Shown: positions 1 to 64,000 of the stretch, in pieces
How the letters are laid out: every line of letters begins with the position of its first letter
How positions within the stretch are numbered: the first letter of the stretch is position 1
NCBI RefSeq assembly: GCF_007992715.1
Contig: NZ_BKAU01000005.1
Span: 248,001 to 312,000, forward strand
Direction of reading: 5' to 3'
Origin: Chitinophaga cymbidii
GTDB lineage: Bacteria > Bacteroidota > Bacteroidia > Chitinophagales > Chitinophagaceae
Length of the DNA: 64,000 nt
Position numbers and translations under genes: made by a program
Notes under the pieces: model-generated
The model's input: the letters and a program-made list of their open reading frames with translations, nothing else
Databases searched by the model: none
What the model was told of the DNA's origin: nothing

Positions 1-1
1 A

Positions 2-799
2 GCGTTGCTGATCAAAATGGATACCGCTTACAGCGCATTCTTCAAGGTGGCGGGATTGCGGCTGCAGGCGGGCGAAACGAACATGCTGGAAAAAGCCAGC
101 GCGGAAAACCAGCTGCTGCAGATAAGGATGCTGCAAAAGAGCATCCGGCAGGAACGTGTGCAGCTTCAGCAGCAGTTCATGCTTTTGCTCAATACGGAAG
201 AGGAACGTATTCCCGCCTCGGTGGATTTCAAGCTGGAAGCCCCCGTGCCGGACACCTCCGCGCTGGCCGCGCATCCTTTGCTGAAATGGCAGCAACAACG
301 GGAGAAAGCCGCTGAAATGACCGTGCTGGTGGAAAAGTCGCGCTTGCTCCCGGAGCTGAGCGCGGGATACAATAACCTGAGCATACGGGACGGGGTGCAG
401 TATAACCGGAGCGACCGGTTTCAGTCATTCCAGGTTGGACTGGCGGTGCCTGTTTTTACAGGTTCGCAGAAAGCCAGGATACGGTCGGCAGAAACATCCC
501 GGCGCATCGCGCAGAACGAAACCGAATACCAGGCGCGCGCCCTTGAGGCGGAATTCTCCTCCGCATCGGCCCGGGTGCATCAATACCGCGAGATCGTCGC
601 CGACTTCGAAGCAAGCGCGCTGAGGAACGCACTGGAGATCACCGCCACGCTGAGCCGGCAATTGCAGGCAGGCGAAATCAATTACCTGGAATGGACCGTT
701 CTCAACCAGCAATCCCTCAACACGCAGCTCGATTATCTCGACGCCGTCAAAAACCTGAACAACAGCATCATTCACCTGAATTATCTTTTAGCCAAATAA
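2..799 (+). CDS. TolC-type outer-membrane efflux domain, C-terminal part (5' end outside window)
   Basis: The frame is open at the left edge, so the true start is upstream. The visible 266 residues have the long helical heptad pattern of a TolC-family channel, with a small strand segment around SFQVGLAVPVFTG and a closing helix that ends HLNYLLAK. TolC proteins form the outer-membrane duct of tripartite pumps. In Bacteroidota a domain of this type is often fused to the C-terminus of a CusA/CzcA RND pump. The adaptor gene that starts 3 bases later fits such an operon. The fusion is inferred, because the pump part is not in the window. The substrate (metal or drug) cannot be read from this piece. 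Confidence 0.8.
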   Translation, partial: ALLIKMDTAYSAFFKVAGLRLQAGETNMLEKASAENQLLQIRMLQKSIRQERVQLQQQFMLLLNTEEERIPASVDFKLEAPVPDTSALAAHPLLKWQQQREKAAEMTVLVEKSRLLPELSAGYNNLSIRDGVQYNRSDRFQSFQVGLAVPVFTGSQKARIRSAETSRRIAQNETEYQARALEAEFSSASARVHQYREIVADFEASALRNALEITATLSRQLQAGEINYLEWTVLNQQSLNTQLDYLDAVKNLNNSIIHLNYLLAK

Positions 800-801
800 T
801 C

Positions 802-1926
802 ATGAAACGTACCATCATTTTCCATATTTGTGTTTTGTTATGCGCCTGCAATAGCAAGGCTCCGCAGGAAGCAGAAAAGGAGCCTGCTGCAACAGAAACC
901 GGCCTCGTGCAACTGACGCCGGAACAGCTTAAAAACATCGACCTGGAAACAGGCAGGCTCACCGAAGAGAGCATCAGCAGCATCCTGCGGGTAAGCGGAC
1001 AGGTGGACGTGCCGCCGCAGAACCTCGTTTCTGTTAGCACGCCGCTCGGCGGATACCTCAAATCCACCGGTATGATGCCCGGCACGCACGTGCGGAAAGG
1101 CCAGCTGATCGCCGTGATGGAAGATCCGCAGTTCATTCAGCTGCAACAGGAATATCTTTCCGCGAAAAACCGGCTGGCATATGCGATGAAAGAATACGAG
1201 CGCCAGCAATCCCTCAACAGTAGCAAAGCCAGCAGCGACAAGGTGTTGCAGCAGGCGGAAAGCGAATACCGGGATGTCAGCATCGCCACAAAAGCCCTTG
1301 CCGCCAAGCTCGCGCTGATCGGCATCAACGCGGACCGCCTCACCGAAAACAATATTTCCCGGACGATAAATATCTATTCGCCTATCAACGGTTACATCAA
1401 TAAAGTGAACGTCAACATCGGGAAATACGTAACGCCATCCGACGTGATCTTCGAACTGGTAAACCCGGAAGACATCCACCTGAACCTGACCGTGTACGAA
1501 AAAGACCTCGGTAAGCTATCCATCGGACAGCATGCCACCGTTTTCACGAACGCGAAGCCCAACCAGAAATATGATACCAGGATCATTCTCATCAGCCATT
1601 CCCTGAACGAGAACCGGAGCGCCGAAGTGCACTGCCACTTTGAAAAATACGACAAAGGCCTGGTGCCCGGCATGTACATGAACGCGGAGATCCGGTTGAA
1701 CGACAGCAGGGAGAAGGTGCTGCCCGATGAGGCCATTGTAAATTTTGAGAACAGGGATTATGTGTTCGTGGAGGAAGGCGAGCGGGTATTCCGCATGACG
1801 CCGGTGGAAAAGGGGCAGGTAAATGATGGGAAAACGGTGATCATTTCCGGTGGGCTGGAAGGGAGGAAGGTTGTTATTTCAGGGGCTTATGCTTTGTTGA
1901 TGCAGTTGAAGAATACGGGGGAGTAG
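802..1926 (+). CDS. RND efflux periplasmic adaptor (CusB/HlyD family) lipoprotein
   Basis: A 374-residue membrane-fusion protein that would link an inner-membrane RND pump to a TolC duct. The ATG at 802 is preferred over upstream in-frame codons because it gives a signal peptide with a lipobox (LCAC, lipidated Cys near residue 16). Residues about 70-110 form the first lipoyl/barrel-sandwich half (GGYLKSTGMMPGTHVRKGQL). A coiled-coil hairpin follows at about 110-170, then the second half (INIYSPINGYINKVNVNIG), a beta-barrel, and a membrane-proximal C-terminus. It starts 3 bases after the TolC-like frame, so the two are co-transcribed. Its last 53 bases overlap the 3' end of the opposite-strand MocR gene. 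The substrate is unknown. Confidence 0.88.
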   Translation: MKRTIIFHICVLLCACNSKAPQEAEKEPAATETGLVQLTPEQLKNIDLETGRLTEESISSILRVSGQVDVPPQNLVSVSTPLGGYLKSTGMMPGTHVRKGQLIAVMEDPQFIQLQQEYLSAKNRLAYAMKEYERQQSLNSSKASSDKVLQQAESEYRDVSIATKALAAKLALIGINADRLTENNISRTINIYSPINGYINKVNVNIGKYVTPSDVIFELVNPEDIHLNLTVYEKDLGKLSIGQHATVFTNAKPNQKYDTRIILISHSLNENRSAEVHCHFEKYDKGLVPGMYMNAEIRLNDSREKVLPDEAIVNFENRDYVFVEEGERVFRMTPVEKGQVNDGKTVIISGGLEGRKVVISGAYALLMQLKNTGE

Positions 1927-3421
1927 TGTAAGGAGCAAGCGCCTGCTTCCATATTTGAATTGCAGCGGCCATTTCCGTTTCATCCAAAGAACAATAACCA
2001 ATGCGTATGAAGTCATGTGGCCTGGAAGTACCAGGCTGGAAAAAATAATTCCTGCCATCACTGATCTTCAATCCCAGCTTTCCTGCTTTCAGGGCGGTTG
2101 CGCTGGCGCTTATATGCTTTTTGTAGGTGGCCCAAATGGCCAATCCGCCGTTCGGCCTGTCAAACGTTAAATATGCTCCCAGCTGCTCCCGAAGCAGCCG
2201 GCAGGTATTTTCCAATCGCTCCTGGTAGATCTTGTGGGACTTTTTGATGTGCCGGGAAATATCACCGGCACTCAAAAGTTCGGCAGTCGCCTCTTCCAGC
2301 AATTGTTCCCCTTGCCGGTCTATCAGTTTGCGAAGGGCGGCAGCTTCATTTATTACCACTTCCGGGGCCACCATAAACCCGATCCGGATACCGGGCGCAA
2401 TGCTTTTGCAAAAAGAGCCTACATAGATAATGTGTCCGTCCGTATCCACGCTTGCCAAAGGCAAAAGAGGGTTGCTCGTAAAATGATAATCAAAGTCGTA
2501 ATCGTCTTCCAGCAATGCAAATCCGTATTTGGCGGCCAGGCTCATAAGCCGCATGCGCCGCTCCGCGCTCAGGGTAACAGTGGTAGGCCGGTGGTGATGG
2601 GGGATAATATAGATCATCCTGGGCGCCTTTTTTTTGCACAACTGCTCGATCCTGTTTACATCCATACCATCCTTATCTACCGGAATGAATACCAGATTGG
2701 CGCCTGCCTGCTTAAAGGCCTGATTCGCATCCAGGTAACCTGGCTCCGGTACAAATACAATGTCTCCGGGCCGGACGAGCAGCTGCGTAGCTAAATAGAT
2801 GGCCATCTGCGTCCCTTTGGTTATCAGCACTTCTTTTTCAGTGACCTGCATCCCCCTGGTACGGTTTAGAAATCTGGCAAGTTCAACCCTGAGGCGATAG
2901 GAGCCATGCTCGGGGCCATACATGAGAAACTGATTTGTTAAGCGGCTTTTGCCCAATCTTCTGTATTCCCGCACCAGCTGCTCTATCGGGGCAATTCTTG
3001 GATCAGGGAAACCGTCATCGATTTTATACAACGGCGGCCGCGCTGCTGAATCTGTGCTGGTTGCTCCGTTAGAAGGCCGTTTTGTTATGAATGGATAGCC
3101 GGGTTGCCGGCTACGCATCAGCTTTTTGCTGTTTTGATGCGTTGAACGAACGGAAGTATCAGGAAGATGGCTGGAAACATACATGCCGCTTCTATCCTTA
3201 CTTTCCACCCAGCCCTGCGCGCCCAGTTCCTCGTAAGCCGCCACCACTGTTTTACGGTTGATTTTCAGGCTCTGCGCCAGTTCACGCGAGGATGGAAGCG
3301 CCTGACCTGGTTTCAGAACGCCGCGGCAGATCAGCTGGATAATTTCCGATTCCAGTTGCAGGTATAAAGGACTGTGCTGCCCGTCTTTTTTAAATGAGAT
3401 CTCAAGGAATTTTTTAATCAT
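1874..3421 (-). CDS. MocR-family (GntR/aminotransferase class I) transcriptional regulator
   Basis: A 515-residue chimera. Residues 1-75 are a GntR winged helix-turn-helix (LPSSRELAQSLKINRKTV). Residues about 125-500 are a fold-type I aminotransferase-like domain. The PLP-binding lysine is expected at K339 in SFCKSIAPGIRIGF, and the aspartate that contacts the pyridine ring lies in LLEDDYDFDYHF. MocR proteins use PLP or its adducts as effector and usually control a divergent neighbour through direct repeats. Here the divergent neighbour is the oxidoreductase at 3527, with a direct repeat between the two. The 3' end overlaps the adaptor gene in antisense by 53 bases. The effector is unknown; PdxR-like and GabR-like roles are both possible. 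Confidence 0.9.
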   Translation of the reverse strand: MIKKFLEISFKKDGQHSPLYLQLESEIIQLICRGVLKPGQALPSSRELAQSLKINRKTVVAAYEELGAQGWVESKDRSGMYVSSHLPDTSVRSTHQNSKKLMRSRQPGYPFITKRPSNGATSTDSAARPPLYKIDDGFPDPRIAPIEQLVREYRRLGKSRLTNQFLMYGPEHGSYRLRVELARFLNRTRGMQVTEKEVLITKGTQMAIYLATQLLVRPGDIVFVPEPGYLDANQAFKQAGANLVFIPVDKDGMDVNRIEQLCKKKAPRMIYIIPHHHRPTTVTLSAERRMRLMSLAAKYGFALLEDDYDFDYHFTSNPLLPLASVDTDGHIIYVGSFCKSIAPGIRIGFMVAPEVVINEAAALRKLIDRQGEQLLEEATAELLSAGDISRHIKKSHKIYQERLENTCRLLREQLGAYLTFDRPNGGLAIWATYKKHISASATALKAGKLGLKISDGRNYFFQPGTSRPHDFIRIGYCSLDETEMAAAIQIWKQALAPYTTPPYSSTASTKHKPLK

Positions 3422-3453
3422 AACTGGACCCCTTGGTATTTTGAAATTGGACC
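3422..3453. promoter_or_regulatory. Candidate MocR operator: two direct repeats AAYTGGACC
   Basis: AACTGGACC (3422-3430) and AATTGGACC (3445-3453) are same-strand repeats whose starts are 23 bases apart, about two helical turns. They sit directly upstream of the MocR start and between the divergent genes. MocR regulators such as GabR are known to bind direct repeats. The assignment to this MocR is inferred. Confidence 0.45.
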
Positions 3454-3470
3454 ATTAAGGTAACCAAATT

Positions 3471-3484
3471 TAAAACTAGTTTTA
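3471..3484. promoter_or_regulatory. 14-bp perfect palindrome in the divergent promoter region
   Basis: TAAAACTAGTTTTA is perfectly self-complementary and lies 43 bases upstream of the oxidoreductase ATG. It could be a binding site for a dimeric regulator or part of the core promoter. It may also be chance in AT-rich DNA. Confidence 0.25.
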
Positions 3485-3526
3485 CTTCACGATACAAGAT
3501 TAAAAAATCAAAAAAGGAGGTATGTT

Positions 3527-4453
3527 ATGAAAGCGATTATTGTAACAGACCAGGCTGCGGGAATAGCCGGAATGAAGCTGGTAGAGCGGCCGGAGCCGAA
3601 CGGGGAAGGCGCTAACTACGGCGATGTTGTTGTGCAGGTTTATGCGTCAGGATTCACGGGGGATGAGCTGTCATGGCCTTCGACCTGGATTGACCGGCTT
3701 GGCCGTGACCGGACGCCTTCGATTCCCGGCCATGAGCTGGCCGGAGTGGTCACCGCGCTTAGCTATGGAACAACCGGATTGTCAGTCGGGCAGCGGGTGT
3801 TTGGTCTTACGGACTGGACCCGCGACGGCACGCTGGCGGAGTATGTAGCTGTTGAGGCACGCAACCTCGCACCGTTGCCGGGCGACGTTGATTTCACGGC
3901 AGGCGCGGCCCTCGTGATGCCGGGCCTTACCGCCTGGCAGGGGCTGTTCGAACACGGCCGGCTTCGTGCAGGGCAGAGCGTTCTTGTGCACGGTGCGGCC
4001 GGCGTTGTTGGTTCGATGGCCGTCCAGCTCGCACGCGAGGCAGGCGCATACGTCATCGGCACCGGGCGTGCCGACGGCCGTCAGACGGCTCTCGACTTCG
4101 GCGCGCAGGAGTTTGTTGACCTCGAAAACGATGTTCTGGAAGATGCCGGCGGGGTTGACCTGGTGTTCGACGTTCTCGGTGGCGACATCGCGAAACGGTC
4201 TGCGGGCCTGATTCGCGCGGGAGGGACGCTGGTCACCATCACCGGCCCCACCGACGTACGGCCCGCTGACGGCCTGACGGTCGACTTCGTTGTTATGCCC
4301 GATCGCACCCAACTGAGCGGGATCGTTCAGCGGCTGCGCGAAGGACGCTTACGGACGCATATTGGCGCCATCTCTACCCTCGACGACGCTGTTGCTACCT
4401 TCAATTCAACCAGGCGGGTAAAAGGAAAAACGATCATCCGCGTACGCCCATAA
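3527..4453 (+). CDS. Zinc-free MDR-superfamily NADP-dependent oxidoreductase (quinone-reductase type)
   Basis: A 308-residue medium-chain dehydrogenase/reductase. The N-terminal GroES-like domain carries PGHELAGVV (about residues 64-72). The Rossmann domain carries VHGAAGVVGSMAVQLA (about 150-165). The catalytic zinc cysteines are absent, which points to the quinone/enone reductase branch, acting on small carbonyls or quinones with NAD(P)H. The start is set by a strong Shine-Dalgarno, AAAAAGGAGG, ending 6 bases before ATG; such sites are uncommon in Bacteroidota. Base use is unlike the neighbours: the line 3961-4020 has 39 of 60 G/C by hand count, with many CTC, GTC and GAC codons. Transfer from a high-GC donor is inferred. 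Divergent from and probably controlled by the MocR gene. Confidence 0.88.
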   Translation: MKAIIVTDQAAGIAGMKLVERPEPNGEGANYGDVVVQVYASGFTGDELSWPSTWIDRLGRDRTPSIPGHELAGVVTALSYGTTGLSVGQRVFGLTDWTRDGTLAEYVAVEARNLAPLPGDVDFTAGAALVMPGLTAWQGLFEHGRLRAGQSVLVHGAAGVVGSMAVQLAREAGAYVIGTGRADGRQTALDFGAQEFVDLENDVLEDAGGVDLVFDVLGGDIAKRSAGLIRAGGTLVTITGPTDVRPADGLTVDFVVMPDRTQLSGIVQRLREGRLRTHIGAISTLDDAVATFNSTRRVKGKTIIRVRP

Positions 4454-4489
4454 AATATAAGGAAAATAGATTTGAGCGGAAGCTTGCAT

Positions 4490-4519
4490 CTGAAAAGACC
4501 TCACAGGAGGCCTTTTCAG
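4490..4519. terminator. Terminator-like hairpin between convergent oxidoreductase and ppsA
   Basis: CTGAAAAG-A-CCTC (4490-4502) pairs with GAGG-C-CTTTTCAG (4507-4519), with one internal mismatch and a 4-base loop. It lies between two convergent gene ends and may serve both. There is no U-tract after it on either strand, so efficiency is doubtful. Confidence 0.4.
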
Positions 4520-4560
4520 TGTGTCAAACATACATCAGCACCAGTATCCGGAGGTTGATC

Positions 4561-7011
4561 TTATATTGCTGAAACAATTTGTTTTTTCTCTCTCAATTCC
4601 TTTTCAATAGCAGCAATAGCATGGATGGTCTTGAAAATGGAATCGGGCGTAACGGAAATGCTGTCAATACCTTCTTCTACCAGGAACCGCGCAAAATCCG
4701 GGTAGTCCGACGGCCCCTGCCCGCAAATCCCTACTTTCACCCCATTCTTTTTGGCTGTCCTGATCAGCATCCTGATCATTTCCTTCACGGCCGGGTTCCG
4801 CTCATCATAAAGATGAGCTACGAGGGACGAATCACGGTCCAGTCCAAGCGTCAATTGCGTGAGATCGTTGGAGCCGATCGAGAATCCATCAATATGTTTC
4901 GCGAATTCATCGGCAAGAATGATATTGGATGGCAGTTCAGCCATCAAATAAAGCTCCAGGCCATTTTCTCCCCTGATCAATCCAAACTCCTCCATTGTAT
5001 GCCGGACCTTCAGTAATTCCTCTACGGTTCTGCAAAACGGGATCATCATAACGATGTTGTGCAATCCCATTTCTTCCCTGGCTTTCCGGATCGCTTTACA
5101 TTCCAGGCCAAATGCAGGTTTATAGGCATCGGAATAATAGCGGGAAGCGCCACGCCAGCCGATCATCGGGTTTTCCTCTTTCGGTTCGAAATACTTTCCT
5201 CCCAAAAGATTGTAGTATTCATTGCTTTTAAAATCCGAGAAGCGGACAATGACTTTATTGGGATAGAAAGACGCGGCAATTTTGGCAACTCCGCATGCCA
5301 GCCTGTTCACAAAAAAGTCCTCTTCATTTTCATAACCGGCGATGCTTGCTTTTATCTGTTCCGACAATTCAGCATCTTTTATCTGCTCGTGCTGCAGCAA
5401 AGCCAGGGGATGCATCTGTATATAGTTATTGATGATGAACTCTTCCCGGGCAAGACCTACACCTTTGTTGGGCAAATGGGCGAACTGGAACGACATGGAA
5501 GGGGAGGCCACGTTCAGCAACAGGTCGGTGCTGATAGCAGGCAGGCTGTCCAGATCATATTCTTCCCTGACGAACCTGATCGCTCCATCATAAACGTAGC
5601 CTGCATCACCTTCCGCGCAGCTTACAGTGATGGTTTGCCCGTCCCGCAACGGTTCGGTGGCATTCCCGCAGCCAACGATCGCCGGCAATCCCATTTCCCT
5701 TGCAACGATGGCTGCATGGCAGGTCCTGCCTCCTTTGTTGGTAACGATCGCGGATGCTTTTTTCATGATGGGTTCCCAGTCCGGGTCGGTCATATCAGTG
5801 ACCAGCACATCTCCTTCATTGAATTCGTTTCCTTCCAGCACTCTTTTGTCCAGCGAATAGAGGATGTTCACCCTGCCGCTGACAATTTTATCACCTACAG
5901 CGATCCCTTTTACCAGTACTTTATCGCCTCTCGATTCATCACTGATCCTGTAGTCAATGAACTTGTTATTGTTCTTCCGGGAGTGAACAGTTTCCGGCCG
6001 TGCCTGTACGATGAACAGCTCTTTACTGATCCCGTCGATGGCCCACTCAACGTCCATTGGCGTCCAGGTCCCTTTTATACTGCAATAATAATCTTCAATT
6101 TTCATCACCCAGCCTGCCAACTGCAGGACCATGCTGTCTTTCAGACAGAAACGATGCTGAAAGGCGCGTTCGGTGGGTATCACTCTGACCCTTTCATCGG
6201 CATCATCACCATAGACCATCATCTTGTCTTTGGCCCCGAGCTTTTTTTCGATCAATGCCGCATGCCCTTTTTTGAGTGCGGGTTTGAACACAACATATTC
6301 ATCAGGTGATACGGCTCCCTGCACGATCATTTCTCCCAGTCCGTATGAGCCGTTTATCACCACCACATCCCGGAACCCTGATTCCGTATCCAGCGAAAAG
6401 GCAACGCCACTTGCGCCCAGATCACTGCGTACCATTTTTTGTACGCAAACGGAAAGACCTACCGTAAAGTGGTCGTATCCAAAATTCTGCCGGTAGGAGA
6501 TCGCCCTGTCCGTAAACAGGGAGGCAAAGCAGTTGCGCACGGCATCTACCAGTGCGGCCGGCCCTCTTACATTCAGGTAGGTTTCCTGTTGGCCGGCAAA
6601 AGAGGCGTCCGGCAGATCTTCCGCGGTGGCCGAAGAACGCACGGCCACGTCTGTAATGTCCTGGCCGTACCGGGCAGAAAGTGCCGTATAGGCGTCAATG
6701 ATCTGCTGCGACAGGTGTGTGGGAAAGCGCGCGTTCCTGACCAGGTTCCTGACGGACAGTCCTGCCCGCCTTAATGACTCCACCTGGTTGTAGTCAATCT
6801 CTTTAACCAGTGCCTGTATTCTTGCAATAAGGTCGTTGTGCCTGATGAATTCATCGTAGGCGTGAGTGGTGATCACAAAGCCGTCCGGGATTTTGATGCC
6901 GATCTTTGTCAGATGTTGAAGCATTTCTCCGAGGGAAGCATTTTTTCCTCCTACCAGGCTGATATCTCCTATGCCCACTTTTTCAAGCGGCATAATATAA
7001 TGCTTGTTCAT
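4561..7011 (-). CDS. ppsA: Phosphoenolpyruvate synthase
   Basis: An 816-residue cytosolic enzyme that converts pyruvate, ATP and water to PEP, AMP and phosphate at the start of gluconeogenesis. The N-terminal ATP-grasp part begins VGGKNASLGEML. The phosphohistidine domain has GGRTCHAAIVAREMG, with the catalytic histidine at about H432. The PEP-binding TIM barrel has GSNDLTQLTLGLDRD and ends with the GICGQGPSDYPDFA element. Length matches PpsA (about 790-820 residues). The frame extends upstream to a TTG at 7041, but the ATG at 7011 (MNKHYIM) is more likely; another ATG lies at 6993. Divergent from an Lrp/AsnC gene. A perfect hairpin sits 27 bases before the start. Confidence 0.95.
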   Translation of the reverse strand: MNKHYIMPLEKVGIGDISLVGGKNASLGEMLQHLTKIGIKIPDGFVITTHAYDEFIRHNDLIARIQALVKEIDYNQVESLRRAGLSVRNLVRNARFPTHLSQQIIDAYTALSARYGQDITDVAVRSSATAEDLPDASFAGQQETYLNVRGPAALVDAVRNCFASLFTDRAISYRQNFGYDHFTVGLSVCVQKMVRSDLGASGVAFSLDTESGFRDVVVINGSYGLGEMIVQGAVSPDEYVVFKPALKKGHAALIEKKLGAKDKMMVYGDDADERVRVIPTERAFQHRFCLKDSMVLQLAGWVMKIEDYYCSIKGTWTPMDVEWAIDGISKELFIVQARPETVHSRKNNNKFIDYRISDESRGDKVLVKGIAVGDKIVSGRVNILYSLDKRVLEGNEFNEGDVLVTDMTDPDWEPIMKKASAIVTNKGGRTCHAAIVAREMGLPAIVGCGNATEPLRDGQTITVSCAEGDAGYVYDGAIRFVREEYDLDSLPAISTDLLLNVASPSMSFQFAHLPNKGVGLAREEFIINNYIQMHPLALLQHEQIKDAELSEQIKASIAGYENEEDFFVNRLACGVAKIAASFYPNKVIVRFSDFKSNEYYNLLGGKYFEPKEENPMIGWRGASRYYSDAYKPAFGLECKAIRKAREEMGLHNIVMMIPFCRTVEELLKVRHTMEEFGLIRGENGLELYLMAELPSNIILADEFAKHIDGFSIGSNDLTQLTLGLDRDSSLVAHLYDERNPAVKEMIRMLIRTAKKNGVKVGICGQGPSDYPDFARFLVEEGIDSISVTPDSIFKTIHAIAAIEKELREKKQIVSAI

Positions 7012-7037
7012 GTCAGGTGATTGTTTTGGTGTTGGAA

Positions 7038-7067
7038 TCAAGAGTTCCCGGCTACGGGAACTCTTGA
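7038..7067. promoter_or_regulatory. Perfect 13-bp inverted repeat upstream of ppsA
   Basis: TCAAGAGTTCCCG (7038-7050) and CGGGAACTCTTGA (7055-7067) are exact complements around a 4-base loop. The element ends 27 bases before the ppsA ATG on the minus strand and has no T-tract on either side. It is therefore more likely an operator or a leader hairpin than a terminator. Confidence 0.5.
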
Positions 7068-7210
7068 AGGGTGAATGGTTGGTATATGATGGTGATCAAA
7101 AAAACTAATGGTTGGTTTTTGCCGGCAAATATTTTTAAAATATTACCTTACGCCTGAAATATTTTCAATCGAAATTCAAAAATGTTTTTGATATTAAGCG
7201 TGATTCATGG

Positions 7211-7265
7211 AAAAACCGTAAAAATTCCGGTTTTTTGCTAAATGCAGGTTTGTTTTAGCAAAAAA
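7211..7265 (+). promoter_or_regulatory. Two overlapping, mutually exclusive hairpins upstream of the Lrp-type gene
   Basis: Hairpin 1 pairs AAAAACCG (7211-7218) with CGGTTTTT (7228-7235). Hairpin 2 pairs TTTTTTGCTAAA (7231-7242) with TTTAGCAAAAAA (7254-7265), a perfect 12-bp stem. They share bases 7231-7235, so only one can form at full length. Hairpin 1 followed by its T-run is terminator-like. The DNA may instead be an Lrp-type operator. Confidence 0.4.
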
Positions 7266-7326
7266 GCCTGCCCGCTTAACAAAACACCGAATTTCTTACG
7301 GGCTTCGCTCCTTAATATTTTGAACG

Positions 7327-7785
7327 ATGATGGACCTTGATCATACTGACATTGAGATCTTACGGCTGCTGCAAACGAATGCAGAACTGACCAACAAAGA
7401 AATTTCATACAAGCTCCACAAATCCGTCGCCACGATCCACGAGCGCATCAGGCGGCTGAAGGAACAGGGCTACATCAGGCGGGTCGTTGCGATACTGGAC
7501 AGGAAGAAGGTAGACAAAAGTCTGATCGCTTTCAGCCATGTATTGTTGAAGGACCATTCGGCCAATACCCTGAGCTCGTTTGAAAAAGAAGTGGTGAAAT
7601 TCCCCGAGGTGATGGAATGTTTCCAGATGACCGGGACGTTTGATTTTATCCTGCGCATCGCCACTACGGATATGGACGCCTACCATATCTTCTACAGGAA
7701 GCTGGCAACATTGCCCAATATCACCACCGTACAAAGCTTTTTTGTGCTGTCTGAAACAAAAAGTGACACTGCTTATCCAATATAA
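7327..7785 (+). CDS. Lrp/AsnC-family transcriptional regulator
   Basis: A 152-residue protein with an N-terminal helix-turn-helix (residues about 5-60: LTNKEISYKLHKSVATIHER) followed by a RAM-type ligand-binding domain (about 65-145; MECFQMTGTFDFILRIATTD). The length and the order of domains are standard for feast/famine regulators that respond to amino acids. It is divergent from ppsA, so control of gluconeogenic flux or amino-acid carbon is possible but inferred. The upstream region is rich in inverted repeats and AT tracts, as expected for an autoregulated Lrp-type gene. The next gene (sigma factor) starts 101 bases downstream and may belong to a separate unit. Confidence 0.93.
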   Translation: MMDLDHTDIEILRLLQTNAELTNKEISYKLHKSVATIHERIRRLKEQGYIRRVVAILDRKKVDKSLIAFSHVLLKDHSANTLSSFEKEVVKFPEVMECFQMTGTFDFILRIATTDMDAYHIFYRKLATLPNITTVQSFFVLSETKSDTAYPI

Positions 7786-7886
7786 GGCGATGTCCACCAA
7801 TATAAATCATCAGTCAGCATCAGGCTTGGCGAAATGAAATATTAAACATATTTTTCGGGGCATTAATTCACTTCTGCTACCCGCAT

Positions 7887-8480
7887 ATGCCACAAAGTGA
7901 TATTGAAACAGACTGGTTTGCAAGGATTGCAAATGATGATGAACAGGCTTTCAGGCAGGTTTTTGATCACTATTGGCCCCAGGTATATGGTACCAGTTTA
8001 CACCTGACAAAAAATCCGGAGCAGGCAAAGGACCTTTCGCAGGAGATATTTATCAGGCTCTGGGAAAACCGCTCGAAACTCGGGGATGTGAAGACCCCCG
8101 CTTCCTACCTCTACATTTTATCGAAAAACCTGGTGCTGGACCATCTGCGGAAAAAGGTGTTTGATCCGTCTAATATTGACTTCCTGATACAGTATTTCCA
8201 GGTTACCACACAAACGCCGCAGGAAAAGCTGGAGCTGAACGAGCTGAAAGCTGTTATGGAGCAGGCCGTCAACTCCCTGACCGGTAAAGTAAAAGATGTG
8301 TTTGCATTAAGCAGGCAACAGGGACTCACCCACGAACAGATTGCAGCCCGGTTGAGCATTTCAGTAGTATCTTCCAAAACCTATGTGGTGCGTGCCCTGC
8401 AGCAAATCCGGAAATATATGGAAACCCATGCGGGGGATCGCCTCGTTATTGCAGCGTTGGCTGTTTTGTCCCTTCGCTGA
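7887..8480 (+). CDS. FecI-type ECF RNA polymerase sigma factor
   Basis: 197 residues with sigma region 2 (about 25-95; AKDLSQEIFIRLWENRSKL) and region 4 (about 130-185; LTHEQIAARLSISVVSSKTY). It belongs to the Bacteroidota sigma-70 family that pairs with FecR anti-sigma proteins and SusC transporters bearing STN domains. The C-terminus ends in a short hydrophobic tail, VIAALAVLSLR, a feature shared with two other sigma factors in this window. It is followed by fecR and susC on the same strand, so it should direct transcription of the downstream run. A weak promoter-like pair, CTTG-N20-TATTTTTC, lies about 60 bases upstream. Confidence 0.93.
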   Translation: MPQSDIETDWFARIANDDEQAFRQVFDHYWPQVYGTSLHLTKNPEQAKDLSQEIFIRLWENRSKLGDVKTPASYLYILSKNLVLDHLRKKVFDPSNIDFLIQYFQVTTQTPQEKLELNELKAVMEQAVNSLTGKVKDVFALSRQQGLTHEQIAARLSISVVSSKTYVVRALQQIRKYMETHAGDRLVIAALAVLSLR

Positions 8481-8562
8481 GTACTTTATTTGTCAACCGG
8501 AACAAATTTTTTTATTTTCTTGTCTTAGCCCTGCTTTTTTTCCCGTCTTTAAGAAATAGAAT

Positions 8563-9774
8563 ATGGCAAACTCAAGATTTGAAACCTTACTTCAGAAATT
8601 TGTGAAGGATACCATCAGTCCTGCGGAGGTGCATGAACTGGGTGACCTGATGTCGGCAGCCGGTTCCAATGAGGAATTGGATAATTTTCTGGCAAGTGCT
8701 TACGCGGACAGATCTTTAGCCGTGCATGAAGATTTTGACGGAGAAAAGGTCCGGGAGAAAATCCTGGCGCGGTTGCAGTTCGGGGAACCGCAAAGCGCGC
8801 TGCCGCCGGCGAACGATCGCAGGACCTTCAGGTTACGATGGCTGGCAGCGGCTTGCCTGGCCGGGCTTTTGGGTTTGGCGGCCTGGTTCTGGGCGTTACA
8901 GAAAAATACAGGCAGGGAGGGAATTGATCCCCGGCAGGTAGCCATGGTTGCGTCGCCGCAAACGAACAAGGCAATACTGACCCTGGCAGACGGGAGCGAT
9001 GTATACCTGGATAGTGTCAATAACGGCCAGTTGGCCATTCAGGGGCGGGTTAAACTGCTGAAACTGGGCAATGGGCGGATCGCTTATGAATATAGCAGCG
9101 ATACCACAGATATTGTACATACGGCGCGGGCGGGAATGAACACCTTAACCAACCCGCGAGGCAGTGAAGTAATTGAAATGAAGCTGCCCGACAGCACACG
9201 GGTGTGGCTCAACGTAGGATCGTCCCTTAGTTACCCGGTCGCTTTTGAACACAAGGAGAGGACCGTCATATTGAAAGGGGAAGCCTATTTTGAAGTGGCG
9301 CCGGACAAAACCAAACCCTTCCGGGTAAAAATTACTGACAACACAGAGATCGCAGTGCTGGGAACGCACTTCAATGTGAATGCGTACGAGGATGAGCCCG
9401 CTTTGATGGCCACTTTGCTGGAAGGCGCCATTCAGTTTAAAAAGGATAACAAGCGGCAGTTGCTGCAACCCGGCCAGCAGGTGCGGTCAGGTAAGGACGG
9501 GACCATCAGGCTCGTACCTGATGCAGATATTCAGGCCGTAATGGCCTGGAAAAGAGGCTTCTTCCATTTTGACAAAACGGACCTGCCAACGATCATGCGG
9601 CAAATGGAGCGATGGTATGATGTAACCGTGGAATTCCAGGGCAAGGTGACGGACATGAGATTCAGCGGGGAAATTTCAAGAACGCATGACGCTTTCCAGG
9701 TATTAAAAATACTTGAAGCCTCCGGTGCGCATTTCAAAATAGAGGGGAAAAAAATTATCGTACTGCCAGAATAA
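8563..9774 (+). CDS. FecR-family anti-sigma factor
   Basis: 403 residues. A cytoplasmic N-terminal sigma-binding part (about 1-90) is followed by one transmembrane helix (about 92-112, RWLAAACLAGLLGLAAWFW), a periplasmic FecR domain (about 180-285, with LPDSTRVWLNVGSSLSYP and GEAYFEVAPDKTKPF), and a C-terminal DUF4974-type domain (about 325-403, ERWYDVTVEFQGKVTDMRFS). It would hold the sigma factor at the membrane and release it when the STN domain of the neighbouring SusC signals. The 82 bases before it contain T-rich DNA and a GTCTT box (8545-8549) like those before fecR at 44399 and tlpA at 37360. Confidence 0.93.
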   Translation: MANSRFETLLQKFVKDTISPAEVHELGDLMSAAGSNEELDNFLASAYADRSLAVHEDFDGEKVREKILARLQFGEPQSALPPANDRRTFRLRWLAAACLAGLLGLAAWFWALQKNTGREGIDPRQVAMVASPQTNKAILTLADGSDVYLDSVNNGQLAIQGRVKLLKLGNGRIAYEYSSDTTDIVHTARAGMNTLTNPRGSEVIEMKLPDSTRVWLNVGSSLSYPVAFEHKERTVILKGEAYFEVAPDKTKPFRVKITDNTEIAVLGTHFNVNAYEDEPALMATLLEGAIQFKKDNKRQLLQPGQQVRSGKDGTIRLVPDADIQAVMAWKRGFFHFDKTDLPTIMRQMERWYDVTVEFQGKVTDMRFSGEISRTHDAFQVLKILEASGAHFKIEGKKIIVLPE

Positions 9775-9879
9775 AAAAACAACCAGCGACTTAATATTTT
9801 ATCAACCAGAGAGTATCTGTTTCCGCCTGCATACAGCGGACATGCCATCTCCTGCACCAGACATTTCATCGAATTTAAA

Positions 9880-12800
9880 ATGATGCCAATGAGACTGACC
9901 ATCACATTAATTGCTTTATGCCTATTGCTGCAGTTTCCGGCTTTTTCACAGCGGCGGCCGGTCAAAAAGCTCAGCCTGTCCGTAAAAAACGAACGCCTTG
10001 AAAAAGTACTGAAAGAAATAACGAGGCAAACAGGATATACCGTTTTTTATAACGAGTACATGCCCGCCAAAATGAATGACATCAGGGTTACCCTGACGGT
10101 TAAAGAAGCGGACCTTGCCGCCGTGCTGGACCATTGTTTTAAAGACCAGCCCATCCGCTACCAGGTAGTCGGCGAAGTGATCATCATACAGGAAAGGAAA
10201 GACGCGGAAAGCGCACCGGCAAAGCAGACAGCGGAAGGGCAACAGGTTGTTGTAACCGCTATCAGCGGTGTTGTGTTAAACGAACGGAATGTTGGGATAG
10301 ATAATGTAAATGTAATTGTAAAGCGTACCGGCAAAGGGGTAATAACTACTGAAAAAGGAGAGTTTTACCTGGATAATGTCCGCCTCAATGATACGCTGAC
10401 GGTAAGCTGCATTGGCTATAACACTCTTGAAGCAGCTGCATACCGCTCTGACCGCCGGCCGCTCATCATCAACCTCGTTCAGGCCACCAGTACATTGGAT
10501 GAAGTGGTGCTGACGGCATTTGGTAAAACCAGCCGCAGGCTGGCAACCGGCAACATTACAAAAGTTGGCGGTGAGGAACTGGCGCGGCAACCGGTGATGA
10601 ATCCTCTCCTGGCTTTACAGGGGCGGGTACCGGGCATGGTGGTCACGCCTACTACCGGCTATGCCAGCTCTCCCGTCAGCGTGCAGATCAGGGGGCTGAA
10701 CTCATTAAACAAGGGAGTGCCCTCAGACCCGCTGTATATTGTTGATGGCGTGCCCATCAACGTACTGTCCCTGAATGCAGGGGGAGGGCGCACGGACCGG
10801 GTGTCGCCCGGATATGAACAGAGCCCCCACAATCCAAATTCTCTAACCACCGGCGGGCAAAGCCCGTTGTTCAATATCAATCCGCAGGATATTGAAAGTA
10901 TTGAAGTTTTAAAGGACGCCGATGCCACTGCGGTATATGGCGCCCGTGGCGGCAATGGCATCGTTTTAATTACCACCAAAAAAGGCAAGCCGGGCGCTAC
11001 CCGTTTTGAATTGCAGGTAACCCCCGCCTTTTTTACCATGGGCAGAAACGCCAGGTACTATGACATGCTAAACACGCAGCAATACCTGGCGATGCGGAGG
11101 GAAGCGTTCAAGAACGACGGGCTGACCCCCACTTTGGCCACAGCGCCCGATCTGTTGTACTGGGATACTACCGGCTATACCGACTGGCAGCGGAAACTGA
11201 TGGGTGGCATTGCCAGGACCACAGAGGTCGCCGCAGGCGTATCCGGCGGCAGCGATCAGACCAACTTCAGGATCAGCGCCAACTATACACGGACCACCAA
11301 TACAACGGACCTTTCAGGGGCCACGCAACGGGTTACGGTGTCTTCCAACGTCAGCCATGCTACCCTTAACAGGAAGTTTTCCGTTTCGCTGAGCACAAAT
11401 TTTACTTACAGTAATGTAGATGTAACCCGGGGGTTATTCGGCACTTATGCTCCCAACGGCCCCGGAATATATGATGCAAACGGCTCCCTCAACTGGGCTG
11501 AATGGACGGTAGACGGCCTGTTGCCGGGCGCCAGTGTTTATCCTTTCGGGATATACAAGTCGATGCCAAATCCCCAAACCGGAACAGTACTGTTCAGCAG
11601 CCTTTCCCTGAACTATAAAATAATCAATGGCCTGGATTTTAAACTGGTAACAGGCTACAATTTTTCAAATAACAATACCAGGAATTTCATCACCATTGCC
11701 CAGCAATCGCCTTACGGCAACCCTCAGGGAAGGAATTTCTTTTCCACGACCACTATTTCCGGTCTGACCATTTATCCGCAGCTGGATTACCGGGTGCAGA
11801 TCAGCCGTGGCCTGCTGTCCATTAAGCTGGTGGGGCAGGAAGTGATCAAGAACGCAAGTTCAACTGCGATGATCGGGGCCGGGTATACGTCTGATGCCTT
11901 GATCCAGTCTATCAACGGCGCCACAATTACATTACCCGAGATGCAAGCTGCCAAAAGCAAAGATGCCAGTTTTATTGCCAACGTCAATTATGATTGGGAG
12001 GGAAAATACATCGTTAATCTTGTTGGAACGCGCCAGGGGTCTTCAAAATTCGGACCGGGAAAAAAGTATGGTGATTTTGGATCGGTCGGCCTGGCCTGGA
12101 TCGCTTCAGAAGAAAAATGGCTGAACAAGGCGCTCCCGGATTTTATCAGCCTCGTAAAATTCAGGGGCAGTTACGGGATCAAAGGCAGTGATGCCATTTC
12201 AGACTACCAATATCTGGCGCTCTGGCAAATACAGACAGCGGCCAATAATTACAACGGCCAGTCAACGCTGACGCCTTCTGTAAGGCCCAACCAGCGGTAT
12301 GGGTGGGAAAGCCAGACCAACCTGGAGGGCGCATTCAATATCGGGTTCCTGAACAACAGGTTCACGGCAGAGATCGTGCATTACCGCAACCGCGTGTCCA
12401 ATCAGCTTACCAGTGTGCCAACACCGGGTTATATCAACACGCCCGGTATTACCGGCATTGTGGACAATATACCCCTGGTGCTGCAAAATTCAGGTTGGGA
12501 GGGCGTTGTAATCGCCAGGATGATCCAAACGAAACAATTTGATCTGTCGGCCGCCTTCAATATCAGTCAGAATAAGAATATATTGAAATCCTTTCCCGGT
12601 ATCGAAAACACGCCCTATTTCAGCCAATACAAAGTGGGCCAGTCCATAGATCTGGTGTACCTCTATCACTACCTTGGCATAAACCCGCTGACAGGTGAGT
12701 ATGAGTTTGAAGATTACAACGGTGACTGGAAAGTCAGCGATTACAGTACACAGGTACCAACCACCGGAGACGACGACCGGTATGTTATTGTGAACAGGCT

Positions 12801-13269
12801 GCCGGAATTCTTTGGCGGCATGCATGTCGACGGCAGGTACCGGCAACTGAACTTCGGCCTGGGATTTAGTTACAAAAAGCAAATGGGTCAAAACATCCAT
12901 GCCGGCAAAGCTTTTTCAAACGGCACATTTAACGCAAATGTTCCCGTGGAGTTCTATCGTAATCACTGGCAAAAACCAGGCGATATCGCGGATAATCCTG
13001 CGTTTTCAACAAACAGGAATATCGGCAACTTCCGGAATTCGGATCTGGTGTACAGTGACGCTTCCTATATCCGTTTGAATAACGTTTACCTCAGTCATCC
13101 CTTCCCCCAAACCTGGGTAAAGTACGCTGGTTTAAGAGGCGCCATGCTGGCCTGCGAAGCGTCGAACGTGCTGCTGCTGACAAAATACAACGGACTCGAT
13201 CCTGATGTGCATTCCGGACTGCCGCCGGCCGCCATTTATCGTTTAAAACTGACCTGTCAATTCAAATAG
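9880..13269 (+). CDS. SusC/RagA-type TonB-dependent outer-membrane transporter with STN domain
   Basis: 1129 residues. A signal peptide (about 1-25) precedes an STN domain (about 30-105, LEKVLKEITRQTGYTVFYNE), a carboxypeptidase-D-like domain (about 130-205), a plug with the family block DADATAVYGARGGNGIVLIT, and a 22-strand-type beta-barrel. The STN domain is the contact point for FecR, which fits the sigma/FecR pair upstream. SusC forms the channel, energised by TonB, under a SusD lid. The ligand is unknown: no glycoside hydrolase or peptidase is in the operon. An alternative ATG lies 9 bases downstream. SusD follows after 7 bases. Confidence 0.94.
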   Translation: MMPMRLTITLIALCLLLQFPAFSQRRPVKKLSLSVKNERLEKVLKEITRQTGYTVFYNEYMPAKMNDIRVTLTVKEADLAAVLDHCFKDQPIRYQVVGEVIIIQERKDAESAPAKQTAEGQQVVVTAISGVVLNERNVGIDNVNVIVKRTGKGVITTEKGEFYLDNVRLNDTLTVSCIGYNTLEAAAYRSDRRPLIINLVQATSTLDEVVLTAFGKTSRRLATGNITKVGGEELARQPVMNPLLALQGRVPGMVVTPTTGYASSPVSVQIRGLNSLNKGVPSDPLYIVDGVPINVLSLNAGGGRTDRVSPGYEQSPHNPNSLTTGGQSPLFNINPQDIESIEVLKDADATAVYGARGGNGIVLITTKKGKPGATRFELQVTPAFFTMGRNARYYDMLNTQQYLAMRREAFKNDGLTPTLATAPDLLYWDTTGYTDWQRKLMGGIARTTEVAAGVSGGSDQTNFRISANYTRTTNTTDLSGATQRVTVSSNVSHATLNRKFSVSLSTNFTYSNVDVTRGLFGTYAPNGPGIYDANGSLNWAEWTVDGLLPGASVYPFGIYKSMPNPQTGTVLFSSLSLNYKIINGLDFKLVTGYNFSNNNTRNFITIAQQSPYGNPQGRNFFSTTTISGLTIYPQLDYRVQISRGLLSIKLVGQEVIKNASSTAMIGAGYTSDALIQSINGATITLPEMQAAKSKDASFIANVNYDWEGKYIVNLVGTRQGSSKFGPGKKYGDFGSVGLAWIASEEKWLNKALPDFISLVKFRGSYGIKGSDAISDYQYLALWQIQTAANNYNGQSTLTPSVRPNQRYGWESQTNLEGAFNIGFLNNRFTAEIVHYRNRVSNQLTSVPTPGYINTPGITGIVDNIPLVLQNSGWEGVVIARMIQTKQFDLSAAFNISQNKNILKSFPGIENTPYFSQYKVGQSIDLVYLYHYLGINPLTGEYEFEDYNGDWKVSDYSTQVPTTGDDDRYVIVNRLPEFFGGMHVDGRYRQLNFGLGFSYKKQMGQNIHAGKAFSNGTFNANVPVEFYRNHWQKPGDIADNPAFSTNRNIGNFRNSDLVYSDASYIRLNNVYLSHPFPQTWVKYAGLRGAMLACEASNVLLLTKYNGLDPDVHSGLPPAAIYRLKLTCQFK

Positions 13270-13276
13270 AAAAGCC

Positions 13277-14770
13277 ATGAGATGTTCTTGCATATATCTG
13301 GGAAAGTCAACAGCCGGTCTTGTTCTGCTGTTAGTTCTGGCGGGCTGCCTGTTCAGCACGGCATCCTGTAAAAAGCTGGTGGATATTTCAGACCCCGTGG
13401 ATAAAATAACCTCCGGGACCGCCTTCAGTTCTGACGAGCTGGCCGGAATGGCCATGAATGGTGTTTACACCACTTTGATGACCAGCGGCTTTGTGAAACG
13501 CCCTATTACCCTGCATGCGTCGCTTTCATCCGATGAGCTGTTACGGGTGAATGCTATTGCATTTGGCCCTGAGGCCCTCCTGGCAGCTAACCGCCTGAGC
13601 CTGGAAGGTGTTGCCCCGGATGCCGGTTTTATTACAGACGCCACGTGGAATGCCGGGTATGCGGTGATCTATGCCGCCAATGCGGTGATCGAGGGCATTG
13701 CCGCATCCACCTCAGGCGACCTGCACGAGCCCGTTCGCAAGGTGCTCACGGCCGAAGCAAAATGCATCCGCGCCCTCTGCTATTTTTATCTCGTTAATTT
13801 TTACGGGGACGTTCCAATCGTGTCAACTACCGAATATAGCGACGCAGCCCTGATTGCACGCAGCAGCACGCAGCAGGTTTACGAGTTCATCATCGCCGAC
13901 CTGAAAGAGGCAGAGGCGGCGCTGCCGGGAGACTATGCCGCGTCCGGAGGGGAAAGGATCAGGGTCAACAAATGGGCCGCGGCGGGCCTGCTGGCTAAAG
14001 CATACCTGTTTAACGGAAATTATCCGGAGGCAGTTGCCGCGGCCGGCAGGGTGATCGGTAATTCCGGATTGTATGGCCTGGAACGGAACCTCGATAGCGT
14101 TTTTCTGAAAAACAGCCGGGAGGCTATCTTTCAGTTTAAGCAAAATACAAGTGATGTTAGCTTGGGAAACGCAACAGACGATGGGCTTGCTTTGCTTCCC
14201 TTCAGTCTTACCAGCCCCGCTATCGGATATTGCCTGTCAAATGAGCTGTTGGGCGCATTTGATCCTTCCGACAAACGGAGGGACCGCTGGGTAGACAGCA
14301 TCGTTGTTGCTGCCGGTTCCCGAACGGATACGTTCTTCTACGTTGCGAAGTATAAAACGGGGCAATACAACAGGGTGCGGAATGCGGTTCCCACAGAATA
14401 TTATATGCTGCTCCGCCTCGCTGAAATGTACCTGGTAAGGGCGGATGCCAATGCAAGGGCCAGTGCAGCGCAGCCGGCAGCAGCCGTGGAGGATTTAAAT
14501 ACCATCAGGGCCAGGGCCGGCCTCCCCGCATTGCCTTCTTCCTTATCCGGAGAAGCGCTGCTTGCCGCCGTGGCGCGCGAATGGCAAACCGAATTTTTTT
14601 GTGAAAAGGGGCAGCGCTGGTTCAATTTGAAACGCACCGGCAAGGCCAGGAGCGTACTTTCGGCAATACCTGCAAAGCAGCCATGGGCTGGGGATGAGCA
14701 ATTGCTGTATCCCATCCCTCCCAAAGATATCAACTTTAATCCCAGGTTAAAACAGAACCCGGGGTATTGA
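13277..14770 (+). CDS. SusD/RagB-type surface lipoprotein
   Basis: 497 residues. A long N-terminal signal ends in a lipobox, STASC, with the lipidated Cys near residue 32. The helical TPR-rich SusD fold is indicated by AKCIRALCYFYLVNFYGDVP (about 155-175), RVNKWAAAGLLAKAYLF (about 225-245) and the closing block WQTEFFCEKGQRWFNLKRTG (about 435-455) before LYPIPPKDINFNPRLKQNPGY at the C-terminus. It would form the ligand-binding lid over the SusC at 9880, which ends 7 bases upstream. Nothing in the sequence names the ligand. Confidence 0.93.
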   Translation: MRCSCIYLGKSTAGLVLLLVLAGCLFSTASCKKLVDISDPVDKITSGTAFSSDELAGMAMNGVYTTLMTSGFVKRPITLHASLSSDELLRVNAIAFGPEALLAANRLSLEGVAPDAGFITDATWNAGYAVIYAANAVIEGIAASTSGDLHEPVRKVLTAEAKCIRALCYFYLVNFYGDVPIVSTTEYSDAALIARSSTQQVYEFIIADLKEAEAALPGDYAASGGERIRVNKWAAAGLLAKAYLFNGNYPEAVAAAGRVIGNSGLYGLERNLDSVFLKNSREAIFQFKQNTSDVSLGNATDDGLALLPFSLTSPAIGYCLSNELLGAFDPSDKRRDRWVDSIVVAAGSRTDTFFYVAKYKTGQYNRVRNAVPTEYYMLLRLAEMYLVRADANARASAAQPAAAVEDLNTIRARAGLPALPSSLSGEALLAAVAREWQTEFFCEKGQRWFNLKRTGKARSVLSAIPAKQPWAGDEQLLYPIPPKDINFNPRLKQNPGY

Positions 14771-14830
14771 TCAGATCAACACTGCCATGTCCGGAAACCG
14801 GAACTGACCACATCGTAAATAAAATTCGAC

Positions 14831-15598
14831 ATGAGAAAATTGCTTTGTTTTTTTATAGTACTGACCGGTATCATAGGGTTTGCTTCCTGCACAAGAGAGC
14901 AGCTCAAGCCGGATGGCACTGCCTCCCTCACGATTGTTAACGCGCTCATAGATACCGGTTACCAGTCGCTCATGCTAACGTCCAGCGAATTGGCCGGACC
15001 GCCACAAACAGCTGTCCCGCCTACGCTCTCCAAGGCAGTATCCGGTGGGGGATACGAATACGGGTTTTTGTCCGGCAAAAGAACTGTTTACCTCTACGCC
15101 GTCCGGAATGACAAATTGGTAAGCGGTCCGCCATTGATCAACCTGGACATTGAATTTCCCAGCGGATATATCGGCAGCCTGTTTATTGCAGGTACATTAG
15201 ATAAACCGGATACGCTGCTGGTGAAAGATCAGCCGCTTTATTTCCCGCCTGCGGATAGCGGTATGGGCCTGCGCTTCGTCAACCTCGCGCAGGGCGGCCT
15301 TCCCGTTAGTGTGAATATAAAAGGGCAGGCCGATGGCGCCGAGGTTAATCACCTGCCTTTTAAAGGCATCACGGCATTTAAAAGATATGCGGCCAACGCC
15401 GCTACCGGCAGTTATGTATTTGAATTCAGGAACAGCGGCACCGGCGAGTTGCTGACCAGCTTTACCATCAGTAATGTAAACAATCCCGGTACGGCATCTC
15501 CCAATCTCTGGCGCTACCGGAATTTCACCCTGGTATTGTGCGGTGAGGCGGGTTCGTCCCTGACGCCACTTTCCGCGGTCATCGTAAAAAACCACTAA
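14831..15598 (+). CDS. Exported lipoprotein, DUF4397-like
   Basis: 255 residues with a lipoprotein signal (IIGFASC, Cys near residue 20). The rest is predicted to be beta-rich. The segment MGLRFVNLAQGGLPVSVNIK and the following strands resemble the DUF4397 immunoglobulin-like repeat often found in Bacteroidota surface lipoproteins. That family assignment is from pattern memory only. It sits between SusD (60 bases upstream) and a GldA-like ATPase (16 bases downstream), all same strand, so it is probably a surface accessory protein of the SusC/SusD complex. The biochemical role is unknown. Confidence 0.6.
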   Translation: MRKLLCFFIVLTGIIGFASCTREQLKPDGTASLTIVNALIDTGYQSLMLTSSELAGPPQTAVPPTLSKAVSGGGYEYGFLSGKRTVYLYAVRNDKLVSGPPLINLDIEFPSGYIGSLFIAGTLDKPDTLLVKDQPLYFPPADSGMGLRFVNLAQGGLPVSVNIKGQADGAEVNHLPFKGITAFKRYAANAATGSYVFEFRNSGTGELLTSFTISNVNNPGTASPNLWRYRNFTLVLCGEAGSSLTPLSAVIVKNH

Positions 15599-15614
15599 TG
15601 CAAATCAATCACAC

Positions 15615-16535
15615 ATGGCATCTATTTTAAAAACAGCGCACCTTTCTCACCGGTATGGCTCTTCCTGGGCTATCCGTGATATCAATATCGAAATTGAACG
15701 ATCCGGGATCATTGGTTTGCTGGGCTCCAACGGGGCCGGTAAATCCACTACCATGAATATTATTTGTGGGGTGCTGAACCAGACAGAGGGACAGGTATGG
15801 CTCAATGGCATTGATCTGGAAAAAGATCCCGTTGAAGCCAAAAAACATATCGGCTTCCTGCCGCAAACCCCGCCTTTGTACCCGGACTTCACCATCGACG
15901 AATATCTTTCCTATTCCGCGCAGTTGCGGCTGATCAGCAAAGACAAAATTAAAAAGGCGGTGGAAGAAGTGAAGGAACGCTGCGGGATTGCCGCTTTAAG
16001 CTCCCGGCTGATCCGCAATCTGTCAGGCGGGTACAAGCAGCGGGTAGGCATTGCTCAGGCGCTGATCCATAAACCCAGCCTGCTGGTGCTGGATGAGCCC
16101 ACCAACGGTCTCGATCCCAACCAGCTGATAGAAGCCCGGAAACTGATCAAGGAAATTTCCAGGGACCATGCCGTGCTGCTTTCTTCCCATATACTGTCTG
16201 AAATTCAGCTGCTCTGCAACAGCATTACAATGATTGAAAGTGGAAGGATCGTGTTTGCGGATACGATGGATGCTTTTGATAACTACCTGCAACCGCAAAG
16301 CATATTGATGAGAATGGAAAATCCGCCCGTTAAATCGCAGTTGCTGGATATAGCCGGGGTGAAAAGAGTGGAGTTTCTGACAAGCAAGCAGGTGCGCGTG
16401 TATGTGGAAGGTGATGCCAACGAAATTGCCGAGGAACTGAGCAAAACAGGCGCACTGAGCGGCTGGCGGCTCAGGGAGATCAGCTTTGACAAAGGGCTCC
16501 TCGACGATACATTTAAACAACTTTCAAAAAAATAG
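15615..16535 (+). CDS. ABC transporter ATP-binding protein, GldA-like
   Basis: 306 residues. Walker A is GSNGAGKST (37-45), the signature is LSGGYKQRVGIAQAL, and Walker B/D-loop is LLVLDEPTNGLDP. A C-terminal extension of about 80 residues (NPPVKSQLLDIAGVKRVEFL onward) is typical of ABC-2 exporter ATPases such as GldA. GldA with GldFG is linked to gliding in Flavobacterium, but many Bacteroidota carry non-gliding copies. Here the gene lies inside a SusC/SusD operon directly before a GldFG-like fusion, so a role in moving a substrate linked to that uptake system is inferred. No other gliding genes are in the window. Confidence 0.9.
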   Translation: MASILKTAHLSHRYGSSWAIRDINIEIERSGIIGLLGSNGAGKSTTMNIICGVLNQTEGQVWLNGIDLEKDPVEAKKHIGFLPQTPPLYPDFTIDEYLSYSAQLRLISKDKIKKAVEEVKERCGIAALSSRLIRNLSGGYKQRVGIAQALIHKPSLLVLDEPTNGLDPNQLIEARKLIKEISRDHAVLLSSHILSEIQLLCNSITMIESGRIVFADTMDAFDNYLQPQSILMRMENPPVKSQLLDIAGVKRVEFLTSKQVRVYVEGDANEIAEELSKTGALSGWRLREISFDKGLLDDTFKQLSKK

Positions 16536-16601
16536 GCCGGCGTCCGCCGCAACAAACACCGGAACGGATCTATCAAATTCATCACCAACAATTCATAGTT
16601 C

Positions 16602-18956
16602 ATGATCTTTAAAATTGCCAAAGCGGAGCTTCGTAATCTTTTCTATTCTCCTGTAGCCTGGTTCCTGTTGATCATATTCTTTATACAATGCGCCATTTTT
16701 TTCACCAACCCTTTGTACAATTCCGCTAATGGCCAGGATATACTATTGGAGAATACACCGTGGTTCATTGACTACGGTCCGGGCAAGTCATTTACAGGCG
16801 CCTTGTTTTCAGCAAATGGACTATTCAGGAATATAGCGAACAACCTCTATCTTTTTGTGCCGCTGCTGACCATGGGGCTGTTCAGCCGGGAGTTAAACAA
16901 CGGCAGCATCAAGTTATTGTATTCTTCCCCAATTACAACCAACCAGATCGTTTTTGGCAAATACCTGGCCGTAGCGATCTTCAACTGCATGTTAATTGTT
17001 ATTGTCGGCGTTTTTATGTTGACAGGTGTTTTTGTGATCAGGTCAGCTGAATGGGGCGTGCTGCTGTCGGCAGTACTGGGTTTTTACCTGCTTGTTTCCG
17101 CCTATGCGGCGATCGGTCTTTTTATGAGCACGCTCAGCAGCTACCAGCTGGTGTCTGCCATCAGCACATTTTTAATTGTTTTTGTGCTGACCCGGATCGG
17201 CTCGCTCTGGCAGCAATATGATTTCGTCCGCGACCTTACCTGGTTTCTTTCCTTGCAGGACCGGACGGACAGGATGACACAGGGCCTGCTGCCCACGAAG
17301 CACGTGATCTATTTCATGGTGATCATTTGCATGTTTCTTGGTTTTACCCTCATCAAACTGAACAGTACCCGCAAACACAAGCCCTGGTTTGTCCGGGCCA
17401 TGCAATATACCACCGTACTGGTCATAGCGCTGGTTATCGGCTATGTCAGCTCCAAGCCAAGATTTACGGCCTACCTGGATGCCACTTCCGGAGATTTCCA
17501 TACGGTAGGGCCACGCACACAGGAGATACTGAAAAGCATGGATAAAGGCCCGCTCGAAGTAACGCTCTATACCAATGTACTCGGCACCAACGCTGCACAT
17601 GGATTACCCAGAGCGCGAAATGCATACCTGGGACTCCTTTGGGAAAAATACCAGCGCTTTAAACCGGATATGAATTTCAGGTATGTCAACTATTATGATC
17701 ATGACAGCGCGATAATGGGGAACAGTGTGTATGCCATGTTTCCCGGTAAAACGCTTGAACAGATCGCCGAAAAAGCAGCACAGGCATATCAGCTCGACCC
17801 GGATGATTTTGTATCGCCCGGGGATGTCAGGAAGGAGGTTGACCTGCGGCCGGAGAACCTGAAGCTGGTGATGCAATTGAAATACAACGGCCGAACGGAA
17901 TTTTTGCGGACGTTCAGGACGCCGGAGATCTGGCCCAAAGAGATCAATGTCAATGCCGCACTAAAGCGGCTGATGCAGGATACGATCCCCAGGGTAGTAT
18001 TTGCCGCGGGAAACTGGGAACGTTCTCCTTTCAAAACCGGGCAACGGGAGTATTCGTTGCTTTTTACAGGGAAAAGCGAGAACTATTCCCTTATCAATAT
18101 CGGGTTTGACGTAGATACCATTGTTTTAGACAGCGCCGCCATCCCGGAAAACACCTCTACGCTTGTACTTGCCGATCCCAAAAGCCAGTTAAGCGAAAAA
18201 GCGGTTGCCGGTATAAAGGAATATATCGATAAAGGCGGCAACATGATGATCCTGGGTGAACCGGGTAAACAGCACATACTCAACCCGGTTTTGCAACAGC
18301 TCGGTGTACAACTGCTGCCAGGGACCATTGTGCAGCCCACTTATGATGAGATGCCGCATATTTTTTACCCGGTATACGCCGATTCCGCGCTGGATATCGC
18401 GGAGGAAACAGCATTTCTGAACAGGAAGTGGAAATTGAAAAGAAAAGAACTAAAGCCCACCACGCCGGATGATCCATTGAGAATGTCCATATCCGGGGCA
18501 ACCGGGCTTGTCATTGCCGGGAATGGGCCGTTTAAAGCGGAAACGTTGCTGAAAGCGGCCGATACGGCGGCGGCCTGGGTAAAAATGGGGCCGGTGGTCA
18601 CGGATTCCGCAGCGCCGGTATTCAGCCCCCGGGCGGGTGATATCAAAGGCAACTTCCCGGTGGCCACCATGCTCACCCGTAATATAAATGGCAAACAACA
18701 ACGGATCATCGTATCCAGCGATGCGGATTGGGCCAGCAACCTCTATAAGGGTTCTACGCCATATGGACAGGCTTTCTTCAGCTGGCTGGACAATAACAGA
18801 TTTCCGATTTACGATCCTTTCAAAGCTCACCAGGATAACCTGTTGCTCATCACACGAAAAGGAGCTGCCACATTAAAAGTGTTATACATATGGGTATTAC
18901 CGGCATTGCTATTGATCGGCGCAGCTATTTTGCTGATCCGCCGCAAAAGAAAATAA
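16602..18956 (+). CDS. GldF-GldG-like fused ABC-2 permease and auxiliary periplasmic protein
   Basis: 784 residues. The N-terminal 260 residues are an ABC-2 permease with about six transmembrane helices (FYSPVAWFLLIIFFIQCAIF first; motif LYSSPITTNQIVFGKYLA). A further helix (about 267-287) begins the GldG-like part, a large periplasmic region (about 290-750; PLEVTLYTNVLG, GNMMILGEPGK, IIVSSDADWASN). It ends with a C-terminal membrane anchor and RRKRK. GldF and GldG are separate proteins in Flavobacterium; the fused form is common in other Bacteroidota. The GldA-like ATPase lies 66 bases upstream and a MutS-like gene 33 bases downstream. The transported substrate is unknown. Confidence 0.88.
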   Translation: MIFKIAKAELRNLFYSPVAWFLLIIFFIQCAIFFTNPLYNSANGQDILLENTPWFIDYGPGKSFTGALFSANGLFRNIANNLYLFVPLLTMGLFSRELNNGSIKLLYSSPITTNQIVFGKYLAVAIFNCMLIVIVGVFMLTGVFVIRSAEWGVLLSAVLGFYLLVSAYAAIGLFMSTLSSYQLVSAISTFLIVFVLTRIGSLWQQYDFVRDLTWFLSLQDRTDRMTQGLLPTKHVIYFMVIICMFLGFTLIKLNSTRKHKPWFVRAMQYTTVLVIALVIGYVSSKPRFTAYLDATSGDFHTVGPRTQEILKSMDKGPLEVTLYTNVLGTNAAHGLPRARNAYLGLLWEKYQRFKPDMNFRYVNYYDHDSAIMGNSVYAMFPGKTLEQIAEKAAQAYQLDPDDFVSPGDVRKEVDLRPENLKLVMQLKYNGRTEFLRTFRTPEIWPKEINVNAALKRLMQDTIPRVVFAAGNWERSPFKTGQREYSLLFTGKSENYSLINIGFDVDTIVLDSAAIPENTSTLVLADPKSQLSEKAVAGIKEYIDKGGNMMILGEPGKQHILNPVLQQLGVQLLPGTIVQPTYDEMPHIFYPVYADSALDIAEETAFLNRKWKLKRKELKPTTPDDPLRMSISGATGLVIAGNGPFKAETLLKAADTAAAWVKMGPVVTDSAAPVFSPRAGDIKGNFPVATMLTRNINGKQQRIIVSSDADWASNLYKGSTPYGQAFFSWLDNNRFPIYDPFKAHQDNLLLITRKGAATLKVLYIWVLPALLLIGAAILLIRRKRK

Positions 18957-18989
18957 CCAATCATCTTTCCTGAATTAAACAGCATATAC

Positions 18990-20297
18990 ATGACCGCCAG
19001 ATTATTGGAGACAGACGAACAGACGCTGGACGACCTGGGCATTTTTGGAAGGCAGGAGGCCGAAGGCATCTTCGGTATTTATAACCACACGCATTCCCGC
19101 GGCGGCGAAAAATTGCTGCGGGCGTGGTTTAATGCACCCCTTGCAGACAAGGAAGGGATCAATAACCGCCTGAACACGATAGAACAGTTCGCGTTGAGAA
19201 AAACAGGCTTTCCTGTAAACGGCAGTGTGCTGGACAGAATAGAGAAATACCTGGTCCGTACGCCCGATGATGATAACGATGGCCTCCCTCAAAATACGCT
19301 GAGCGAAAAAGAAACCGTTGACGGTGTTGTGGCTACCATTGAGTTGCTGCAGAGCATGAAGGCATTTTCTGATACTGCGGATGCCACCAGCCTTCCAGCC
19401 TACAGCGCGGAAAGGAATGAACTGGCCGGTCTTTTAGCGGATGCTGCTTTGGCGCCGGCGTTAAAGGAAAAACTGAAAGGCAAACTTTCTTATTCAGCCG
19501 TCACCGCATACGATCAGCTGTTCAGGAAAAGGGTGCATACACAGCTGGAGCAATTGTTACACTATGTGTATACGCTGGATGTATACCTGTCTGTCGGCCG
19601 GCTTGCTGAAAAGAACGGCTACGTTTACCCCCGTGTTACAGAACCGGGAACAGCAACACTGCTCATAAAAGGCGTCGTTCATCCCGCGCTGAAAAATGCG
19701 GTGGGGAACGACATAGCGATGCGCCCCGGCCATAACGTTATTTTTCTGACAGGCGCCAACATGGCGGGAAAATCCACCCTGCTGCGTTCCATCAGTGTAG
19801 CGGTGTACCTGGCCCATATGGGTTTCCCCCTTGCCGCCAAAGCGATGGAGTTTTCGGTCATGGACGGGATGTACACCACCGTGAACCTGCCGGATAACCT
19901 GGGTATCGGCGCCAGTCATTTTTATATGGAAGTGCTGCGCGCAAAAAAGATCGCAGTGGAGCTGAGCCAAAGGAAATCCCTTTTCGTCATTTTTGACGAG
20001 CTTTTCAGGGGCACGAATGTAAAAGACGCGCATGAAGCGACTGTAGCCATTACCAGCGCCTTTGCAAAGAATCACAGCAGTCTTTTTATTATATCCTCAC
20101 ATATTGTGGAGGCAGGTGAAGAATTAAAGCAGGAGCCTGCCATTCGTTTTCAATATATGCCCACGGAGATGAATGGTAATGTTCCTGAATATCCCTATAC
20201 ACTGCGGCAGGGCATTACCGATGACCGGCACGGCATGGTGATCATACGGAATGAAGGGATATTGGACATATTGAAGGAAGGGAAGAAGGTGCGGTAA
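18990..20297 (+). CDS. Short MutS-like ATPase, first of a tandem pair
   Basis: 435 residues. The N-terminal part (about 1-210) matches the MutS core/lever region (TLDDLGIFG, GGEKLLRAWFNAPLADKEGI). The C-terminal part is a MutS ABC-type ATPase with Walker A GANMAGKST (about 254-262), LGIGASHFYMEVLRAKK, Walker B LFVIFDELFRGTN (about 331-343) and the switch histidine in SSHIVEAG. The mismatch-reading domain I and connector domain II of MutS are missing, and no Smr nuclease domain (as in MutS2) is present. Ordinary mismatch repair is therefore unlikely. It begins 33 bases after the GldFG fusion and 24 bases before its paralogue. Function unknown. Confidence 0.88.
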   Translation: MTARLLETDEQTLDDLGIFGRQEAEGIFGIYNHTHSRGGEKLLRAWFNAPLADKEGINNRLNTIEQFALRKTGFPVNGSVLDRIEKYLVRTPDDDNDGLPQNTLSEKETVDGVVATIELLQSMKAFSDTADATSLPAYSAERNELAGLLADAALAPALKEKLKGKLSYSAVTAYDQLFRKRVHTQLEQLLHYVYTLDVYLSVGRLAEKNGYVYPRVTEPGTATLLIKGVVHPALKNAVGNDIAMRPGHNVIFLTGANMAGKSTLLRSISVAVYLAHMGFPLAAKAMEFSVMDGMYTTVNLPDNLGIGASHFYMEVLRAKKIAVELSQRKSLFVIFDELFRGTNVKDAHEATVAITSAFAKNHSSLFIISSHIVEAGEELKQEPAIRFQYMPTEMNGNVPEYPYTLRQGITDDRHGMVIIRNEGILDILKEGKKVR

Positions 20298-20321
20298 GTC
20301 AAATACTTTAAAGATGATGAT

Positions 20322-21644
20322 ATGAATTTCAGTATAGATAAGCAAACGCTTGATGAGCTGAACCTGATGGGCAAGTTTCGCCAGGGTTCAATCTATCATA
20401 TGTTTAACCAGGTAAAAACAGGCGGAGGCGAACAATTGCTTGACCAGATGTTTCGCAACCCGTTGCAGGATGTGGCCGCTATCAATAACCGCAGCAAAGT
20501 ATTCCGTTTTTTCCAGGACGCAGGGTGTGAATTTCCCTTTGATGTACAGCACGTCAGCCAGATGCGGGAATACCTGGATGAAAAAAGCGGCAAGAGCGAA
20601 ATACTGGTACTGGCGGATACGGTGATAAAAAAGTGTTTGTCCGCGCTGACGCACGATGAACGCTATAAAAGAAAAATACAGGGCCTGCAGGCGACCATCA
20701 TCACGCTTGCCAGATGTCATTCGTTCCTGGAAACACTGGCGCCGGAAGAGCCTTACCGCTCCCGGATCAATACCATCAAAACAATACTGGCTGACAGGCG
20801 CATAGAAAAGTTGAGAAATATCGATATCTATACCACGCTGCCGGTCCGTTTGCTCGCCCATTACGATCATCTTTTAAAAAGCAGGCTGAACAAAGAGCTG
20901 GAAGCTGTTTTATCCTTTATATATGAGGTGGACGTATATATCGCGGTAGGCGGCGTGGCGCAAAGCAGGGGCCTGCGCTATGCCATTGCACATCCCCCGG
21001 AGGATAATTTTCTTTCGGCCACCGGGTTGTTCCATCCCGGTGTGCCTCATGCTGTTGGCAATGATATATACATGCATAAAGATACCAATGTGCTGTTTCT
21101 TACGGGCGCTAATATGGCCGGTAAGTCAACATTGATGAAGTCATTGGGCATTGGCTTGTACCTGGCGCACATGGGCTTCCCGGTGGCGGCTGAAAGCTTC
21201 GGTTTTTCGATCAGGGAAGGTCTGTATTCTTCCATTAATGTGGCTGATAACATTGGTTTGGGATACAGTCATTTTTATGCGGAGGTGGTGCGCGTAAAAC
21301 AGGCCGCATTGGCAGCGGCTGCCGGAAAAAGGTTGCTGCTGATGTTCGACGAGCTATTCAAGGGCACCAACGTAAAAGATGCTTATGACGGTACATTGTC
21401 GGTGACCGAAGGCTTTGCTGATTACAGGGAATGCATGTTTGTGATCTCTACACATATTATCGAAGTAGGGGCGCCGCTGAAGAAAAATAATAATATCCGT
21501 TTTGCGTATATGCCCACGGTTATGGATGGGCCTCATCCGCGGTATACTTATCAAATGAAGGAAGGCATAACAGAAGACCGGCAGGGGATGATGATCATCC
21601 GGCAGGAAGGCATACTTGAGCTTTTAAACAGCGCGCAGGCATAA
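20322..21644 (+). CDS. Short MutS-like ATPase, second of a tandem pair
   Basis: 440 residues, the same architecture as the gene before it. A MutS-core-like N-terminus (TLDELNLMGKFRQGSIYHMF, GGGEQLLDQMFRNPLQDVAA) precedes an ATPase with Walker A GANMAGKST (about 261-269), LGYSHFYAEVVRVKQ, Walker B LLLMFDELFKGTN and STHIIEVG. Both copies end with a matching GITxDRxGMxIIRxEGIL block, so they arose by duplication but have diverged well beyond the ATPase motifs. Two retained paralogues suggest a heterodimer, as in eukaryotic MutS complexes; this is inference. It is the last gene of the same-strand run that begins with the sigma factor at 7887. Confidence 0.88.
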   Translation: MNFSIDKQTLDELNLMGKFRQGSIYHMFNQVKTGGGEQLLDQMFRNPLQDVAAINNRSKVFRFFQDAGCEFPFDVQHVSQMREYLDEKSGKSEILVLADTVIKKCLSALTHDERYKRKIQGLQATIITLARCHSFLETLAPEEPYRSRINTIKTILADRRIEKLRNIDIYTTLPVRLLAHYDHLLKSRLNKELEAVLSFIYEVDVYIAVGGVAQSRGLRYAIAHPPEDNFLSATGLFHPGVPHAVGNDIYMHKDTNVLFLTGANMAGKSTLMKSLGIGLYLAHMGFPVAAESFGFSIREGLYSSINVADNIGLGYSHFYAEVVRVKQAALAAAAGKRLLLMFDELFKGTNVKDAYDGTLSVTEGFADYRECMFVISTHIIEVGAPLKKNNNIRFAYMPTVMDGPHPRYTYQMKEGITEDRQGMMIIRQEGILELLNSAQA

Positions 21645-21694
21645 AAAACAGAATGATCCCTTAAATAATAAATGCAATATTGTTGCAAATATTA

Positions 21695-21702
21695 TATATT
21701 TG
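21695..21702 (+). promoter_or_regulatory. Candidate -7 box TATATTTG for the 21895-30253 operon
   Basis: TATATTTG matches the Bacteroidota -7 consensus TAnnTTTG exactly. No TTTG is found at the -33 distance. It lies 193 bases before the ATG at 21895, in the only sizeable gap before that gene run. The leader that would follow contains CAATCGG (21749-21755) paired with CCGATTG (21769-21775). Confidence 0.4.
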
Positions 21703-21894
21703 CTCCCATAAACGGTACGAAGCAGCTTACCCGGAAACATGATTTTCCCAATCGGATCAATTCTTTTTCCGATTGCGTAAACTTCTGTTTCTCCCGCCAC
21801 ATACCTTCGCGGCGGAAATTTGTACGAACTATACCAATTCCGGTTGACTTTCATCCCGCCCTGAACTGCTTCGAGACCAATAAAATGCATTATA

Positions 21895-24048
21895 ATGAAA
21901 GGGATTATTATCAGCCTTGCCGCGCTGAGTGTGACAACTGCGTATGCGCAAAAAATTGAGGGACCATCCGTTACATCGAAAACAAGCTTCGCCATCGTAG
22001 TAGACGATTCTACTTATTTACAGGCTGCAAAAGAGATCAACGCTTACAGGTTGGCCATCGAGGAATCGGGGTTGGGTACTTACATTGTACATCATCACTG
22101 GAACAGGCCGGAGGAGATCAGGAAGGTGCTGAAAGAACTGCACGCCCGGCCGCAGCAGCTGGAAGGGGCTGTACTGATCGGCGATATCCCGGTGCCCATG
22201 GTCCGCGATGCGCAATACCTCACTTCTACGTTCAAAATGAACCAGAAGATCAGCTGGCAGCGCTCCTCCGTACCTTCTGACCGCTTTTATGACGATTTTC
22301 ACCTGGAATTCGATTTCATCAAGCAGGACAGCCTGCAGAAAAACTATTTCTATTACAGCATCAATCCGGACGCGGCGCAACAGGTCCATCTCAGCATCTA
22401 CTCCGCGAGGATCAAGCCGCCGGTAGTGCCTGGCAAAGACAAATACACGCTGATCCGCGAATACCTTCGCAAAGTGGTGGCCGGCAAAAAGCAGCAGAAC
22501 AGTCTTGACAATATGTTCGTCTCCACCGCGCACGGCTACAACTCGGAATCCGTCAACTCCTTTGCCGGAGAGCAGATGGCGCTGCGGAACCAGTTCCCGG
22601 CCCTGTTCCTGCCCGGCAATACCATCCGGTTTTTCCACTTCACCAACGATCGCGCGCTGAAGTTCCATCTGCTGAAAGCCTTGCAGCTGCCGGAAACAGA
22701 CCTCGCCGTCATGCATGGTCATGGGGACAGCGATATTCAGTTGATCAACGGATATCCTTATGTGTCCAGCCCCACGGAGTCTAAAGAAAATATCCTCCGT
22801 TACCTGCGGTCCAAGATCCGGGCCGCGCAGGAAAGCGGGAAAGACATTGCCGCCGCCAAAGCGAATTATGAAAAGTACCTGGATGTACCGGCGTCGTGGA
22901 TGGACAATGCACTGGACCCCGCAGTGATGAAGGACGATTCCATCTTCAATCATAACCTGGACATCCACATTGAAGATATTATCGCTGCCCGGCCCAATGC
23001 CCGCATGGTATTGCTGGATAACTGCCTCACCGGCTCTTTCCACCTGGATAAATACCTGGCCGGTTATTACCCATTCTCCGAAGGCGGCAATATTGTATCT
23101 GTCGCCAACAGCATAGGCGTGTTGCAGGACCTCTGGGCCACCGAGCTGTTGGGGCTTTTGCAGCACGGCGTTCGGGTGGGGAACTGGTTTAAGCACATTG
23201 CTTACCTGGAAACCCACATCATGGGCGATCCTACTTTTTGTTTCAAAAGCAGCAGCAAGCTTGACCTGAACGCAGCCATCACCGGCAGGCATGACGCCGT
23301 CTTCTGGAAATCCCTGCTGAAAACCCCGGATGCAGACGTTCAGGCGCTGGCGCTCGTACAGCTGGCGGGCAAAATGGATAAAGCGGCTTATTCAACGCTG
23401 CTGAAAGACACTTATTTCAGGTCCGGCTATGAGTCCACCCGCCTGGAAGCGTTCCTGCAGCTGGAAAAGCTGAACAACAGGGACTTTATTACGGTGCTCA
23501 AAGCCGCCACCACTGATCCTTACGAATTCATCCGCCGCCGCTCCCTGTATGCTGCGGGCGAGATCGGAAGCGATGAGCTGGCGCCCGCCATCGCCAATAT
23601 GATCGCATATGACATGCATTCCGAACGTATTGCCTTCAAAGCGCAGACGGCTATGACCTTCATCAACGAAGGGCCGATGCTGGAAGCGCTGAAGAAACAC
23701 GACGCGGACAAGAAGATCATCGCAGCCGTTACCCGCAACGGTCAGAAGATGAAAGAGCTGGCGGATACTATGCTTGATGCTTCAAAGCCGGACAAAAAAA
23801 GGATCGCCGAGATCACCATGATGCGCGCATACCGCTATCATCAAGCCGTACCGGCACTTATCACCATTGCGAAAGACGCGGGCAGCAGCGAGCCGGTAAG
23901 ACTGGCGGCGCTGGAAGCATTGAGCTGGTTCCCCCGTTCCTGGAAAAGGGATGATATCATCGCGCTTTGCAGGGAAGCTGCCGGCGGAAACGGGTACACT
24001 GCTGCTTTAAAAGCACAGGCACGCAAGAACTTAAACATCTTTCAATAA
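21895..24048 (+). CDS. Exported C25/caspase-like (clan CD) putative cysteine peptidase with C-terminal HEAT repeats
   Basis: 717 residues with a signal peptide ending near AYA-Q (residue 19). Residues about 30-460 resemble gingipain-type C25 peptidases: a hydrophobic strand ends in LAVMHGHGD (H274/H276), another ends in MVLLDNCLTGSF (C377), and a downstream helix and strand reach the GDPTF element (about residue 444). The His-Gly then Cys order is the clan CD dyad layout. Residues about 470-717 are helical HEAT-like repeats (RRRSLYAAGEIGSDELAPAI). Activity is inferred, and a non-catalytic scaffold is possible. It heads a same-strand run with a small exported protein and a TonB receptor; its stop overlaps the next start (TAATG). 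Confidence 0.72.
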   Translation: MKGIIISLAALSVTTAYAQKIEGPSVTSKTSFAIVVDDSTYLQAAKEINAYRLAIEESGLGTYIVHHHWNRPEEIRKVLKELHARPQQLEGAVLIGDIPVPMVRDAQYLTSTFKMNQKISWQRSSVPSDRFYDDFHLEFDFIKQDSLQKNYFYYSINPDAAQQVHLSIYSARIKPPVVPGKDKYTLIREYLRKVVAGKKQQNSLDNMFVSTAHGYNSESVNSFAGEQMALRNQFPALFLPGNTIRFFHFTNDRALKFHLLKALQLPETDLAVMHGHGDSDIQLINGYPYVSSPTESKENILRYLRSKIRAAQESGKDIAAAKANYEKYLDVPASWMDNALDPAVMKDDSIFNHNLDIHIEDIIAARPNARMVLLDNCLTGSFHLDKYLAGYYPFSEGGNIVSVANSIGVLQDLWATELLGLLQHGVRVGNWFKHIAYLETHIMGDPTFCFKSSSKLDLNAAITGRHDAVFWKSLLKTPDADVQALALVQLAGKMDKAAYSTLLKDTYFRSGYESTRLEAFLQLEKLNNRDFITVLKAATTDPYEFIRRRSLYAAGEIGSDELAPAIANMIAYDMHSERIAFKAQTAMTFINEGPMLEALKKHDADKKIIAAVTRNGQKMKELADTMLDASKPDKKRIAEITMMRAYRYHQAVPALITIAKDAGSSEPVRLAALEALSWFPRSWKRDDIIALCREAAGGNGYTAALKAQARKNLNIFQ

Positions 24049-24650
24049 TGAAACAGTTACTGGTATTACTGCTGCTGGCGCAAACAGCCCTGGCGCAAAC
24101 AAAGCAACGGCCCGTTCTGCCGGCAGATGTGCAGGTCCGTGTAGCACTGATGGCGGCGCCTGAAGAGTTTCGGGACAGCGCTACCGTGATCGGCTACACG
24201 CCCGACGGAAAAGTGACCACACTACGGGAGGGCACGAATGATATGGTCTGCCTCGCTCCGAACCCCAGGCAGTCCGGCGTATACGTATATGCCTATCCAA
24301 GGCGCCTGGAGCCCTTCATGGCCCGTGGCCGGGAGCTGGCGGCGCAGGGAAAGAACATCCATCAGAAAGACGAGGTGCGCGAAGCCGAGATCAACGCCGG
24401 CACGCTTTCGTTCCCGAAAGCCCCCACCATCCTGTACGGATATTGGGGCAAGAGTGAAGACCTGGTGAAAGAAACGGGAGAGATAAAGAACGGGCAGCGC
24501 CGGTACGTAGTATATGTACCCTACGCCACCGGGGCCAGCACGGGCCTTCCCACAACGCCTGGTATCCCGGGCATGCCCTGGCTGATGGGAGCCGGCACAT
24601 TCAAAGCACATATTATGATCAATCCCGAAACGATGGGACATACACATTAA
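24048..24650 (+). CDS. Small exported protein of unknown function
   Basis: 200 residues. A clear signal peptide (MKQLLVLLLLAQTALAQ) is followed by a probably beta-rich body. I do not recognise the family. Visible features are ATVIGYTPDGKVTTLREGTN and a glycine/proline-rich stretch (LPTTPGIPGMPWLMGAGTF) near the C-terminus, which ends ETMGHTH. The ATG overlaps the stop codon of the C25-like gene (TAATG), implying translational coupling; a longer frame upstream is rejected because it lacks the signal peptide. It may be a partner or substrate of that putative peptidase. The TonB receptor follows at once. Confidence 0.75.
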   Translation: MKQLLVLLLLAQTALAQTKQRPVLPADVQVRVALMAAPEEFRDSATVIGYTPDGKVTTLREGTNDMVCLAPNPRQSGVYVYAYPRRLEPFMARGRELAAQGKNIHQKDEVREAEINAGTLSFPKAPTILYGYWGKSEDLVKETGEIKNGQRRYVVYVPYATGASTGLPTTPGIPGMPWLMGAGTFKAHIMINPETMGHTH

Positions 24651-24662
24651 TTGACATCATCT

Positions 24663-27464
24663 ATGAGATCACATTTTACATGCACATATCGTGCAGGTAC
24701 GGGGATGCTTTTGCTGTTATTTTTTGCATTATCCTCCTTCGCGCAACAATACCGCGTTGCCGGTACGGTGTACGACACCGGTAAAAAACCTTTGTCGTAT
24801 GCCGTTATTACAATGCCTGCATATGGAATTACCGCACAGTCCGACGCCGCCGGCCGCTTCCTGTTGCAGAACGTGCCCGCCGGCGCATCCGGCCTCAACG
24901 TCCGCTTCCTGGGCAAAGAAACGATCGACACGCTATTGCAGGTCAACCGGGACCTGGAGCTGCAACTGACGCTGCGCAATGCGGACTTCCGCCTGGAGGA
25001 AGTCAGGATCACGGCCACCACCGCCAATACCAACGGGACGAGCTCACGCATTTCTCGCACGGCGATGGACCACCTGCAGGCGAACTCGCTGGCAGACGTG
25101 ATGGCCCTGCTGCCCGGTGGCATCATTACCAATCCGGACCTTAGTCTTGCGAAGCAGATCAACATCCGCAGCGTAGGCTCGTCCGCTTCAGACATGAACG
25201 CTTTCGGCGCCTCCGTGATGCTGAATGGCGCGCCGATGTCCAACAACGCCAACCTGCAGACCATGACGCCGGCCGTCAGCGGCGGCACCGCTGCGCTGGC
25301 CGGTGGCGCATCTCCCGGCGGCGGTTACGATGTACGCGGCATTTCCATGAACAACGTGGAATCCGTGGAAGTGATCCGCGGTGTTCCCGGCGTGGAATAT
25401 GGCGATGTAACGTCCGGCGTGGTGATCGTGAACACAAAAGCAGGGGTGCAGCCGCTGAAAGTTCAGGGCCGTACGAACTCAAGCCTCTACCAGCTTTCCC
25501 TGAACAGAGGCTTCAACCTCGGTGGCCGCAAAGGCGCTTTGAATGTTGGAGTAGATTATGCCCGCAACACCAACGACCCCGTGCAGCAATACCTCCGCTA
25601 TGAGCGCTTCACCGCCAGTACCATGTATTCCAATACGCTGTTCGGCAGACTGGCCAGCACTACCTCGCTGGACCTTATCTACGGAAAAGATACCCGTGAC
25701 CGTAACCCGGACGACGAGATCACCAAAACGGCCTCTTCCGGGAAAGACCTGGGCCTGATCTTCAATACACGCGGCAACATCCGTTTCAATAAAAGCTGGC
25801 TGCGGAACTTTAATTATGTTGCCAGGATCGGTTATACCGCCAGGAACAGCTTCTATGAAACGCAATACACCGCCGCCAATGCCCCTTACTCCATGACCAC
25901 GACCGACGGCAGCGTGCTGACCAATCATCCTGACAGGAATTATGTGGACGTGGACGGGAATCAGCTGAACACCAGCCATCCCGCTGATGCCGGCAAATAT
26001 GCCGTGTATCTGCCCAGTACCTATCTCGGCCGGTACGATATCAATGGCCGTGAACTGAATACTTTCTTCAAAACGGCCGCTACTTTTTTCAACAGGATCG
26101 GCCGGACCAACCACCGCTGGATACTGGGGGCCGACTTCAAGACAGACCGGAACTTCGGCGACGGCAAGGCCTTTGCGGATTCCGCGCCGCCTTACAGGAA
26201 CCTCTCCGCGCAAAACGCCACCTTCAGAAAGCGGGCCTATAAAGACATTCCCGGCATCCACCAGCTGGGCCTGTATGCGGAAGATAATTTCAGCACATGG
26301 ATAGGCGGTCACCGGCTGGAGATCGCGGCTGGTGTGCGTTATGATGTTTTCTCCGGGAACAGGACCGCATTATCTCCCCGTATCAACTCCAGCGTGGACG
26401 TAGTGCCGGGCATCCTCAGCATCAACGGGGCTTACGGTCAGTTGGCCAAAGCGCCGTCCGTACTCTATCTCCATCCGGAAGATGCCTATTTCGAGTACAT
26501 CAACATCAACGAAACCGCTACCAGCAGCATTCCTGAAGATGAGCGCGTATTCATGACCACCACGCGCGTATTCAGCACAAAAAATGCGGAGCTGGAGATC
26601 GCGAAGAACAAAAAGGCGGAACTGGGCCTTCGCCTGAACATAAAACAGGCTACACTGCGCGTGACCGGCTTCCGTGAAGATGTGGACAACGGCTATACGA
26701 TGGGCAATTCACTGGCCGGCTTCAAACCGCTGGTGTATAACGAATACACACGCACCGGCACGGGTGCTTACCAGCTCTCGGCCAGCAACAACGTGCTCGC
26801 CAGCTTTTACATGCCCACCAACAACCTCGTGGCCCGCACCAAAGGGCTGGAAATGGACCTGGACCTGGGCCGCTTCAAATCGATCCGTACTGCCTTTGCA
26901 TTGAATGGCGCTATTATGCATACGCAGAGCTATAATAAGGATTATCTCTATTTCGACGATTTCAGCGGCAACGCCGGTGCTGCCAGAACGCACATCGGGT
27001 TGTATGAACAGGGGATGGAGAAGAGATATAACGAAACGGCCGTGACCACTTTGCGCACTACCCACAATATACCGCGGCTGGGTTTTGTGGTGACCCTGAC
27101 CACACAGGTGATCTGGAGCGACCGCAACTGGTACAGGCTGGGCAACGACAGCATTCCGGTGAAATACATCTCCAGGGATGATGGACGGGTATATGATTTC
27201 GATGCTTCGAAAATGGACGAGCCGGAATTTGCAACATTGCTCCGGAACGTGAACCGCACCAACGAGATCATGGAATCTTACCCGCCGCTGCTAACCTTCA
27301 ATGTGAACGTTACCAAAGAGATCGCGGACTATCTGCGTGTATCGTTCTTCGCCAACAATGCGTTCAGGGCCTATCAGCGGGCGGAATCCAAACGTGTGCC
27401 GGGAACTTTCACCAGGAGAGGCAACCAGTATTTCTTTGGCCTGGAATTATCACTCACACTCTAA
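24663..27464 (+). CDS. TonB-dependent outer-membrane receptor (non-SusC type)
   Basis: 933 residues. A signal peptide (LLLLFFALSSFAQQ) precedes a carboxypeptidase-regulatory-like domain (about 25-105, VAGTVYDTGKKPLSYAVITM), a plug (about 125-260, containing INIRSVGSSASDMNAFGASV and VESVEVIRGVPGVEYGDVTS), and a beta-barrel that ends in a terminal aromatic-rich strand (QYFFGLELSLTL). There is no STN domain and no SusD partner, so it is unlikely to signal through FecR. The ATG at 24663 is preferred over a TTG at 24651. Two surface/outer-membrane genes follow (DUF4876-like and DUF6850-like), a grouping seen in other Bacteroidota. Ligand unknown. Confidence 0.92.
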   Translation: MRSHFTCTYRAGTGMLLLLFFALSSFAQQYRVAGTVYDTGKKPLSYAVITMPAYGITAQSDAAGRFLLQNVPAGASGLNVRFLGKETIDTLLQVNRDLELQLTLRNADFRLEEVRITATTANTNGTSSRISRTAMDHLQANSLADVMALLPGGIITNPDLSLAKQINIRSVGSSASDMNAFGASVMLNGAPMSNNANLQTMTPAVSGGTAALAGGASPGGGYDVRGISMNNVESVEVIRGVPGVEYGDVTSGVVIVNTKAGVQPLKVQGRTNSSLYQLSLNRGFNLGGRKGALNVGVDYARNTNDPVQQYLRYERFTASTMYSNTLFGRLASTTSLDLIYGKDTRDRNPDDEITKTASSGKDLGLIFNTRGNIRFNKSWLRNFNYVARIGYTARNSFYETQYTAANAPYSMTTTDGSVLTNHPDRNYVDVDGNQLNTSHPADAGKYAVYLPSTYLGRYDINGRELNTFFKTAATFFNRIGRTNHRWILGADFKTDRNFGDGKAFADSAPPYRNLSAQNATFRKRAYKDIPGIHQLGLYAEDNFSTWIGGHRLEIAAGVRYDVFSGNRTALSPRINSSVDVVPGILSINGAYGQLAKAPSVLYLHPEDAYFEYININETATSSIPEDERVFMTTTRVFSTKNAELEIAKNKKAELGLRLNIKQATLRVTGFREDVDNGYTMGNSLAGFKPLVYNEYTRTGTGAYQLSASNNVLASFYMPTNNLVARTKGLEMDLDLGRFKSIRTAFALNGAIMHTQSYNKDYLYFDDFSGNAGAARTHIGLYEQGMEKRYNETAVTTLRTTHNIPRLGFVVTLTTQVIWSDRNWYRLGNDSIPVKYISRDDGRVYDFDASKMDEPEFATLLRNVNRTNEIMESYPPLLTFNVNVTKEIADYLRVSFFANNAFRAYQRAESKRVPGTFTRRGNQYFFGLELSLTL

Positions 27465-27473
27465 TTGCAACAC

Positions 27474-28697
27474 ATGAAATATTCCATCATAGCACTTGTT
27501 ATCTTATGCAGCGCATGTTCCAGGATCGATAATGCGCGGGAGGCGGAGGAAATAAGACCGTACTCCATTACGGTAAAAGCCAATTCCGTGGTTCCGGAGA
27601 TCACCAGTACAGCCGGTCTGAAAGTGGTATTCGAGAACTTCGCGGAAGGGTTCAGGCTGGAAAGGACGCTGGGTACCGGCGCCACGGCTATCGACAGCCT
27701 TATTCCCGGTATTTACAGCATCAACATATCCGGCCGCGCACAGGCACCCGGCGGCGACGTGTATTACCTGAACGGCGCAAAAATAAATTATGCGGTCACA
27801 GCGAATGCCGGCACCGTGGAAATAGATGTGGACGGTCTGAAGGTAAGCCCGCTCGTATTCACCGAGATCTTCTTCGCCGGCACTACGCCGTTTTATTTCA
27901 GGAACCAGTTCTACGAAGTATACAACAACTCGGACCAGACGATTTACCTGGACGGTTTGTGCTTTGCCAACCTTACGCCAACTACCGCCACCACCAATTT
28001 GCCCTTGTGGCCCGCGGAAGATGGCGCTGACTATGCTTATGCGGAGCGGATATGGAAGGTGCCGGGCAATGGTACGGAATACCCGCTGCTGCCAGGTGAA
28101 TCCTTCGTGATGTCCCAGTTCGCCGCCAACCACCAGCTGCCGCAATACAATCCCGCATCTCCCGTTGATTGCAGCAGCTCGGAGTTTGAGTTCAATATGG
28201 ACAACCCGAATTTCCCCGATCAGCCGGCGGTGGATATGCAGCATGTCTTTTATAACGGCAATGCTTCCAAGGGCACGCTGCCACAATACCTGACTTCCGT
28301 GTTCGGCGGCGCGTATGTGATCTTCCGCGTACCGCCCGGTGAAACCTACGACCCGGTGAACAATCCCGCGCTGAAAACGAGGAACCTGGCATCCACTTCC
28401 ACCACGCAGTATGCCAAGATCCCCATCCGCTACGTCCTCGATGCGGTGGAGGCCGGCAACAACCAGAATTCCATCAATGCCAAACGTGTTCCTTCCGTGC
28501 TCGATGCCGGTATGACCTATGTGGGCGCTACGTACAACTCGCAGGGCGTTGCCCGTAAAGTGTCGGACATCACCAACCCGGATGGCACCCCCGTTTTCAT
28601 AGACACCAATAACAGCACAGACGACTTTGAGCGCGGCGTAGTACCGCAGTTCAGGCGTCATGGTTCAAAGATGCCCGCATGGAACCACACCAATTAA
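27474..28697 (+). CDS. Surface lipoprotein, DUF4876-like
   Basis: 407 residues with a lipobox, ILCSAC (Cys near residue 15). It is predicted to be beta-rich: an N-terminal Ig-like part (about 20-120, ending near VEIDVDGL) precedes a longer domain that starts VFTEIFFAGTTPFYFRNQFYE and contains YNNSDQTIYLDGLCFANL, a lamin-tail-like strand pattern. I assign DUF4876 from recollection of this pattern next to TonB receptors. It starts 9 bases after the receptor stop. A ligand-capture role at the cell surface is inferred. The ATG at 27474 is chosen over an in-frame TTG at 27465. Confidence 0.65.
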   Translation: MKYSIIALVILCSACSRIDNAREAEEIRPYSITVKANSVVPEITSTAGLKVVFENFAEGFRLERTLGTGATAIDSLIPGIYSINISGRAQAPGGDVYYLNGAKINYAVTANAGTVEIDVDGLKVSPLVFTEIFFAGTTPFYFRNQFYEVYNNSDQTIYLDGLCFANLTPTTATTNLPLWPAEDGADYAYAERIWKVPGNGTEYPLLPGESFVMSQFAANHQLPQYNPASPVDCSSSEFEFNMDNPNFPDQPAVDMQHVFYNGNASKGTLPQYLTSVFGGAYVIFRVPPGETYDPVNNPALKTRNLASTSTTQYAKIPIRYVLDAVEAGNNQNSINAKRVPSVLDAGMTYVGATYNSQGVARKVSDITNPDGTPVFIDTNNSTDDFERGVVPQFRRHGSKMPAWNHTN

Positions 28698-28717
28698 GTG
28701 AATCAACATCGAAAACA

Positions 28718-30253
28718 ATGAAGAAACTATATATCGCATTATTGCTCACCGCCGCCTCCTTTGGCGCTTTCGCGCAGCAAACGCCACGCAATACGCCGGC
28801 TGCTTTCGAGCTTCGTCAGCAACGCAGCCTGTGGCAGCGGTCCGGCAACCCCGCCGGTTTGCAGCTGGACCAACCTTACCGTTATTCCCAGCTGAAAGCG
28901 GGTTATGAAGCTTATGACGGCAACTTTCACCGCCCGCAGGAAGGTGTTTCCGGCAACCGGCAGATCGTGGAAACACAGGGCGGCATCTTCCTTGATAGCT
29001 GCTATCTCACCGGTTCATTCAACTACCGCCGGGAAGGGATCAAAGAAGCCAGCTTCAATGCTTCCATCATCGATCCGTTCAGAGGCATGCCCTATATTAT
29101 CGCAGACCTGAACCCCAGTGACTGGGTGCAGCAACACTACCAGCTGCAATTCGGCATTGCCACGCCTTCCTACGGCCGCTGGTCATGGGGACTGGGCGCC
29201 AGCTACAATGCCAGCAGCGGCGCCAAGCAGCGCGACATCCGTACGGAGAACTATTATTATGCGCTGTCCATTACACCGGGCGTGGTCTATGCATTGGCGC
29301 CCAACCAGCATCTGGGCCTGAACCTGCGTTATGCCAACGTGAAAGAAGAGGCCACGATGAGCAATGTGAATACGTATGTGGACCAGACCTACTACGAGCT
29401 GCTGGGCCTCGGTACGGCGGTGAGCATGCTGGGTTCCGGCAGAACGAATAACTACGAAGGCGACAGCTGGGGCGGGGGACTGCAATACCGTTACAGCGGA
29501 AAGGCCACGTTGTTCCTGCATTTGAACTACCTCGTGGAAGCGGAGGACCTTACCATATCATTTACCGTTCCGCGCGACGGCGCCTCCGTGCTGCGTAAAT
29601 CCTGGGAAGCCGGGGCTACGGTGCAGCAAGAATCATCCCGCCTGCTGCACACGCTCGGCGCCCGTTATTACAACCGCCATATAGACGGCATCCAGTATAT
29701 TACCCAGCGCGATAACTCCGGCAGCCAGCAAGGCTGGATGACCCTGGCCAAATATGTGCGCTCCACTTTCAAGACCACGGAAGCATCGCTGGACTACAGC
29801 ATTGTCGGTAAAAAAGGGAATAATGATTATTCCTGGCTGGCGAACTTTTCCGCGCGCTACAGGAAGCTGAACGATGAATATATTCTTCCTCACTCGTTCA
29901 AAAGAACAGAGAACGCTTACATCCAGGTGGGCGCGAAGAAGAATTTCCGGCTTGGCAGCAGCCAGTTGCTTGTTGGCCTGAATGCCGGTTATAACAGGAA
30001 CCTTAGCGGTGGTTATGAATACAACGGCGCGAACAAGGATTACGTTATTGTAACCCAGTTGGAAACGAACGATTACCGTTACCTGGCGTCTGATTTTATC
30101 CGTGCTGAGCTGCCGGTGACGTTTTCATTCCCGATCGGAAAAGAGAAGAAGAATGTGATGTTTGTGAACGGTTATGCGGGATATACCAAAGCGGAAGGCT
30201 TCGGTTTTGATCATCGTGTTACCTATGGTGCTGCTGTGGGAGCGAATTTTTAG
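28718..30253 (+). CDS. Outer-membrane beta-barrel protein, DUF6850-like
   Basis: 511 residues with a signal peptide (MKKLYIALLLTAASFGAFAQ). The body is a run of amphipathic aromatic-rich strands (for example WSWGLGASYNASSGA, LGLNLRYANVKEEATM, KNVMFVNGYAGYTKAEGFGF) that ends in a barrel-closing strand, VTYGAAVGANF, with terminal Phe. This marks an outer-membrane barrel. DUF6850 is my family assignment from its position after a DUF4876-like gene. The ATG at 28718 is used because it begins the signal peptide; the open frame extends 39 bases upstream. Its stop codon (TAG) abuts the stop of the convergent fecR, so no terminator separates them. Confidence 0.7.
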   Translation: MKKLYIALLLTAASFGAFAQQTPRNTPAAFELRQQRSLWQRSGNPAGLQLDQPYRYSQLKAGYEAYDGNFHRPQEGVSGNRQIVETQGGIFLDSCYLTGSFNYRREGIKEASFNASIIDPFRGMPYIIADLNPSDWVQQHYQLQFGIATPSYGRWSWGLGASYNASSGAKQRDIRTENYYYALSITPGVVYALAPNQHLGLNLRYANVKEEATMSNVNTYVDQTYYELLGLGTAVSMLGSGRTNNYEGDSWGGGLQYRYSGKATLFLHLNYLVEAEDLTISFTVPRDGASVLRKSWEAGATVQQESSRLLHTLGARYYNRHIDGIQYITQRDNSGSQQGWMTLAKYVRSTFKTTEASLDYSIVGKKGNNDYSWLANFSARYRKLNDEYILPHSFKRTENAYIQVGAKKNFRLGSSQLLVGLNAGYNRNLSGGYEYNGANKDYVIVTQLETNDYRYLASDFIRAELPVTFSFPIGKEKKNVMFVNGYAGYTKAEGFGFDHRVTYGAAVGANF

Positions 30254-31390
30254 CTATTTGAAATGAAGTATGTTGCCGGCGTCCAGGTAGGAATCTATAC
30301 CTGAAATGGCTTTCAGGTTATTCTGAAAAATATGGACGGGTTGATTTTTATCTATCACGCCGGTAAATTTACGTTGTTGCAGTGCGGCGTTATCTATCCG
30401 GGTTTCCAGTCCGTACCAGCGGCGTATTACGCGGCTGATCTCCTGCATGGAAGCGTTTTTGAAATAAAATAAACCTTCCCGCCAGGCCAGTACCTTTTGC
30501 TGATCGAAACTGTTTTCAGAGAGCCCTTTTCCGGCCTGGTATGTACCGGCTCTGCCGGGCGCCAGTTGCAGGTCCTGCGCCCCGGCTTTCATTCGTACGG
30601 CGCCTTCCACCAGGGCTACCTGGTCTGTTCCCGTATCATAGCTGTTCACATTGAAGCGGGTGCCAAGCACCTGCACCGTGCTGTTGGGAAGGTGCACGAA
30701 AAAAGGTTTGCCGGGCATCGGGGCCACTTCAAAGTATGCTTCGCCTTCGATGGTCACCTCCCGTGTATTGCCGGCGAAGGCGAATGGGAAATCCAGCCGG
30801 GTAGCTGCATTGAGCCATATTTTGGTGCTGTCTGAAAGCGTGATCTGGTAAGTCATTCCATTGGGCACAACAAGCTTGTTCATGGCCGCGCCCGTCCCCG
30901 CCGGACTGGCATATTGCAGGCTGGTTCCGGAATTGGTCAGCTGTGCTGTGCCACTGTTGATCACGCCCTTATTGCGGGAAAGATCGATCTGCTGCCCGCC
31001 GGATAATGTCAGCCGGATACCGTCTGCTTCGAATGGCGCCGCATTTTTTGTACCTGTTGGCCCGTTTTGCAGCCACCAGGTGCCGGCAATCCCCAGCAAT
31101 AAGGCTGCCGCCGCCGCAACGGAAAGCCTGCGCAGGGTGGAAGTGCTTTTAACCTTACGGAGCACGCCGGTCAGCCGGTAGCTGTCCGGCCACTTTGCCG
31201 GATCTTTGAACCGGCTGAATGCACTGGAAACATCTTCGGGCGGCAGCTTTTGCAATAATCGCTGATATTCTTCAGCGGCCAGCGCATTGTTGCGCAGGAG
31301 GTCCTCACACTCGGCTTCCTCCCGCCCGCTTAACGAACCGGCTATTTTAGCGTAAATGAGATATTCTTCGTAGTCGGACAGCAATTTCAT
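30254..31390 (-). CDS. FecR-family anti-sigma factor
   Basis: 378 residues. A cytoplasmic part (1-85) is followed by one transmembrane helix (about 88-107, LSVAAAAALLLGIAGTWWLQ), a FecR domain (about 165-260, TLSDSTKIWLNAATRLDFPF, GEAYFEVAPMPGKPFFVHLP) and a C-terminal DUF4974-type domain (about 300-378, RWYGLETRIDNAALQQRKF). It is the partner of the sigma gene that ends 45 bases upstream on the same strand. No susC follows on this strand. The divergent SusC at 32365, which has an STN domain, is the likely signalling partner. Confidence 0.92.
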   Translation of the reverse strand: MKLLSDYEEYLIYAKIAGSLSGREEAECEDLLRNNALAAEEYQRLLQKLPPEDVSSAFSRFKDPAKWPDSYRLTGVLRKVKSTSTLRRLSVAAAAALLLGIAGTWWLQNGPTGTKNAAPFEADGIRLTLSGGQQIDLSRNKGVINSGTAQLTNSGTSLQYASPAGTGAAMNKLVVPNGMTYQITLSDSTKIWLNAATRLDFPFAFAGNTREVTIEGEAYFEVAPMPGKPFFVHLPNSTVQVLGTRFNVNSYDTGTDQVALVEGAVRMKAGAQDLQLAPGRAGTYQAGKGLSENSFDQQKVLAWREGLFYFKNASMQEISRVIRRWYGLETRIDNAALQQRKFTGVIDKNQPVHIFQNNLKAISGIDSYLDAGNILHFK

Positions 31391-31395
31391 ATCAA

Positions 31396-31428
31396 TTAAT
31401 AGACCCTTTTTTTCACGCAGGCTACTAC
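31396..31428 (-). promoter_or_regulatory. Candidate ECF promoter for fecR (GTAGTAG-N15-GGGTCT)
   Basis: On the minus strand GTAGTAG (31428-31422) and GGGTCT (31406-31401) are separated by 15 bases that end in a run of seven A. The same two boxes with the same 15-base spacing and an A-run occur on the plus strand at 32110-32137, upstream of susC. The pair brackets the sigma gene that probably reads them. It lies 11 bases before the fecR start. Confidence 0.55.
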
Positions 31429-31435
31429 GTGCATG

Positions 31436-31996
31436 CTATTGATTTTTTAGTTCTTTTCGTAATATGCGCAGCGCCCTGGCTAACTGGTTGCGCACGGTGT
31501 GGACGCTGATATGCAGTTTCTCCGCGATCTGTGCATAGGAGAGCGCCTCTGTGTAATACAGGGTGAAAACCTCAGCCGCCCCTTTCGGGACTTTTTTTAA
31601 CGCGCGGTGTATAGCTGCCATCAGCTCCGCATGCTCAAGGCGTTGGGAAGGAGGCAGCAGTTCTTCCGGGGCGGGTATAGCGGATTGACGCCGGCGCCGG
31701 GTCTGCTGCTTTTTAAGCAGTTTGATGGAACGGTTACGAACAGAGCGGACCATGTAACCTTTAAGCGAGCTTTCGATCTGCAGGTGCAACTGCTGGTGCC
31801 AGAAGTCAATGAAAAATTCCTGTACCAGGTCCTGCGCAACAGGTTCATCTTCCAGTATGCTCATGGCTACCACATACAACGTCACACGCATGTCCCGGTA
31901 TAAAAGATCAAAAGCTTGCCGGTCCCTCTTTTGCAGTTGCTTCAGAAGCGCGTTATAGTCGATTGGTTCAGTACCCATGCCTTTTTTATATTTCAT
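31436..31996 (-). CDS. FecI-type ECF RNA polymerase sigma factor
   Basis: 186 residues. Region 2 spans about 25-95 (AQDLVQEFFIDFWHQQLHLQ; YMVRSVRNRSIKLLKKQQ). Region 4 spans about 125-180 (YAQIAEKLHISVHTVRNQLA). Unlike the other three sigma factors it lacks a hydrophobic C-terminal tail and ends KELKNQ. It is transcribed with fecR toward the left, divergent from susC at 32365. The first ATG (31996) is used; a second in-frame ATG (MGTEP) lies 18 bases in. A -7-like box, TACTTTTG, sits about 30 bases upstream. Confidence 0.92.
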   Translation of the reverse strand: MKYKKGMGTEPIDYNALLKQLQKRDRQAFDLLYRDMRVTLYVVAMSILEDEPVAQDLVQEFFIDFWHQQLHLQIESSLKGYMVRSVRNRSIKLLKKQQTRRRRQSAIPAPEELLPPSQRLEHAELMAAIHRALKKVPKGAAEVFTLYYTEALSYAQIAEKLHISVHTVRNQLARALRILRKELKNQ

Positions 31997-32022
31997 TGAT
32001 GCCAGCCTGCGATGGGAGCAAA

Positions 32023-32030
32023 CAAAAGTA
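32023..32030 (-). promoter_or_regulatory. Candidate -7 box TACTTTTG for the sigma gene
   Basis: The minus strand reads TACTTTTG, an exact TAnnTTTG match, about 27 bases before the sigma ATG. No TTTG is found at the -33 distance. This would give a short leader of about 20 bases and housekeeping expression of the sigma factor. Confidence 0.4.
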
Positions 32031-32109
32031 AATAAATGTTTAACATTATTCCCCGATATTGAACGTAGCCGGTTTTTTTTTCGCTCCCGAAAAAAAAATA
32101 TGCTTTTCT

Positions 32110-32140
32110 GTAGTAGGCACGGATGAAAAAAGGGTCTTAT
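32110..32140 (+). promoter_or_regulatory. Candidate ECF promoter for susC (GTAGTAG-N15-GGGTCTTAT)
   Basis: GTAGTAG (32110-32116) and GGGTCT (32132-32137) are separated by 15 bases ending in six A, matching the minus-strand element at 31401-31428 in both boxes and in spacing. It would start a transcript about 220 bases before the susC ATG. Recognition by the sigma factor encoded at 31436-31996 is inferred. Confidence 0.55.
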
Positions 32141-32283
32141 AAAAAATATACGCCGCAGGCCGCGGTTTTAAATCAACCGGATCTTGTTTCATTGCCGCTG
32201 TCAGTTTCGCCTTGAAGGGAAACGATATGGGCCAAAACCAGCTTTACAATATGAATTTTATGTAGGATTACGGGGAATAGTAC

Positions 32284-32324
32284 AAAAAATGATCCCCCCG
32301 GCTTGACAGGCTAACGAGGGGATC
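32284..32324 (-). terminator. Minus-strand terminator-like hairpin in the susC leader
   Basis: GATCCCC (32291-32297) pairs with GGGGATC (32318-32324) across a 20-base loop. An A-run at 32284-32289 on the plus strand becomes a T-run after the hairpin on the minus strand. This is the layout of an intrinsic terminator for leftward transcription that begins within susC. The loop is long, which lowers confidence. Confidence 0.4.
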
Positions 32325-32364
32325 TGTCTGAAAATTTTCTTAAAAAGTTCAAACGTTGCAATCT

Positions 32365-35300
32365 ATGCAAAAAACCAGACATTTTTTGAAGGGATGGGCA
32401 TGCCCTGTGCCTGCACCTGTTACAAGAAACTTTGTTTTTATGATGAGGGTAATTACGGTATGGTTAACAAGCATTTTTTGCGCGGCCCAATTGCTGACAG
32501 CTTCTCCCGGATACGGCCAGGGAAAAGAGCAGCAGCGCATCAGCCTGGATTACAGCAAGGCTTCGCTGGCCACCTTGTTTGAAGCGATCGAGAAGAAAGC
32601 GGGCCTGGTCATTATGTACGAGAATACGGATATGATGAAGCAGGAAGACGTGCAGGCGGTCTTTCGTAACAGGAAAGTGGCGGAGGTCATGGACCGGATA
32701 CTGCAGAACAAGAACCTGAAATGGAGCATCCTTGGACGGGTGATCAGGGTGGAACGGCGCAATGATGTGAAAAACGATGCTGCTGAGCCAGGTGTTCCGG
32801 CTTACCAGCCAGTACCTCCGGTGCGCATTTATATTACCAGCCTGGAAGGACAGGCGCTCGCCGGCGCTTCCGTTATCAACCGGAAAACGAACAAATCCGG
32901 TATTACCGATGCAAAAGGTATGCTGGACCTTGAGGTCAGCGCGGGAGATGTTCTCGTGGTGTCTTACGTGGGATACGCCACACGGGAGATCACCGTTAAA
33001 GATGTTTCTCCGTCTTTACGGTTTTCACTACAGGTATCGGACAGTAAGCTGGACGAGATCCAGGTCATTGCCTATGGTACCACGTCCCGGCGTTTGAATA
33101 CCGGTGCCGTTACGACTGTAAAGGCCGCCGATATAGAAAAGCAACCGGTAGGCAACCCCATTATTGCGCTGAGCGGCCGTGTACCCGGGCTTTCCATTCA
33201 GCAAACAACGGGTGTGCCGGGTGCGGCGGTACGTTTCAATATACGGGGGCTGAACAGCATCAGCGGTGCGAACGATCCTTTTATAATCATAGACGGTGTT
33301 CCCTTTAATTCCACCAACATCAACATGAGCCAGGGAAACACCATGGGCGCGTTCGGCGGCGCAAGCGCCCTGAATTCGATCAATACGGCGGACATAGAAA
33401 GCATAGAAGTGCTGAAAGATGCGGATGCGACCGCCATCTATGGAAGCCGTGGCGCCAATGGCGTTATCCTGATCACTACCAAAAAAGGGAAATCGGGGAA
33501 AACAGGGCTCAATGTAAATATCTACCAGGGGATAGGCAAGGTGAGCCGTAAACTGGACCTGCTGGACACCCGCCGCTACCTGGATATGCGGTATGAAGCT
33601 TTTGCCAATGATGGTGTGGACTGGCGTGCCGCCAATGTAACCGCCAATGACCTGAAGTTATGGGATACTACACGGTATACGGACTGGCAGGATGTGCTGG
33701 TGGGAGGAACTGCAAAATATACAAGCGCACAGGTAGGTTTAAGCGGCGGCAACCAGCATACACAGTTTACGCTTAACGGAAGCTACTGGAAAGAAACATC
33801 CGTGTTCCCCGGTGAATTCAGGGACTGGAAACTGTCGGGGAGATTCGGGGTAAATCACCGGTCTGCCAACGACCGGCTTCGCGTAGACTTTTCCACGATC
33901 TATACCTATGATAATAATCTCATTCCTTCTTTCAACCCCTTTACCGATGCCCTTAGCCTGCCGCCCAATGCGCCGGCGCTATATAAGGAAGATGGTTCTA
34001 TCAACTGGGAAGGAGGTACCTTCTATAACCCGATTGCCTATACGCTGGGCACAACGCAGTCACTCAAGTCCTACAACCTCAATTCCAGCGCGTTGTTCTC
34101 CTACAGGTTATTCAAAAGCGTATGGTTAAAAGCCAATACGGGATACAGCAAGGCAGATTTCAACACCGTTTCCTTAACGCCGAAAAGCGCTGTCAATCCT
34201 TTCTTTTACTATCCTACCAGCAACAAGGGCAACTATGCCACCATCCAGAATACGGGCTGGAATGCGGAGCCATATCTCGAATACGAAACAAAGCTTTACC
34301 AGGGGAAGTTATCTGTGATGCTCGGGTCTACCTTCCAGGAGCAGGTGCGGACCACAAACAGTATAAGTGCGTCCGATTTCCTGGACGACAAGCTGATGAA
34401 CAACCCCGCGTCCGCCAAGAATGTCACCGTTTCTCCAACCGGCATCGTCAAGTACCGGTACAACGCCGTTTTCGGCAGGCTGAACTACAATTTCCAGAAC
34501 AAATACATCGCCAATCTGACCATGCGGCGCGACGGCTCCAGCCGTTTCGGGCCCGGCCGGCAGTTCGGTAATTTCGGCGCCGTTGGCCTGGCGTGGATAT
34601 TCTCTGAAGAGGGATTTGCCAAACGATTCGCACCTGTTCTCAGCTACGGAAAACTGAGAGCCAGCTACGGTATTACGGGCAGTGATGCGATCGGCGATTA
34701 TGCATTTCTTTCCACTTATTCCGTTTCTGCTACCGCCAGTGCAGACAGAGTGGCCTTGAAGCCGGACAGGTTGTATAACCCTGACTATGGATGGGAATCG
34801 AACAAGAAAATGGATATCGAGCTGGAACTGGGATTTCTTGAGAACAGGCTCATGTTGTCCGTCAACTACTACCGAAACCGTTCCTCCAACCAGCTTGTAG
34901 GCATACCAATGCCCGCGATGACGGGATTCACCAGCATCAACAGCAACCTGCCGGCCACCGTTCAGAATACAGGACTGGAGCTGACGTTGAACACGGTGAA
35001 CATCAGGAATGAGAATTTTTCCTGGAATACTTCCTTCAACCTTACCGTTCCGCGAAACAAGCTGGTGGCATATCCCAACCTTGCTTTATCCACTTATGCA
35101 ACATCCTATGTTGTAGGCTACCCGCTTTCATTGGAGATGCTGTATGATTATGTAGGCGTAAACTCCCTGACCGGTGTGAACGTGTACCGGGACAGGAACG
35201 GGAAAGATACCTCGTTTATCACATCATTTTTCTTTACGCAGGCAGACCGTACAATACTTGTTAATACAGGCCCGCGATTCTACGGAGGTATCAGCAACGA

Positions 35301-35751
35301 ATTGCAGTACAGGAACTTTCGTCTTGATATTCAGCTGGTATATTCAAGAAGAACGAGGAACAACGACATCGCGGTGCTGCCCGGTGTTGCCGGCAGGGAG
35401 AATAACATCACGGCCTATGTTTTTAATAACAGCTGGCGGAATCCCGGAGAGGAAGCGCTGTTTCCGAAATTTACCCAGAGCACAACCTCTCCCGCCTATC
35501 GCTCAAGAACTTCCAGCTCGAGTGAAGCGTACTTTACAGATACCTACTACCTGCGGTTGAACAATCTTTCATTATCCTGGACGCTGCCGCAGGAATGGCA
35601 GCGGAAACTGCATGCCAGCAACGCCAGGGTTTATCTGCTGGGACAGAATTTGCTGACGTTTACAAATTTCAAAGGTGTGGACCCCGAAACCGGAACAACG
35701 AGCATGCCGTTAATGCGTGTAATGACGGCGGGCGTACAGTTTAATTTATGA
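32365..35751 (+). CDS. SusC/RagA-type TonB-dependent transporter with STN domain
   Basis: 1128 residues from the ATG at 32365; the frame reaches a TTG at 32356. An N-terminal extension precedes the signal peptide (MMRVITVWLTSIFCAAQLL). Then come an STN domain (about 55-125, LATLFEAIEKKAGLVIMYEN), a carboxypeptidase-D-like domain (about 150-230), a plug with DADATAIYGSRGANGVILIT, and a barrel with RRDGSSRFGPGRQFGNFGAV. It is close to the SusC at 45737, so the two are paralogues. The divergent sigma/FecR pair and the shared promoter element upstream point to cell-surface signalling control. Its stop overlaps the SusD start (ATGA). Confidence 0.94.
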   Translation: MQKTRHFLKGWACPVPAPVTRNFVFMMRVITVWLTSIFCAAQLLTASPGYGQGKEQQRISLDYSKASLATLFEAIEKKAGLVIMYENTDMMKQEDVQAVFRNRKVAEVMDRILQNKNLKWSILGRVIRVERRNDVKNDAAEPGVPAYQPVPPVRIYITSLEGQALAGASVINRKTNKSGITDAKGMLDLEVSAGDVLVVSYVGYATREITVKDVSPSLRFSLQVSDSKLDEIQVIAYGTTSRRLNTGAVTTVKAADIEKQPVGNPIIALSGRVPGLSIQQTTGVPGAAVRFNIRGLNSISGANDPFIIIDGVPFNSTNINMSQGNTMGAFGGASALNSINTADIESIEVLKDADATAIYGSRGANGVILITTKKGKSGKTGLNVNIYQGIGKVSRKLDLLDTRRYLDMRYEAFANDGVDWRAANVTANDLKLWDTTRYTDWQDVLVGGTAKYTSAQVGLSGGNQHTQFTLNGSYWKETSVFPGEFRDWKLSGRFGVNHRSANDRLRVDFSTIYTYDNNLIPSFNPFTDALSLPPNAPALYKEDGSINWEGGTFYNPIAYTLGTTQSLKSYNLNSSALFSYRLFKSVWLKANTGYSKADFNTVSLTPKSAVNPFFYYPTSNKGNYATIQNTGWNAEPYLEYETKLYQGKLSVMLGSTFQEQVRTTNSISASDFLDDKLMNNPASAKNVTVSPTGIVKYRYNAVFGRLNYNFQNKYIANLTMRRDGSSRFGPGRQFGNFGAVGLAWIFSEEGFAKRFAPVLSYGKLRASYGITGSDAIGDYAFLSTYSVSATASADRVALKPDRLYNPDYGWESNKKMDIELELGFLENRLMLSVNYYRNRSSNQLVGIPMPAMTGFTSINSNLPATVQNTGLELTLNTVNIRNENFSWNTSFNLTVPRNKLVAYPNLALSTYATSYVVGYPLSLEMLYDYVGVNSLTGVNVYRDRNGKDTSFITSFFFTQADRTILVNTGPRFYGGISNELQYRNFRLDIQLVYSRRTRNNDIAVLPGVAGRENNITAYVFNNSWRNPGEEALFPKFTQSTTSPAYRSRTSSSSEAYFTDTYYLRLNNLSLSWTLPQEWQRKLHASNARVYLLGQNLLTFTNFKGVDPETGTTSMPLMRVMTAGVQFNL

Positions 35752-37247
35752 TCTATAAAACCGAAATCATGTCAACTTATATAAATAAGGGAATTGTAAC
35801 GATCATATGCATCCTGGCCATCCTGATGCCGGCGTGTAAAAAATTCGTGACGGTAGGAGAGCAGGAAACCGCAATGGGAGAGAAAGCCACTTTTGAAAAG
35901 GAGCAGACAGCGACAGCAGCTTTGCTGGATGTATATTCCAGTGTCTATAATATGTTCGGCAGTACCGGAGGGCTGTGTCTCACCAAGATCAACGCCATGT
36001 ATGCCGACGAGTACACGCTTACCAATACAGATGCCAGTTTGATGCAGTTACATACGAACTCGCTCGACGCCGTTAACATATACGTCAGGGGTTTTTGGAA
36101 CGGTTCCTATACGGCCATATATAAGATCAATGCCGTTTTGGAAAATATTGAAAAGTATGGCTCGGCAATTCCGGCGGCGAGCAGGGACCAGTTGACAGGA
36201 GAAGCAAGATTTCTCCGCGCATTTTCCTATTTGCTGCTGGTAAACGTATACGGTGACGTACCGGTTTTACTCACGCCGGACTACCGGCAGAATATGAAAG
36301 CTGCCAGAACTCCCCGGGCTGATGTCTACAAGCAGATCATAGCAGATCTGCAGGAGGCGGAGAAATTGCTGAATGCCGGTTACCTGGACGATAAGAATGT
36401 TCCCGGCGCCATGCGGCTTCGTCCAAATAAAGACGTAGCTACCGCTTTGCTTGCCCGCGTGTACCTCTACAACAGGATGTGGGAGGAAGCGGAAAAGGCG
36501 GCCACAACCATCATCAACAAGCATAACGTCTATGCACTGGAAACAGACCCCGGGCGTGTATTCAGCATCAATAGCAAAGAGGCCATACACCAAATGGCGA
36601 CTAATAACCGCGTGGCCTATCCCGGAATTGCGATTGCTTTTGAGCTCACCGGCGCTCCCACTACAACAGGTGCAGGCATGGGCATAGGCGTGTTGAGCAA
36701 TAGTTTGCTCAGCCGCTTCGAACCCGGTGACAATCGCAGGAGTGCTGCCTGGGTAGGTACATCTACCGCAAACGGCAACACTTATTACTTCCCTCACAAA
36801 TACAGATCGGGCACAGTGCTAACGCAATATTTTACCACTATACGGCTTGCGGAAATGTACCTCATCAGAGCGGAAGCTTTTATTCAGCAGGACCAGGTGG
36901 AGAATGGCGTTGCCGACCTCAATGTCATCAGGCGGAGAGCCAGGGCGCAGGCGGATGCGCAGGTCCCGGACCCGCTGCCCGATCTTTCCTTAACCCTGGC
37001 AAAAAAAGAAGCATTGCTGGCGGTGGAACAGGAACGCCGGGTGGAGCTGTTTATGGAAGGCCATCGCTGGTTTGATCTGAAAAGATGGAACGGCATCGAG
37101 AACCCGGCCGTTAGCAGGGCGGAGGAACTGATGCCAGCCATCACCACCGCAAAAGGCGGAAGCTGGGAATCCTATAAGATGTTATTCCCGCTTCCGCAGA
37201 ATGAAGTATTGCTGAACACCAACCTGGAACAGAATGACGAGTACTAA
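35748..37247 (+). CDS. SusD/RagB-type surface lipoprotein
   Basis: 499 residues. The start overlaps the SusC stop (ATGA). A second in-frame ATG at 35769 (MSTYINKG) leaves a more standard lipoprotein signal with lipobox ILMPAC (Cys near residue 29 of the long form). SusD landmarks are ARFLRAFSYLLLVNVYGDVP (about 150-170), RLRPNKDVATALLARVYLYN (about 223-243) and ERRVELFMEGHRWFDLKRWN (about 426-446). It forms the lid of the SusC encoded just upstream. The ligand is unknown. After it comes a 112-base gap with a promoter-like element before tlpA. Confidence 0.93.
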   Translation: MIYKTEIMSTYINKGIVTIICILAILMPACKKFVTVGEQETAMGEKATFEKEQTATAALLDVYSSVYNMFGSTGGLCLTKINAMYADEYTLTNTDASLMQLHTNSLDAVNIYVRGFWNGSYTAIYKINAVLENIEKYGSAIPAASRDQLTGEARFLRAFSYLLLVNVYGDVPVLLTPDYRQNMKAARTPRADVYKQIIADLQEAEKLLNAGYLDDKNVPGAMRLRPNKDVATALLARVYLYNRMWEEAEKAATTIINKHNVYALETDPGRVFSINSKEAIHQMATNNRVAYPGIAIAFELTGAPTTTGAGMGIGVLSNSLLSRFEPGDNRRSAAWVGTSTANGNTYYFPHKYRSGTVLTQYFTTIRLAEMYLIRAEAFIQQDQVENGVADLNVIRRRARAQADAQVPDPLPDLSLTLAKKEALLAVEQERRVELFMEGHRWFDLKRWNGIENPAVSRAEELMPAITTAKGGSWESYKMLFPLPQNEVLLNTNLEQNDEY

Positions 37248-37289
37248 TCTGTTCGTTACACATTGTTGAAAAATAAATCTATTCCGCAC

Positions 37290-37318
37290 GGTATTCTTTT
37301 TTACAAATCAGAGTCTTG
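37290..37318 (+). promoter_or_regulatory. ECF-type promoter candidate before tlpA (GGTATTC-N16-GTCTTG)
   Basis: GGTATTC (37290-37296) and GTCTTG (37313-37318) are 16 bases apart. They lie inside a 73-bp stretch (37258-37330) that matches 44319-44391, upstream of fecR, at about 53 of 73 positions without gaps by hand count. An internal promoter here would let the tlpA pair respond separately from susC/susD. Confidence 0.55.
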
Positions 37319-37359
37319 TTAAAAGAGAACCTGGTGCATAAAACTTAAAGCAATCAAAA

Positions 37360-38535
37360 ATGCAATCAAAAGTAAAATTATTGGCCCTGATGCTATTGGC
37401 CGCATCACCGGCAATGGCACAGAAAACAGCGGCGGACGCTAAACCGGGTGAAGTGACCGTGAGGGGAAAGGTAGGTAACCTGAACGCGCCCCGGCAGCTT
37501 TGGATCTATATGGGCGATGAAAAATGGGATACCGTCCCGGTAAAGAACGGCGAATTTGAATACCGGAAAAAAACGTTGCTGCCTGCTTACGGAGCTATCA
37601 TGGTTAAATACAGCCCTTATTACCCGGGTGTTAAAGGGCCGGGCTTCTTTTCGGACATGAGCCTCGCCAGCGTTTTCTTTGAGAATGGTACCATGACCGT
37701 TAACACGGCGGTAGATACACTGAAGACAGGCGTTCAGATACAAGGCTCTTCATTGAATGCAAAGCACAACGAATTCTGGAATAAAGAGGGTGCGCTGGTC
37801 CGCGACCAGAAGAAGCTGGCGGCTGAATTCAATAATGCTTCGGTTGAACAATTGCAGTCTGAAGCTTATCTGCAGGAGTATGAAAGGAAGAACGAAGTGA
37901 TCTTACAGCGTTGGGACAGCCTCGTACTGGCGGAAGTTAAAAAATATCCCGATTCCTATCATACCGTAATGGCTTTTTACGGATACATGAGGCAAAGAAA
38001 GCCGGATTCGACTGCCGCCATCGCCATCGCCGATCAGTTCGGGGAGCTGTACAAGGAGCGGATGCGTTCCAGTGTTCGCAACCAACCGGCTGAAGCAACG
38101 GCGAAGATCCCTGTTGCGCCCGTTGGATCTGTGGCCCCGGATTTCGTGCAGGATAACATGGAAGGCAAGCCTGTAAAGTTATCCGACCTGCGCAGTAAAT
38201 ATATACTGATCGATTTCTGGGCAAGCTGGTGCGGGCCCTGCCGCAAGGTAAATCCCGATCTTGTAAAGCTCTACCAGCAATTCAAAGGCCCGAAGTTCGA
38301 GATACTGGGCGTTTCGCTCGACCAGGATGCGGATAAATGGAAGGCTGCTGTAGAAAAGGATCAACTTACCTGGCTGCATGTATCCGACCTTAAAGGCTGG
38401 AAGAATGAAGTGGCGCAGCAATACGACATACGCGCCATTCCGCAGAACCTGCTGCTGGACCCTTCCGGGAAAGTAGTGGCGAGGAACCTTAAAATAGACG
38501 AACTGGAAGATCAATTGAGCAACCTGCTGAAATAG
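37360..38535 (+). CDS. TlpA-family thioredoxin with DUF4369-like N-terminal domain
   Basis: 391 residues. A signal peptide (LLALMLLAASPAMAQ) precedes a DUF4369-like beta domain (about 28-125, VTVRGKVGNLNAPRQLWIYM), a helical linker (about 130-245) and a thioredoxin domain (about 250-391) with WCGPC (cysteines C291 and C294) and the cis-proline turn AIPQN. Such proteins work as membrane- or periplasm-facing disulfide oxidoreductases. It follows SusD after 112 bases that carry a candidate promoter and precedes a second TlpA by 6 bases. The client protein is unknown; the cysteines of the neighbouring transport proteins are one possibility. Confidence 0.9.
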   Translation: MQSKVKLLALMLLAASPAMAQKTAADAKPGEVTVRGKVGNLNAPRQLWIYMGDEKWDTVPVKNGEFEYRKKTLLPAYGAIMVKYSPYYPGVKGPGFFSDMSLASVFFENGTMTVNTAVDTLKTGVQIQGSSLNAKHNEFWNKEGALVRDQKKLAAEFNNASVEQLQSEAYLQEYERKNEVILQRWDSLVLAEVKKYPDSYHTVMAFYGYMRQRKPDSTAAIAIADQFGELYKERMRSSVRNQPAEATAKIPVAPVGSVAPDFVQDNMEGKPVKLSDLRSKYILIDFWASWCGPCRKVNPDLVKLYQQFKGPKFEILGVSLDQDADKWKAAVEKDQLTWLHVSDLKGWKNEVAQQYDIRAIPQNLLLDPSGKVVARNLKIDELEDQLSNLLK

Positions 38536-38541
38536 AACAAT

Positions 38542-39060
38542 ATGGCAATCCGGAAAATGATGATATGGCTGACACTGGCGATGAGCTTTCTTCAGTTAAC
38601 GGCCAGTGCTCAAACAGCGGCAGAACGTAAGCAGGCGTTTCCTTTCGAGTTCAAAGACACGCTGGGAAGAGTGGTGAAACTCGACGATCTCAAAGGCAAG
38701 GTGGTCTACATGGATTTCTGGTTCACCGGATGCAAAGGCTGCGTGCAGGTAGCAAAAGGGTTGCACGATGCCGTTTTGCCCGCTTTCCGGGAAGATACCA
38801 GCGTAGTGTTCATGTCCGTTTCGCTGGATATCAATTTCCTGAAGTGGAAAAGAAGCATCCGGGAAGGACTGTACACGAGCGAAGGCGAACTGAATGTATT
38901 TACCATGGGTATGGGCGGCGATCACCCGTTTTACCGGCATTACGGATTCTCCGGCGCTCCGCAAACGATGCTGATAGACAGGCAGGGGCGCGTTGTTTCC
39001 ACTTCTCCGCCGTTTCCGGGACCAGCACTCGTGGAAATGATCCGGTCGGAACAGAAATAA
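38542..39060 (+). CDS. Short TlpA/AhpC-TSA-like thioredoxin
   Basis: 172 residues: a signal peptide (residues 1-25, ending ASAQ) and a single thioredoxin domain with FTGCKGC (cysteines C64 and C67), a strand VFMSVSLDINFLKW and the cis-proline turn GAPQT. The CKGC pair is unlike the CGPC of the preceding paralogue, so its redox potential or client probably differs. There is no DUF4369 domain. It starts 6 bases after the longer TlpA and ends that operon; a housekeeping-type promoter begins 2 bases after its stop. Confidence 0.88.
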   Translation: MAIRKMMIWLTLAMSFLQLTASAQTAAERKQAFPFEFKDTLGRVVKLDDLKGKVVYMDFWFTGCKGCVQVAKGLHDAVLPAFREDTSVVFMSVSLDINFLKWKRSIREGLYTSEGELNVFTMGMGGDHPFYRHYGFSGAPQTMLIDRQGRVVSTSPPFPGPALVEMIRSEQK

Positions 39061-39062
39061 TG

Positions 39063-39093
39063 TTTGAGTTTTTCAGCCGTATTTATATATTTG
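39063..39093 (+). promoter_or_regulatory. Full-consensus Bacteroidota promoter TTTG-N19-TATATTTG
   Basis: TTTG (39063-39066), 19 bases, then TATATTTG (39086-39093) matches both boxes and the spacing of the primary-sigma promoter of Bacteroidota. Transcription should begin near 39100, just after the tlpA stop. It is the best promoter match I found in the window. Confidence 0.7.
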
Positions 39094-39099
39094 CAACGT

Positions 39100-39220
39100 T
39101 GATGCATAATTTAGAATATCTGATTTGATCAACATAAAGGCACAGCAATGCCCTGAAGCTATTTTTTTGCGATCTGCAGCGCTGCCGGTTTTTCCTTGAC
39201 CGGTAGCGTTGCATTTTTTC
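39100..39220 (+). ncRNA. Candidate small RNA or terminated leader upstream of 39249
   Basis: The predicted start from the consensus promoter (about 39100) and the T-run of the terminator (39214-39219) define a transcript of about 120 bases with no plausible ORF. It contains a small GGCA/TGCC hairpin (around 39140-39153) before the main terminator. It could be a free small RNA, or a leader that controls read-through into the lipoprotein/ABC operon. I recognise no riboswitch or RNA family in it. Confidence 0.45.
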
Positions 39221-39227
39221 AGATCGC
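39169..39227 (+). terminator. Strong intrinsic terminator with a competing outer stem
   Basis: TGCAGCGCTGCCGGT (39175-39189) pairs with ACCGGTAGCGTTGCA (39199-39213), including two G-U pairs, and six T follow at 39214-39219. An outer pair, GCGATCTG (39169-39176) with CAGATCGC (39220-39227), overlaps the base of the inner stem and encloses the T-run. Formation of the outer stem could weaken termination. Confidence 0.72.
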
Positions 39228-39248
39228 ATTCATATCAATCATTCGTTC

Positions 39249-40070
39249 ATGAGATACGGTCTATTGATGGTAGTTGGTTTAGCAGTGGCATCCTGCCAGG
39301 TATCCCGCCCTTTTACCACCTTACAAAACAGCGATCGCGCGCTGGCGGACAGCATGCTGGCATATGCACTGGACCACGAGGCCGTTTATACGCTGCTGGA
39401 TACGATCAAGCCCGTCAGCAGTGTGAAGTTCCTGAGATTCCCTGTAGCGAAAACGTCTTTCATGAAGGATGGCGATCACCAGGTGACGCCGGGGGACAGC
39501 CTGCCTGCGCTGGCATTACAGTACGCCCGTATCTGCGCGGAACTAAGCAAGGGAGATCACCAGTTTGTAATGATGCCTTTTGCGCAAAAAGAGGGACACA
39601 TGCGCAACATTGAAATATACGTTGTGCGGAAAAGCAGGTTTTCGTCGTTGATCGCGCAGCATGCCGCTTTCTTTGGCCAATGGGGCTTCACGCCGGAAAG
39701 TGATCCCGCTACCGTGCTCCCGGTCATCGAATATGAAAGCCGGCACGACCGTAACAGGGGATACGGGCTGCTGTTCGGGTATCCGTTATATGCCGTTGAT
39801 TTTTTTGTGACGGCCAACCAGACGGTGGAAAAGGATACGACGATAAAGCTTGTTCCGCGCGATTTTTTTGCAATACCGGTATACGCCGGCAACAAGGGGC
39901 ATTTCACCTATGCGATGCCCAAGGGACATCAACCCTCGGAAATTGATTCCATGATATACCGGAGGGCGGTCCATACACTGGACCGGTATAAAGCACAAAG
40001 ACCAAAATATTTTACATCCGGAGGGCTGAAGGCAATTGCATTATGGCGCAACTGGAATAAAAAACCATAA
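39249..40070 (+). CDS. Lipoprotein of unknown function
   Basis: 273 residues with a lipobox, LAVASC (Cys near residue 16). I do not recognise the family. Visible features are a helical segment after the signal (SDRALADSMLAYALDHE), the strands VMMPFAQKEGHMRNIEIYVV and YGLLFGYPLYAVDFFVTANQ, and a basic C-terminus (ALWRNWNKKP). It is the first gene after the terminator at 39169-39227 and lies 3 bases before the ABC ATPase, so it is probably the periplasmic or outer-membrane partner of that transporter. No enzyme motif is visible. Confidence 0.75.
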   Translation: MRYGLLMVVGLAVASCQVSRPFTTLQNSDRALADSMLAYALDHEAVYTLLDTIKPVSSVKFLRFPVAKTSFMKDGDHQVTPGDSLPALALQYARICAELSKGDHQFVMMPFAQKEGHMRNIEIYVVRKSRFSSLIAQHAAFFGQWGFTPESDPATVLPVIEYESRHDRNRGYGLLFGYPLYAVDFFVTANQTVEKDTTIKLVPRDFFAIPVYAGNKGHFTYAMPKGHQPSEIDSMIYRRAVHTLDRYKAQRPKYFTSGGLKAIALWRNWNKKP

Positions 40071-40073
40071 CAC

Positions 40074-40769
40074 ATGCTACAAATAACCAACCTGAACAAA
40101 ACGTACGGGGACCATCATGCCCTGAAAGGATTAAACCTCACCGTCAACAAGGGAGAGGTGTTTTGCCTCCTCGGCCAGAACGGGGCGGGTAAAACCACCA
40201 CCATTAATATTTCGCTGGGTTTTTTGGCGCCTGATTCCGGTGAAGTGCTGATAAACGGGAAGAAAGTTGGGAAGGATGGGAATGATACCCGGCGCCACAT
40301 CGCCTATATTCCGGAAGTGGTGATGTTATACGCGAACCTTACCGCTGTTGAGAACCTCGACTTCTTTAGCAAGCTCGCCGGCTATTCATATGACCGCAAA
40401 CAACTGCGGGATTTTCTGACAGACGCCAATCTGCAATCCGAAGCCCACGAAAAACGGGTGGGGGCCTTCTCAAAGGGCATGCGCCAGAAAGTAGGCATTG
40501 CCATCGCCATCGCGAAGAATGCGGACGTAATACTGATGGACGAGCCTACCAGCGGGCTGGACCCCCGGGCTACGGACGAGTTTACCCGCATTGTAAAACA
40601 GCTGGCATCCCAGGGGAAGTCGGTGCTGATCGCTACGCATGACATCTTTAACGCGGTATCCATCGGTACGCACATCGGTATCATGAAAGACGGGCAATTG
40701 CTGCATGTGGTGGGCGCGGACAATATCAGCCCGGAAGCGTTGCAGAAACTTTACCTGGAAACCATCTAA
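40074..40769 (+). CDS. ABC transporter ATP-binding protein
   Basis: 231 residues. Walker A is GQNGAGKTT (34-42), the Q-loop region is IPEVVMLYANL, the signature FSKGMRQKVGIAIAI is a variant of LSGGQ, and Walker B/D-loop is VILMDEPTSGLDP. The length and the lack of a C-terminal domain match ATPases that serve ABC-2 exporters. Two ABC-2-type permeases follow (9 bases, then an overlap), so the unit would be one ATPase dimer with a permease heterodimer. The substrate is unknown. Confidence 0.92.
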   Translation: MLQITNLNKTYGDHHALKGLNLTVNKGEVFCLLGQNGAGKTTTINISLGFLAPDSGEVLINGKKVGKDGNDTRRHIAYIPEVVMLYANLTAVENLDFFSKLAGYSYDRKQLRDFLTDANLQSEAHEKRVGAFSKGMRQKVGIAIAIAKNADVILMDEPTSGLDPRATDEFTRIVKQLASQGKSVLIATHDIFNAVSIGTHIGIMKDGQLLHVVGADNISPEALQKLYLETI

Positions 40770-40778
40770 AATATTCAC

Positions 40779-42206
40779 ATGAAAATATTCATAACACTAG
40801 CGTCGCAGGAACTGAAAAGACTGTGGAGGGACAGCACTTTCCAGGTACTGGCGGTATTTCTGCTGCTGTTGTCCGGCTACGCCATATTCAGTTCCACGGA
40901 GCAATACGGGCATGCATACACGGAACATCATGCGTTGACCGATACGGCGCGTTACATGCTGCAGCACCAGAAACCAACATCCGCGCATATGGCCGGGCAT
41001 TACGGGCATATCGTATTCAAGCCTGCAACGTTCCTGCAGGCCATCGATCCCGGCGTAAACGCCTATACAGGTACAACGGTAAGGCTGGAAGCGCACCGGC
41101 AGAACGAAGCGGTGTTCATTCCCGCCTCGGGGCAGTCGTCACTCATACGGTTCGGGGAATTTTCATTTGCGATGTTACTGCAGGTGATTTTTCCGCTGCT
41201 GATATTGTTCACCTGCTACCGTTCCATTATTGCCGACCGGCAGAACGGCACGCTCCGGTTACTGCTCTGCCAGGGCGTGAGCATGCGGCAGCTGATAACG
41301 GCCAGGGCCGCCGCTTATATTGCGGTTTACTGGACTTTCCTGCTGCTGGCGGCTCTGGTATATGGCCTGGTATTTTACATGGGACAGCACGAAGCGGGGG
41401 CCGGTGTGCTGCCAAGGGTGTTCCTGCTGGTATTCCTGTACGGATTGTATTACGCGCTGCTGATCGCATTGACCGTTTATTTGTCCGCAAGGGCCAATAG
41501 CCCGTCGGGCCTGCTGGTCGGGTTGCTGGCGGCGTGGTTCATATTCACGGTGATCATTCCCAAAACCGCGGCCAACATTGGGGCGCAGCGAACGCCATTG
41601 CCAACAAGGGTAGCGTTCGACCAATCCATTGCGGACGACCGGAAAGGCGGCATTAATGGTCATGATACCCGTAACGAGCGCTCGCAGCGATTTACAGATT
41701 CGGTATTGCGCGCACACGGTGTTGACAGCGCCAGCCAGCTTCCGGTAAAACTGGGCGGCTTATTGATGCAGGCGGATGAAGATTTCAATAATTATGTTTA
41801 CGATAAGGCCATTACACGCATCAGCAGCATCATCTCGGCACAGAACAGGGTAGGAGCGGTTTCCGGGTTTGCGGACCCTTTCATGGCCGTTAAAAATCTG
41901 TCGATGGCTATCGCGGGTACAGACATGCACCATCATTATGATTTTACAAAAGATGTGGAAGACTACCGGCGGGTGCTGATCCGCGACCTCAACAAGCTGG
42001 ACGCGGCAAGGGTATCGGAGTTTAAAGACAGCAAGGGAAAGCTTACACAGGAGTACTGGGACCAGGTGAAAGACTACCGCTACGAATCCCCTGCGCTTGG
42101 CTGGAGCCTGGCTAATTATATCACCGAGATCATCGCTTTATTCACCTGGATCGTAGCAGTTTGTTTGCTGATCGCACTTACATCCAATAAAATCAGGATT
42201 GCATGA
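40779..42206 (+). CDS. ABC-2-type permease, DUF3526-like (first)
   Basis: 475 residues. The first transmembrane helix (about 22-40, LAVFLLLLSGYAIFSS) is followed by an extracytoplasmic segment, four to five more helices in the middle (LLQVIFPLLILFTCYRSI; YIAVYWTFLLLAALVYGL; LLVGLLAAWFIFTVIIP), a second large extracytoplasmic segment (about 265-440) and a final helix (IIALFTWIVAVCLLIAL). This layout fits the DUF3526 family of ABC-2 permeases, which resemble NosY. The stop overlaps the next start (ATGA), implying a coupled permease pair. Confidence 0.83.
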   Translation: MKIFITLASQELKRLWRDSTFQVLAVFLLLLSGYAIFSSTEQYGHAYTEHHALTDTARYMLQHQKPTSAHMAGHYGHIVFKPATFLQAIDPGVNAYTGTTVRLEAHRQNEAVFIPASGQSSLIRFGEFSFAMLLQVIFPLLILFTCYRSIIADRQNGTLRLLLCQGVSMRQLITARAAAYIAVYWTFLLLAALVYGLVFYMGQHEAGAGVLPRVFLLVFLYGLYYALLIALTVYLSARANSPSGLLVGLLAAWFIFTVIIPKTAANIGAQRTPLPTRVAFDQSIADDRKGGINGHDTRNERSQRFTDSVLRAHGVDSASQLPVKLGGLLMQADEDFNNYVYDKAITRISSIISAQNRVGAVSGFADPFMAVKNLSMAIAGTDMHHHYDFTKDVEDYRRVLIRDLNKLDAARVSEFKDSKGKLTQEYWDQVKDYRYESPALGWSLANYITEIIALFTWIVAVCLLIALTSNKIRIA

Positions 42207-43642
42207 CGAAGTATTTAACTATCTGGAAATACCAGGCGGTATTGCTGCTCAGGAACCGTTTTTTGGTGGCAGGGCTCCTGTTCCTGCTGGTGGCGGGCCT
42301 GTTCGGTGCGCGGTACGGTAAACATTTTGTAAGCCAGCAGGAGGAAATGATCTATGCTGTGGATACATTGCAGCAGCAGAAAACGGCATATGCCATAAAG
42401 GAGATAAAAAGAAGGGATACGGCAACGCTCAGCCTGGAAGAACAGCAGCGGTTCGATGATGTGATGAAGTATTATCAGTCTGCCGTTGCCGGCGCAAAAA
42501 CGGTCGTGTACAGGCCCGGCCCGTTCACATCGCTGTCCATCGGGCAGAAAGACAACTTTCCGTTTTATCATGAAGTGTCCAATAATTTCAGGGGGGCGGA
42601 TATTTATAGTACAACGTCAACGGATATCCAGAACCCGGTTAAATTGCTCGCCGGGAATTTCGATCTCTCGTTCGTGATCATTTACCTGTTCCCGCTGTTC
42701 ATTATTGCGCTGGGGTATAATGTGCTTTCCGGGGAAAAGGAAAACAGCACCTTTACGCTGCTGCGCATCCAGGGCGATGTGAAAAGGGTGCTGCGTCACA
42801 AGTTGGCGTTCCAGGCATCCGTATTGATACTGCTGTCGGTCGTTATCAACCTGGCCGCCTTTGCCATAAACGGTATTTCATTCCGGCAGGAGGCCGTGCA
42901 GATGAGCGCCTGGCTGCTGATCACGGTTATTTACATCGTTTTCTGGTTTTCACTGGTCTATTTCATCGCTTCACTGAACCGTTCCAGTACCACCAATGCC
43001 CTCGTGCTGGGGGGATTGTGGATCATTTTGCTGCTGCTGGTCCCATCTGTCATTCACCGGAACGTATCCGATTCTCATGAAAAGGAACTGGTGCAGACGA
43101 TGTTCAATCAACGGGGTGATTATTCCAAAGCCTATGACCTGGAGCCGGCGCAGCTGGCCGATTCATTCAGCAGCCTCCGGCATCCTTACCCGCTCGCGGC
43201 CATGAAGGATACAGGAGATGGCGCACGGCGTTTTTATGAAGGGTTGATGCGGTCGGAGATACAGATCCGTTTTAATAACAGCATGGGTAAAATGGTAGTG
43301 GAGAGCCAGGCGAAAGAGTATGCGCGCACACTGCGGCTGAACTGGTTGAACCCGGTGTTTGCTGTTCAGAACGCATTCAACCAGGTGGCCGGTTCGGAGA
43401 TAAACAACTACCATCAGTACCTTGCCGCCGCGGAAGCTTACCAGGCGGAGCGCCGCTATTACTTGAACAACATCGCGATACAGGCAAAACCGTTTACGCT
43501 GTCAGACTTTTTGAAAGTGCCGGAATTCGGTTTCCGGCAGTCCGTCGTAAACCTGGCGGAAGCCCTGCGGTTGCTCCTGCCGGTTATTGTCTTAACTTTG
43601 TTACTGATAATAACCGCGTCTTTGCGCCGGGTGATAAAATAA
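42203..43642 (+). CDS. ABC-2-type permease, DUF3526-like (second)
   Basis: 479 residues, with the same topology as the permease before it: helix one (VAGLLFLLVAGLFGAR), an extracytoplasmic part, central helices (FVIIYLFPLFIIALGYNVLS; VLILLSVVINLAAFAING; ALVLGGLWIILLLLVPSV), a long extracytoplasmic part (about 285-450) and a C-terminal helix (LLLPVIVLTLLLIITAS). It overlaps its partner by 4 bases. A sigma-factor gene starts 33 bases after its stop on the same strand and could be partly driven by read-through from this operon. Confidence 0.83.
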   Translation: MTKYLTIWKYQAVLLLRNRFLVAGLLFLLVAGLFGARYGKHFVSQQEEMIYAVDTLQQQKTAYAIKEIKRRDTATLSLEEQQRFDDVMKYYQSAVAGAKTVVYRPGPFTSLSIGQKDNFPFYHEVSNNFRGADIYSTTSTDIQNPVKLLAGNFDLSFVIIYLFPLFIIALGYNVLSGEKENSTFTLLRIQGDVKRVLRHKLAFQASVLILLSVVINLAAFAINGISFRQEAVQMSAWLLITVIYIVFWFSLVYFIASLNRSSTTNALVLGGLWIILLLLVPSVIHRNVSDSHEKELVQTMFNQRGDYSKAYDLEPAQLADSFSSLRHPYPLAAMKDTGDGARRFYEGLMRSEIQIRFNNSMGKMVVESQAKEYARTLRLNWLNPVFAVQNAFNQVAGSEINNYHQYLAAAEAYQAERRYYLNNIAIQAKPFTLSDFLKVPEFGFRQSVVNLAEALRLLLPVIVLTLLLIITASLRRVIK

Positions 43643-43675
43643 TTTATCTTTCAACTAAAGAAGGGGGCCGGGTTA

Positions 43676-44278
43676 ATGAAAGTAACGCTGGAAAATGAAA
43701 TACAGCTATTGGAAGCGCTGGCAAAGGGAGACGAGGCCGCATTCGCGGAATTGTATTACTTCTTTCAGCCCGTTCTGCACACATTCATTTTCCCGCTTAC
43801 CGGATTCTCTAAAGACGAAACGGAGGAGATATTGCAGGACATCTTCCTCAAACTGTGGTTGAGAAAGGAAACGATGGTCATCGTAAAGTCGCTGAAACCA
43901 TATCTTTTCAGGATGGCCAAAAACCGGCTGCTGGACAAGCGCAGGCGTGATGCCCAGGTAACGGGCGCCATTGCCGGCTGGCAGTCTGCGCAGCCCGGCA
44001 CGGAAACAGGCGACGCCATCCGGGAAAAAATGCAGCTGGAAGAATATCATGAACTGGCCCGCAATGCGATAAAAAGACTGACGCCACAGAAACGCAGAAT
44101 CCTTCTGCTGCGAAACGAGCACGGAAGGTCACTCGATGAGATCGCGGCAGAGCTGTCCATGACAAAATTTGCGGTAAAAAAACATTTGTATGAAGCCGTG
44201 AAAACATTGCGCGACCAGCTGCAACATTACAATGGCATCGATATTCCCATCGCGATACTGATCATTATCCATCTTTGA
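43676..44278 (+). CDS. FecI-type ECF RNA polymerase sigma factor
   Basis: 200 residues. Region 2 spans about 25-95 (DETEEILQDIFLKLWLRKE; YLFRMAKNRLLDKRRRD). Region 4 spans about 135-185 (RSLDEIAAELSMTKFAVKKH). The C-terminus is hydrophobic (IDIPIAILIIIHL), as in the sigma factors at 7887 and 52014. It is followed by fecR, susC, susD and tlpA on the same strand. The candidate promoter at 44351-44379 before its own fecR and the near-identical element before tlpA at 37360 suggest that its regulon includes the tlpA pair of the neighbouring SusC/SusD cluster; this is inferred. Confidence 0.92.
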   Translation: MKVTLENEIQLLEALAKGDEAAFAELYYFFQPVLHTFIFPLTGFSKDETEEILQDIFLKLWLRKETMVIVKSLKPYLFRMAKNRLLDKRRRDAQVTGAIAGWQSAQPGTETGDAIREKMQLEEYHELARNAIKRLTPQKRRILLLRNEHGRSLDEIAAELSMTKFAVKKHLYEAVKTLRDQLQHYNGIDIPIAILIIIHL

Positions 44279-44350
44279 TACATCATATCCGGCTTCCCGC
44301 GATCAAATTAAACAGATTACATATTGTTGTGAAATATATTTATCCGCAAG

Positions 44351-44379
44351 GGTATTCTTTTTCACGAAACGCAGTCTTG
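44351..44379 (+). promoter_or_regulatory. ECF-type promoter candidate before fecR (GGTATTC-N16-GTCTTG)
   Basis: GGTATTC (44351-44357) and GTCTTG (44374-44379) are separated by 16 bases, the same as at 37290-37318. It lies 20 bases before the fecR ATG, inside the repeated 73-bp stretch 44319-44391. Confidence 0.55.
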
Positions 44380-44398
44380 TATGTAGAGACCTATCAGT

Positions 44399-45565
44399 AT
44401 GAACCAGGATTATATCAAATCACTTTTGCAGAAATATGCCTCCGGGGATCTTTCCGACCAGGAGCGGGAAATACTGTCTGAGGCCATTCGCACCGCAGAC
44501 GACAAGATATTCCTGGATCTTATGGAAGATCACGAAGAGATCAGCTGGAACGCGGATCGCCGGCGGAATGCCGATGACGCATTTTTGCAGCTTCTGCAGG
44601 ACAAGATAAGCGCAATGGAGGACCCGGTAATGGTAAGGAAAGCTGCCCGGGTCCGATATTGGGCGTTTGCCGCTGGTTTGCTGCTGCTGATACTGGCTGG
44701 TACATGGTTGTACCGGCAGCAACATGCTGGCAATGGCACTGCATATACGCCGGACATTGCCGCTGCCACACCCAAAGCTACGCTGACGCTGGGGGATGGT
44801 TCCATTGTAATGCTCGACAGTGCCGGTAACCGGCTCATACCGCAGGGCGGTACGTCGGTCCGGCAGCAGGGTGGCGTGCTGGTGTACCAGGCCACCGGCA
44901 ATGAGGAGAATGTAAGCATCAACACGCTCTCAACTCCCAGAGGGGGCCAGTTTGCGGTGCAACTGCCCGACGGTTCCCGCGCGTGGTTGAATGCGGCCAG
45001 TTCGCTCCGTTATCCCACGGCATTCAGGGAAGGAGAACGGCGTGTGGAAGTGACGGGGGAAGTATATTTTGAAGTGGCTGCGCAGGCATCGGCCCCCTTC
45101 ATTGTAAAAGTAAAAGATAAGTTGCTGGTGAAAGTGCTCGGCACAAACTTTAATATCAATGCTTATGAAGATGACCGGCAGCTGTATACCACGTTGCTGG
45201 CCGGAAGGGTACAGGTAGATGCCCCGGCTGCAAACAAAAAGATGGAATTGCAGCCGTCACAGCAGGCGGTGTTGACGAAGGATGGAAATCTTGATCTGAA
45301 TAAAGCACCAGACCTGGAGCGGGTGATGGCCTGGAGGAACGGTATATTTTATTTCGAGAATGCTGAATTACGCGAAGTAATGGCGCAGCTTTCCCGCTGG
45401 TATGATGTGGATGTTGAATTCGAGAAGGATGTAAGGAAGCTGTATTTTTCAGGAAAGCTGCAGCGGGGCCTGGGCCTGTCGCAACTATTGAGCGTACTGG
45501 ACATGAGCGGTATCCATTACAGGATAACAGGCAGAAAGATCGTTATTGAATCTGCCGAACGTTAA
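44399..45565 (+). CDS. FecR-family anti-sigma factor
   Basis: 388 residues. A cytoplasmic helical part (1-82) is followed by one transmembrane helix (about 84-104, YWAFAAGLLLLILAGTWLY), a FecR domain (about 178-275, LPDGSRAWLNAASSLRYPTA, GEVYFEVAAQASAPFIVKV) and a C-terminal DUF4974-type domain (about 310-388, RWYDVDVEFEKDVRKLYFSG). It pairs with the sigma factor whose gene ends 120 bases upstream, and with the STN domain of the SusC at 45737. The 171-base gap to susC holds a minus-strand terminator. Confidence 0.93.
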   Translation: MNQDYIKSLLQKYASGDLSDQEREILSEAIRTADDKIFLDLMEDHEEISWNADRRRNADDAFLQLLQDKISAMEDPVMVRKAARVRYWAFAAGLLLLILAGTWLYRQQHAGNGTAYTPDIAAATPKATLTLGDGSIVMLDSAGNRLIPQGGTSVRQQGGVLVYQATGNEENVSINTLSTPRGGQFAVQLPDGSRAWLNAASSLRYPTAFREGERRVEVTGEVYFEVAAQASAPFIVKVKDKLLVKVLGTNFNINAYEDDRQLYTTLLAGRVQVDAPAANKKMELQPSQQAVLTKDGNLDLNKAPDLERVMAWRNGIFYFENAELREVMAQLSRWYDVDVEFEKDVRKLYFSGKLQRGLGLSQLLSVLDMSGIHYRITGRKIVIESAER

Positions 45566-45627
45566 AACATAAAACCAACAGTTGAAATCATGATGTAGCA
45601 GTTTCAGGCTTTATCCCTGTTAATTAC

Positions 45628-45661
45628 AAAAAAACCGGAAGCGATTGGACCCGCTCCCGGT
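45628..45661 (-). terminator. Minus-strand intrinsic terminator in the fecR-susC gap
   Basis: ACCGGAAGCG (45634-45643) pairs with CGCTCCCGGT (45652-45661) with one A-C mismatch and an 8-base loop. The plus-strand A-run 45628-45634 becomes a seven-T tract after the hairpin on the minus strand. A hairpin with the same arms and the same mismatch occurs at 53841-53869. Confidence 0.65.
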
Positions 45662-45723
45662 GAATGTTTGAGTTATCAGTGTCACAACAATCGTCTTACC
45701 TATTATTGATTAACGTCAACCAA
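45628..45723 (-). ncRNA. Candidate cis-antisense RNA to the susC leader
   Basis: A minus-strand TACATTTG box (45737-45730, exact TAnnTTTG) overlaps the susC ATG. The minus-strand tetramer TTTT (45760-45757), one mismatch from TTTG, lies exactly 19 bases upstream of it. Transcription would start near 45723 and end at the terminator T-tract, giving about 96 bases antisense to the susC 5' leader. The position between anti-sigma and susC and the size resemble the DonS-type antisense RNAs of Bacteroides. Expression is not shown. Confidence 0.5.
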
Positions 45724-45736
45724 ACAATGCAAATGT

Positions 45737-48700
45737 ATGCAATGGAATCGTTTTGTAAAAACCGCACCCGGAAAAGGGCGGTGTTCAACCAAAATTTTGC
45801 TCTCCGTGAGACTGACTTTTATTTTAACTATTTGTGCCTGCCTGGAGGTATCGGCCGGGACCTATGGGCAGCAGATCACCCTGTCGGTCAGAAATGCTCC
45901 GCTCAGGCAGGTATTTAACGCAATTGAAAAACAGACGGGGTACCTTGTTTTTTTTAATAACGAGCTGGTCAGGAATGCCCGGCCGGTTACTTTGAATGTA
46001 AAGGATATCGGCCTGGAAGAGTTCTTGCGCCGGAGCCTCAAAGATCAGGACCTTGAATACGGTATTGTAGAAAAAACGATCATTATAAAAAGAGCCTCTC
46101 CTCCGCCAGGGGAACAGGCAGCTCCGGTGATAGCGGAAGCTGTCCGTGTACCCGTCACAGGCGTGGTGAAAGACACCGCCGGTCATCCGCTGCCGGGCGT
46201 GACCATCTCGATCAGGGGAACCAAAAAAGGCACAGCCACCGGAGCGAACGGAAGGTTTTCCATAGATGCCAGTCCCGGTGATGTACTGCTTCTTTCTTTT
46301 ATTGGCTATCAGCCGCGGGAATACGTGGTGGGCAGCGCTTCGGATATTAGTATAGTGCTGCGCGTGGCGGTATCGGGACTGGATGAAACGGTGGTAAAAG
46401 GATATTATACCACCAGCAAACGCCTGAATACCGGGGCTGTAGGTACCGTAAGGGCGGAAACCATCGAAAAGCAGCCCGTTAGCAATGTGCTGACAGCGTT
46501 GATCGGGCAGGTGCCCGGACTGGATATCACGCAGCAAAGCGGTATTCCGGGCAGTAACGTTACCGTCAGGATCAGGGGCACAAACAGTTTAACGGCTGCG
46601 GCAAACGACCCGCTTTACCTGATAGATGGCGTACCTTTTCTATCGAACTCGACCAACACGGTACCCAATAACTTCAGGCAGCAGCCTGGCGGCGGGGCCA
46701 GCCCGTTCAATTCCCTCAACCCGGCAGACATCGAATCGATAGAGATATTAAAAGATGCGGATGCGACCGCTATCTACGGATCAAGAGGCGCCAATGGCGT
46801 TATCCTCATCACCACCAAAAAGGGAAAGGCTGGCGACAGTAAAATTGATGCGAATTTTTCAAAGGGCTTTGGCAAGGTGGCCAGGATGATGGACCTGCTG
46901 GACCGCAGGCAGTACCTGGATATGCGCTATGAAGCATTGAAGAATGATGGCGTGGACATTGGCAGTGCTTCCTATGCGCCCGACCTGCTGCAATGGGACA
47001 CTACGCGCTCTACCGACTGGCAGGACCTCCTGATCGGCAATACCGCTCAATATACCAATGCACAATTGACATTTTCAGGCGGAAGCGCGAATACAAGTTA
47101 TTCGCTTTCCGGTGGTTACTGGAAGGAAACCGCTGTATTTCCCGGCGATTTTGCGGATACAAAGGCATCCGCACGGTTCAGCCTTAATCATACCTCTGCT
47201 GATCAACGCTGGAAGGCGCAGCTGACAGGAACTTTTCTGAAAGAAAAGAATAATCTTTCTCCCAATGATCCAACGCATAATGCGGTTACGCTTCCGCCAT
47301 TGGGTATGGACTTATACCTGCCGGACGGGAAACTGAACTTTGCCGGTACGGCTTTTGCCAATCCGCTGGCCTCCTTGAACCAGCAATATGATGCCCGGAC
47401 CACCAATCTGAACGCCAACTCCCTGATCAGTTACCGCATCCTTAACGGGCTGGAATTTAAAGTGCAGCTGGGCTATTCCAATTTAAGGTACACCTCTTTA
47501 TACACCAATCCCGAGAGCGCTGCGAACCCGGTTTACTTTCTCGGTCCCGCGAACCGTACTGCGGAATATGGCGATCATACCACCGAGACCTGGAACATCG
47601 AACCGCAACTCACCTATGATGTCAGGTTGCTGGGGCAGCCGCTGAAAGTTTTGCTGGGAACCACCTTCCAGCGGAGCACTCAGAAAGGAACACTGGATTA
47701 CGCTTCAGGCTTTATCGATGATGCGCTGCTTGAAAACAAGGGTTCCGCGCAGACGGTTTCCAGCAAAACGGCCTATAGCGATTATAAATATAACGCCCTG
47801 TTTGCCCTCGTCAATTATAACGTAGATGGCAAATATCTGCTCAACCTCACTGCCCGCCGCGATGGATCGAGCCGTTTTGGCCCCGGCAACCGTTTCGGTA
47901 ATTTCGGGGCTGTAGGCGCCGCCTGGATTTTTTCTGAAGAACAGGCGCTTAAAGATGCGCTGCCATTCCTGAGTTTTGGAAAGCTCAGACTTAGTTACGG
48001 GATTACGGGAAGTGATGCTATTTCCAACTATGGGTACATTTCTCTTTATAATTCCACTTCCAGTTACTATCCCTATTACGGCGCTAACGGCATCGGCCTT
48101 CAGCCAGCCAACCTGGCGAACAGCGATTTCAAATGGGAATCCAACAGGAAAGCTGACGTTGCCCTGGAATTGGGATTTTTAAAGGACCGCATACTGCTGA
48201 ACACAAACTTCTACCGCAACCGCTCTTCGAATCAACTGATAGGTTACCCGATTTCGCAGGTATCCGGTTTTTCAAGCGTACCATTTAATTTGCCGGCGGT
48301 AGTGCAGAATACCGGCTGGGAAATAGAATTGAATACCACAAATATAGAGCGGCGGGATTTCTCCTGGACCACAAGCTTCAACATCACGCTTCCGAATAAT
48401 AAACTTATCGATTACCCGGACCTGGCTTCTTCGTCCAATGCGAATACTTACGTGGTTGGGGAGCCTCTTACGATTGTCAAGCTGATACCTACACTGGGCA
48501 TTGATCCCAATACAGGTATCATGCGCTACCGGAACAGGTTTGGCGATACGGTCACCAACATCGCGCTGTTGGGGGTTGCGGACCGTACCGTAGCCGTTAA
48601 CACCGGCAAACAGTTATATGGCGGTTTGCTGAATGCGTTCAGGTACAAGGGCTTTCAACTGGATGTATTTTTCCAGTTCTCAAAAGCCAATGGCATGATC

Positions 48701-49090
48701 TGGAATGTAAACGGCGTATATGTTCCCGGTTACTACGGTAACCTTCCGCAGTATGTGTATGACCGCCGCTGGAAAGGCCCGGGCGACACCGATGCCGCAT
48801 TGAACAAGCTTACGCAAAGCTCAACGTCCGCTGCCTACCTGGCGCGGCCCCGCAATACAGACGAAGCTGCCTATGATAATATATTCTTCGCCCGCCTGAA
48901 AAATGTGGCATTGGCTTACAATTTCCCGCAGGCCTGGTTGAAGAAAGTGAAGATCCAGAACCTGAGGGTTTACGCACAGGGGCAAAACCTCGCCACGTTT
49001 ACCAATTACCTGGGAATGGACCCGGAGAACCAGAGTGCATCTATTGCGCCTATCGCTGTTACGACATTTGGTTTACAAGTAACATTTTAA
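45737..49090 (+). CDS. SusC/RagA-type TonB-dependent transporter with STN domain
   Basis: 1117 residues. The signal peptide core is VRLTFILTICACLEVSAG (about 24-41), followed by an STN domain (about 45-115, LRQVFNAIEKQTGYLVFFNN), a carboxypeptidase-D-like domain (about 132-215), a plug with DADATAIYGSRGANGVILIT, and a barrel with ARRDGSSRFGPGNRFGNFGA. It is close to the SusC at 32365. The N-terminus is uncertain: the ATG at 45737 gives a 23-residue basic extension, a GTG at 45806 would start directly at the signal peptide, and an ATG at 45733 opens another frame. SusD follows after 3 bases. Confidence 0.93.
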   Translation: MQWNRFVKTAPGKGRCSTKILLSVRLTFILTICACLEVSAGTYGQQITLSVRNAPLRQVFNAIEKQTGYLVFFNNELVRNARPVTLNVKDIGLEEFLRRSLKDQDLEYGIVEKTIIIKRASPPPGEQAAPVIAEAVRVPVTGVVKDTAGHPLPGVTISIRGTKKGTATGANGRFSIDASPGDVLLLSFIGYQPREYVVGSASDISIVLRVAVSGLDETVVKGYYTTSKRLNTGAVGTVRAETIEKQPVSNVLTALIGQVPGLDITQQSGIPGSNVTVRIRGTNSLTAAANDPLYLIDGVPFLSNSTNTVPNNFRQQPGGGASPFNSLNPADIESIEILKDADATAIYGSRGANGVILITTKKGKAGDSKIDANFSKGFGKVARMMDLLDRRQYLDMRYEALKNDGVDIGSASYAPDLLQWDTTRSTDWQDLLIGNTAQYTNAQLTFSGGSANTSYSLSGGYWKETAVFPGDFADTKASARFSLNHTSADQRWKAQLTGTFLKEKNNLSPNDPTHNAVTLPPLGMDLYLPDGKLNFAGTAFANPLASLNQQYDARTTNLNANSLISYRILNGLEFKVQLGYSNLRYTSLYTNPESAANPVYFLGPANRTAEYGDHTTETWNIEPQLTYDVRLLGQPLKVLLGTTFQRSTQKGTLDYASGFIDDALLENKGSAQTVSSKTAYSDYKYNALFALVNYNVDGKYLLNLTARRDGSSRFGPGNRFGNFGAVGAAWIFSEEQALKDALPFLSFGKLRLSYGITGSDAISNYGYISLYNSTSSYYPYYGANGIGLQPANLANSDFKWESNRKADVALELGFLKDRILLNTNFYRNRSSNQLIGYPISQVSGFSSVPFNLPAVVQNTGWEIELNTTNIERRDFSWTTSFNITLPNNKLIDYPDLASSSNANTYVVGEPLTIVKLIPTLGIDPNTGIMRYRNRFGDTVTNIALLGVADRTVAVNTGKQLYGGLLNAFRYKGFQLDVFFQFSKANGMIWNVNGVYVPGYYGNLPQYVYDRRWKGPGDTDAALNKLTQSSTSAAYLARPRNTDEAAYDNIFFARLKNVALAYNFPQAWLKKVKIQNLRVYAQGQNLATFTNYLGMDPENQSASIAPIAVTTFGLQVTF

Positions 49091-49093
49091 ACA

Positions 49094-50551
49094 ATGAAGA
49101 ATATTATCAAAATATACGTTATTGCGTTATTGGCCGCCACAACGGGATGTGCAAAGTTTGTGGAACTTGATCCGCCTGTAAATTCCATCTCCGACAGAAC
49201 GGCTTATACCACCAACGCCACGGCTACCTCGGTGCTTACCGGGATACTGTATAATATGACCGTGAACACTGATTTTGTGCATGGTTCTTCCGGTGTGGGG
49301 CTCCTGACAGGAATGGGATCGGATGAACTGAAGTATTACCAGGCGTCGCAGACTTATTCGGAATTCGCAAAGAATAGTTTGCTGGCGGATAACTCATATG
49401 TGTTAGGCATATGGGTAAGATGTTACAAACTCATTTATGCTATCAATGCCGCGATCGAAGGAGTGACCGCATCACCGACCATCAGTGAGCCGGTAAAACA
49501 GCAATTGACAGGAGAGGCTAAATTTCTCCGGGCATTTTGCTATTTCTACCTCGTCAACTTATATGGGGATGTTCCGGTGCCAACCACTACCGACTATAAA
49601 GTGAATATCACGTTGCCCAGGAAACCTGTGCAGGATGTTTATCAACAGATCATCCAGGATTTAAAAGATGCGCAGTCGTTACTCAGGAATGAATATTTAT
49701 CCGCCACGAATGTGGTGACCACAGACCGAGTGCGCCCCAATAAATTTGCCGCCACCGCGCTGCTCGCAAGAGCTTACCTGTATGCGGGCGATTGGGCAAA
49801 TGCTGAAATGAGCGCTACGGAAGTGATCAACCAGGCGGAAACCTACAAAATGGACAACGATCTGAACCAGACATTTTTAGTGAACAGCCGGGAAGCTATC
49901 TGGCAGTTAGGGCTGGCAGCGAACGGTTCCGGTGTTAATACCTGGGACGGCAATATTCTTATTATCAGGACCTCACCCGTCACCGGCTATCCGGGCCTGT
50001 CGCTTTCCGAAACACAGATGGATGTTCTGGAGGGCGACAAACGGCAGACCAACTGGACCAACCTGTTCATCGCTGATGGAACGGGTTACCCGTATCCCTT
50101 TAAATATAAGGTATACCAGGCTGCCGGCAACTCCGCCACTACAGAGCATACCATGGTGCTCCGCCTGGCGGAGCAATATCTGATACGCGCCGAGGCTAAA
50201 GCGATGCAGGGACGGATCTCGGGCACCGATGGCGGCATGGCAGACATCAATGCTGTCCGTTCACGGGCAGACCAGACAGAGGTTACAGCCACCACGCTGC
50301 AGGAGTTTATGCTTGCGCTGGAAAGGGAACGCCGCCTTGAGCTGTTTACAGAAATGGGGCATCGCTGGTTTGATATCAAGCGGTGGAAAGGATTTTCAAA
50401 TACGTCCATCACGCGGGCAGACGAAATCATGCCGGCCATTGCTGCTGCAAAAGGTGGTGTATGGAAACCGGAGTATAAACTTTGGCCCATTCCCTCCAGT
50501 GAGCTGAAAGTGAACGTACATCTCACGCCGAATCCGGGTTACGGGTTGTAA
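49094..50551 (+). CDS. SusD/RagB-type surface lipoprotein
   Basis: 485 residues with a lipobox, LAATTGC (Cys near residue 16). SusD landmarks are AKFLRAFCYFYLVNLYGDVP (about 138-157), RPNKFAATALLARAYLYAGD (about 213-232), ERRLELFTEMGHRWFDIKRW (about 413-432) and the C-terminal LWPIPSSELKVNVHLTPNPG. It would act as the lid for the SusC encoded 3 bases upstream. A perfect 13-bp hairpin follows the stop before the tlpA gene. The ligand is unknown. Confidence 0.93.
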   Translation: MKNIIKIYVIALLAATTGCAKFVELDPPVNSISDRTAYTTNATATSVLTGILYNMTVNTDFVHGSSGVGLLTGMGSDELKYYQASQTYSEFAKNSLLADNSYVLGIWVRCYKLIYAINAAIEGVTASPTISEPVKQQLTGEAKFLRAFCYFYLVNLYGDVPVPTTTDYKVNITLPRKPVQDVYQQIIQDLKDAQSLLRNEYLSATNVVTTDRVRPNKFAATALLARAYLYAGDWANAEMSATEVINQAETYKMDNDLNQTFLVNSREAIWQLGLAANGSGVNTWDGNILIIRTSPVTGYPGLSLSETQMDVLEGDKRQTNWTNLFIADGTGYPYPFKYKVYQAAGNSATTEHTMVLRLAEQYLIRAEAKAMQGRISGTDGGMADINAVRSRADQTEVTATTLQEFMLALERERRLELFTEMGHRWFDIKRWKGFSNTSITRADEIMPAIAAAKGGVWKPEYKLWPIPSSELKVNVHLTPNPGYGL

Positions 50552-50557
50552 TATCAG

Positions 50558-50601
50558 AGGCTGCTGTGATGAAGGAATCAGGGCAACAATCACAGCAGCC
50601 T
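50558..50601 (+). promoter_or_regulatory. Perfect 13-bp intercistronic hairpin between susD and tlpA
   Basis: AGGCTGCTGTGAT (50558-50570) pairs exactly with ATCACAGCAGCCT (50589-50601) around an 18-base loop. Only three T follow, so it is a weak terminator at best. A role in mRNA stability, or in lowering tlpA relative to susC/susD, is plausible. Confidence 0.5.
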
Positions 50602-50643
50602 TTAACCGGGCGATAAGCTTTATCATCAATAGATAACGAACAG

Positions 50644-51846
50644 ATGAAAAAATTAATCTTCAGCCTGCTGCTGTCAGCCATTGCTTCGTTTAGTGCAGCA
50701 CAGGAGAAAAAACTGGCCTTTACGGTATCCGGACATATCTCCGGGGAGTTGGCTGATTCGATCAGCAAGATTTTCCTGTATTATTATGAGGACGGCGAAA
50801 ACCATGCAGACAGCACCGATATAGTGAAAGGGAACTTTGCATTCAAAGGCGAAGTGCAGGAGCCCTTGCAGGCGACGCTGGTCGCCCGGTTCGGGCAGCT
50901 TACATCTGCTGAAAACCGGCTCCGCGGCATCTCGGAAAGCCGCAGGATATACCTTGGTGAAGGGAAGATCGAAGTCAGCATCACCGGCCGTTTCAGGGAT
51001 GCGGTAGTGACCGGTTCGCCTATGACGGCAGATGCCGACCTGTACGACGCTTACCTGAAGCCGTTTATAGACAATAACGAAAAAGTATATCAGCAGACAC
51101 GCAAAGAGCCGCCGGGTAAGGAGAGGTCTGCCAAGAAACGCGCCGCACTGCAGGCCATTGTGACCGCCAAAAAAGATTTCATCCGGAAATACCCTAATAA
51201 TCCGTTTGCTATCCAGGCCATGAAGGACGCCTTGCAGGATTATCAGAACGACAAATTGTTCAAACCGGGAGCCGATTCTGTTTATGCAGAACTGGTTTCC
51301 CTGAATGATCAGCTAGGCCCCAAGCTGAAAGAAACCCCGGACGGAAAGGATTTTGACAAGCGGCTAAAGGAGCTGGGCACGCGCAAGCTTCCGCATTTCA
51401 GCGGGCCATCTCTGGCAGGCGGAACAATAGACATCAATAGTTATAAAGGCCGTGTGTTCCTGATCGATTTCTGGGGAAGCTGGTGTGTATGGTGCCGTAA
51501 CGGGCATCCGCATCTTAAAGAAGTGTATGAGAAATTCAAGCCCCTGGGTTTTGAAATTATCGGCGTGGGTGTGGAATTTGACAAGGACAGAAAGGTGGGT
51601 GAGCAGAAGCTGCGTGATGCTATCGCCAAAGATGGCATCACCTGGCCGCAGATCTTTAATGTGAATGATGGTGATGCTGATCTCCGGAAGATTTTCAGCA
51701 TCTATGCTTATCCTACTAAAATCCTGGTGGACCAGTCGGGGAACATTGTGCTTCGGGTGACGGATGATGAGGAACGCAAACTGGACGCCAAACTGGAGGA
51801 GTTGTTGGGAAAAGTGCAGGCAAAGGCTGGCGGTCGCAGCCAGTAG
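50644..51846 (+). CDS. TlpA-family thioredoxin with DUF4369-like domain and CVWC motif
   Basis: 400 residues. A signal peptide (LIFSLLLSAIASFSAAQ) precedes a DUF4369-like beta domain (about 25-125), a helical linker (about 130-240) and a thioredoxin domain (about 250-390) with WCVWC (cysteines C281 and C284) and the cis-proline turn AYPTK. The CVWC pair is unusual beside the CGPC of most TlpA proteins here and would alter redox potential and client choice. It sits 92 bases after susD, beyond a perfect hairpin, so it is probably in the same operon at a lower level. Confidence 0.9.
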   Translation: MKKLIFSLLLSAIASFSAAQEKKLAFTVSGHISGELADSISKIFLYYYEDGENHADSTDIVKGNFAFKGEVQEPLQATLVARFGQLTSAENRLRGISESRRIYLGEGKIEVSITGRFRDAVVTGSPMTADADLYDAYLKPFIDNNEKVYQQTRKEPPGKERSAKKRAALQAIVTAKKDFIRKYPNNPFAIQAMKDALQDYQNDKLFKPGADSVYAELVSLNDQLGPKLKETPDGKDFDKRLKELGTRKLPHFSGPSLAGGTIDINSYKGRVFLIDFWGSWCVWCRNGHPHLKEVYEKFKPLGFEIIGVGVEFDKDRKVGEQKLRDAIAKDGITWPQIFNVNDGDADLRKIFSIYAYPTKILVDQSGNIVLRVTDDEERKLDAKLEELLGKVQAKAGGRSQ

Positions 51847-51950
51847 GCATAAGCAATACGTAACATTGGTTTCTTCCCTTCGTGCCGGGCTTTATCCCGA
51901 TGGAACCGGGTGAAATGGCCGCGGCCGTGCCCGGCCCGGCTTGTCTTTTA

Positions 51951-51982
51951 TTTGAATTCCACCCGCCAAATCATTTTATTTG
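51951..51982 (+). promoter_or_regulatory. Candidate housekeeping promoter TTTG-N20-TTTATTTG for the sigma gene
   Basis: TTTG (51951-51954), 20 bases, then TTTATTTG (51975-51982), which differs from TAnnTTTG at one position. Transcription would begin near 51989, inside the inverted repeat at 51985-52008, and give a leader of about 25 bases. Confidence 0.45.
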
Positions 51983-51984
51983 TA

Positions 51985-52008
51985 CTGCCGGCCCTGGGTT
52001 GCCGGCAG
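51985..52008 (+). promoter_or_regulatory. 8-bp perfect inverted repeat over the sigma-gene start region
   Basis: CTGCCGGC (51985-51992) pairs with GCCGGCAG (52001-52008) around an 8-base loop and ends 5 bases before the ATG at 52014. As DNA it could be an operator on the predicted transcription start. As RNA it would hide the ribosome site. Confidence 0.4.
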
Positions 52009-52013
52009 GTAAT

Positions 52014-52589
52014 ATGGATAAGTTTTCTCATAAGTCGGATGATGCGTTATTGCTGGCTTTCAAGGCGGGAGACAATAAGGCATACGAAGTTATATATGAT
52101 CGTTACTGGGAATTATTGTTCCGTTTCGCCAGGAAAATGCTGCAGGACGATGCCGCTGCAAAGGATGTAGTGCAGGAGGTCTTTACCGTTTTCTGGATCA
52201 AAGCGCCTGAAGGTAACGTCAGGCCGCCGCTTGCCGCGTTCTTATATACGGTCACCCGAAACCGGATACTTGATATTGTCAGACATCTGAAGATAGAAAA
52301 CGAATACCTGAGATCTCTCAGAACATTCATTCAACAGAGCGACGCCATACCAGACAGACTATATATCGAGAAGCAATTATACGATCAGATCGAGCGCGAA
52401 ATCATGAACCTCCCGGAAAAGATGCGGGTAGTATTCGAGAAAAGCCGGAAAGAATTTAAAACCAGCCAACAGATCGCTGACGAATTGGGTATTTCCGAAA
52501 AGACAGCCAGAAACCAGATCAGCAACGCAATACGCATCCTGAAAGATAAGCTGGGGGATTCCATGAACATTTTTCTGGTTTTTTTTTAA
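52014..52589 (+). CDS. FecI-type ECF RNA polymerase sigma factor
   Basis: 191 residues from the ATG at 52014 (MDKFSHKSDD). The open frame runs back to a GTG at 51882, but those extra residues have no sigma features and the predicted promoter lies inside them. Region 2 spans about 20-90 (AAKDVVQEVFTVFWIKAPEG). Region 4 spans about 130-180 (FKTSQQIADELGISEKTARN). It ends in a hydrophobic tail, MNIFLVFF. The fecR gene follows after 58 bases, then susC, susD and two tlpA genes on the same strand. Confidence 0.92.
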   Translation: MDKFSHKSDDALLLAFKAGDNKAYEVIYDRYWELLFRFARKMLQDDAAAKDVVQEVFTVFWIKAPEGNVRPPLAAFLYTVTRNRILDIVRHLKIENEYLRSLRTFIQQSDAIPDRLYIEKQLYDQIEREIMNLPEKMRVVFEKSRKEFKTSQQIADELGISEKTARNQISNAIRILKDKLGDSMNIFLVFF

Positions 52590-52647
52590 AACCATCTGGG
52601 ACATGAGGCCGGGTTAATCGTTATATCTCCAAAACCTGGCAAAAGCT

Positions 52648-53772
52648 ATGCAAGAAGATTTCAGACCGGAAGATGAACTGCTCCGGCGGTACAGAGACGG
52701 GTTGTGCTCTCCGGAAGAGGAACGCCTGATCGACCAATGGTTCAATCTGTATGCGGAGCAGGCTCCGCATGCCGGTGAAATCATGGATGCGGCTGCCATC
52801 CGGGATGAAATCTGGCAACGGCTGCCGGCATCCCGGCAACCCCGTAAGCGGCGGCTTTGGCCCGTATGGGCGGCGGCAGCTTCAGTGGCGTTGGTCATGG
52901 GGGCATTGCTCTTTACGACCGTTTTCAGAACTGCTCCGCCAGCCCGTGAAATTGCGAATAGAAATGATGTGGCTCCCGGTAAAGCCGGCGCCACCCTCAC
53001 GCTGGCGAACGGTCAAAAGATCCGCTTGTCCGACCAGGCAGAAGGAGAGCTGGCCAAACAGGCCGGCGTAACGATCCGGAAGTCGGCATCGGGCGTACTT
53101 GTATATGAAATTACCGCTACGGACCAGGATGCATCGGCTGTCAATATTTTATCCACCAGCCCGGGAGAATCATACGAAGTAAAGCTTCCCGACGGTTCCG
53201 TTATTTCCCTGAACTCCGCTTCCAGCCTTGAATACCCGGCTAATATCGCTGGCCGCAGCGAACGGAGGGTCAAGCTCGCGGGAGAGGCTTTTTTCCAAGT
53301 GGCCAAAGACGCGAAGCATCCGTTTATCGTGGAGGCGGGCAATCAAACCGTTCAGGTACTGGGCACCGAATTTAACATCAACTGCTACGCCGACGAGCCT
53401 TCTGTAGCGACCACGCTGATCGGCGGCTCGGTAAGCGTGAAAGCGAATGGCGCCACGCAGCTGCTGGTGCCCGGGCAACAGGCGCGCAGCCGCAACGGCG
53501 GCCTGCAGGTAGCCGCAGTGGATACCGATAGCGTTGTAGATTGGAAGAACGGGGACTTCTATCTCAATCACGTGGATTTCCGGACAGCGATGCGAAAGAT
53601 CGCCCGCTGGTATAATGTGGAAGTAATTTATGACGCTTCCGTGCCGGCAAACCTGCGGTCCGGCGGCTGGATATCCAGATCCAACAACCTTTCCACCGTT
53701 TTAAAATCAATCGAGCATGCCGGCCTGGTCACTTTCCGCATAGAAGGCCGTAAGATATATGTTACCAAATAG
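52648..53772 (+). CDS. FecR-family anti-sigma factor
   Basis: 374 residues. A cytoplasmic part (1-66) is followed by one transmembrane helix (about 70-91, PVWAAAASVALVMGALLFTT), a FecR domain (about 165-265, LPDGSVISLNSASSLEYPAN, GEAFFQVAKDAKHPFIVEAG) and a C-terminal DUF4974-type domain (about 300-374, RWYNVEVIYDASVPANLRSG). It pairs with the sigma gene 58 bases upstream and with the SusC at 53957. The 184-base gap to susC contains a tiny ORF and a minus-strand terminator. Confidence 0.93.
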   Translation: MQEDFRPEDELLRRYRDGLCSPEEERLIDQWFNLYAEQAPHAGEIMDAAAIRDEIWQRLPASRQPRKRRLWPVWAAAASVALVMGALLFTTVFRTAPPAREIANRNDVAPGKAGATLTLANGQKIRLSDQAEGELAKQAGVTIRKSASGVLVYEITATDQDASAVNILSTSPGESYEVKLPDGSVISLNSASSLEYPANIAGRSERRVKLAGEAFFQVAKDAKHPFIVEAGNQTVQVLGTEFNINCYADEPSVATTLIGGSVSVKANGATQLLVPGQQARSRNGGLQVAAVDTDSVVDWKNGDFYLNHVDFRTAMRKIARWYNVEVIYDASVPANLRSGGWISRSNNLSTVLKSIEHAGLVTFRIEGRKIYVTK

Positions 53773-53805
53773 CAACCATTAATCAACCAAAAACCAGCAT
53801 CATCA

Positions 53806-53832
53806 ATGAAAAAACACTTACCAGACATGTAG
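53806..53832 (+). other. Tiny leader ORF (8 codons plus stop) in the fecR-susC gap
   Basis: ATG to TAG encodes MKKHLPDM. The stop directly abuts the A-run of the minus-strand terminator. It might be a translated leader of susC or chance; there is no clear ribosome site. Confidence 0.2.
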
Positions 53833-53869
53833 AAAAAAACAACCGGAAGCGCGGTGAACGCTCCCGGTT
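53833..53869 (-). terminator. Minus-strand intrinsic terminator in the fecR-susC gap
   Basis: AACCGGAAGCG (53841-53851) pairs with CGCTCCCGGTT (53859-53869) with one A-C mismatch and a 7-base loop. The plus-strand A-run 53833-53839 gives a T-tract after the hairpin on the minus strand. Arms and mismatch match those at 45634-45661, while the loops differ. Confidence 0.65.
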
Positions 53870-53947
53870 ACAGTTCAGCCAATCAGCTAAAATCGTTAAT
53901 CGCAGCATGCTATGACATTCCAGGAAACAGCACGCAGCTAAAACCGA
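53833..53947 (-). ncRNA. Candidate cis-antisense RNA to the susC leader
   Basis: A minus-strand TACATTTG box (53961-53954) overlaps the susC ATG at 53957, in the same position as at susC 45737. No TTTG is found at the -33 distance, so the promoter is weaker on paper. Start near 53947 and end at the T-tract give about 115 bases antisense to the leader. The middle of this region does not resemble the 45628-45723 candidate; only the ends are shared. Confidence 0.42.
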
Positions 53948-53956
53948 ACATTACAA

Positions 53957-56900
53957 ATGTATAAAACTTATACCAGCAAGTCGGGTATATGCATGCGCCT
54001 ATACCACAAAATCGCCTTGATCATGCGGCTAACTACTCTGATATTATTGACCTGTCTGATGCAGGTGAGCGCGGCAACGTACGGGCAGCGTATTTCCCTT
54101 AAAAGGCAAAATGCGTCACTGGTTTCGGTGTTAAAGGAAATCAGGGGGCAATCCGGGTACGATTTCTTCTTTGACGACAATACCATTCCGGAATCAAAAA
54201 AAGTGAGCATCAACATTTCCGATGCCACGCTGGAACAGGCTTTGCAGGCCGCGCTGGCCGGCCTGGGGCTCGAATACAGGATCGAAGGAAAAATCGTTTC
54301 GATCCGGAAGGAAACCGCCCCGGTATGGAAAACGGTTGTGCCCCTGGCCGCCATCGATGTACGGGGGCGCATCCTGGACGAAAACGGAGAGCCGCTTGCC
54401 AATGCCATCGTGCGCGTGAAAGGGACCAGCAAGCAGGTGCAGGCGGACGGGAACGGTGAGTTCATCCTGACCGGCATCGATGAAGGCACGATCATCGTTG
54501 TTTCTTTTATCGGGTATACCTCCAAAGAAATCAAGGCTGCGGCTTCCCTGGGCGAGATCGTCCTGTCAGTCGATCCCCAGGAGCTGAAAGTGGTTGAAGT
54601 GAAATATTCCACCGGTTACCAGACCATTTCCAAGGAACGGTCGACCGGCTCGTTCGGCACCGTCAGCAAAGACCAGCTAGACAAGCCCTCCACCGATATA
54701 TCCCAGCGCCTCATCGGTACCATCGCCGGGTTGCAGGCGAGAGGGATGGATGAGAACGGCAATCCTACTTTCGAGATCCGCGGGCAAACGAGCCTTCAGG
54801 CCAACCCCGCGCCGCTGCTGGTGGTCGACGGTTTCCCGGTACAGGGCGATTTCAGATCGATCAACCCGAACGACGTGGAAACGGTAACGGTATTGAAGGA
54901 TGCGGCGGCGGCCTCGATCTGGGGCGCCCGCGCCGCTAACGGGGTAATTGTGGTCACCACCAAAAACACGCGGAGGAATGCCCCGCTGAAAGTTGAATTG
55001 AACGCATTTACACGGATCGGAGCAAAGATGGACCTGGATTACGTTCGCCCGCTTGCGTCCTCCGCCGAAACCGTGGAGTATGAAAAGCTGGCTTACGCCA
55101 ATTGGAGAATCCTTCCCAACCCTGTTTCCCTCTACGATGCCGGATTAGCCTTCTCCAGCGCGCAAATTGCCCTCAATGAGTTCTCCCTCGGGGAAATCAC
55201 CGCCGCGGAGCGCGACGCGCGGCTGAAAACGTTGAGCGGACAGGATAACAGGGACCAGATCTCCGATCATCTGCTCGCCAACCCTGTTTCCACACAGGTG
55301 AACTTATCGCTTTCGGGGGGTACGAAGAAACTTAGGAATTTCATGTCCATGATGTACGAGGACAACCAATCCAACTTCAAAGGAACGGACGGGAAACGTT
55401 ACATGCTCAACTTCCGCAGCAATGCCGATCTGGCCAGATGGCTGAAGCTGGATGTAAACGGGATGTACCTCTTCAGCAAAAACAATAATAACGGGGTGAG
55501 GCTGGAGGATATCAACAGCTGGTCACCCTACGATATGCTGATGAACCCGGACGGTTCCCTCACCAATGTTCACCAGTACTACACGCCGATCCTGGATCGC
55601 TTTGTACCGATGGATAAATTTCCTTACGCCGACTGGACCTACAATCCCATCCAGGAGATCGCCAACCGGAGCCGTACCGTAGAGCAATCGCTCGCCCGGC
55701 TGCAGGCGGCCTTTACTTTCCGGATTCTGCGGGGACTGTCGGCCGAACTGCGCGGGCAGTATGAGATGGGCAACAGCAACAGCAGGGACCTCGCCAACGA
55801 AAATACCTTCGAAGTGCGCAATACTGTGAACACCGCAACATCCTGGGACCAGGTGGCCAATACTTTTACGCCCAATCTGCCCAAGGGCGGGATATTGAAT
55901 CTCGGCCGGGAAAAGACGGAATCCTACAACGTACGCGGACAATTGAATTTCGACCGGCGTTTTGGAGAAAAGCATGCCGTAAACGCGCTCGGAGGGATAG
56001 AGTTCAGAAGCCTGACGGTGCAAACCATTACCAATCCCACCGCATACGGTTATAACGAACAGACGATGGGCGTGGGCATACTTCCCAACGGCCCTGGCGG
56101 GCCTTCGGCGCCCCTGGTGGACTGGATGGGGTATAACCAGACTTTCAATTATGTCAATAGACTCGAATACAACACGCAGCGGCTGTTCTCTGCGTTCGGC
56201 AATGCGGCCTATACCTATAACGGGAAATACACGGTGTCCGGCAGCTATCGCTTCGATGCGTCGAACCTCATCACGGATGATCCCGCATACCGGTATGCAC
56301 CGTTCTATTCCGCCGGCGTCGCCTGGCAGGCGGGGCGTGAGGACTTCCTGCAATCCGCGACCTGGATCGATCAGCTGACGGCCAGGCTTACGTACGGCCA
56401 CCTGGGGAACTACGATCCCACGACCTCGTTCCGGCCTTTGATCACTCCCGGCGCGAGCCCCAATATTTTCATTAATGCCTATACGGCGGGCTTCTCCAGC
56501 TTCGGTAACCCTACGTTGCGGTGGGAGCGGACCAAGGTATGGACGCTGGGCTTCGACTTCTCGTTCTTCAAAAACGGCCTGATGGGTAAAGTGGACCTCT
56601 ATAACAAGAACGGGCAGGATCTGTTGGCCGTGCTGTCTATTCCATCCATTCACGGTACCGCTTCCCAACGCCTGAACAATGCCGCCATGACGAACAAAGG
56701 GATCGAATTGGAGCTGGGTACGATTCAAAACATTACGAAGGACCTGACCTGGCGGGGGAACGTGAACTTCTCTTACAACCGCAACCGGATCACCGATCTG
56801 TTCGTCATCAATTACAACGCTTACCAGATGTCGTGGGGCGGCTCCGCTGCGTATGTAGAAGGATATGATGCCAATACGATCTGGCGCAGGGAATACGCCG

Positions 56901-57496
56901 GAGTAGAAGACAAGCAGCCGGTGTTTTACGGGCCGGATAAGCAGAAGTTCACCCTTACCTCTTTCGTGGATGCCGATCCGCGGTTGTACATGCAGGATAA
57001 AGGCACCCTGGTGGCGCCGTATACTGTAGGGTTCATGAATGCTTTCCAGTACAAAAGGCTGGCGCTTTCCTTTATCGTGACGGGCAAGTTCGGACATAAA
57101 TTCCAGCGGATGGCTTTCAACTACCCGGCAACCTGGACGGGCAGGGTATTGCCCAACTCGAAGCTGACCGAAGTGATGCAGGGCGATCCTTCCAAAATTA
57201 TTCCGCTGCCGCTGAACGATGTGGAACCGGAGTATTATGCCTGGTCTTCTGCAGCCGGCGGGATGGGGTATCTCATAGAAAGCGCATCGCATGTAAGGAT
57301 GCAGGAAGTGAATCTCAACTACACCCTGGCGCCGGGGATCACCCGCAGGATAGGGATGAGCCGGTTGATGGTATATGCACAGGGCAACAACCTGTTCATC
57401 ATCCGCGCGAATAAAGCCGGCGAAGATCCGGAATACGTGCGCGGCACGATGCGGCCCATGCCGACATATACATTTGGTTTTAAGTGTGAATTTTAA
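53957..57496 (+). CDS. SusC/RagA-type TonB-dependent transporter with STN domain (divergent subtype)
   Basis: 1179 residues. A 23-residue basic extension (MYKTYTSKSGICMRLYHK) precedes the signal core MRLTTLILLTCLMQVSA. Then come an STN domain (about 50-115, LVSVLKEIRGQSGYDFFFDD), a carboxypeptidase-D-like domain (about 130-210), a plug with DAAAASIWGARAANGVIVVT, and a barrel ending FGFKCEF. The linker STGYQTISKERSTGSFG and the altered plug block separate it from the three other SusC proteins here, so its ligand class probably differs. It is preceded by sigma/FecR and followed 12 bases later by SusD. A long antisense frame crosses its 3' end and is not a gene. Confidence 0.94.
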   Translation: MYKTYTSKSGICMRLYHKIALIMRLTTLILLTCLMQVSAATYGQRISLKRQNASLVSVLKEIRGQSGYDFFFDDNTIPESKKVSINISDATLEQALQAALAGLGLEYRIEGKIVSIRKETAPVWKTVVPLAAIDVRGRILDENGEPLANAIVRVKGTSKQVQADGNGEFILTGIDEGTIIVVSFIGYTSKEIKAAASLGEIVLSVDPQELKVVEVKYSTGYQTISKERSTGSFGTVSKDQLDKPSTDISQRLIGTIAGLQARGMDENGNPTFEIRGQTSLQANPAPLLVVDGFPVQGDFRSINPNDVETVTVLKDAAAASIWGARAANGVIVVTTKNTRRNAPLKVELNAFTRIGAKMDLDYVRPLASSAETVEYEKLAYANWRILPNPVSLYDAGLAFSSAQIALNEFSLGEITAAERDARLKTLSGQDNRDQISDHLLANPVSTQVNLSLSGGTKKLRNFMSMMYEDNQSNFKGTDGKRYMLNFRSNADLARWLKLDVNGMYLFSKNNNNGVRLEDINSWSPYDMLMNPDGSLTNVHQYYTPILDRFVPMDKFPYADWTYNPIQEIANRSRTVEQSLARLQAAFTFRILRGLSAELRGQYEMGNSNSRDLANENTFEVRNTVNTATSWDQVANTFTPNLPKGGILNLGREKTESYNVRGQLNFDRRFGEKHAVNALGGIEFRSLTVQTITNPTAYGYNEQTMGVGILPNGPGGPSAPLVDWMGYNQTFNYVNRLEYNTQRLFSAFGNAAYTYNGKYTVSGSYRFDASNLITDDPAYRYAPFYSAGVAWQAGREDFLQSATWIDQLTARLTYGHLGNYDPTTSFRPLITPGASPNIFINAYTAGFSSFGNPTLRWERTKVWTLGFDFSFFKNGLMGKVDLYNKNGQDLLAVLSIPSIHGTASQRLNNAAMTNKGIELELGTIQNITKDLTWRGNVNFSYNRNRITDLFVINYNAYQMSWGGSAAYVEGYDANTIWRREYAGVEDKQPVFYGPDKQKFTLTSFVDADPRLYMQDKGTLVAPYTVGFMNAFQYKRLALSFIVTGKFGHKFQRMAFNYPATWTGRVLPNSKLTEVMQGDPSKIIPLPLNDVEPEYYAWSSAAGGMGYLIESASHVRMQEVNLNYTLAPGITRRIGMSRLMVYAQGNNLFIIRANKAGEDPEYVRGTMRPMPTYTFGFKCEF

Positions 57497-57508
57497 AAAC
57501 GCGGGAAG

Positions 57509-59071
57509 ATGACAAATACGATAAAAGCAACGATACTTTGTTTGATGGTTTTGGCTGCGGGATGCAGCAAGATCGATGACTTTCTTGGCGAGCCTCCCAG
57601 CAAAACAGCCGCCATGGAGATCGAGCGCTTCGATCAGCTGGAACAGATCATGAACGGCTACCAGCCGGCCCTGAGCGGAGCGCCTTCCGCCGGATTCAGT
57701 GCCGAAGTGAATAATACCGCCGTGTATAGTACGGATGATTATTTCCTGGATAAGCAACTTTACGACGCGCAGCCAGGTGCTTTTAACCTGACAGGCATAC
57801 AGTATACATTTTGGGATGCGGACATCCTGCCCCGCAACCTGACCACCGACCGGTTCTGGACGAACGAGTACAGCAAGATCTTCTACGCCAACACGGTGCT
57901 GGAATACCTGGATAAAGTGAGCGGCGGCACGGCGGAACAGAAAGCCAATCTGAAAGCGGATGCGCACCTGGTAAGGGCTTACAGCTACTGGGTGTTGGCC
58001 AACACTTATTGCCTGCCCTATTCGGAAGCGACGAAGAACGAGCCGGGCCTGCCCATCAAGCTGACCATTAACTTTGAGGAAGCCGAAGCGCGCCAGCCGT
58101 TGCATAAAGTATACGAGCAGATCGAGTCAGATCTGGCCGAGGCGATGAAAACCACCGTTCCCCTGGTACAATCCGGCAGGCCGGTGCACTGGCGGGCCAG
58201 CAAAGCGGGCGTCAACGGATTTGCCGCGCGGTATTGGCTGAACCGTTACAATTATGCCAAAGCGCTGGAATATGCTGACGCGGCATTGTCGGCCTACAGC
58301 ACGCTCGTGGATTACAATACCGAAATGCGGTACGGCCAGCCGCGGACGGTGACATTGAATGCTGGTACGCCCCAGCAATCCACTTATACCATTCAATATC
58401 CCTACGCGCACAATAACCAGATGGATTTTACGGATATGATCGGGTGGAAGGAGTTTCTTTATTTCCGCATGCTCAGCCACGGTTCCTGGTGGTATGTACC
58501 GAGCCCGGAGTTGCTGGCGCTGTATGACCAGCAGCACGACCTCCGGTACCGGTATCATGTAGTGGAAGGGTATTCGTACGACCGGGGGATGATCAACCCG
58601 TCCTACGACTATCCCGGCTACGTTTTCTTTTTCAAGGACCGGGTGCCTTCAGGGCCTACGGTTGCCGAGATGCTGTTGATCAGGGCGGAAGCGCTCGCAC
58701 ATGCGGGCAGCGCGGGACCGGCCATGGATGCGTTGAACCAGCTGCGCGCCAAGCGCATGGAGCCCGGCGTATGGGTGAACCTGACCGCAACCGGGAAAGA
58801 CGATGCCATCCGGAAAGTGGCGGAAGAAAGAAGGCGGGAACTGCCTTTCTCCCAGCGCTGGTATGATCTGCGCCGGTATAACCACAATGAATATGAAGGG
58901 GACGATGTGATCCTGACCCGGAGCTTCTATCCCTATACTATTTCTAACGTCACAACCAGCCAGCCGCTGAAGACGTACACCCTGACAAAAGGCTCCCGCC
59001 GGTGGGCGGCTCCCATCCCGAATACGGATATCACCGCCAGCCAGGGCGTTATCGAACAGAACAAGTATTAA
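57509..59071 (+). CDS. SusD/RagB-type surface lipoprotein (divergent subtype)
   Basis: 520 residues with a lipobox, LAAGC (Cys near residue 19). SusD landmarks are DAHLVRAYSYWVLANTYCLP (about 151-170), SKAGVNGFAARYWLNRYNYA (about 231-250), RRRELPFSQRWYDLRRYNHN (about 441-460) and a C-terminal AAPIPNTDITASQGVIEQNKY. It lacks the usual NxYGDVP turn (NTYCLPY instead), in line with its divergent SusC partner upstream. A good ribosome site (GGGAAG) precedes the ATG. Confidence 0.92.
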   Translation: MTNTIKATILCLMVLAAGCSKIDDFLGEPPSKTAAMEIERFDQLEQIMNGYQPALSGAPSAGFSAEVNNTAVYSTDDYFLDKQLYDAQPGAFNLTGIQYTFWDADILPRNLTTDRFWTNEYSKIFYANTVLEYLDKVSGGTAEQKANLKADAHLVRAYSYWVLANTYCLPYSEATKNEPGLPIKLTINFEEAEARQPLHKVYEQIESDLAEAMKTTVPLVQSGRPVHWRASKAGVNGFAARYWLNRYNYAKALEYADAALSAYSTLVDYNTEMRYGQPRTVTLNAGTPQQSTYTIQYPYAHNNQMDFTDMIGWKEFLYFRMLSHGSWWYVPSPELLALYDQQHDLRYRYHVVEGYSYDRGMINPSYDYPGYVFFFKDRVPSGPTVAEMLLIRAEALAHAGSAGPAMDALNQLRAKRMEPGVWVNLTATGKDDAIRKVAEERRRELPFSQRWYDLRRYNHNEYEGDDVILTRSFYPYTISNVTTSQPLKTYTLTKGSRRWAAPIPNTDITASQGVIEQNKY

Positions 59072-59097
59072 CATATCAGCACAAAACAAATAGAATC

Positions 59098-60603
59098 ATG
59101 AAAGGAAAATTAATATACCGGGCGTTGATGATGGTAGCTTGTGCAATGCCCTTGTTTAACCATGTTCATGCACAAAAACAGGACTTCGTTCCCGTTTCCG
59201 CCAAAGAGAAAAAACAGCTGCGGGCGGCGGTGGAAGCGGCCCCTGACAATATGGAAGCGCATAAGGCATATCTGGCCGCCTTCCGCAGCGGGGACGACGC
59301 CAGATCGTCATATGAATCCCTGATGAAAAAATATCCTCAATCCGCCTCCATTCCGAAAGCGCTGGCGGATAAATACGGGCACTACAGCCCCAAAACCGCA
59401 GGTTACCTGCTTCAGGCGGCGGCGCTGCAGCCGGGCGATGTAGCAGTTTGGAAAGATCTGGCACTGGATGCTTCCATGCGGGGAGATGACGCCAAAAAAC
59501 GGGAATACATCACGAAGGCGCTGGCCGCGGACACGGGAAATGTACAACTTCAGTATGAGCTGGCTAACTTGATGCAGGAAGAAGATGAAGCGGCCTGGAA
59601 GCAACAGATGTTGAGGCTTGCGGAGAAATATCCCAGCGACGAATCCACTCTCCACGCCCTGCACATAATGGGGTTGGGCATTCGGAACGAGGAGGAGAAG
59701 ATTGCAATTTGGGAAAAGCTCTATAACCTGTCATTTCCCGCGGAAATCAAGCAGTTCGCCATGAGCCGGCTGGCAGATGCTTATATCCGGACAGGCAGGT
59801 ACGACAAGGCCATTGTATTGTCTGAATCATTTAAAACTATCGCGGCAGAAAGAATGAGATTCCCCATGCGGTTGAAGCTGGCAATAGAACTTGCTGCGGC
59901 GGACATCAAAATGAAAGATGGCAATTTCGCAGCGGCGAAAGCGATCCTCATGCCTATGGACATGCACGGCAAGTTCAACCTGAATATCGGCACCAGGGTG
60001 GCGATCGCGAAAGCTACCGCGTTGAAGGCGTCCGGCGAAATGCAGGCGGCGTACGACAGTCTGATCGCCTTCCAGGCGAAAACGCCTTTCCCCGATGTGA
60101 AAGACTCGCTGGCGTTATATGGCAAAAGCCTAGGGAAAAATGAAACCAGGGTTAAAGCGGAGCTACGCGCGATTATCGCCCGGAACTCCCGGCCGGCGCT
60201 GCCTTTCGAAGTGGATAGCTATCCCGCCGGGAAGAAGGTGAAGCTGTCAGATTATAAAGGAAAGGTACTCCTGTTGTCGTTTTGGTATCCCGGCTGCGGC
60301 CCCTGCCGCGGGGAGATGCCGCATATCGAAGCCGGTATTAAAGATATCAGCAAAGATCAGCTGGCATATGCAGGCGTGAATATCCTGCGGGAACAGGATG
60401 ATTTCGTATTGCCTTTTATGAAGGGAACGAAATATTCCTTCACGCCGCTGGGTGCAACGGAAGCGATCGTGAAGGATTACAAGATCAGGGTGGCGCCCAC
60501 CAACCTGCTCATCGATCAGGATGGCAATATCGCTTATTACGGCTTTATGATCGATGCGGACAGTGAAGTCATGCTGAAGCTGATGATCCAGTCTTTGTTG
60601 TAA
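59098..60603 (+). CDS. TlpA-family thioredoxin with helical repeat N-terminal region
   Basis: 501 residues from the ATG at 59098; the open frame extends back into susD and those codons are excluded. A signal peptide (ALMMVACAMPLFNHVHAQ) precedes about 320 residues of TPR/HAT-like helices (KALAADTGNVQLQYELANLM; KQFAMSRLADAYIRTGRYDK) and a thioredoxin domain (about 365-501) with GCGPC (cysteines C400 and C403) and the turn VAPTN. The helical region replaces the DUF4369 domain of its paralogues and may bind a partner. It lies between SusD and another TlpA gene 10 bases downstream. Confidence 0.88.
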   Translation: MKGKLIYRALMMVACAMPLFNHVHAQKQDFVPVSAKEKKQLRAAVEAAPDNMEAHKAYLAAFRSGDDARSSYESLMKKYPQSASIPKALADKYGHYSPKTAGYLLQAAALQPGDVAVWKDLALDASMRGDDAKKREYITKALAADTGNVQLQYELANLMQEEDEAAWKQQMLRLAEKYPSDESTLHALHIMGLGIRNEEEKIAIWEKLYNLSFPAEIKQFAMSRLADAYIRTGRYDKAIVLSESFKTIAAERMRFPMRLKLAIELAAADIKMKDGNFAAAKAILMPMDMHGKFNLNIGTRVAIAKATALKASGEMQAAYDSLIAFQAKTPFPDVKDSLALYGKSLGKNETRVKAELRAIIARNSRPALPFEVDSYPAGKKVKLSDYKGKVLLLSFWYPGCGPCRGEMPHIEAGIKDISKDQLAYAGVNILREQDDFVLPFMKGTKYSFTPLGATEAIVKDYKIRVAPTNLLIDQDGNIAYYGFMIDADSEVMLKLMIQSLL

Positions 60604-60613
60604 AAACGAATAT

Positions 60614-61717
60614 ATGTACAAGAAGTTGAAGTTATTGAGTGTGGCATTATTGGCCGGCGGTGCGGTGGCCGCCCAGGCGCCGAAGCTGGATTATACCATT
60701 GAGGGTACGATAAAAGGACTGCCGTCGGGGAAAATTTACCTGGCCGTGTTTGGCCCTGGTCAGGGAGATTCCGCGGTTGTCACCAACGGGACGTTCCGTT
60801 TCAAGGGAACATTATCTGAGCCTTCGCCGCTGATTTTGTCGCTGGAAAAACAATATGTCAATCAGCCGATGTATTTGTTCTTTTCGGATGGCGGGAATGT
60901 AAAAGTAGCTTTGGACAAGCATAACCTGGACGATGGCCGGGTGCAGGGATCGCAGGCCACCAAAGACTTTGATCTGCTCGAAAAAACGAAACAGCCTTTC
61001 GATGCCCAATTCAGGAAGTTATTTCAATCCGCTGATTCCGACACCACCTTGGCGGGGAAGGAGAAAAGGGAAAAAGAAAGAAGGCGGATCTATAGCGCGA
61101 GAGAAGCCGCGATTGAAGGCTTCATCAGGAAGCACCCCTCATCTCCGGTTGCTACGTACGCTACCTACCGCAACTTCCTGATCAATGAAGCGAAGCTGGA
61201 AGATCTTTCCCGGTTGCTGTCGCCTGAATTTGATTATACCTCTTACGGCCAGGAAATAAAAAATGCTATCGCCAACAATAAGAAACTGGCTATCGGTAAT
61301 ACGGCGCCGGATTTCACGCAGAACGATACGCTGGGCAATCCTGTGACACTCTCATCCTTCAAAGGCAAATACGTGCTCGTCGATTTCTGGGCCAGCTGGT
61401 GCGGCCCTTGCCGGGCAGACAATCCCAATCTCGTAAAAGCTTTCAGCGCCTACAAGGATAAAGGTTTCACCATCCTCGGCGTATCGCTCGACATGCCCGG
61501 CGCCAAAGCCAGGTGGATGAAAGCCATCCACGACGACGGCCTCACCTGGACGCACGTTTCCGACCTGAAAGGCTGGCAGAACGAAGTGGCGAAAGTGTAT
61601 GGCATCAAGGCGGTGCCGACTAATTTTCTCCTGGACCCCAACGGAAAAATCGTTGCAAAAGACCTGCACGGTGATCAATTGCAAAAGACCTTATCAGAGA
61701 TATTTGACAGGTCTTAA
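60614..61717 (+). CDS. TlpA-family thioredoxin with DUF4369-like N-terminal domain
   Basis: 367 residues. A signal peptide (LLSVALLAGGAVAAQ) precedes a DUF4369-like beta domain (about 24-120, YTIEGTIKGLPSGKIYLAVF), a charged helical linker (about 120-220) and a thioredoxin domain (about 225-367) with WCGPC (cysteines C263 and C266) and the turn AVPTN. It is the closest relative in the window of the TlpA at 37360 (shared SDLKGWQNEVA-type segment). It is the last gene of the 52014-61717 run and is followed by a bidirectional terminator. Confidence 0.91.
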   Translation: MYKKLKLLSVALLAGGAVAAQAPKLDYTIEGTIKGLPSGKIYLAVFGPGQGDSAVVTNGTFRFKGTLSEPSPLILSLEKQYVNQPMYLFFSDGGNVKVALDKHNLDDGRVQGSQATKDFDLLEKTKQPFDAQFRKLFQSADSDTTLAGKEKREKERRRIYSAREAAIEGFIRKHPSSPVATYATYRNFLINEAKLEDLSRLLSPEFDYTSYGQEIKNAIANNKKLAIGNTAPDFTQNDTLGNPVTLSSFKGKYVLVDFWASWCGPCRADNPNLVKAFSAYKDKGFTILGVSLDMPGAKARWMKAIHDDGLTWTHVSDLKGWQNEVAKVYGIKAVPTNFLLDPNGKIVAKDLHGDQLQKTLSEIFDRS

Positions 61718-61746
61718 TTGATGATTCCGTTGTTTTTATCGAACTA

Positions 61747-61783
61747 AAAGAGGCCGTCTCAGTACTTTTGAGACGGCCTCTTT
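61747..61783. terminator. Bidirectional intrinsic terminator between tlpA and rsgA
   Basis: AAAGAGGCCGTCTCA (61747-61761) and TGAGACGGCCTCTTT (61769-61783) are perfect complements around a 7-base loop. The A/T ends supply short U-tracts on both strands. It sits 30 bases after the tlpA stop and 8 bases after the rsgA stop on the minus strand. Confidence 0.85.
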
Positions 61784-61790
61784 ACGGTGA

Positions 61791-62852
61791 TCAATACTTG
61801 CTGTCTTTCCGGTGTTTGAATACCTGCTTTGCCATTTTTGTAAACTGCTTTTCATCTCGTCTTTTATCCGCTTCACTGGCCTGGAAATGGTATTGCTCAC
61901 GCAATAGTTTCAGGTAGCTGTGGTATACCACCTTCGGCAATGTGCCGTTGTGGACAGCTGCTATGATGGCGCAACCGGGCTCATGCTGGTGGGTGCAATT
62001 GCCAAACCGGCATTGCGGTGCCAGCTCATCTATCTGCGGGTGATGTACGCCCTCGCTTCCGCTCTCTGCTGTAACGCCAAACTCGCGCATTCCTGGTGCG
62101 TCGATGATCATGCTGCCATTGGGAAGCAGTACGAGATGCCTGGCGGTGGTGGTATGTTTTCCCTTGTAGTTGGCGGTGCTGGTAGCGCCTTCTTCCTGCA
62201 GCTTGTAACCCAGCAGGCTGTTGACCAGCGTGCTTTTGCCTACGCCTGACGATCCCAGAAGGATGTAAGTGTGCCGGGGCAGAAGATATTGATTCGCCCA
62301 CGCTTCCTGCTGCGCCTGATTCAGTGCGCTGGTGAGCACCACCGGGCAATTGTATCCCAGTTCCTGTACTTCCTGCCTGTATGTTTCCGGATCGGGTACG
62401 AGGTCTGCCTTATTGAGAATAACGACAGGCTGAATATTGCACTGCACGATCTGCTGCAGGTAACGTTGCAAACGCATGAGATTGTAATCGCGCCCGAGCG
62501 CCTGCACGATAAACGCCGCATCGATATTGGCTGCGAGCACCTGCCGCCTGCTTTGCGTACCGGGCGCTTTGCGGCTGAGTTCGTTGATGCGCGGTAGTGT
62601 ATCGATGATAATGCCTTCCTCATCGTAAGGTTTCATCAGTACCCAATCGCCTACTTTGGGATAGGCTTCCGGTTCGCGGCTGTTCATAAGTGCGCCGGCG
62701 AGTTGTGCCTCGACGTTGCCTGTTTCCGTGATCAGCAGATGTTTAAATCCTTGTATAGACAGAACTCTCGCAGCTTCGAGGTCCCTGGAAGTGTTTATTT
62801 CGAAATGACGCATAAAATGCTCATTCCATCCGTACGACTGTAGTGCCGGCAT
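61791..62852 (-). CDS. rsgA: Ribosome small-subunit-dependent GTPase A
   Basis: 353 residues from the ATG at 62852 (MPALQSYGWNEHF); the frame extends back to a TTG at 62894. An OB-like N-terminal domain (about 15-100) is followed by a circularly permuted GTPase with motif order G4 NKAD (about 146), G1 GSSGVGKST (about 199-207), G3 DAPGMREFG (about 249), and a C-terminal zinc-finger (CRFGNCTHQHEPGC). RsgA assists late 30S subunit maturation in the cytosol. It is a housekeeping gene transcribed against the transport clusters and probably marks the edge of the accessory region. Confidence 0.95.
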   Translation of the reverse strand: MPALQSYGWNEHFMRHFEINTSRDLEAARVLSIQGFKHLLITETGNVEAQLAGALMNSREPEAYPKVGDWVLMKPYDEEGIIIDTLPRINELSRKAPGTQSRRQVLAANIDAAFIVQALGRDYNLMRLQRYLQQIVQCNIQPVVILNKADLVPDPETYRQEVQELGYNCPVVLTSALNQAQQEAWANQYLLPRHTYILLGSSGVGKSTLVNSLLGYKLQEEGATSTANYKGKHTTTARHLVLLPNGSMIIDAPGMREFGVTAESGSEGVHHPQIDELAPQCRFGNCTHQHEPGCAIIAAVHNGTLPKVVYHSYLKLLREQYHFQASEADKRRDEKQFTKMAKQVFKHRKDSKY

Positions 62853-63030
62853 GGTATAATAATTCTGTCTTGCGTATGCGGACAGGCATAGCAAGTTGGT
62901 TTCAACAAATTAATTGAAGACTTTCTGACGCAGGTAGCCGGGGAGTATTAAAGCGAAATTGCTTTGTGGGCCTGCGTTAGGCGACAATAATCGACAAGAG
63001 GTTGTATGGTGATTGGCGTGTCATGAGATG

Positions 63031-63038
63031 CAAAGGTA
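63031..63038 (-). promoter_or_regulatory. Candidate -7 box TACCTTTG for rsgA
   Basis: The minus strand reads TACCTTTG, an exact TAnnTTTG match followed by C, as is common in Bacteroidota. Transcription would start near 63024, about 170 bases before the rsgA ATG. No clear -33 TTTG is present. Confidence 0.45.
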
Positions 63039-63114
63039 ATGAAATATTGGTATGAACGCATAGCGGTCTACACAAAATTCCGGTGGCTGTACGTTCTCCA
63101 GACCGGGGTTTAAC

Positions 63115-63152
63115 AAAAGAAAAAGCCCCTGTAAATAATGACTTACAGGGGC
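63115..63152 (-). terminator. Minus-strand intrinsic terminator without an upstream gene
   Basis: GCCCCTGTAA (63125-63134) and TTACAGGGGC (63143-63152) are perfect complements around an 8-base loop. On the minus strand the hairpin is followed by TTTTTCTTTT. It would end leftward transcription from the right, yet the gene to the right is on the plus strand. Confidence 0.75.
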
Positions 63153-63261
63153 CTCGTGTGCCCCTTGGTGAACAATTTTCGAACTGGTTTGTAACTGATT
63201 TGAAACTTTTATGTAATTCTGGTAAAATCATTCATGTAATTTGTAGTCAAAGAAGGAAAAG

Positions 63262-64000
63262 ATGACTGAAACAAAGCATCCTAAACATAGATACCATAGA
63301 TTCCTTGATGAGGCCGGAGATCTTACATTTTACGGGAAAAGCAGAGTGCCTGCCATTGGCAATGAAGGTGTTTCCAGGTATTTTATATTAGGAATGCTTA
63401 CGTTGAACACACACGTAGAAATTGTGCGGCAAAGCATAATTGATCTTCAGATACATATTGCAGACGACCCCTATTTTCAATCTGTCCCCAGCATTCAAAA
63501 AAGGAAAGAAAGTACTGGCTTCTTCCTGCATGCAAAAGATGACGTGCCAGAAGTGAGAAAAATGGCTTTTGAATTGATTAAGAATACTGATTGCCATTTT
63601 GAGGCAGTTATCGGAAGAAAAGATTACGGAATCTATGAAAAAAAACACAACGGGAACCAATCGGAATTCTATGCTGATCTTTTCTCTTATATGTTAGTTG
63701 ATAATCTTAATGGACACGAACGGTTGGTATTGAATATTGCTCACCGCAGCAAATGCACTACTCATAAAAATCTTGAAAAAGGGCTTGAAAAGGCAACTGT
63801 AATCGCTCGCAATAAATATCCTGATGGTGGTAATTGCTGCAAGATTGGTTTTAATATTCAGTATCCAACTACAGAACCGATTATCAATCTTGTGGACTAT
63901 TTGTTATGGGCGCTACAAAGAAAAATGGAAAGAAATGAAGATCGTTACATAAAATTTGTAGACGAGAAATACTCATCAATTACAACATTATATAATAGTG
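63262..64000 (+). CDS. DUF3800-family protein, 3' end outside window
   Basis: The frame is open from the ATG at 63262 to the right edge (246 codons) with no stop. An AGAAGGA ribosome site lies 5 bases upstream. The N-terminal FLDEAGDLTFYGKS matches the DUF3800 opening motif (I/L-D-E-S/A-G), whose acidic residues sit in a predicted RNase H-like fold. Other landmarks are FFLHAKDDVPEVRK and PIINLVDYLLWALQRKMERN. Base composition is much lower in GC than the neighbours (line 63541-63600 has 21 of 60 G/C by hand count). DUF3800 genes are common on mobile or defence-related DNA, and the function is unproven. Acquisition by transfer is inferred. Confidence 0.8.
   Translation, partial: MTETKHPKHRYHRFLDEAGDLTFYGKSRVPAIGNEGVSRYFILGMLTLNTHVEIVRQSIIDLQIHIADDPYFQSVPSIQKRKESTGFFLHAKDDVPEVRKMAFELIKNTDCHFEAVIGRKDYGIYEKKHNGNQSEFYADLFSYMLVDNLNGHERLVLNIAHRSKCTTHKNLEKGLEKATVIARNKYPDGGNCCKIGFNIQYPTTEPIINLVDYLLWALQRKMERNEDRYIKFVDEKYSSITTLYNS

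Follow-up and report, generated by a model that had tools for sequence, protein, structure and literature searches.

A recurrent SusC/SusD operon with a GldA/GldFG-like ABC-2 unit and a pair of MutS-like ATPases in Chitinophaga cymbidii

Genes of the operon

In the window, a stretch of 64,000 nucleotides of the Chitinophaga cymbidii genome, nine collinear ORFs lie on the + strand at positions 7887-21644. Every ORF was found where a preliminary description of this DNA had placed it, in the same one-strand order, and its statement that most gaps are under 110 bases holds for all eight, which range from 7 to 105 bp (82, 105, 7, 60, 16, 66, 33 and 24 bp in order from the sigma factor gene to MutS-like 2). 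The next gene begins at 21895 and encodes a putative secreted HEAT-repeat protein. Since 250 bp separate it from the operon and this gap contains a TATATTTG element, which we take to be a candidate promoter element of the Bacteroidota-type -7 consensus, the operon probably ends at 21644.

The first three genes bring the FecI/FecR signalling set together in one locus, i.e., an ECF sigma factor, FecR and a receptor with an STN domain. The sigma factor (7887-8480, 197 aa; Sigma70_r2 and Sigma70_r4_2) is FecI/TIGR02985-like, with 116 bits for TIGR02985 in NCBIfam, under the cut-off of 126.4, and is followed by a FecR anti-sigma factor or sigma regulator (8563-9774, 403 aa) with FecR and FecR_C domains. 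The SusC TonB-dependent receptor (9880-13269, 1129 aa) matches TIGR04056 with 566 bits in NCBIfam and carries a Plug domain and an N-terminal STN domain. The STN match of 28.9 bits is barely above the Pfam cut-off of 28.4; among relatives the domain was detected at E<=0.01 in all 41 SusC proteins scanned. The SusC/SusD pair, identified with Pfam and NCBIfam, is completed by a SusD lipoprotein lid with a lipobox-like N terminus (13277-14770, 497 aa; SusD-like_3 and SusD_RagB). The sequence of the following lipoprotein (14831-15598, 255 aa, lipobox-like FASC) gave no Pfam or NCBIfam family match at E<=1e-3. Because its relatives match DUF4397 (L028 with E=3.9e-8, over the cut-off, and L009 with 4.6e-4, under it), the earlier label "DUF4397-like" is a fair one.

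An ABC-2 unit is encoded by the next two genes. The ATPase (15615-16535, 306 aa; ABC_tran) is closest to GldA in NCBIfam, with 251 bits for TIGR03522 against a cut-off of 402.6. The second chain (16602-18956, 784 aa; ABC2_membrane_2 and ABC_transp_aux) is a GldF-GldG-like fusion, which reaches 83 bits with the NCBIfam GldF model (cut-off 288.5) and 24.5 bits with the GldG model (cut-off 389.85). Canonical GldG, GldF and GldA are encoded by separate genes elsewhere in the genome, each over its cut-off (551, 308 and 426 bits, respectively), and these genes together with the sub-cut-off scores in the operon led us to reject the identity as gliding transporter. The fusion comprises an ABC-2 membrane domain, a large extracytoplasmic GIFT-like domain and a C-terminal helix. 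In fold, its AF2 model (pLDDT 90.2) matches the N-terminal domain of IFT52 and, more weakly, chains of NosDFY and PmtCD (E 0.004 to 0.07).

The last two genes encode MutS-like 1 (mut1; 18990-20297, 435 aa) and MutS-like 2 (mut2; 20322-21644, 440 aa), in both of which only MutS_III and MutS_V were matched. Anti-phage defence was rejected as a role, as PADLOC gave no match for the MutS pair or GldFG. The GldA-like ATPase matches PADLOC ATPase models of several systems, the best being mad3 with 93 bits, which we read as the shared ABC ATPase core.

Recurrence in other loci and genomes

The comparison was based on the best 80 of 549 relatives, which come from 46 assemblies, 13 loci from a single genome, and are not independent. 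Upstream DNA was sufficient in 74 loci; the GldF-GldG fusion lies directly upstream of mut1 in 70 of them, and SusC, SusD, GldA and GldFG share one same-strand run in 67, which bears out the suggestion that the ABC-2 transporter belongs with the receptor. This genome itself contains four MutS-like pairs, all in same-strand runs with FecR, SusC, SusD, GldA and GldFG, three of which include the sigma factor. In the own-genome copy L011 a same-strand ORF for a lipoprotein-like protein of 310 aa lies between SusD and GldA. Of 147 genomes of the same family, 15 contain both the pair and the fusion, one contains the fusion alone and 131 contain neither (Fisher p=1.4e-19, not corrected for phylogeny). 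The anticipated co-occurrence of the MutS pair with GldA/GldFG and SusC/SusD thus extends beyond this genome. The comparison establishes, at the level of gene order and family matches, a recurrent operon-like block of an STN-type SusC with SusD, usually its own FecR and sigma factor, and a dedicated ABC-2 unit, which usually also contains a co-occurring pair of paralogous ATPases that have the MutS fold but no clamp that could be recognised.

With at least 150 SusD genes in this genome, one MutS pair beside one SusCD has little meaning; the recurrence in other loci, unlike the single adjacency, is not chance. A neighbourhood without function, in which a SusCD-rich genome juxtaposed unrelated genes and duplication spread the block, would fit the abundance of SusD and the duplication of loci within genomes, as in the genome with 13 of them. 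We regard it as extremely unlikely, in view of a permuted own-genome copy (mut1-mut2-sigma-FecR-SusC-SusD-DUF4843-PKD_2-GldA-GldFG) which keeps all core members, the matching presence and absence of pair and fusion across the 147 genomes, a natural mut1-mut2 fusion, and the apparent exchange of SusD while ABC and MutS were kept.

The ABC and MutS parts are better conserved than the receptor, with sequence identities that average 57% for mut1 and mut2, 67% for GldA and 48% for GldFG, against 32% for SusC and SusD. Within one genome (9 loci) mut1 correlates with mut2 (r=0.92) and with gldFG (0.62) and shows no such relation to susD (-0.02). Copies seem to have exchanged their receptor part and retained the ABC and MutS parts. 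Across 50 common loci the pair correlates with SusC at r=0.83-0.84 and with GldFG at r=0.70-0.79. Because SusC is tracked at least equally well, the ABC unit is not singled out as the partner of the pair, and the idea that MutS tracks ABC only was not borne out. The tracking of SusC across the 50 loci sits awkwardly with the swapping within one genome.

The MutS pair is a frequent, not an obligatory add-on, since two of the six SusCD-ABC operons in this genome are without it. The earlier view that the pair belongs with the cassette therefore holds for its recurrence across genomes and not for these two operons. A further SusCD-GldA-GldFG cassette (G138) is also without the pair, and 12 of 47 fusions have no pair within 15 kb, 3 of the 12 at contig ends. 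As fusions occur without or away from a pair, the ABC unit evidently does not need one to function.

A role in envelope assembly was also considered, where the ABC-2 unit and the MutS pair would act as a dedicated assembly or extraction factor that helps to place the complex of SusCD and lipoproteins on the outer membrane or energises it. Consistent with it, an ABC-2 unit whose extracytoplasmic domain is large and GIFT-like is stably coupled to genes for SusD and other lipoproteins. However, the at least 150 SusD genes are accompanied by only 6 GldFG fusions in this genome, so that nearly all SusCD pairs manage without such a factor, and this role appears quite unlikely.

The MutS-like pair

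ATPases of the MutS fold are familiar from the repair of DNA. In Pfam neither mut1 nor mut2 matches MutS_I, II or IV or the SMR domain. The AF2 model of mut1 (pLDDT 92.6) shows the MutS/MSH fold (TMq 0.74) and has no beta strands at residues 107-209, where the clamp would sit. Both MutS-like proteins are without the mismatch and connector domains and, as predicted, without the clamp. Their best NCBIfam match is MutS, below its cut-off, and they score 66 and 58 bits with the MutS2 model (cut-off 400) and 99 and 90 bits with the KamC model (cut-off 300). As the latter scores are far under the cut-off, a KamC reactivase was rejected. Mismatch repair was rejected because of the domain content and a separate full-length canonical MutS (1025 bits) elsewhere in the genome.

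The preliminary description had offered action on nucleic acid as one role for the pair. In such a cassette a nucleic-acid-containing ligand would be imported or sensed and the pair would act on DNA or RNA, for which the MutS fold speaks, as do ATPase motifs that are intact in 78/78 mut1 and 78/78 mut2 relatives (best 80 of 549 loci sampled). One inserted gene (L019:3882-4337), whose main match is DUF2059, also matches UvsY below the cut-off (E=0.009). Apart from UvsY, no nuclease, helicase or competence family is among the matches listed for the scanned neighbours (in part 25 of the 41 families), the predicted pI is near neutral (mean 7.6 for mut1 and 7.0 for mut2), and the mismatch, connector and MutS_IV domains and a predicted beta clamp are missing. 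With these domains absent and a full MutS of its own in the genome, a DNA role of the pair is unsupported, and we consider the nucleic-acid reading very unlikely.

In 35 of the 78 pairs the genes for mut1 and mut2 share 4 bp, and in one locus (L098) the two are fused into a single chain. In the tree one branch with support of 100/100 splits the mut1 set from the mut2 set, and the two proteins of this locus group with the other mut1 and mut2 sequences, respectively. Because one strong branch separates the two sets and a natural fusion exists in one genome, mut1 and mut2 are likely to form a heterodimer. When two long outgroup rows were added, the root fell inside mut2 (98/91) and therefore the tree does not support two equal sister families.

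Proposed function and relation to known systems

No degradative or carbohydrate-active enzyme was detected among the nine genes of the operon with Pfam and NCBIfam. This agrees with the earlier remark as far as this operon is concerned, whereas relatives do have such neighbours; that the operon is not a standard utilisation locus is supported. A GH43 protein with a lectin domain is encoded behind L011 and an arabinofuranosidase behind the G138 cassette. Directly after mut2, an S41 peptidase was found in 19 of 41 loci tested, mostly in close relatives from Chitinophaga, an M16 peptidase in 4/41 and a trypsin-type peptidase in 2/41. Genes behind other SusD genes of this one genome served as control; they came from 40 regions that rank high in the list of SusD matches, after removal of the genome's cassettes and some others. 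One region (L127), in which no SusD ORF was called, dropped out, and 29 of the remaining 39 yielded 43 genes, at most two per locus. S41 was present in at most 1/43. Thioredoxin-like genes were dropped as a mark of the cassette, as they were not enriched behind mut2 (5/41) versus behind other SusD (9/43).

The peptidases would suit a system for sensing of, and immunity to, toxic peptides or antibiotics. SusCD-STN would sense a foreign, often peptidic compound, peptidases and thioredoxin-like proteins would inactivate it, GldA/GldFG would expel it from the membrane in a LanFEG-/PmtCD-like manner and the MutS pair would repair or remodel a cytosolic target. The scores of the GldA-like ATPase with the lantibiotic-protection (179 bits) and PSM-export models (112 bits), both sub-cut-off and below GldA, and a single weak match of the GldFG fold to PmtCD (E=0.069) point in the same direction. 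However, SusCD pairs are known as importers, the GH43 and arabinofuranosidase neighbours suggest a nutritional role, thioredoxin-like genes are at least as common behind other SusD, and the S41 cases stem mostly from close relatives, so that immunity seems an unlikely function. RiPP or lantibiotic export was rejected as well; the main text of PMC12636315, where SusC/SusD is mentioned near MNIO clusters, contains none of the terms MutS, ABC transporter, TonB and Gld.

The reading we prefer, with a probability of roughly 0.45, is a ligand-induced transport or signalling cassette that consists of a swappable SusCD receptor, a conserved ABC-2 unit and a remodelling ATPase of the MutS fold in the cytosol. 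Binding of a ligand to SusCD would be passed via the STN domain to FecR and the sigma factor and switch on the operon, as in FecA/FecR/FecI. The ABC-2 unit, modelled by analogy on NosDFY or peptide exporters, would draw on ATP in the cytosol to transport, or exert mechanical force on, the ligand or a periplasmic or envelope partner. The MutS-like proteins may pair in the cytosol as a heterodimer with two ATP sites and serve the cassette as an ATPase for remodelling or gating, whose target would be the ABC unit, the carrier of the imported ligand or a regulator, and not mismatched DNA. A precedent for a MutS-fold machine on a non-mismatch target is given by MutS2, which splits ribosomes (PMC10897456). 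The remodelling ATPase, the other alternative of the preliminary description, fits better than action on nucleic acid, and we infer it here. As the receptor half is swapped and the ABC and MutS half kept, different copies may serve different ligands with one engine. That the clamp-less heterodimer and the GldA/GldFG-type unit together drive or gate the handling of ligands behind exchangeable SusCD receptors is a tentative proposal, about which we are rather doubtful.

If true, the cassette would represent an envelope machine of a class not described before, in which a MutS-fold motor has been co-opted for membrane transport or the associated signalling. A paired MutS-like family without the mismatch domain that accompanies an outer-membrane receptor and an ABC transporter would widen the range of the fold to these processes, and provide a handle on the role of GldA/GldFG-type transporters outside gliding. 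Among the open-licence PMC papers searched, no description of the combination of SusCD, GldA/GldFG and MutS was found. Since MutS is the best, sub-cut-off NCBIfam match, annotation may wrongly assign genes of the mut1/mut2 type to mismatch repair.

The operon shares the order and domains of sigma factor, FecR and STN receptor with FecA/FecR/FecI signalling, but its receptor is a SusC with a SusD lid, and ABC-2 and MutS-like genes are added. Like SusC/SusD utilisation loci (PULs, RagAB-type) it encodes SusC, SusD and an additional lipoprotein, and differs from them in having a dedicated ABC-2 unit and a MutS pair and no degradative enzyme among its own genes. The GldA, GldF and GldG models of the gliding transporter are the best in NCBIfam for the ABC chains, whereas here the GldF-like and GldG-like parts form one chain and all three cut-offs are missed. 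NosDFY and PmtCD resemble the GldFG model weakly in fold; its extracytoplasmic domain resembles IFT52 instead. With MutS/MSH proteins the pair has domains III and V and the ATPase fold in common, but it consists of two paralogues without matches to domains I, II and IV, next to a canonical MutS encoded elsewhere. MutS2 and KamC possess, like the pair, a MutS-fold core without a mismatch domain, whereas the pair is without SMR, scores below both cut-offs and is found in another gene context.

Organisation and recurrence of the cassette

All nine genes were found on the plus strand at window 7887-21644, separated by 7 to 105 bp, in keeping with the single-strand run and short gaps of the preliminary description. 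Family scans identified the regulatory and receptor genes as an ECF sigma factor, FecR, SusC with STN and SusD, and the ABC genes as a GldA-like ABC ATPase followed by a GldF-like membrane domain and a GldG-like domain in one chain (GldFG). The last two proteins, MutS-like 1 and 2 (mut1 and mut2), contain MutS domains III and V and nothing else. The lipoprotein gave no family match itself; the label DUF4397-like holds through relatives that match that family. Because the next gene follows only after 250 bp and the gap holds a TATATTTG element (Bacteroidota-type -7 promoter consensus), the transcription unit probably ends at 21644. A promoter/terminator scan returned 22 promoter-like sites versus 20.2 expected and 26 terminator-like sites versus 21.1 expected. 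That next gene, window 21895-24048 (+), encodes a protein of 717 aa that looks secreted and ends in HEAT repeats; in its N-terminal half HGHGD and DNCLTGSFH resemble, by eye, a caspase/C25-type His-Cys dyad; a Pfam scan of this protein gave no peptidase match. The 937-aa protein at window 24651-27464 (+) looks like an outer-membrane receptor, with a CarboxypepD_reg-like start and a plug-like stretch (by eye).

A profile built from four mut1 proteins found at least 549 relatives in named genomes, of which the best 80 were kept; the locus counts below refer to these best 80 of at least 549. They derive from 46 assemblies (hand count), including Chitinophaga, Pseudoflavitalea, Niastella, Niabella, Mucilaginibacter, Pedobacter and Sphingobacterium, and one Pseudoflavitalea genome supplies 13 loci. 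Gene assignment relied on profiles (E<1e-5) built from the copy in the window and the other C. cymbidii copies, and the upstream run (same strand, gaps <400 bp) was evaluated wherever at least 9 kb of DNA preceded mut1, which held for 74 loci. The run before mut1 contains gldFG in 71/74 and gldA in 70/74 loci, gldFG directly adjoins mut1 in 70/74, and susC, susD, gldA and gldFG occur together in 67/74, so that the association raised in the preliminary description extends well beyond this genome. The counts for FecR (45) and sigma (21) are too low, as both genes often lie past the end of the locus. Three loci without an upstream ABC gene (L080, L081, L086) carry sigma-FecR-SusC-SusD downstream instead, like the permuted C. 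cymbidii copy L094, but their fetched DNA stops before any gldA-gldFG. The pair is present in 78/80 loci, the remaining two (L016, L053) stopping at a contig edge; in 35/78 pairs the two genes share a 4-bp overlap. Judged from gene order, two tandem GldFG fusions with the sigma gene shifted close to gldA (e.g. L019, L028, L035) constitute a second, distinct architecture. This arrangement was also seen in L021, L030 and others, at about 5200-9990, some with a DUF2059 gene between.

Copies within the genome and distribution across genomes

The C. cymbidii genome (6.63 Mb, 18 contigs) encodes four MutS-like pairs. Three of them, in the window, L009 and L011, share the order FecR-SusC-SusD-lipoprotein-GldA-GldFG-mut1-mut2; the lipoprotein-like ORF of L011 has 310 aa. 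The sigma gene directly precedes FecR in the window and L011, and in L009 the closest one lies 1.9 kb upstream, past opposite-strand ORFs. The fourth pair, L094, is permuted on a single strand (mut1-mut2-sigma-FecR-SusC-SusD-DUF4843-PKD_2-GldA-GldFG). L095 and L096 are SusCD-GldA-GldFG operons without the pair; L095 also encodes DsbD_N and AhpC/TSA-type thiol proteins at 13881-14348 and 9128-10597. Scored with the GldA model, the GldA-like ATPases of these six operons reach 245-276 bits and a separate canonical GldA 426; canonical GldG (551 bits), GldF (308 bits) and a full MutS (1025 bits) are likewise encoded elsewhere. Since the genome encodes at least 150 SusD genes (from 165 candidates, of which 150 were scored), adjacency to SusCD alone proves nothing; it is the recurrence of the full gene set that carries the proof.

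For the reciprocal test 147 same-family genomes, evenly drawn from a larger group, were searched, with the second paralogue defined by hand (42 places scoring at least 520 bits) and the fusion called at E<=1e-40. Pair-type MutS genes occur in 15 genomes, the fusion in those 15 and in G138 (16 in all), and neither in 131 (Fisher p=1.4e-19, without phylogenetic correction). Of 47 fusions, 35 lie within 15 kb of a pair gene on the same strand, and three of the other 12 are at contig ends. A fusion is near 33 of the 42 second-paralogue genes; the other nine all belong to genomes G002 and G102, where 7/43 and 7/21 fusion candidates were scored. The pair was found in 7/198 genomes of an order sample, every one of the same family, and in 3/395 of a phylum sample, one of these outside it; its distribution beyond the family is sparse. 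Some match at E<=1e-60 occurs in 129/147 family genomes, mostly a single one of roughly 250-310 bits, taken for a different, core gene, the 440-aa lone MutS-like gene of the L012 kind. In C. cymbidii, L012:8961-10289 (+) is such a lone gene (442 aa, ~30% identity to mut1); a further lone MutS-like gene, of 423 aa, lies close to a SusC-like gene at L013:9915-11186 (-), where the 18 kb retrieved showed no GldA/GldFG-like ORF. The cassette is real and conserved.

The MutS-like pair and the ABC unit

In a tree of 56 sequences a single 100/100 branch parts all 27 mut1 from all 27 mut2, so the pair goes back to a single ancient duplication. When the C. cymbidii lone genes are included as two long outgroup rows, the root falls within mut2 (98/91), and mut1 may accordingly have arisen from within mut2, although the program itself treats the position of such long rows as unsure. 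L098:3790-6375 (-) is a natural mut1-mut2 fusion of 861 aa, followed by a thioredoxin-like gene, and would be a good construct for structure work; an open frame of 898 aa at G102:C2:1432045 may be a further one. Walker A, Walker B and the conserved His are intact in both paralogues (78/78 each), and a family scan of the pair found no MutS I, II or IV domains. The predicted mut1 structure (pLDDT 92.6) resembles MutS, with 7oto as the top PDB match (TMq 0.74). MutS carries a beta-sheet clamp in the region matching mut1 residues 107-209. Our reading that mut1 lacks this clamp is based on the all-helical secondary structure of the model there and the missing Pfam match. It is natural to infer that the pair forms a heterodimer in the cytosol, in which both ATP sites are active.

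For GldFG no PDB relative was found by sequence at E<=0.01. Its predicted structure (pLDDT 90.2) matches the N-terminal (GIFT) domain of IFT52 (E=2e-7); its matches to chains of NosDFY (best E=0.004) and PmtCD (E=0.069) are weak. GldFG is thus an ABC-2 unit bearing a large extracytoplasmic arm. By likeness to GldG we take this arm to be periplasmic.

Receptors, ligand and comparison with known systems

Within the best 80 of at least 549, GldA proteins share 67% pairwise identity on average (74 rows), mut1 and mut2 57% (79 rows each), GldFG 48% (74 rows) and FecR 43% (49 rows), but SusC (51 rows) and SusD (72 rows) 32%. Over 50 common loci, distances correlate within modules (mut1-mut2 0.93, gldA-gldFG 0.93, susC-susD 0.96), and also between pair and receptor (mut1-susC 0.83, mut2-susC 0.84, mut1-susD 0.76), pair and fusion (mut1-gldFG 0.79, mut2-gldFG 0.70) and fusion and receptor (gldFG-susC 0.70, gldFG-susD 0.61). 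When the comparison was limited to the one Pseudoflavitalea genome (9 to 11 of its 13 copies), where species history is constant, mut1-mut2 (0.92), gldA-gldFG (0.75), mut2-gldFG (0.69) and mut1-gldFG (0.62) kept their correlation whereas mut1-susD (-0.02) and gldFG-susD (-0.16) lost it. Receptors therefore seem to be exchanged while the ABC+MutS engine stays, although n is small and the all-loci SusC correlation opposes a strong form of this. STN was found (E<=0.01) in 41/41 full-length SusC scanned, of 50 available, so these are probably signalling receptors; the scan does not extend to the tandem-GldFG variant, whose SusC genes are truncated by the locus ends.

At 41 of the best 80 loci a non-cassette gene on the same strand follows mut2 within 400 bp. 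The first such genes include 19 S41 peptidases, 5 thioredoxin-like, 4 M16 and 2 trypsin-like, and the second ones 3 M16 among 11 scanned; 59 downstream proteins were collected, 52 scanned as first or second genes plus one more, an MFS transporter. Upstream insertions (34/36 scanned) comprise 5 thioredoxin-like, 5 PKD_2, 4 DUF4843 and 4 DUF2059 proteins and single met-zincin, M1 and S41 peptidases. The control comprised 43 genes, at most two from any one locus, that lie behind other SusD genes of C. cymbidii (29 of the 39 usable ones contributed): thioredoxin-like genes (9/43) are as common there as behind mut2, and S41 accounts for at most 1/43, being absent from the 25 families listed. The S41 cases are mostly close relatives from within Chitinophaga. 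A GH43 with lectin domains lies behind L011, and an arabinofuranosidase behind the G138 operon. For many copies, though not for all, a peptide ligand is a sensible first guess.

FecA/FecR/FecI is an established cell-surface signalling scheme, by which the signalling half would run. The ABC half, from its fold, would act with ATP on the ligand or a periplasmic partner. The preliminary description had left the MutS-fold ATPases a choice between nucleic acid and remodelling; the DNA-recognition domains are missing, and together with fold, pairing and context this points to a remodelling or gating ATPase. That a machine of the MutS fold can act on a large complex has a precedent in MutS2, which splits ribosomes (PMC10897456). 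The occurrence of some operons without the pair suggests that it modulates, rather than constitutes, the cassette core. A literature search of open-licence papers found no description of a SusCD, GldA/GldFG and MutS unit, and if the MutS pair does work in transport, the finding would deserve a higher standing. Because every part has known relatives, we rate the cassette as an extended locus of a familiar type, a SusCD/cell-surface-signalling locus to which an ABC+MutS engine has been added.
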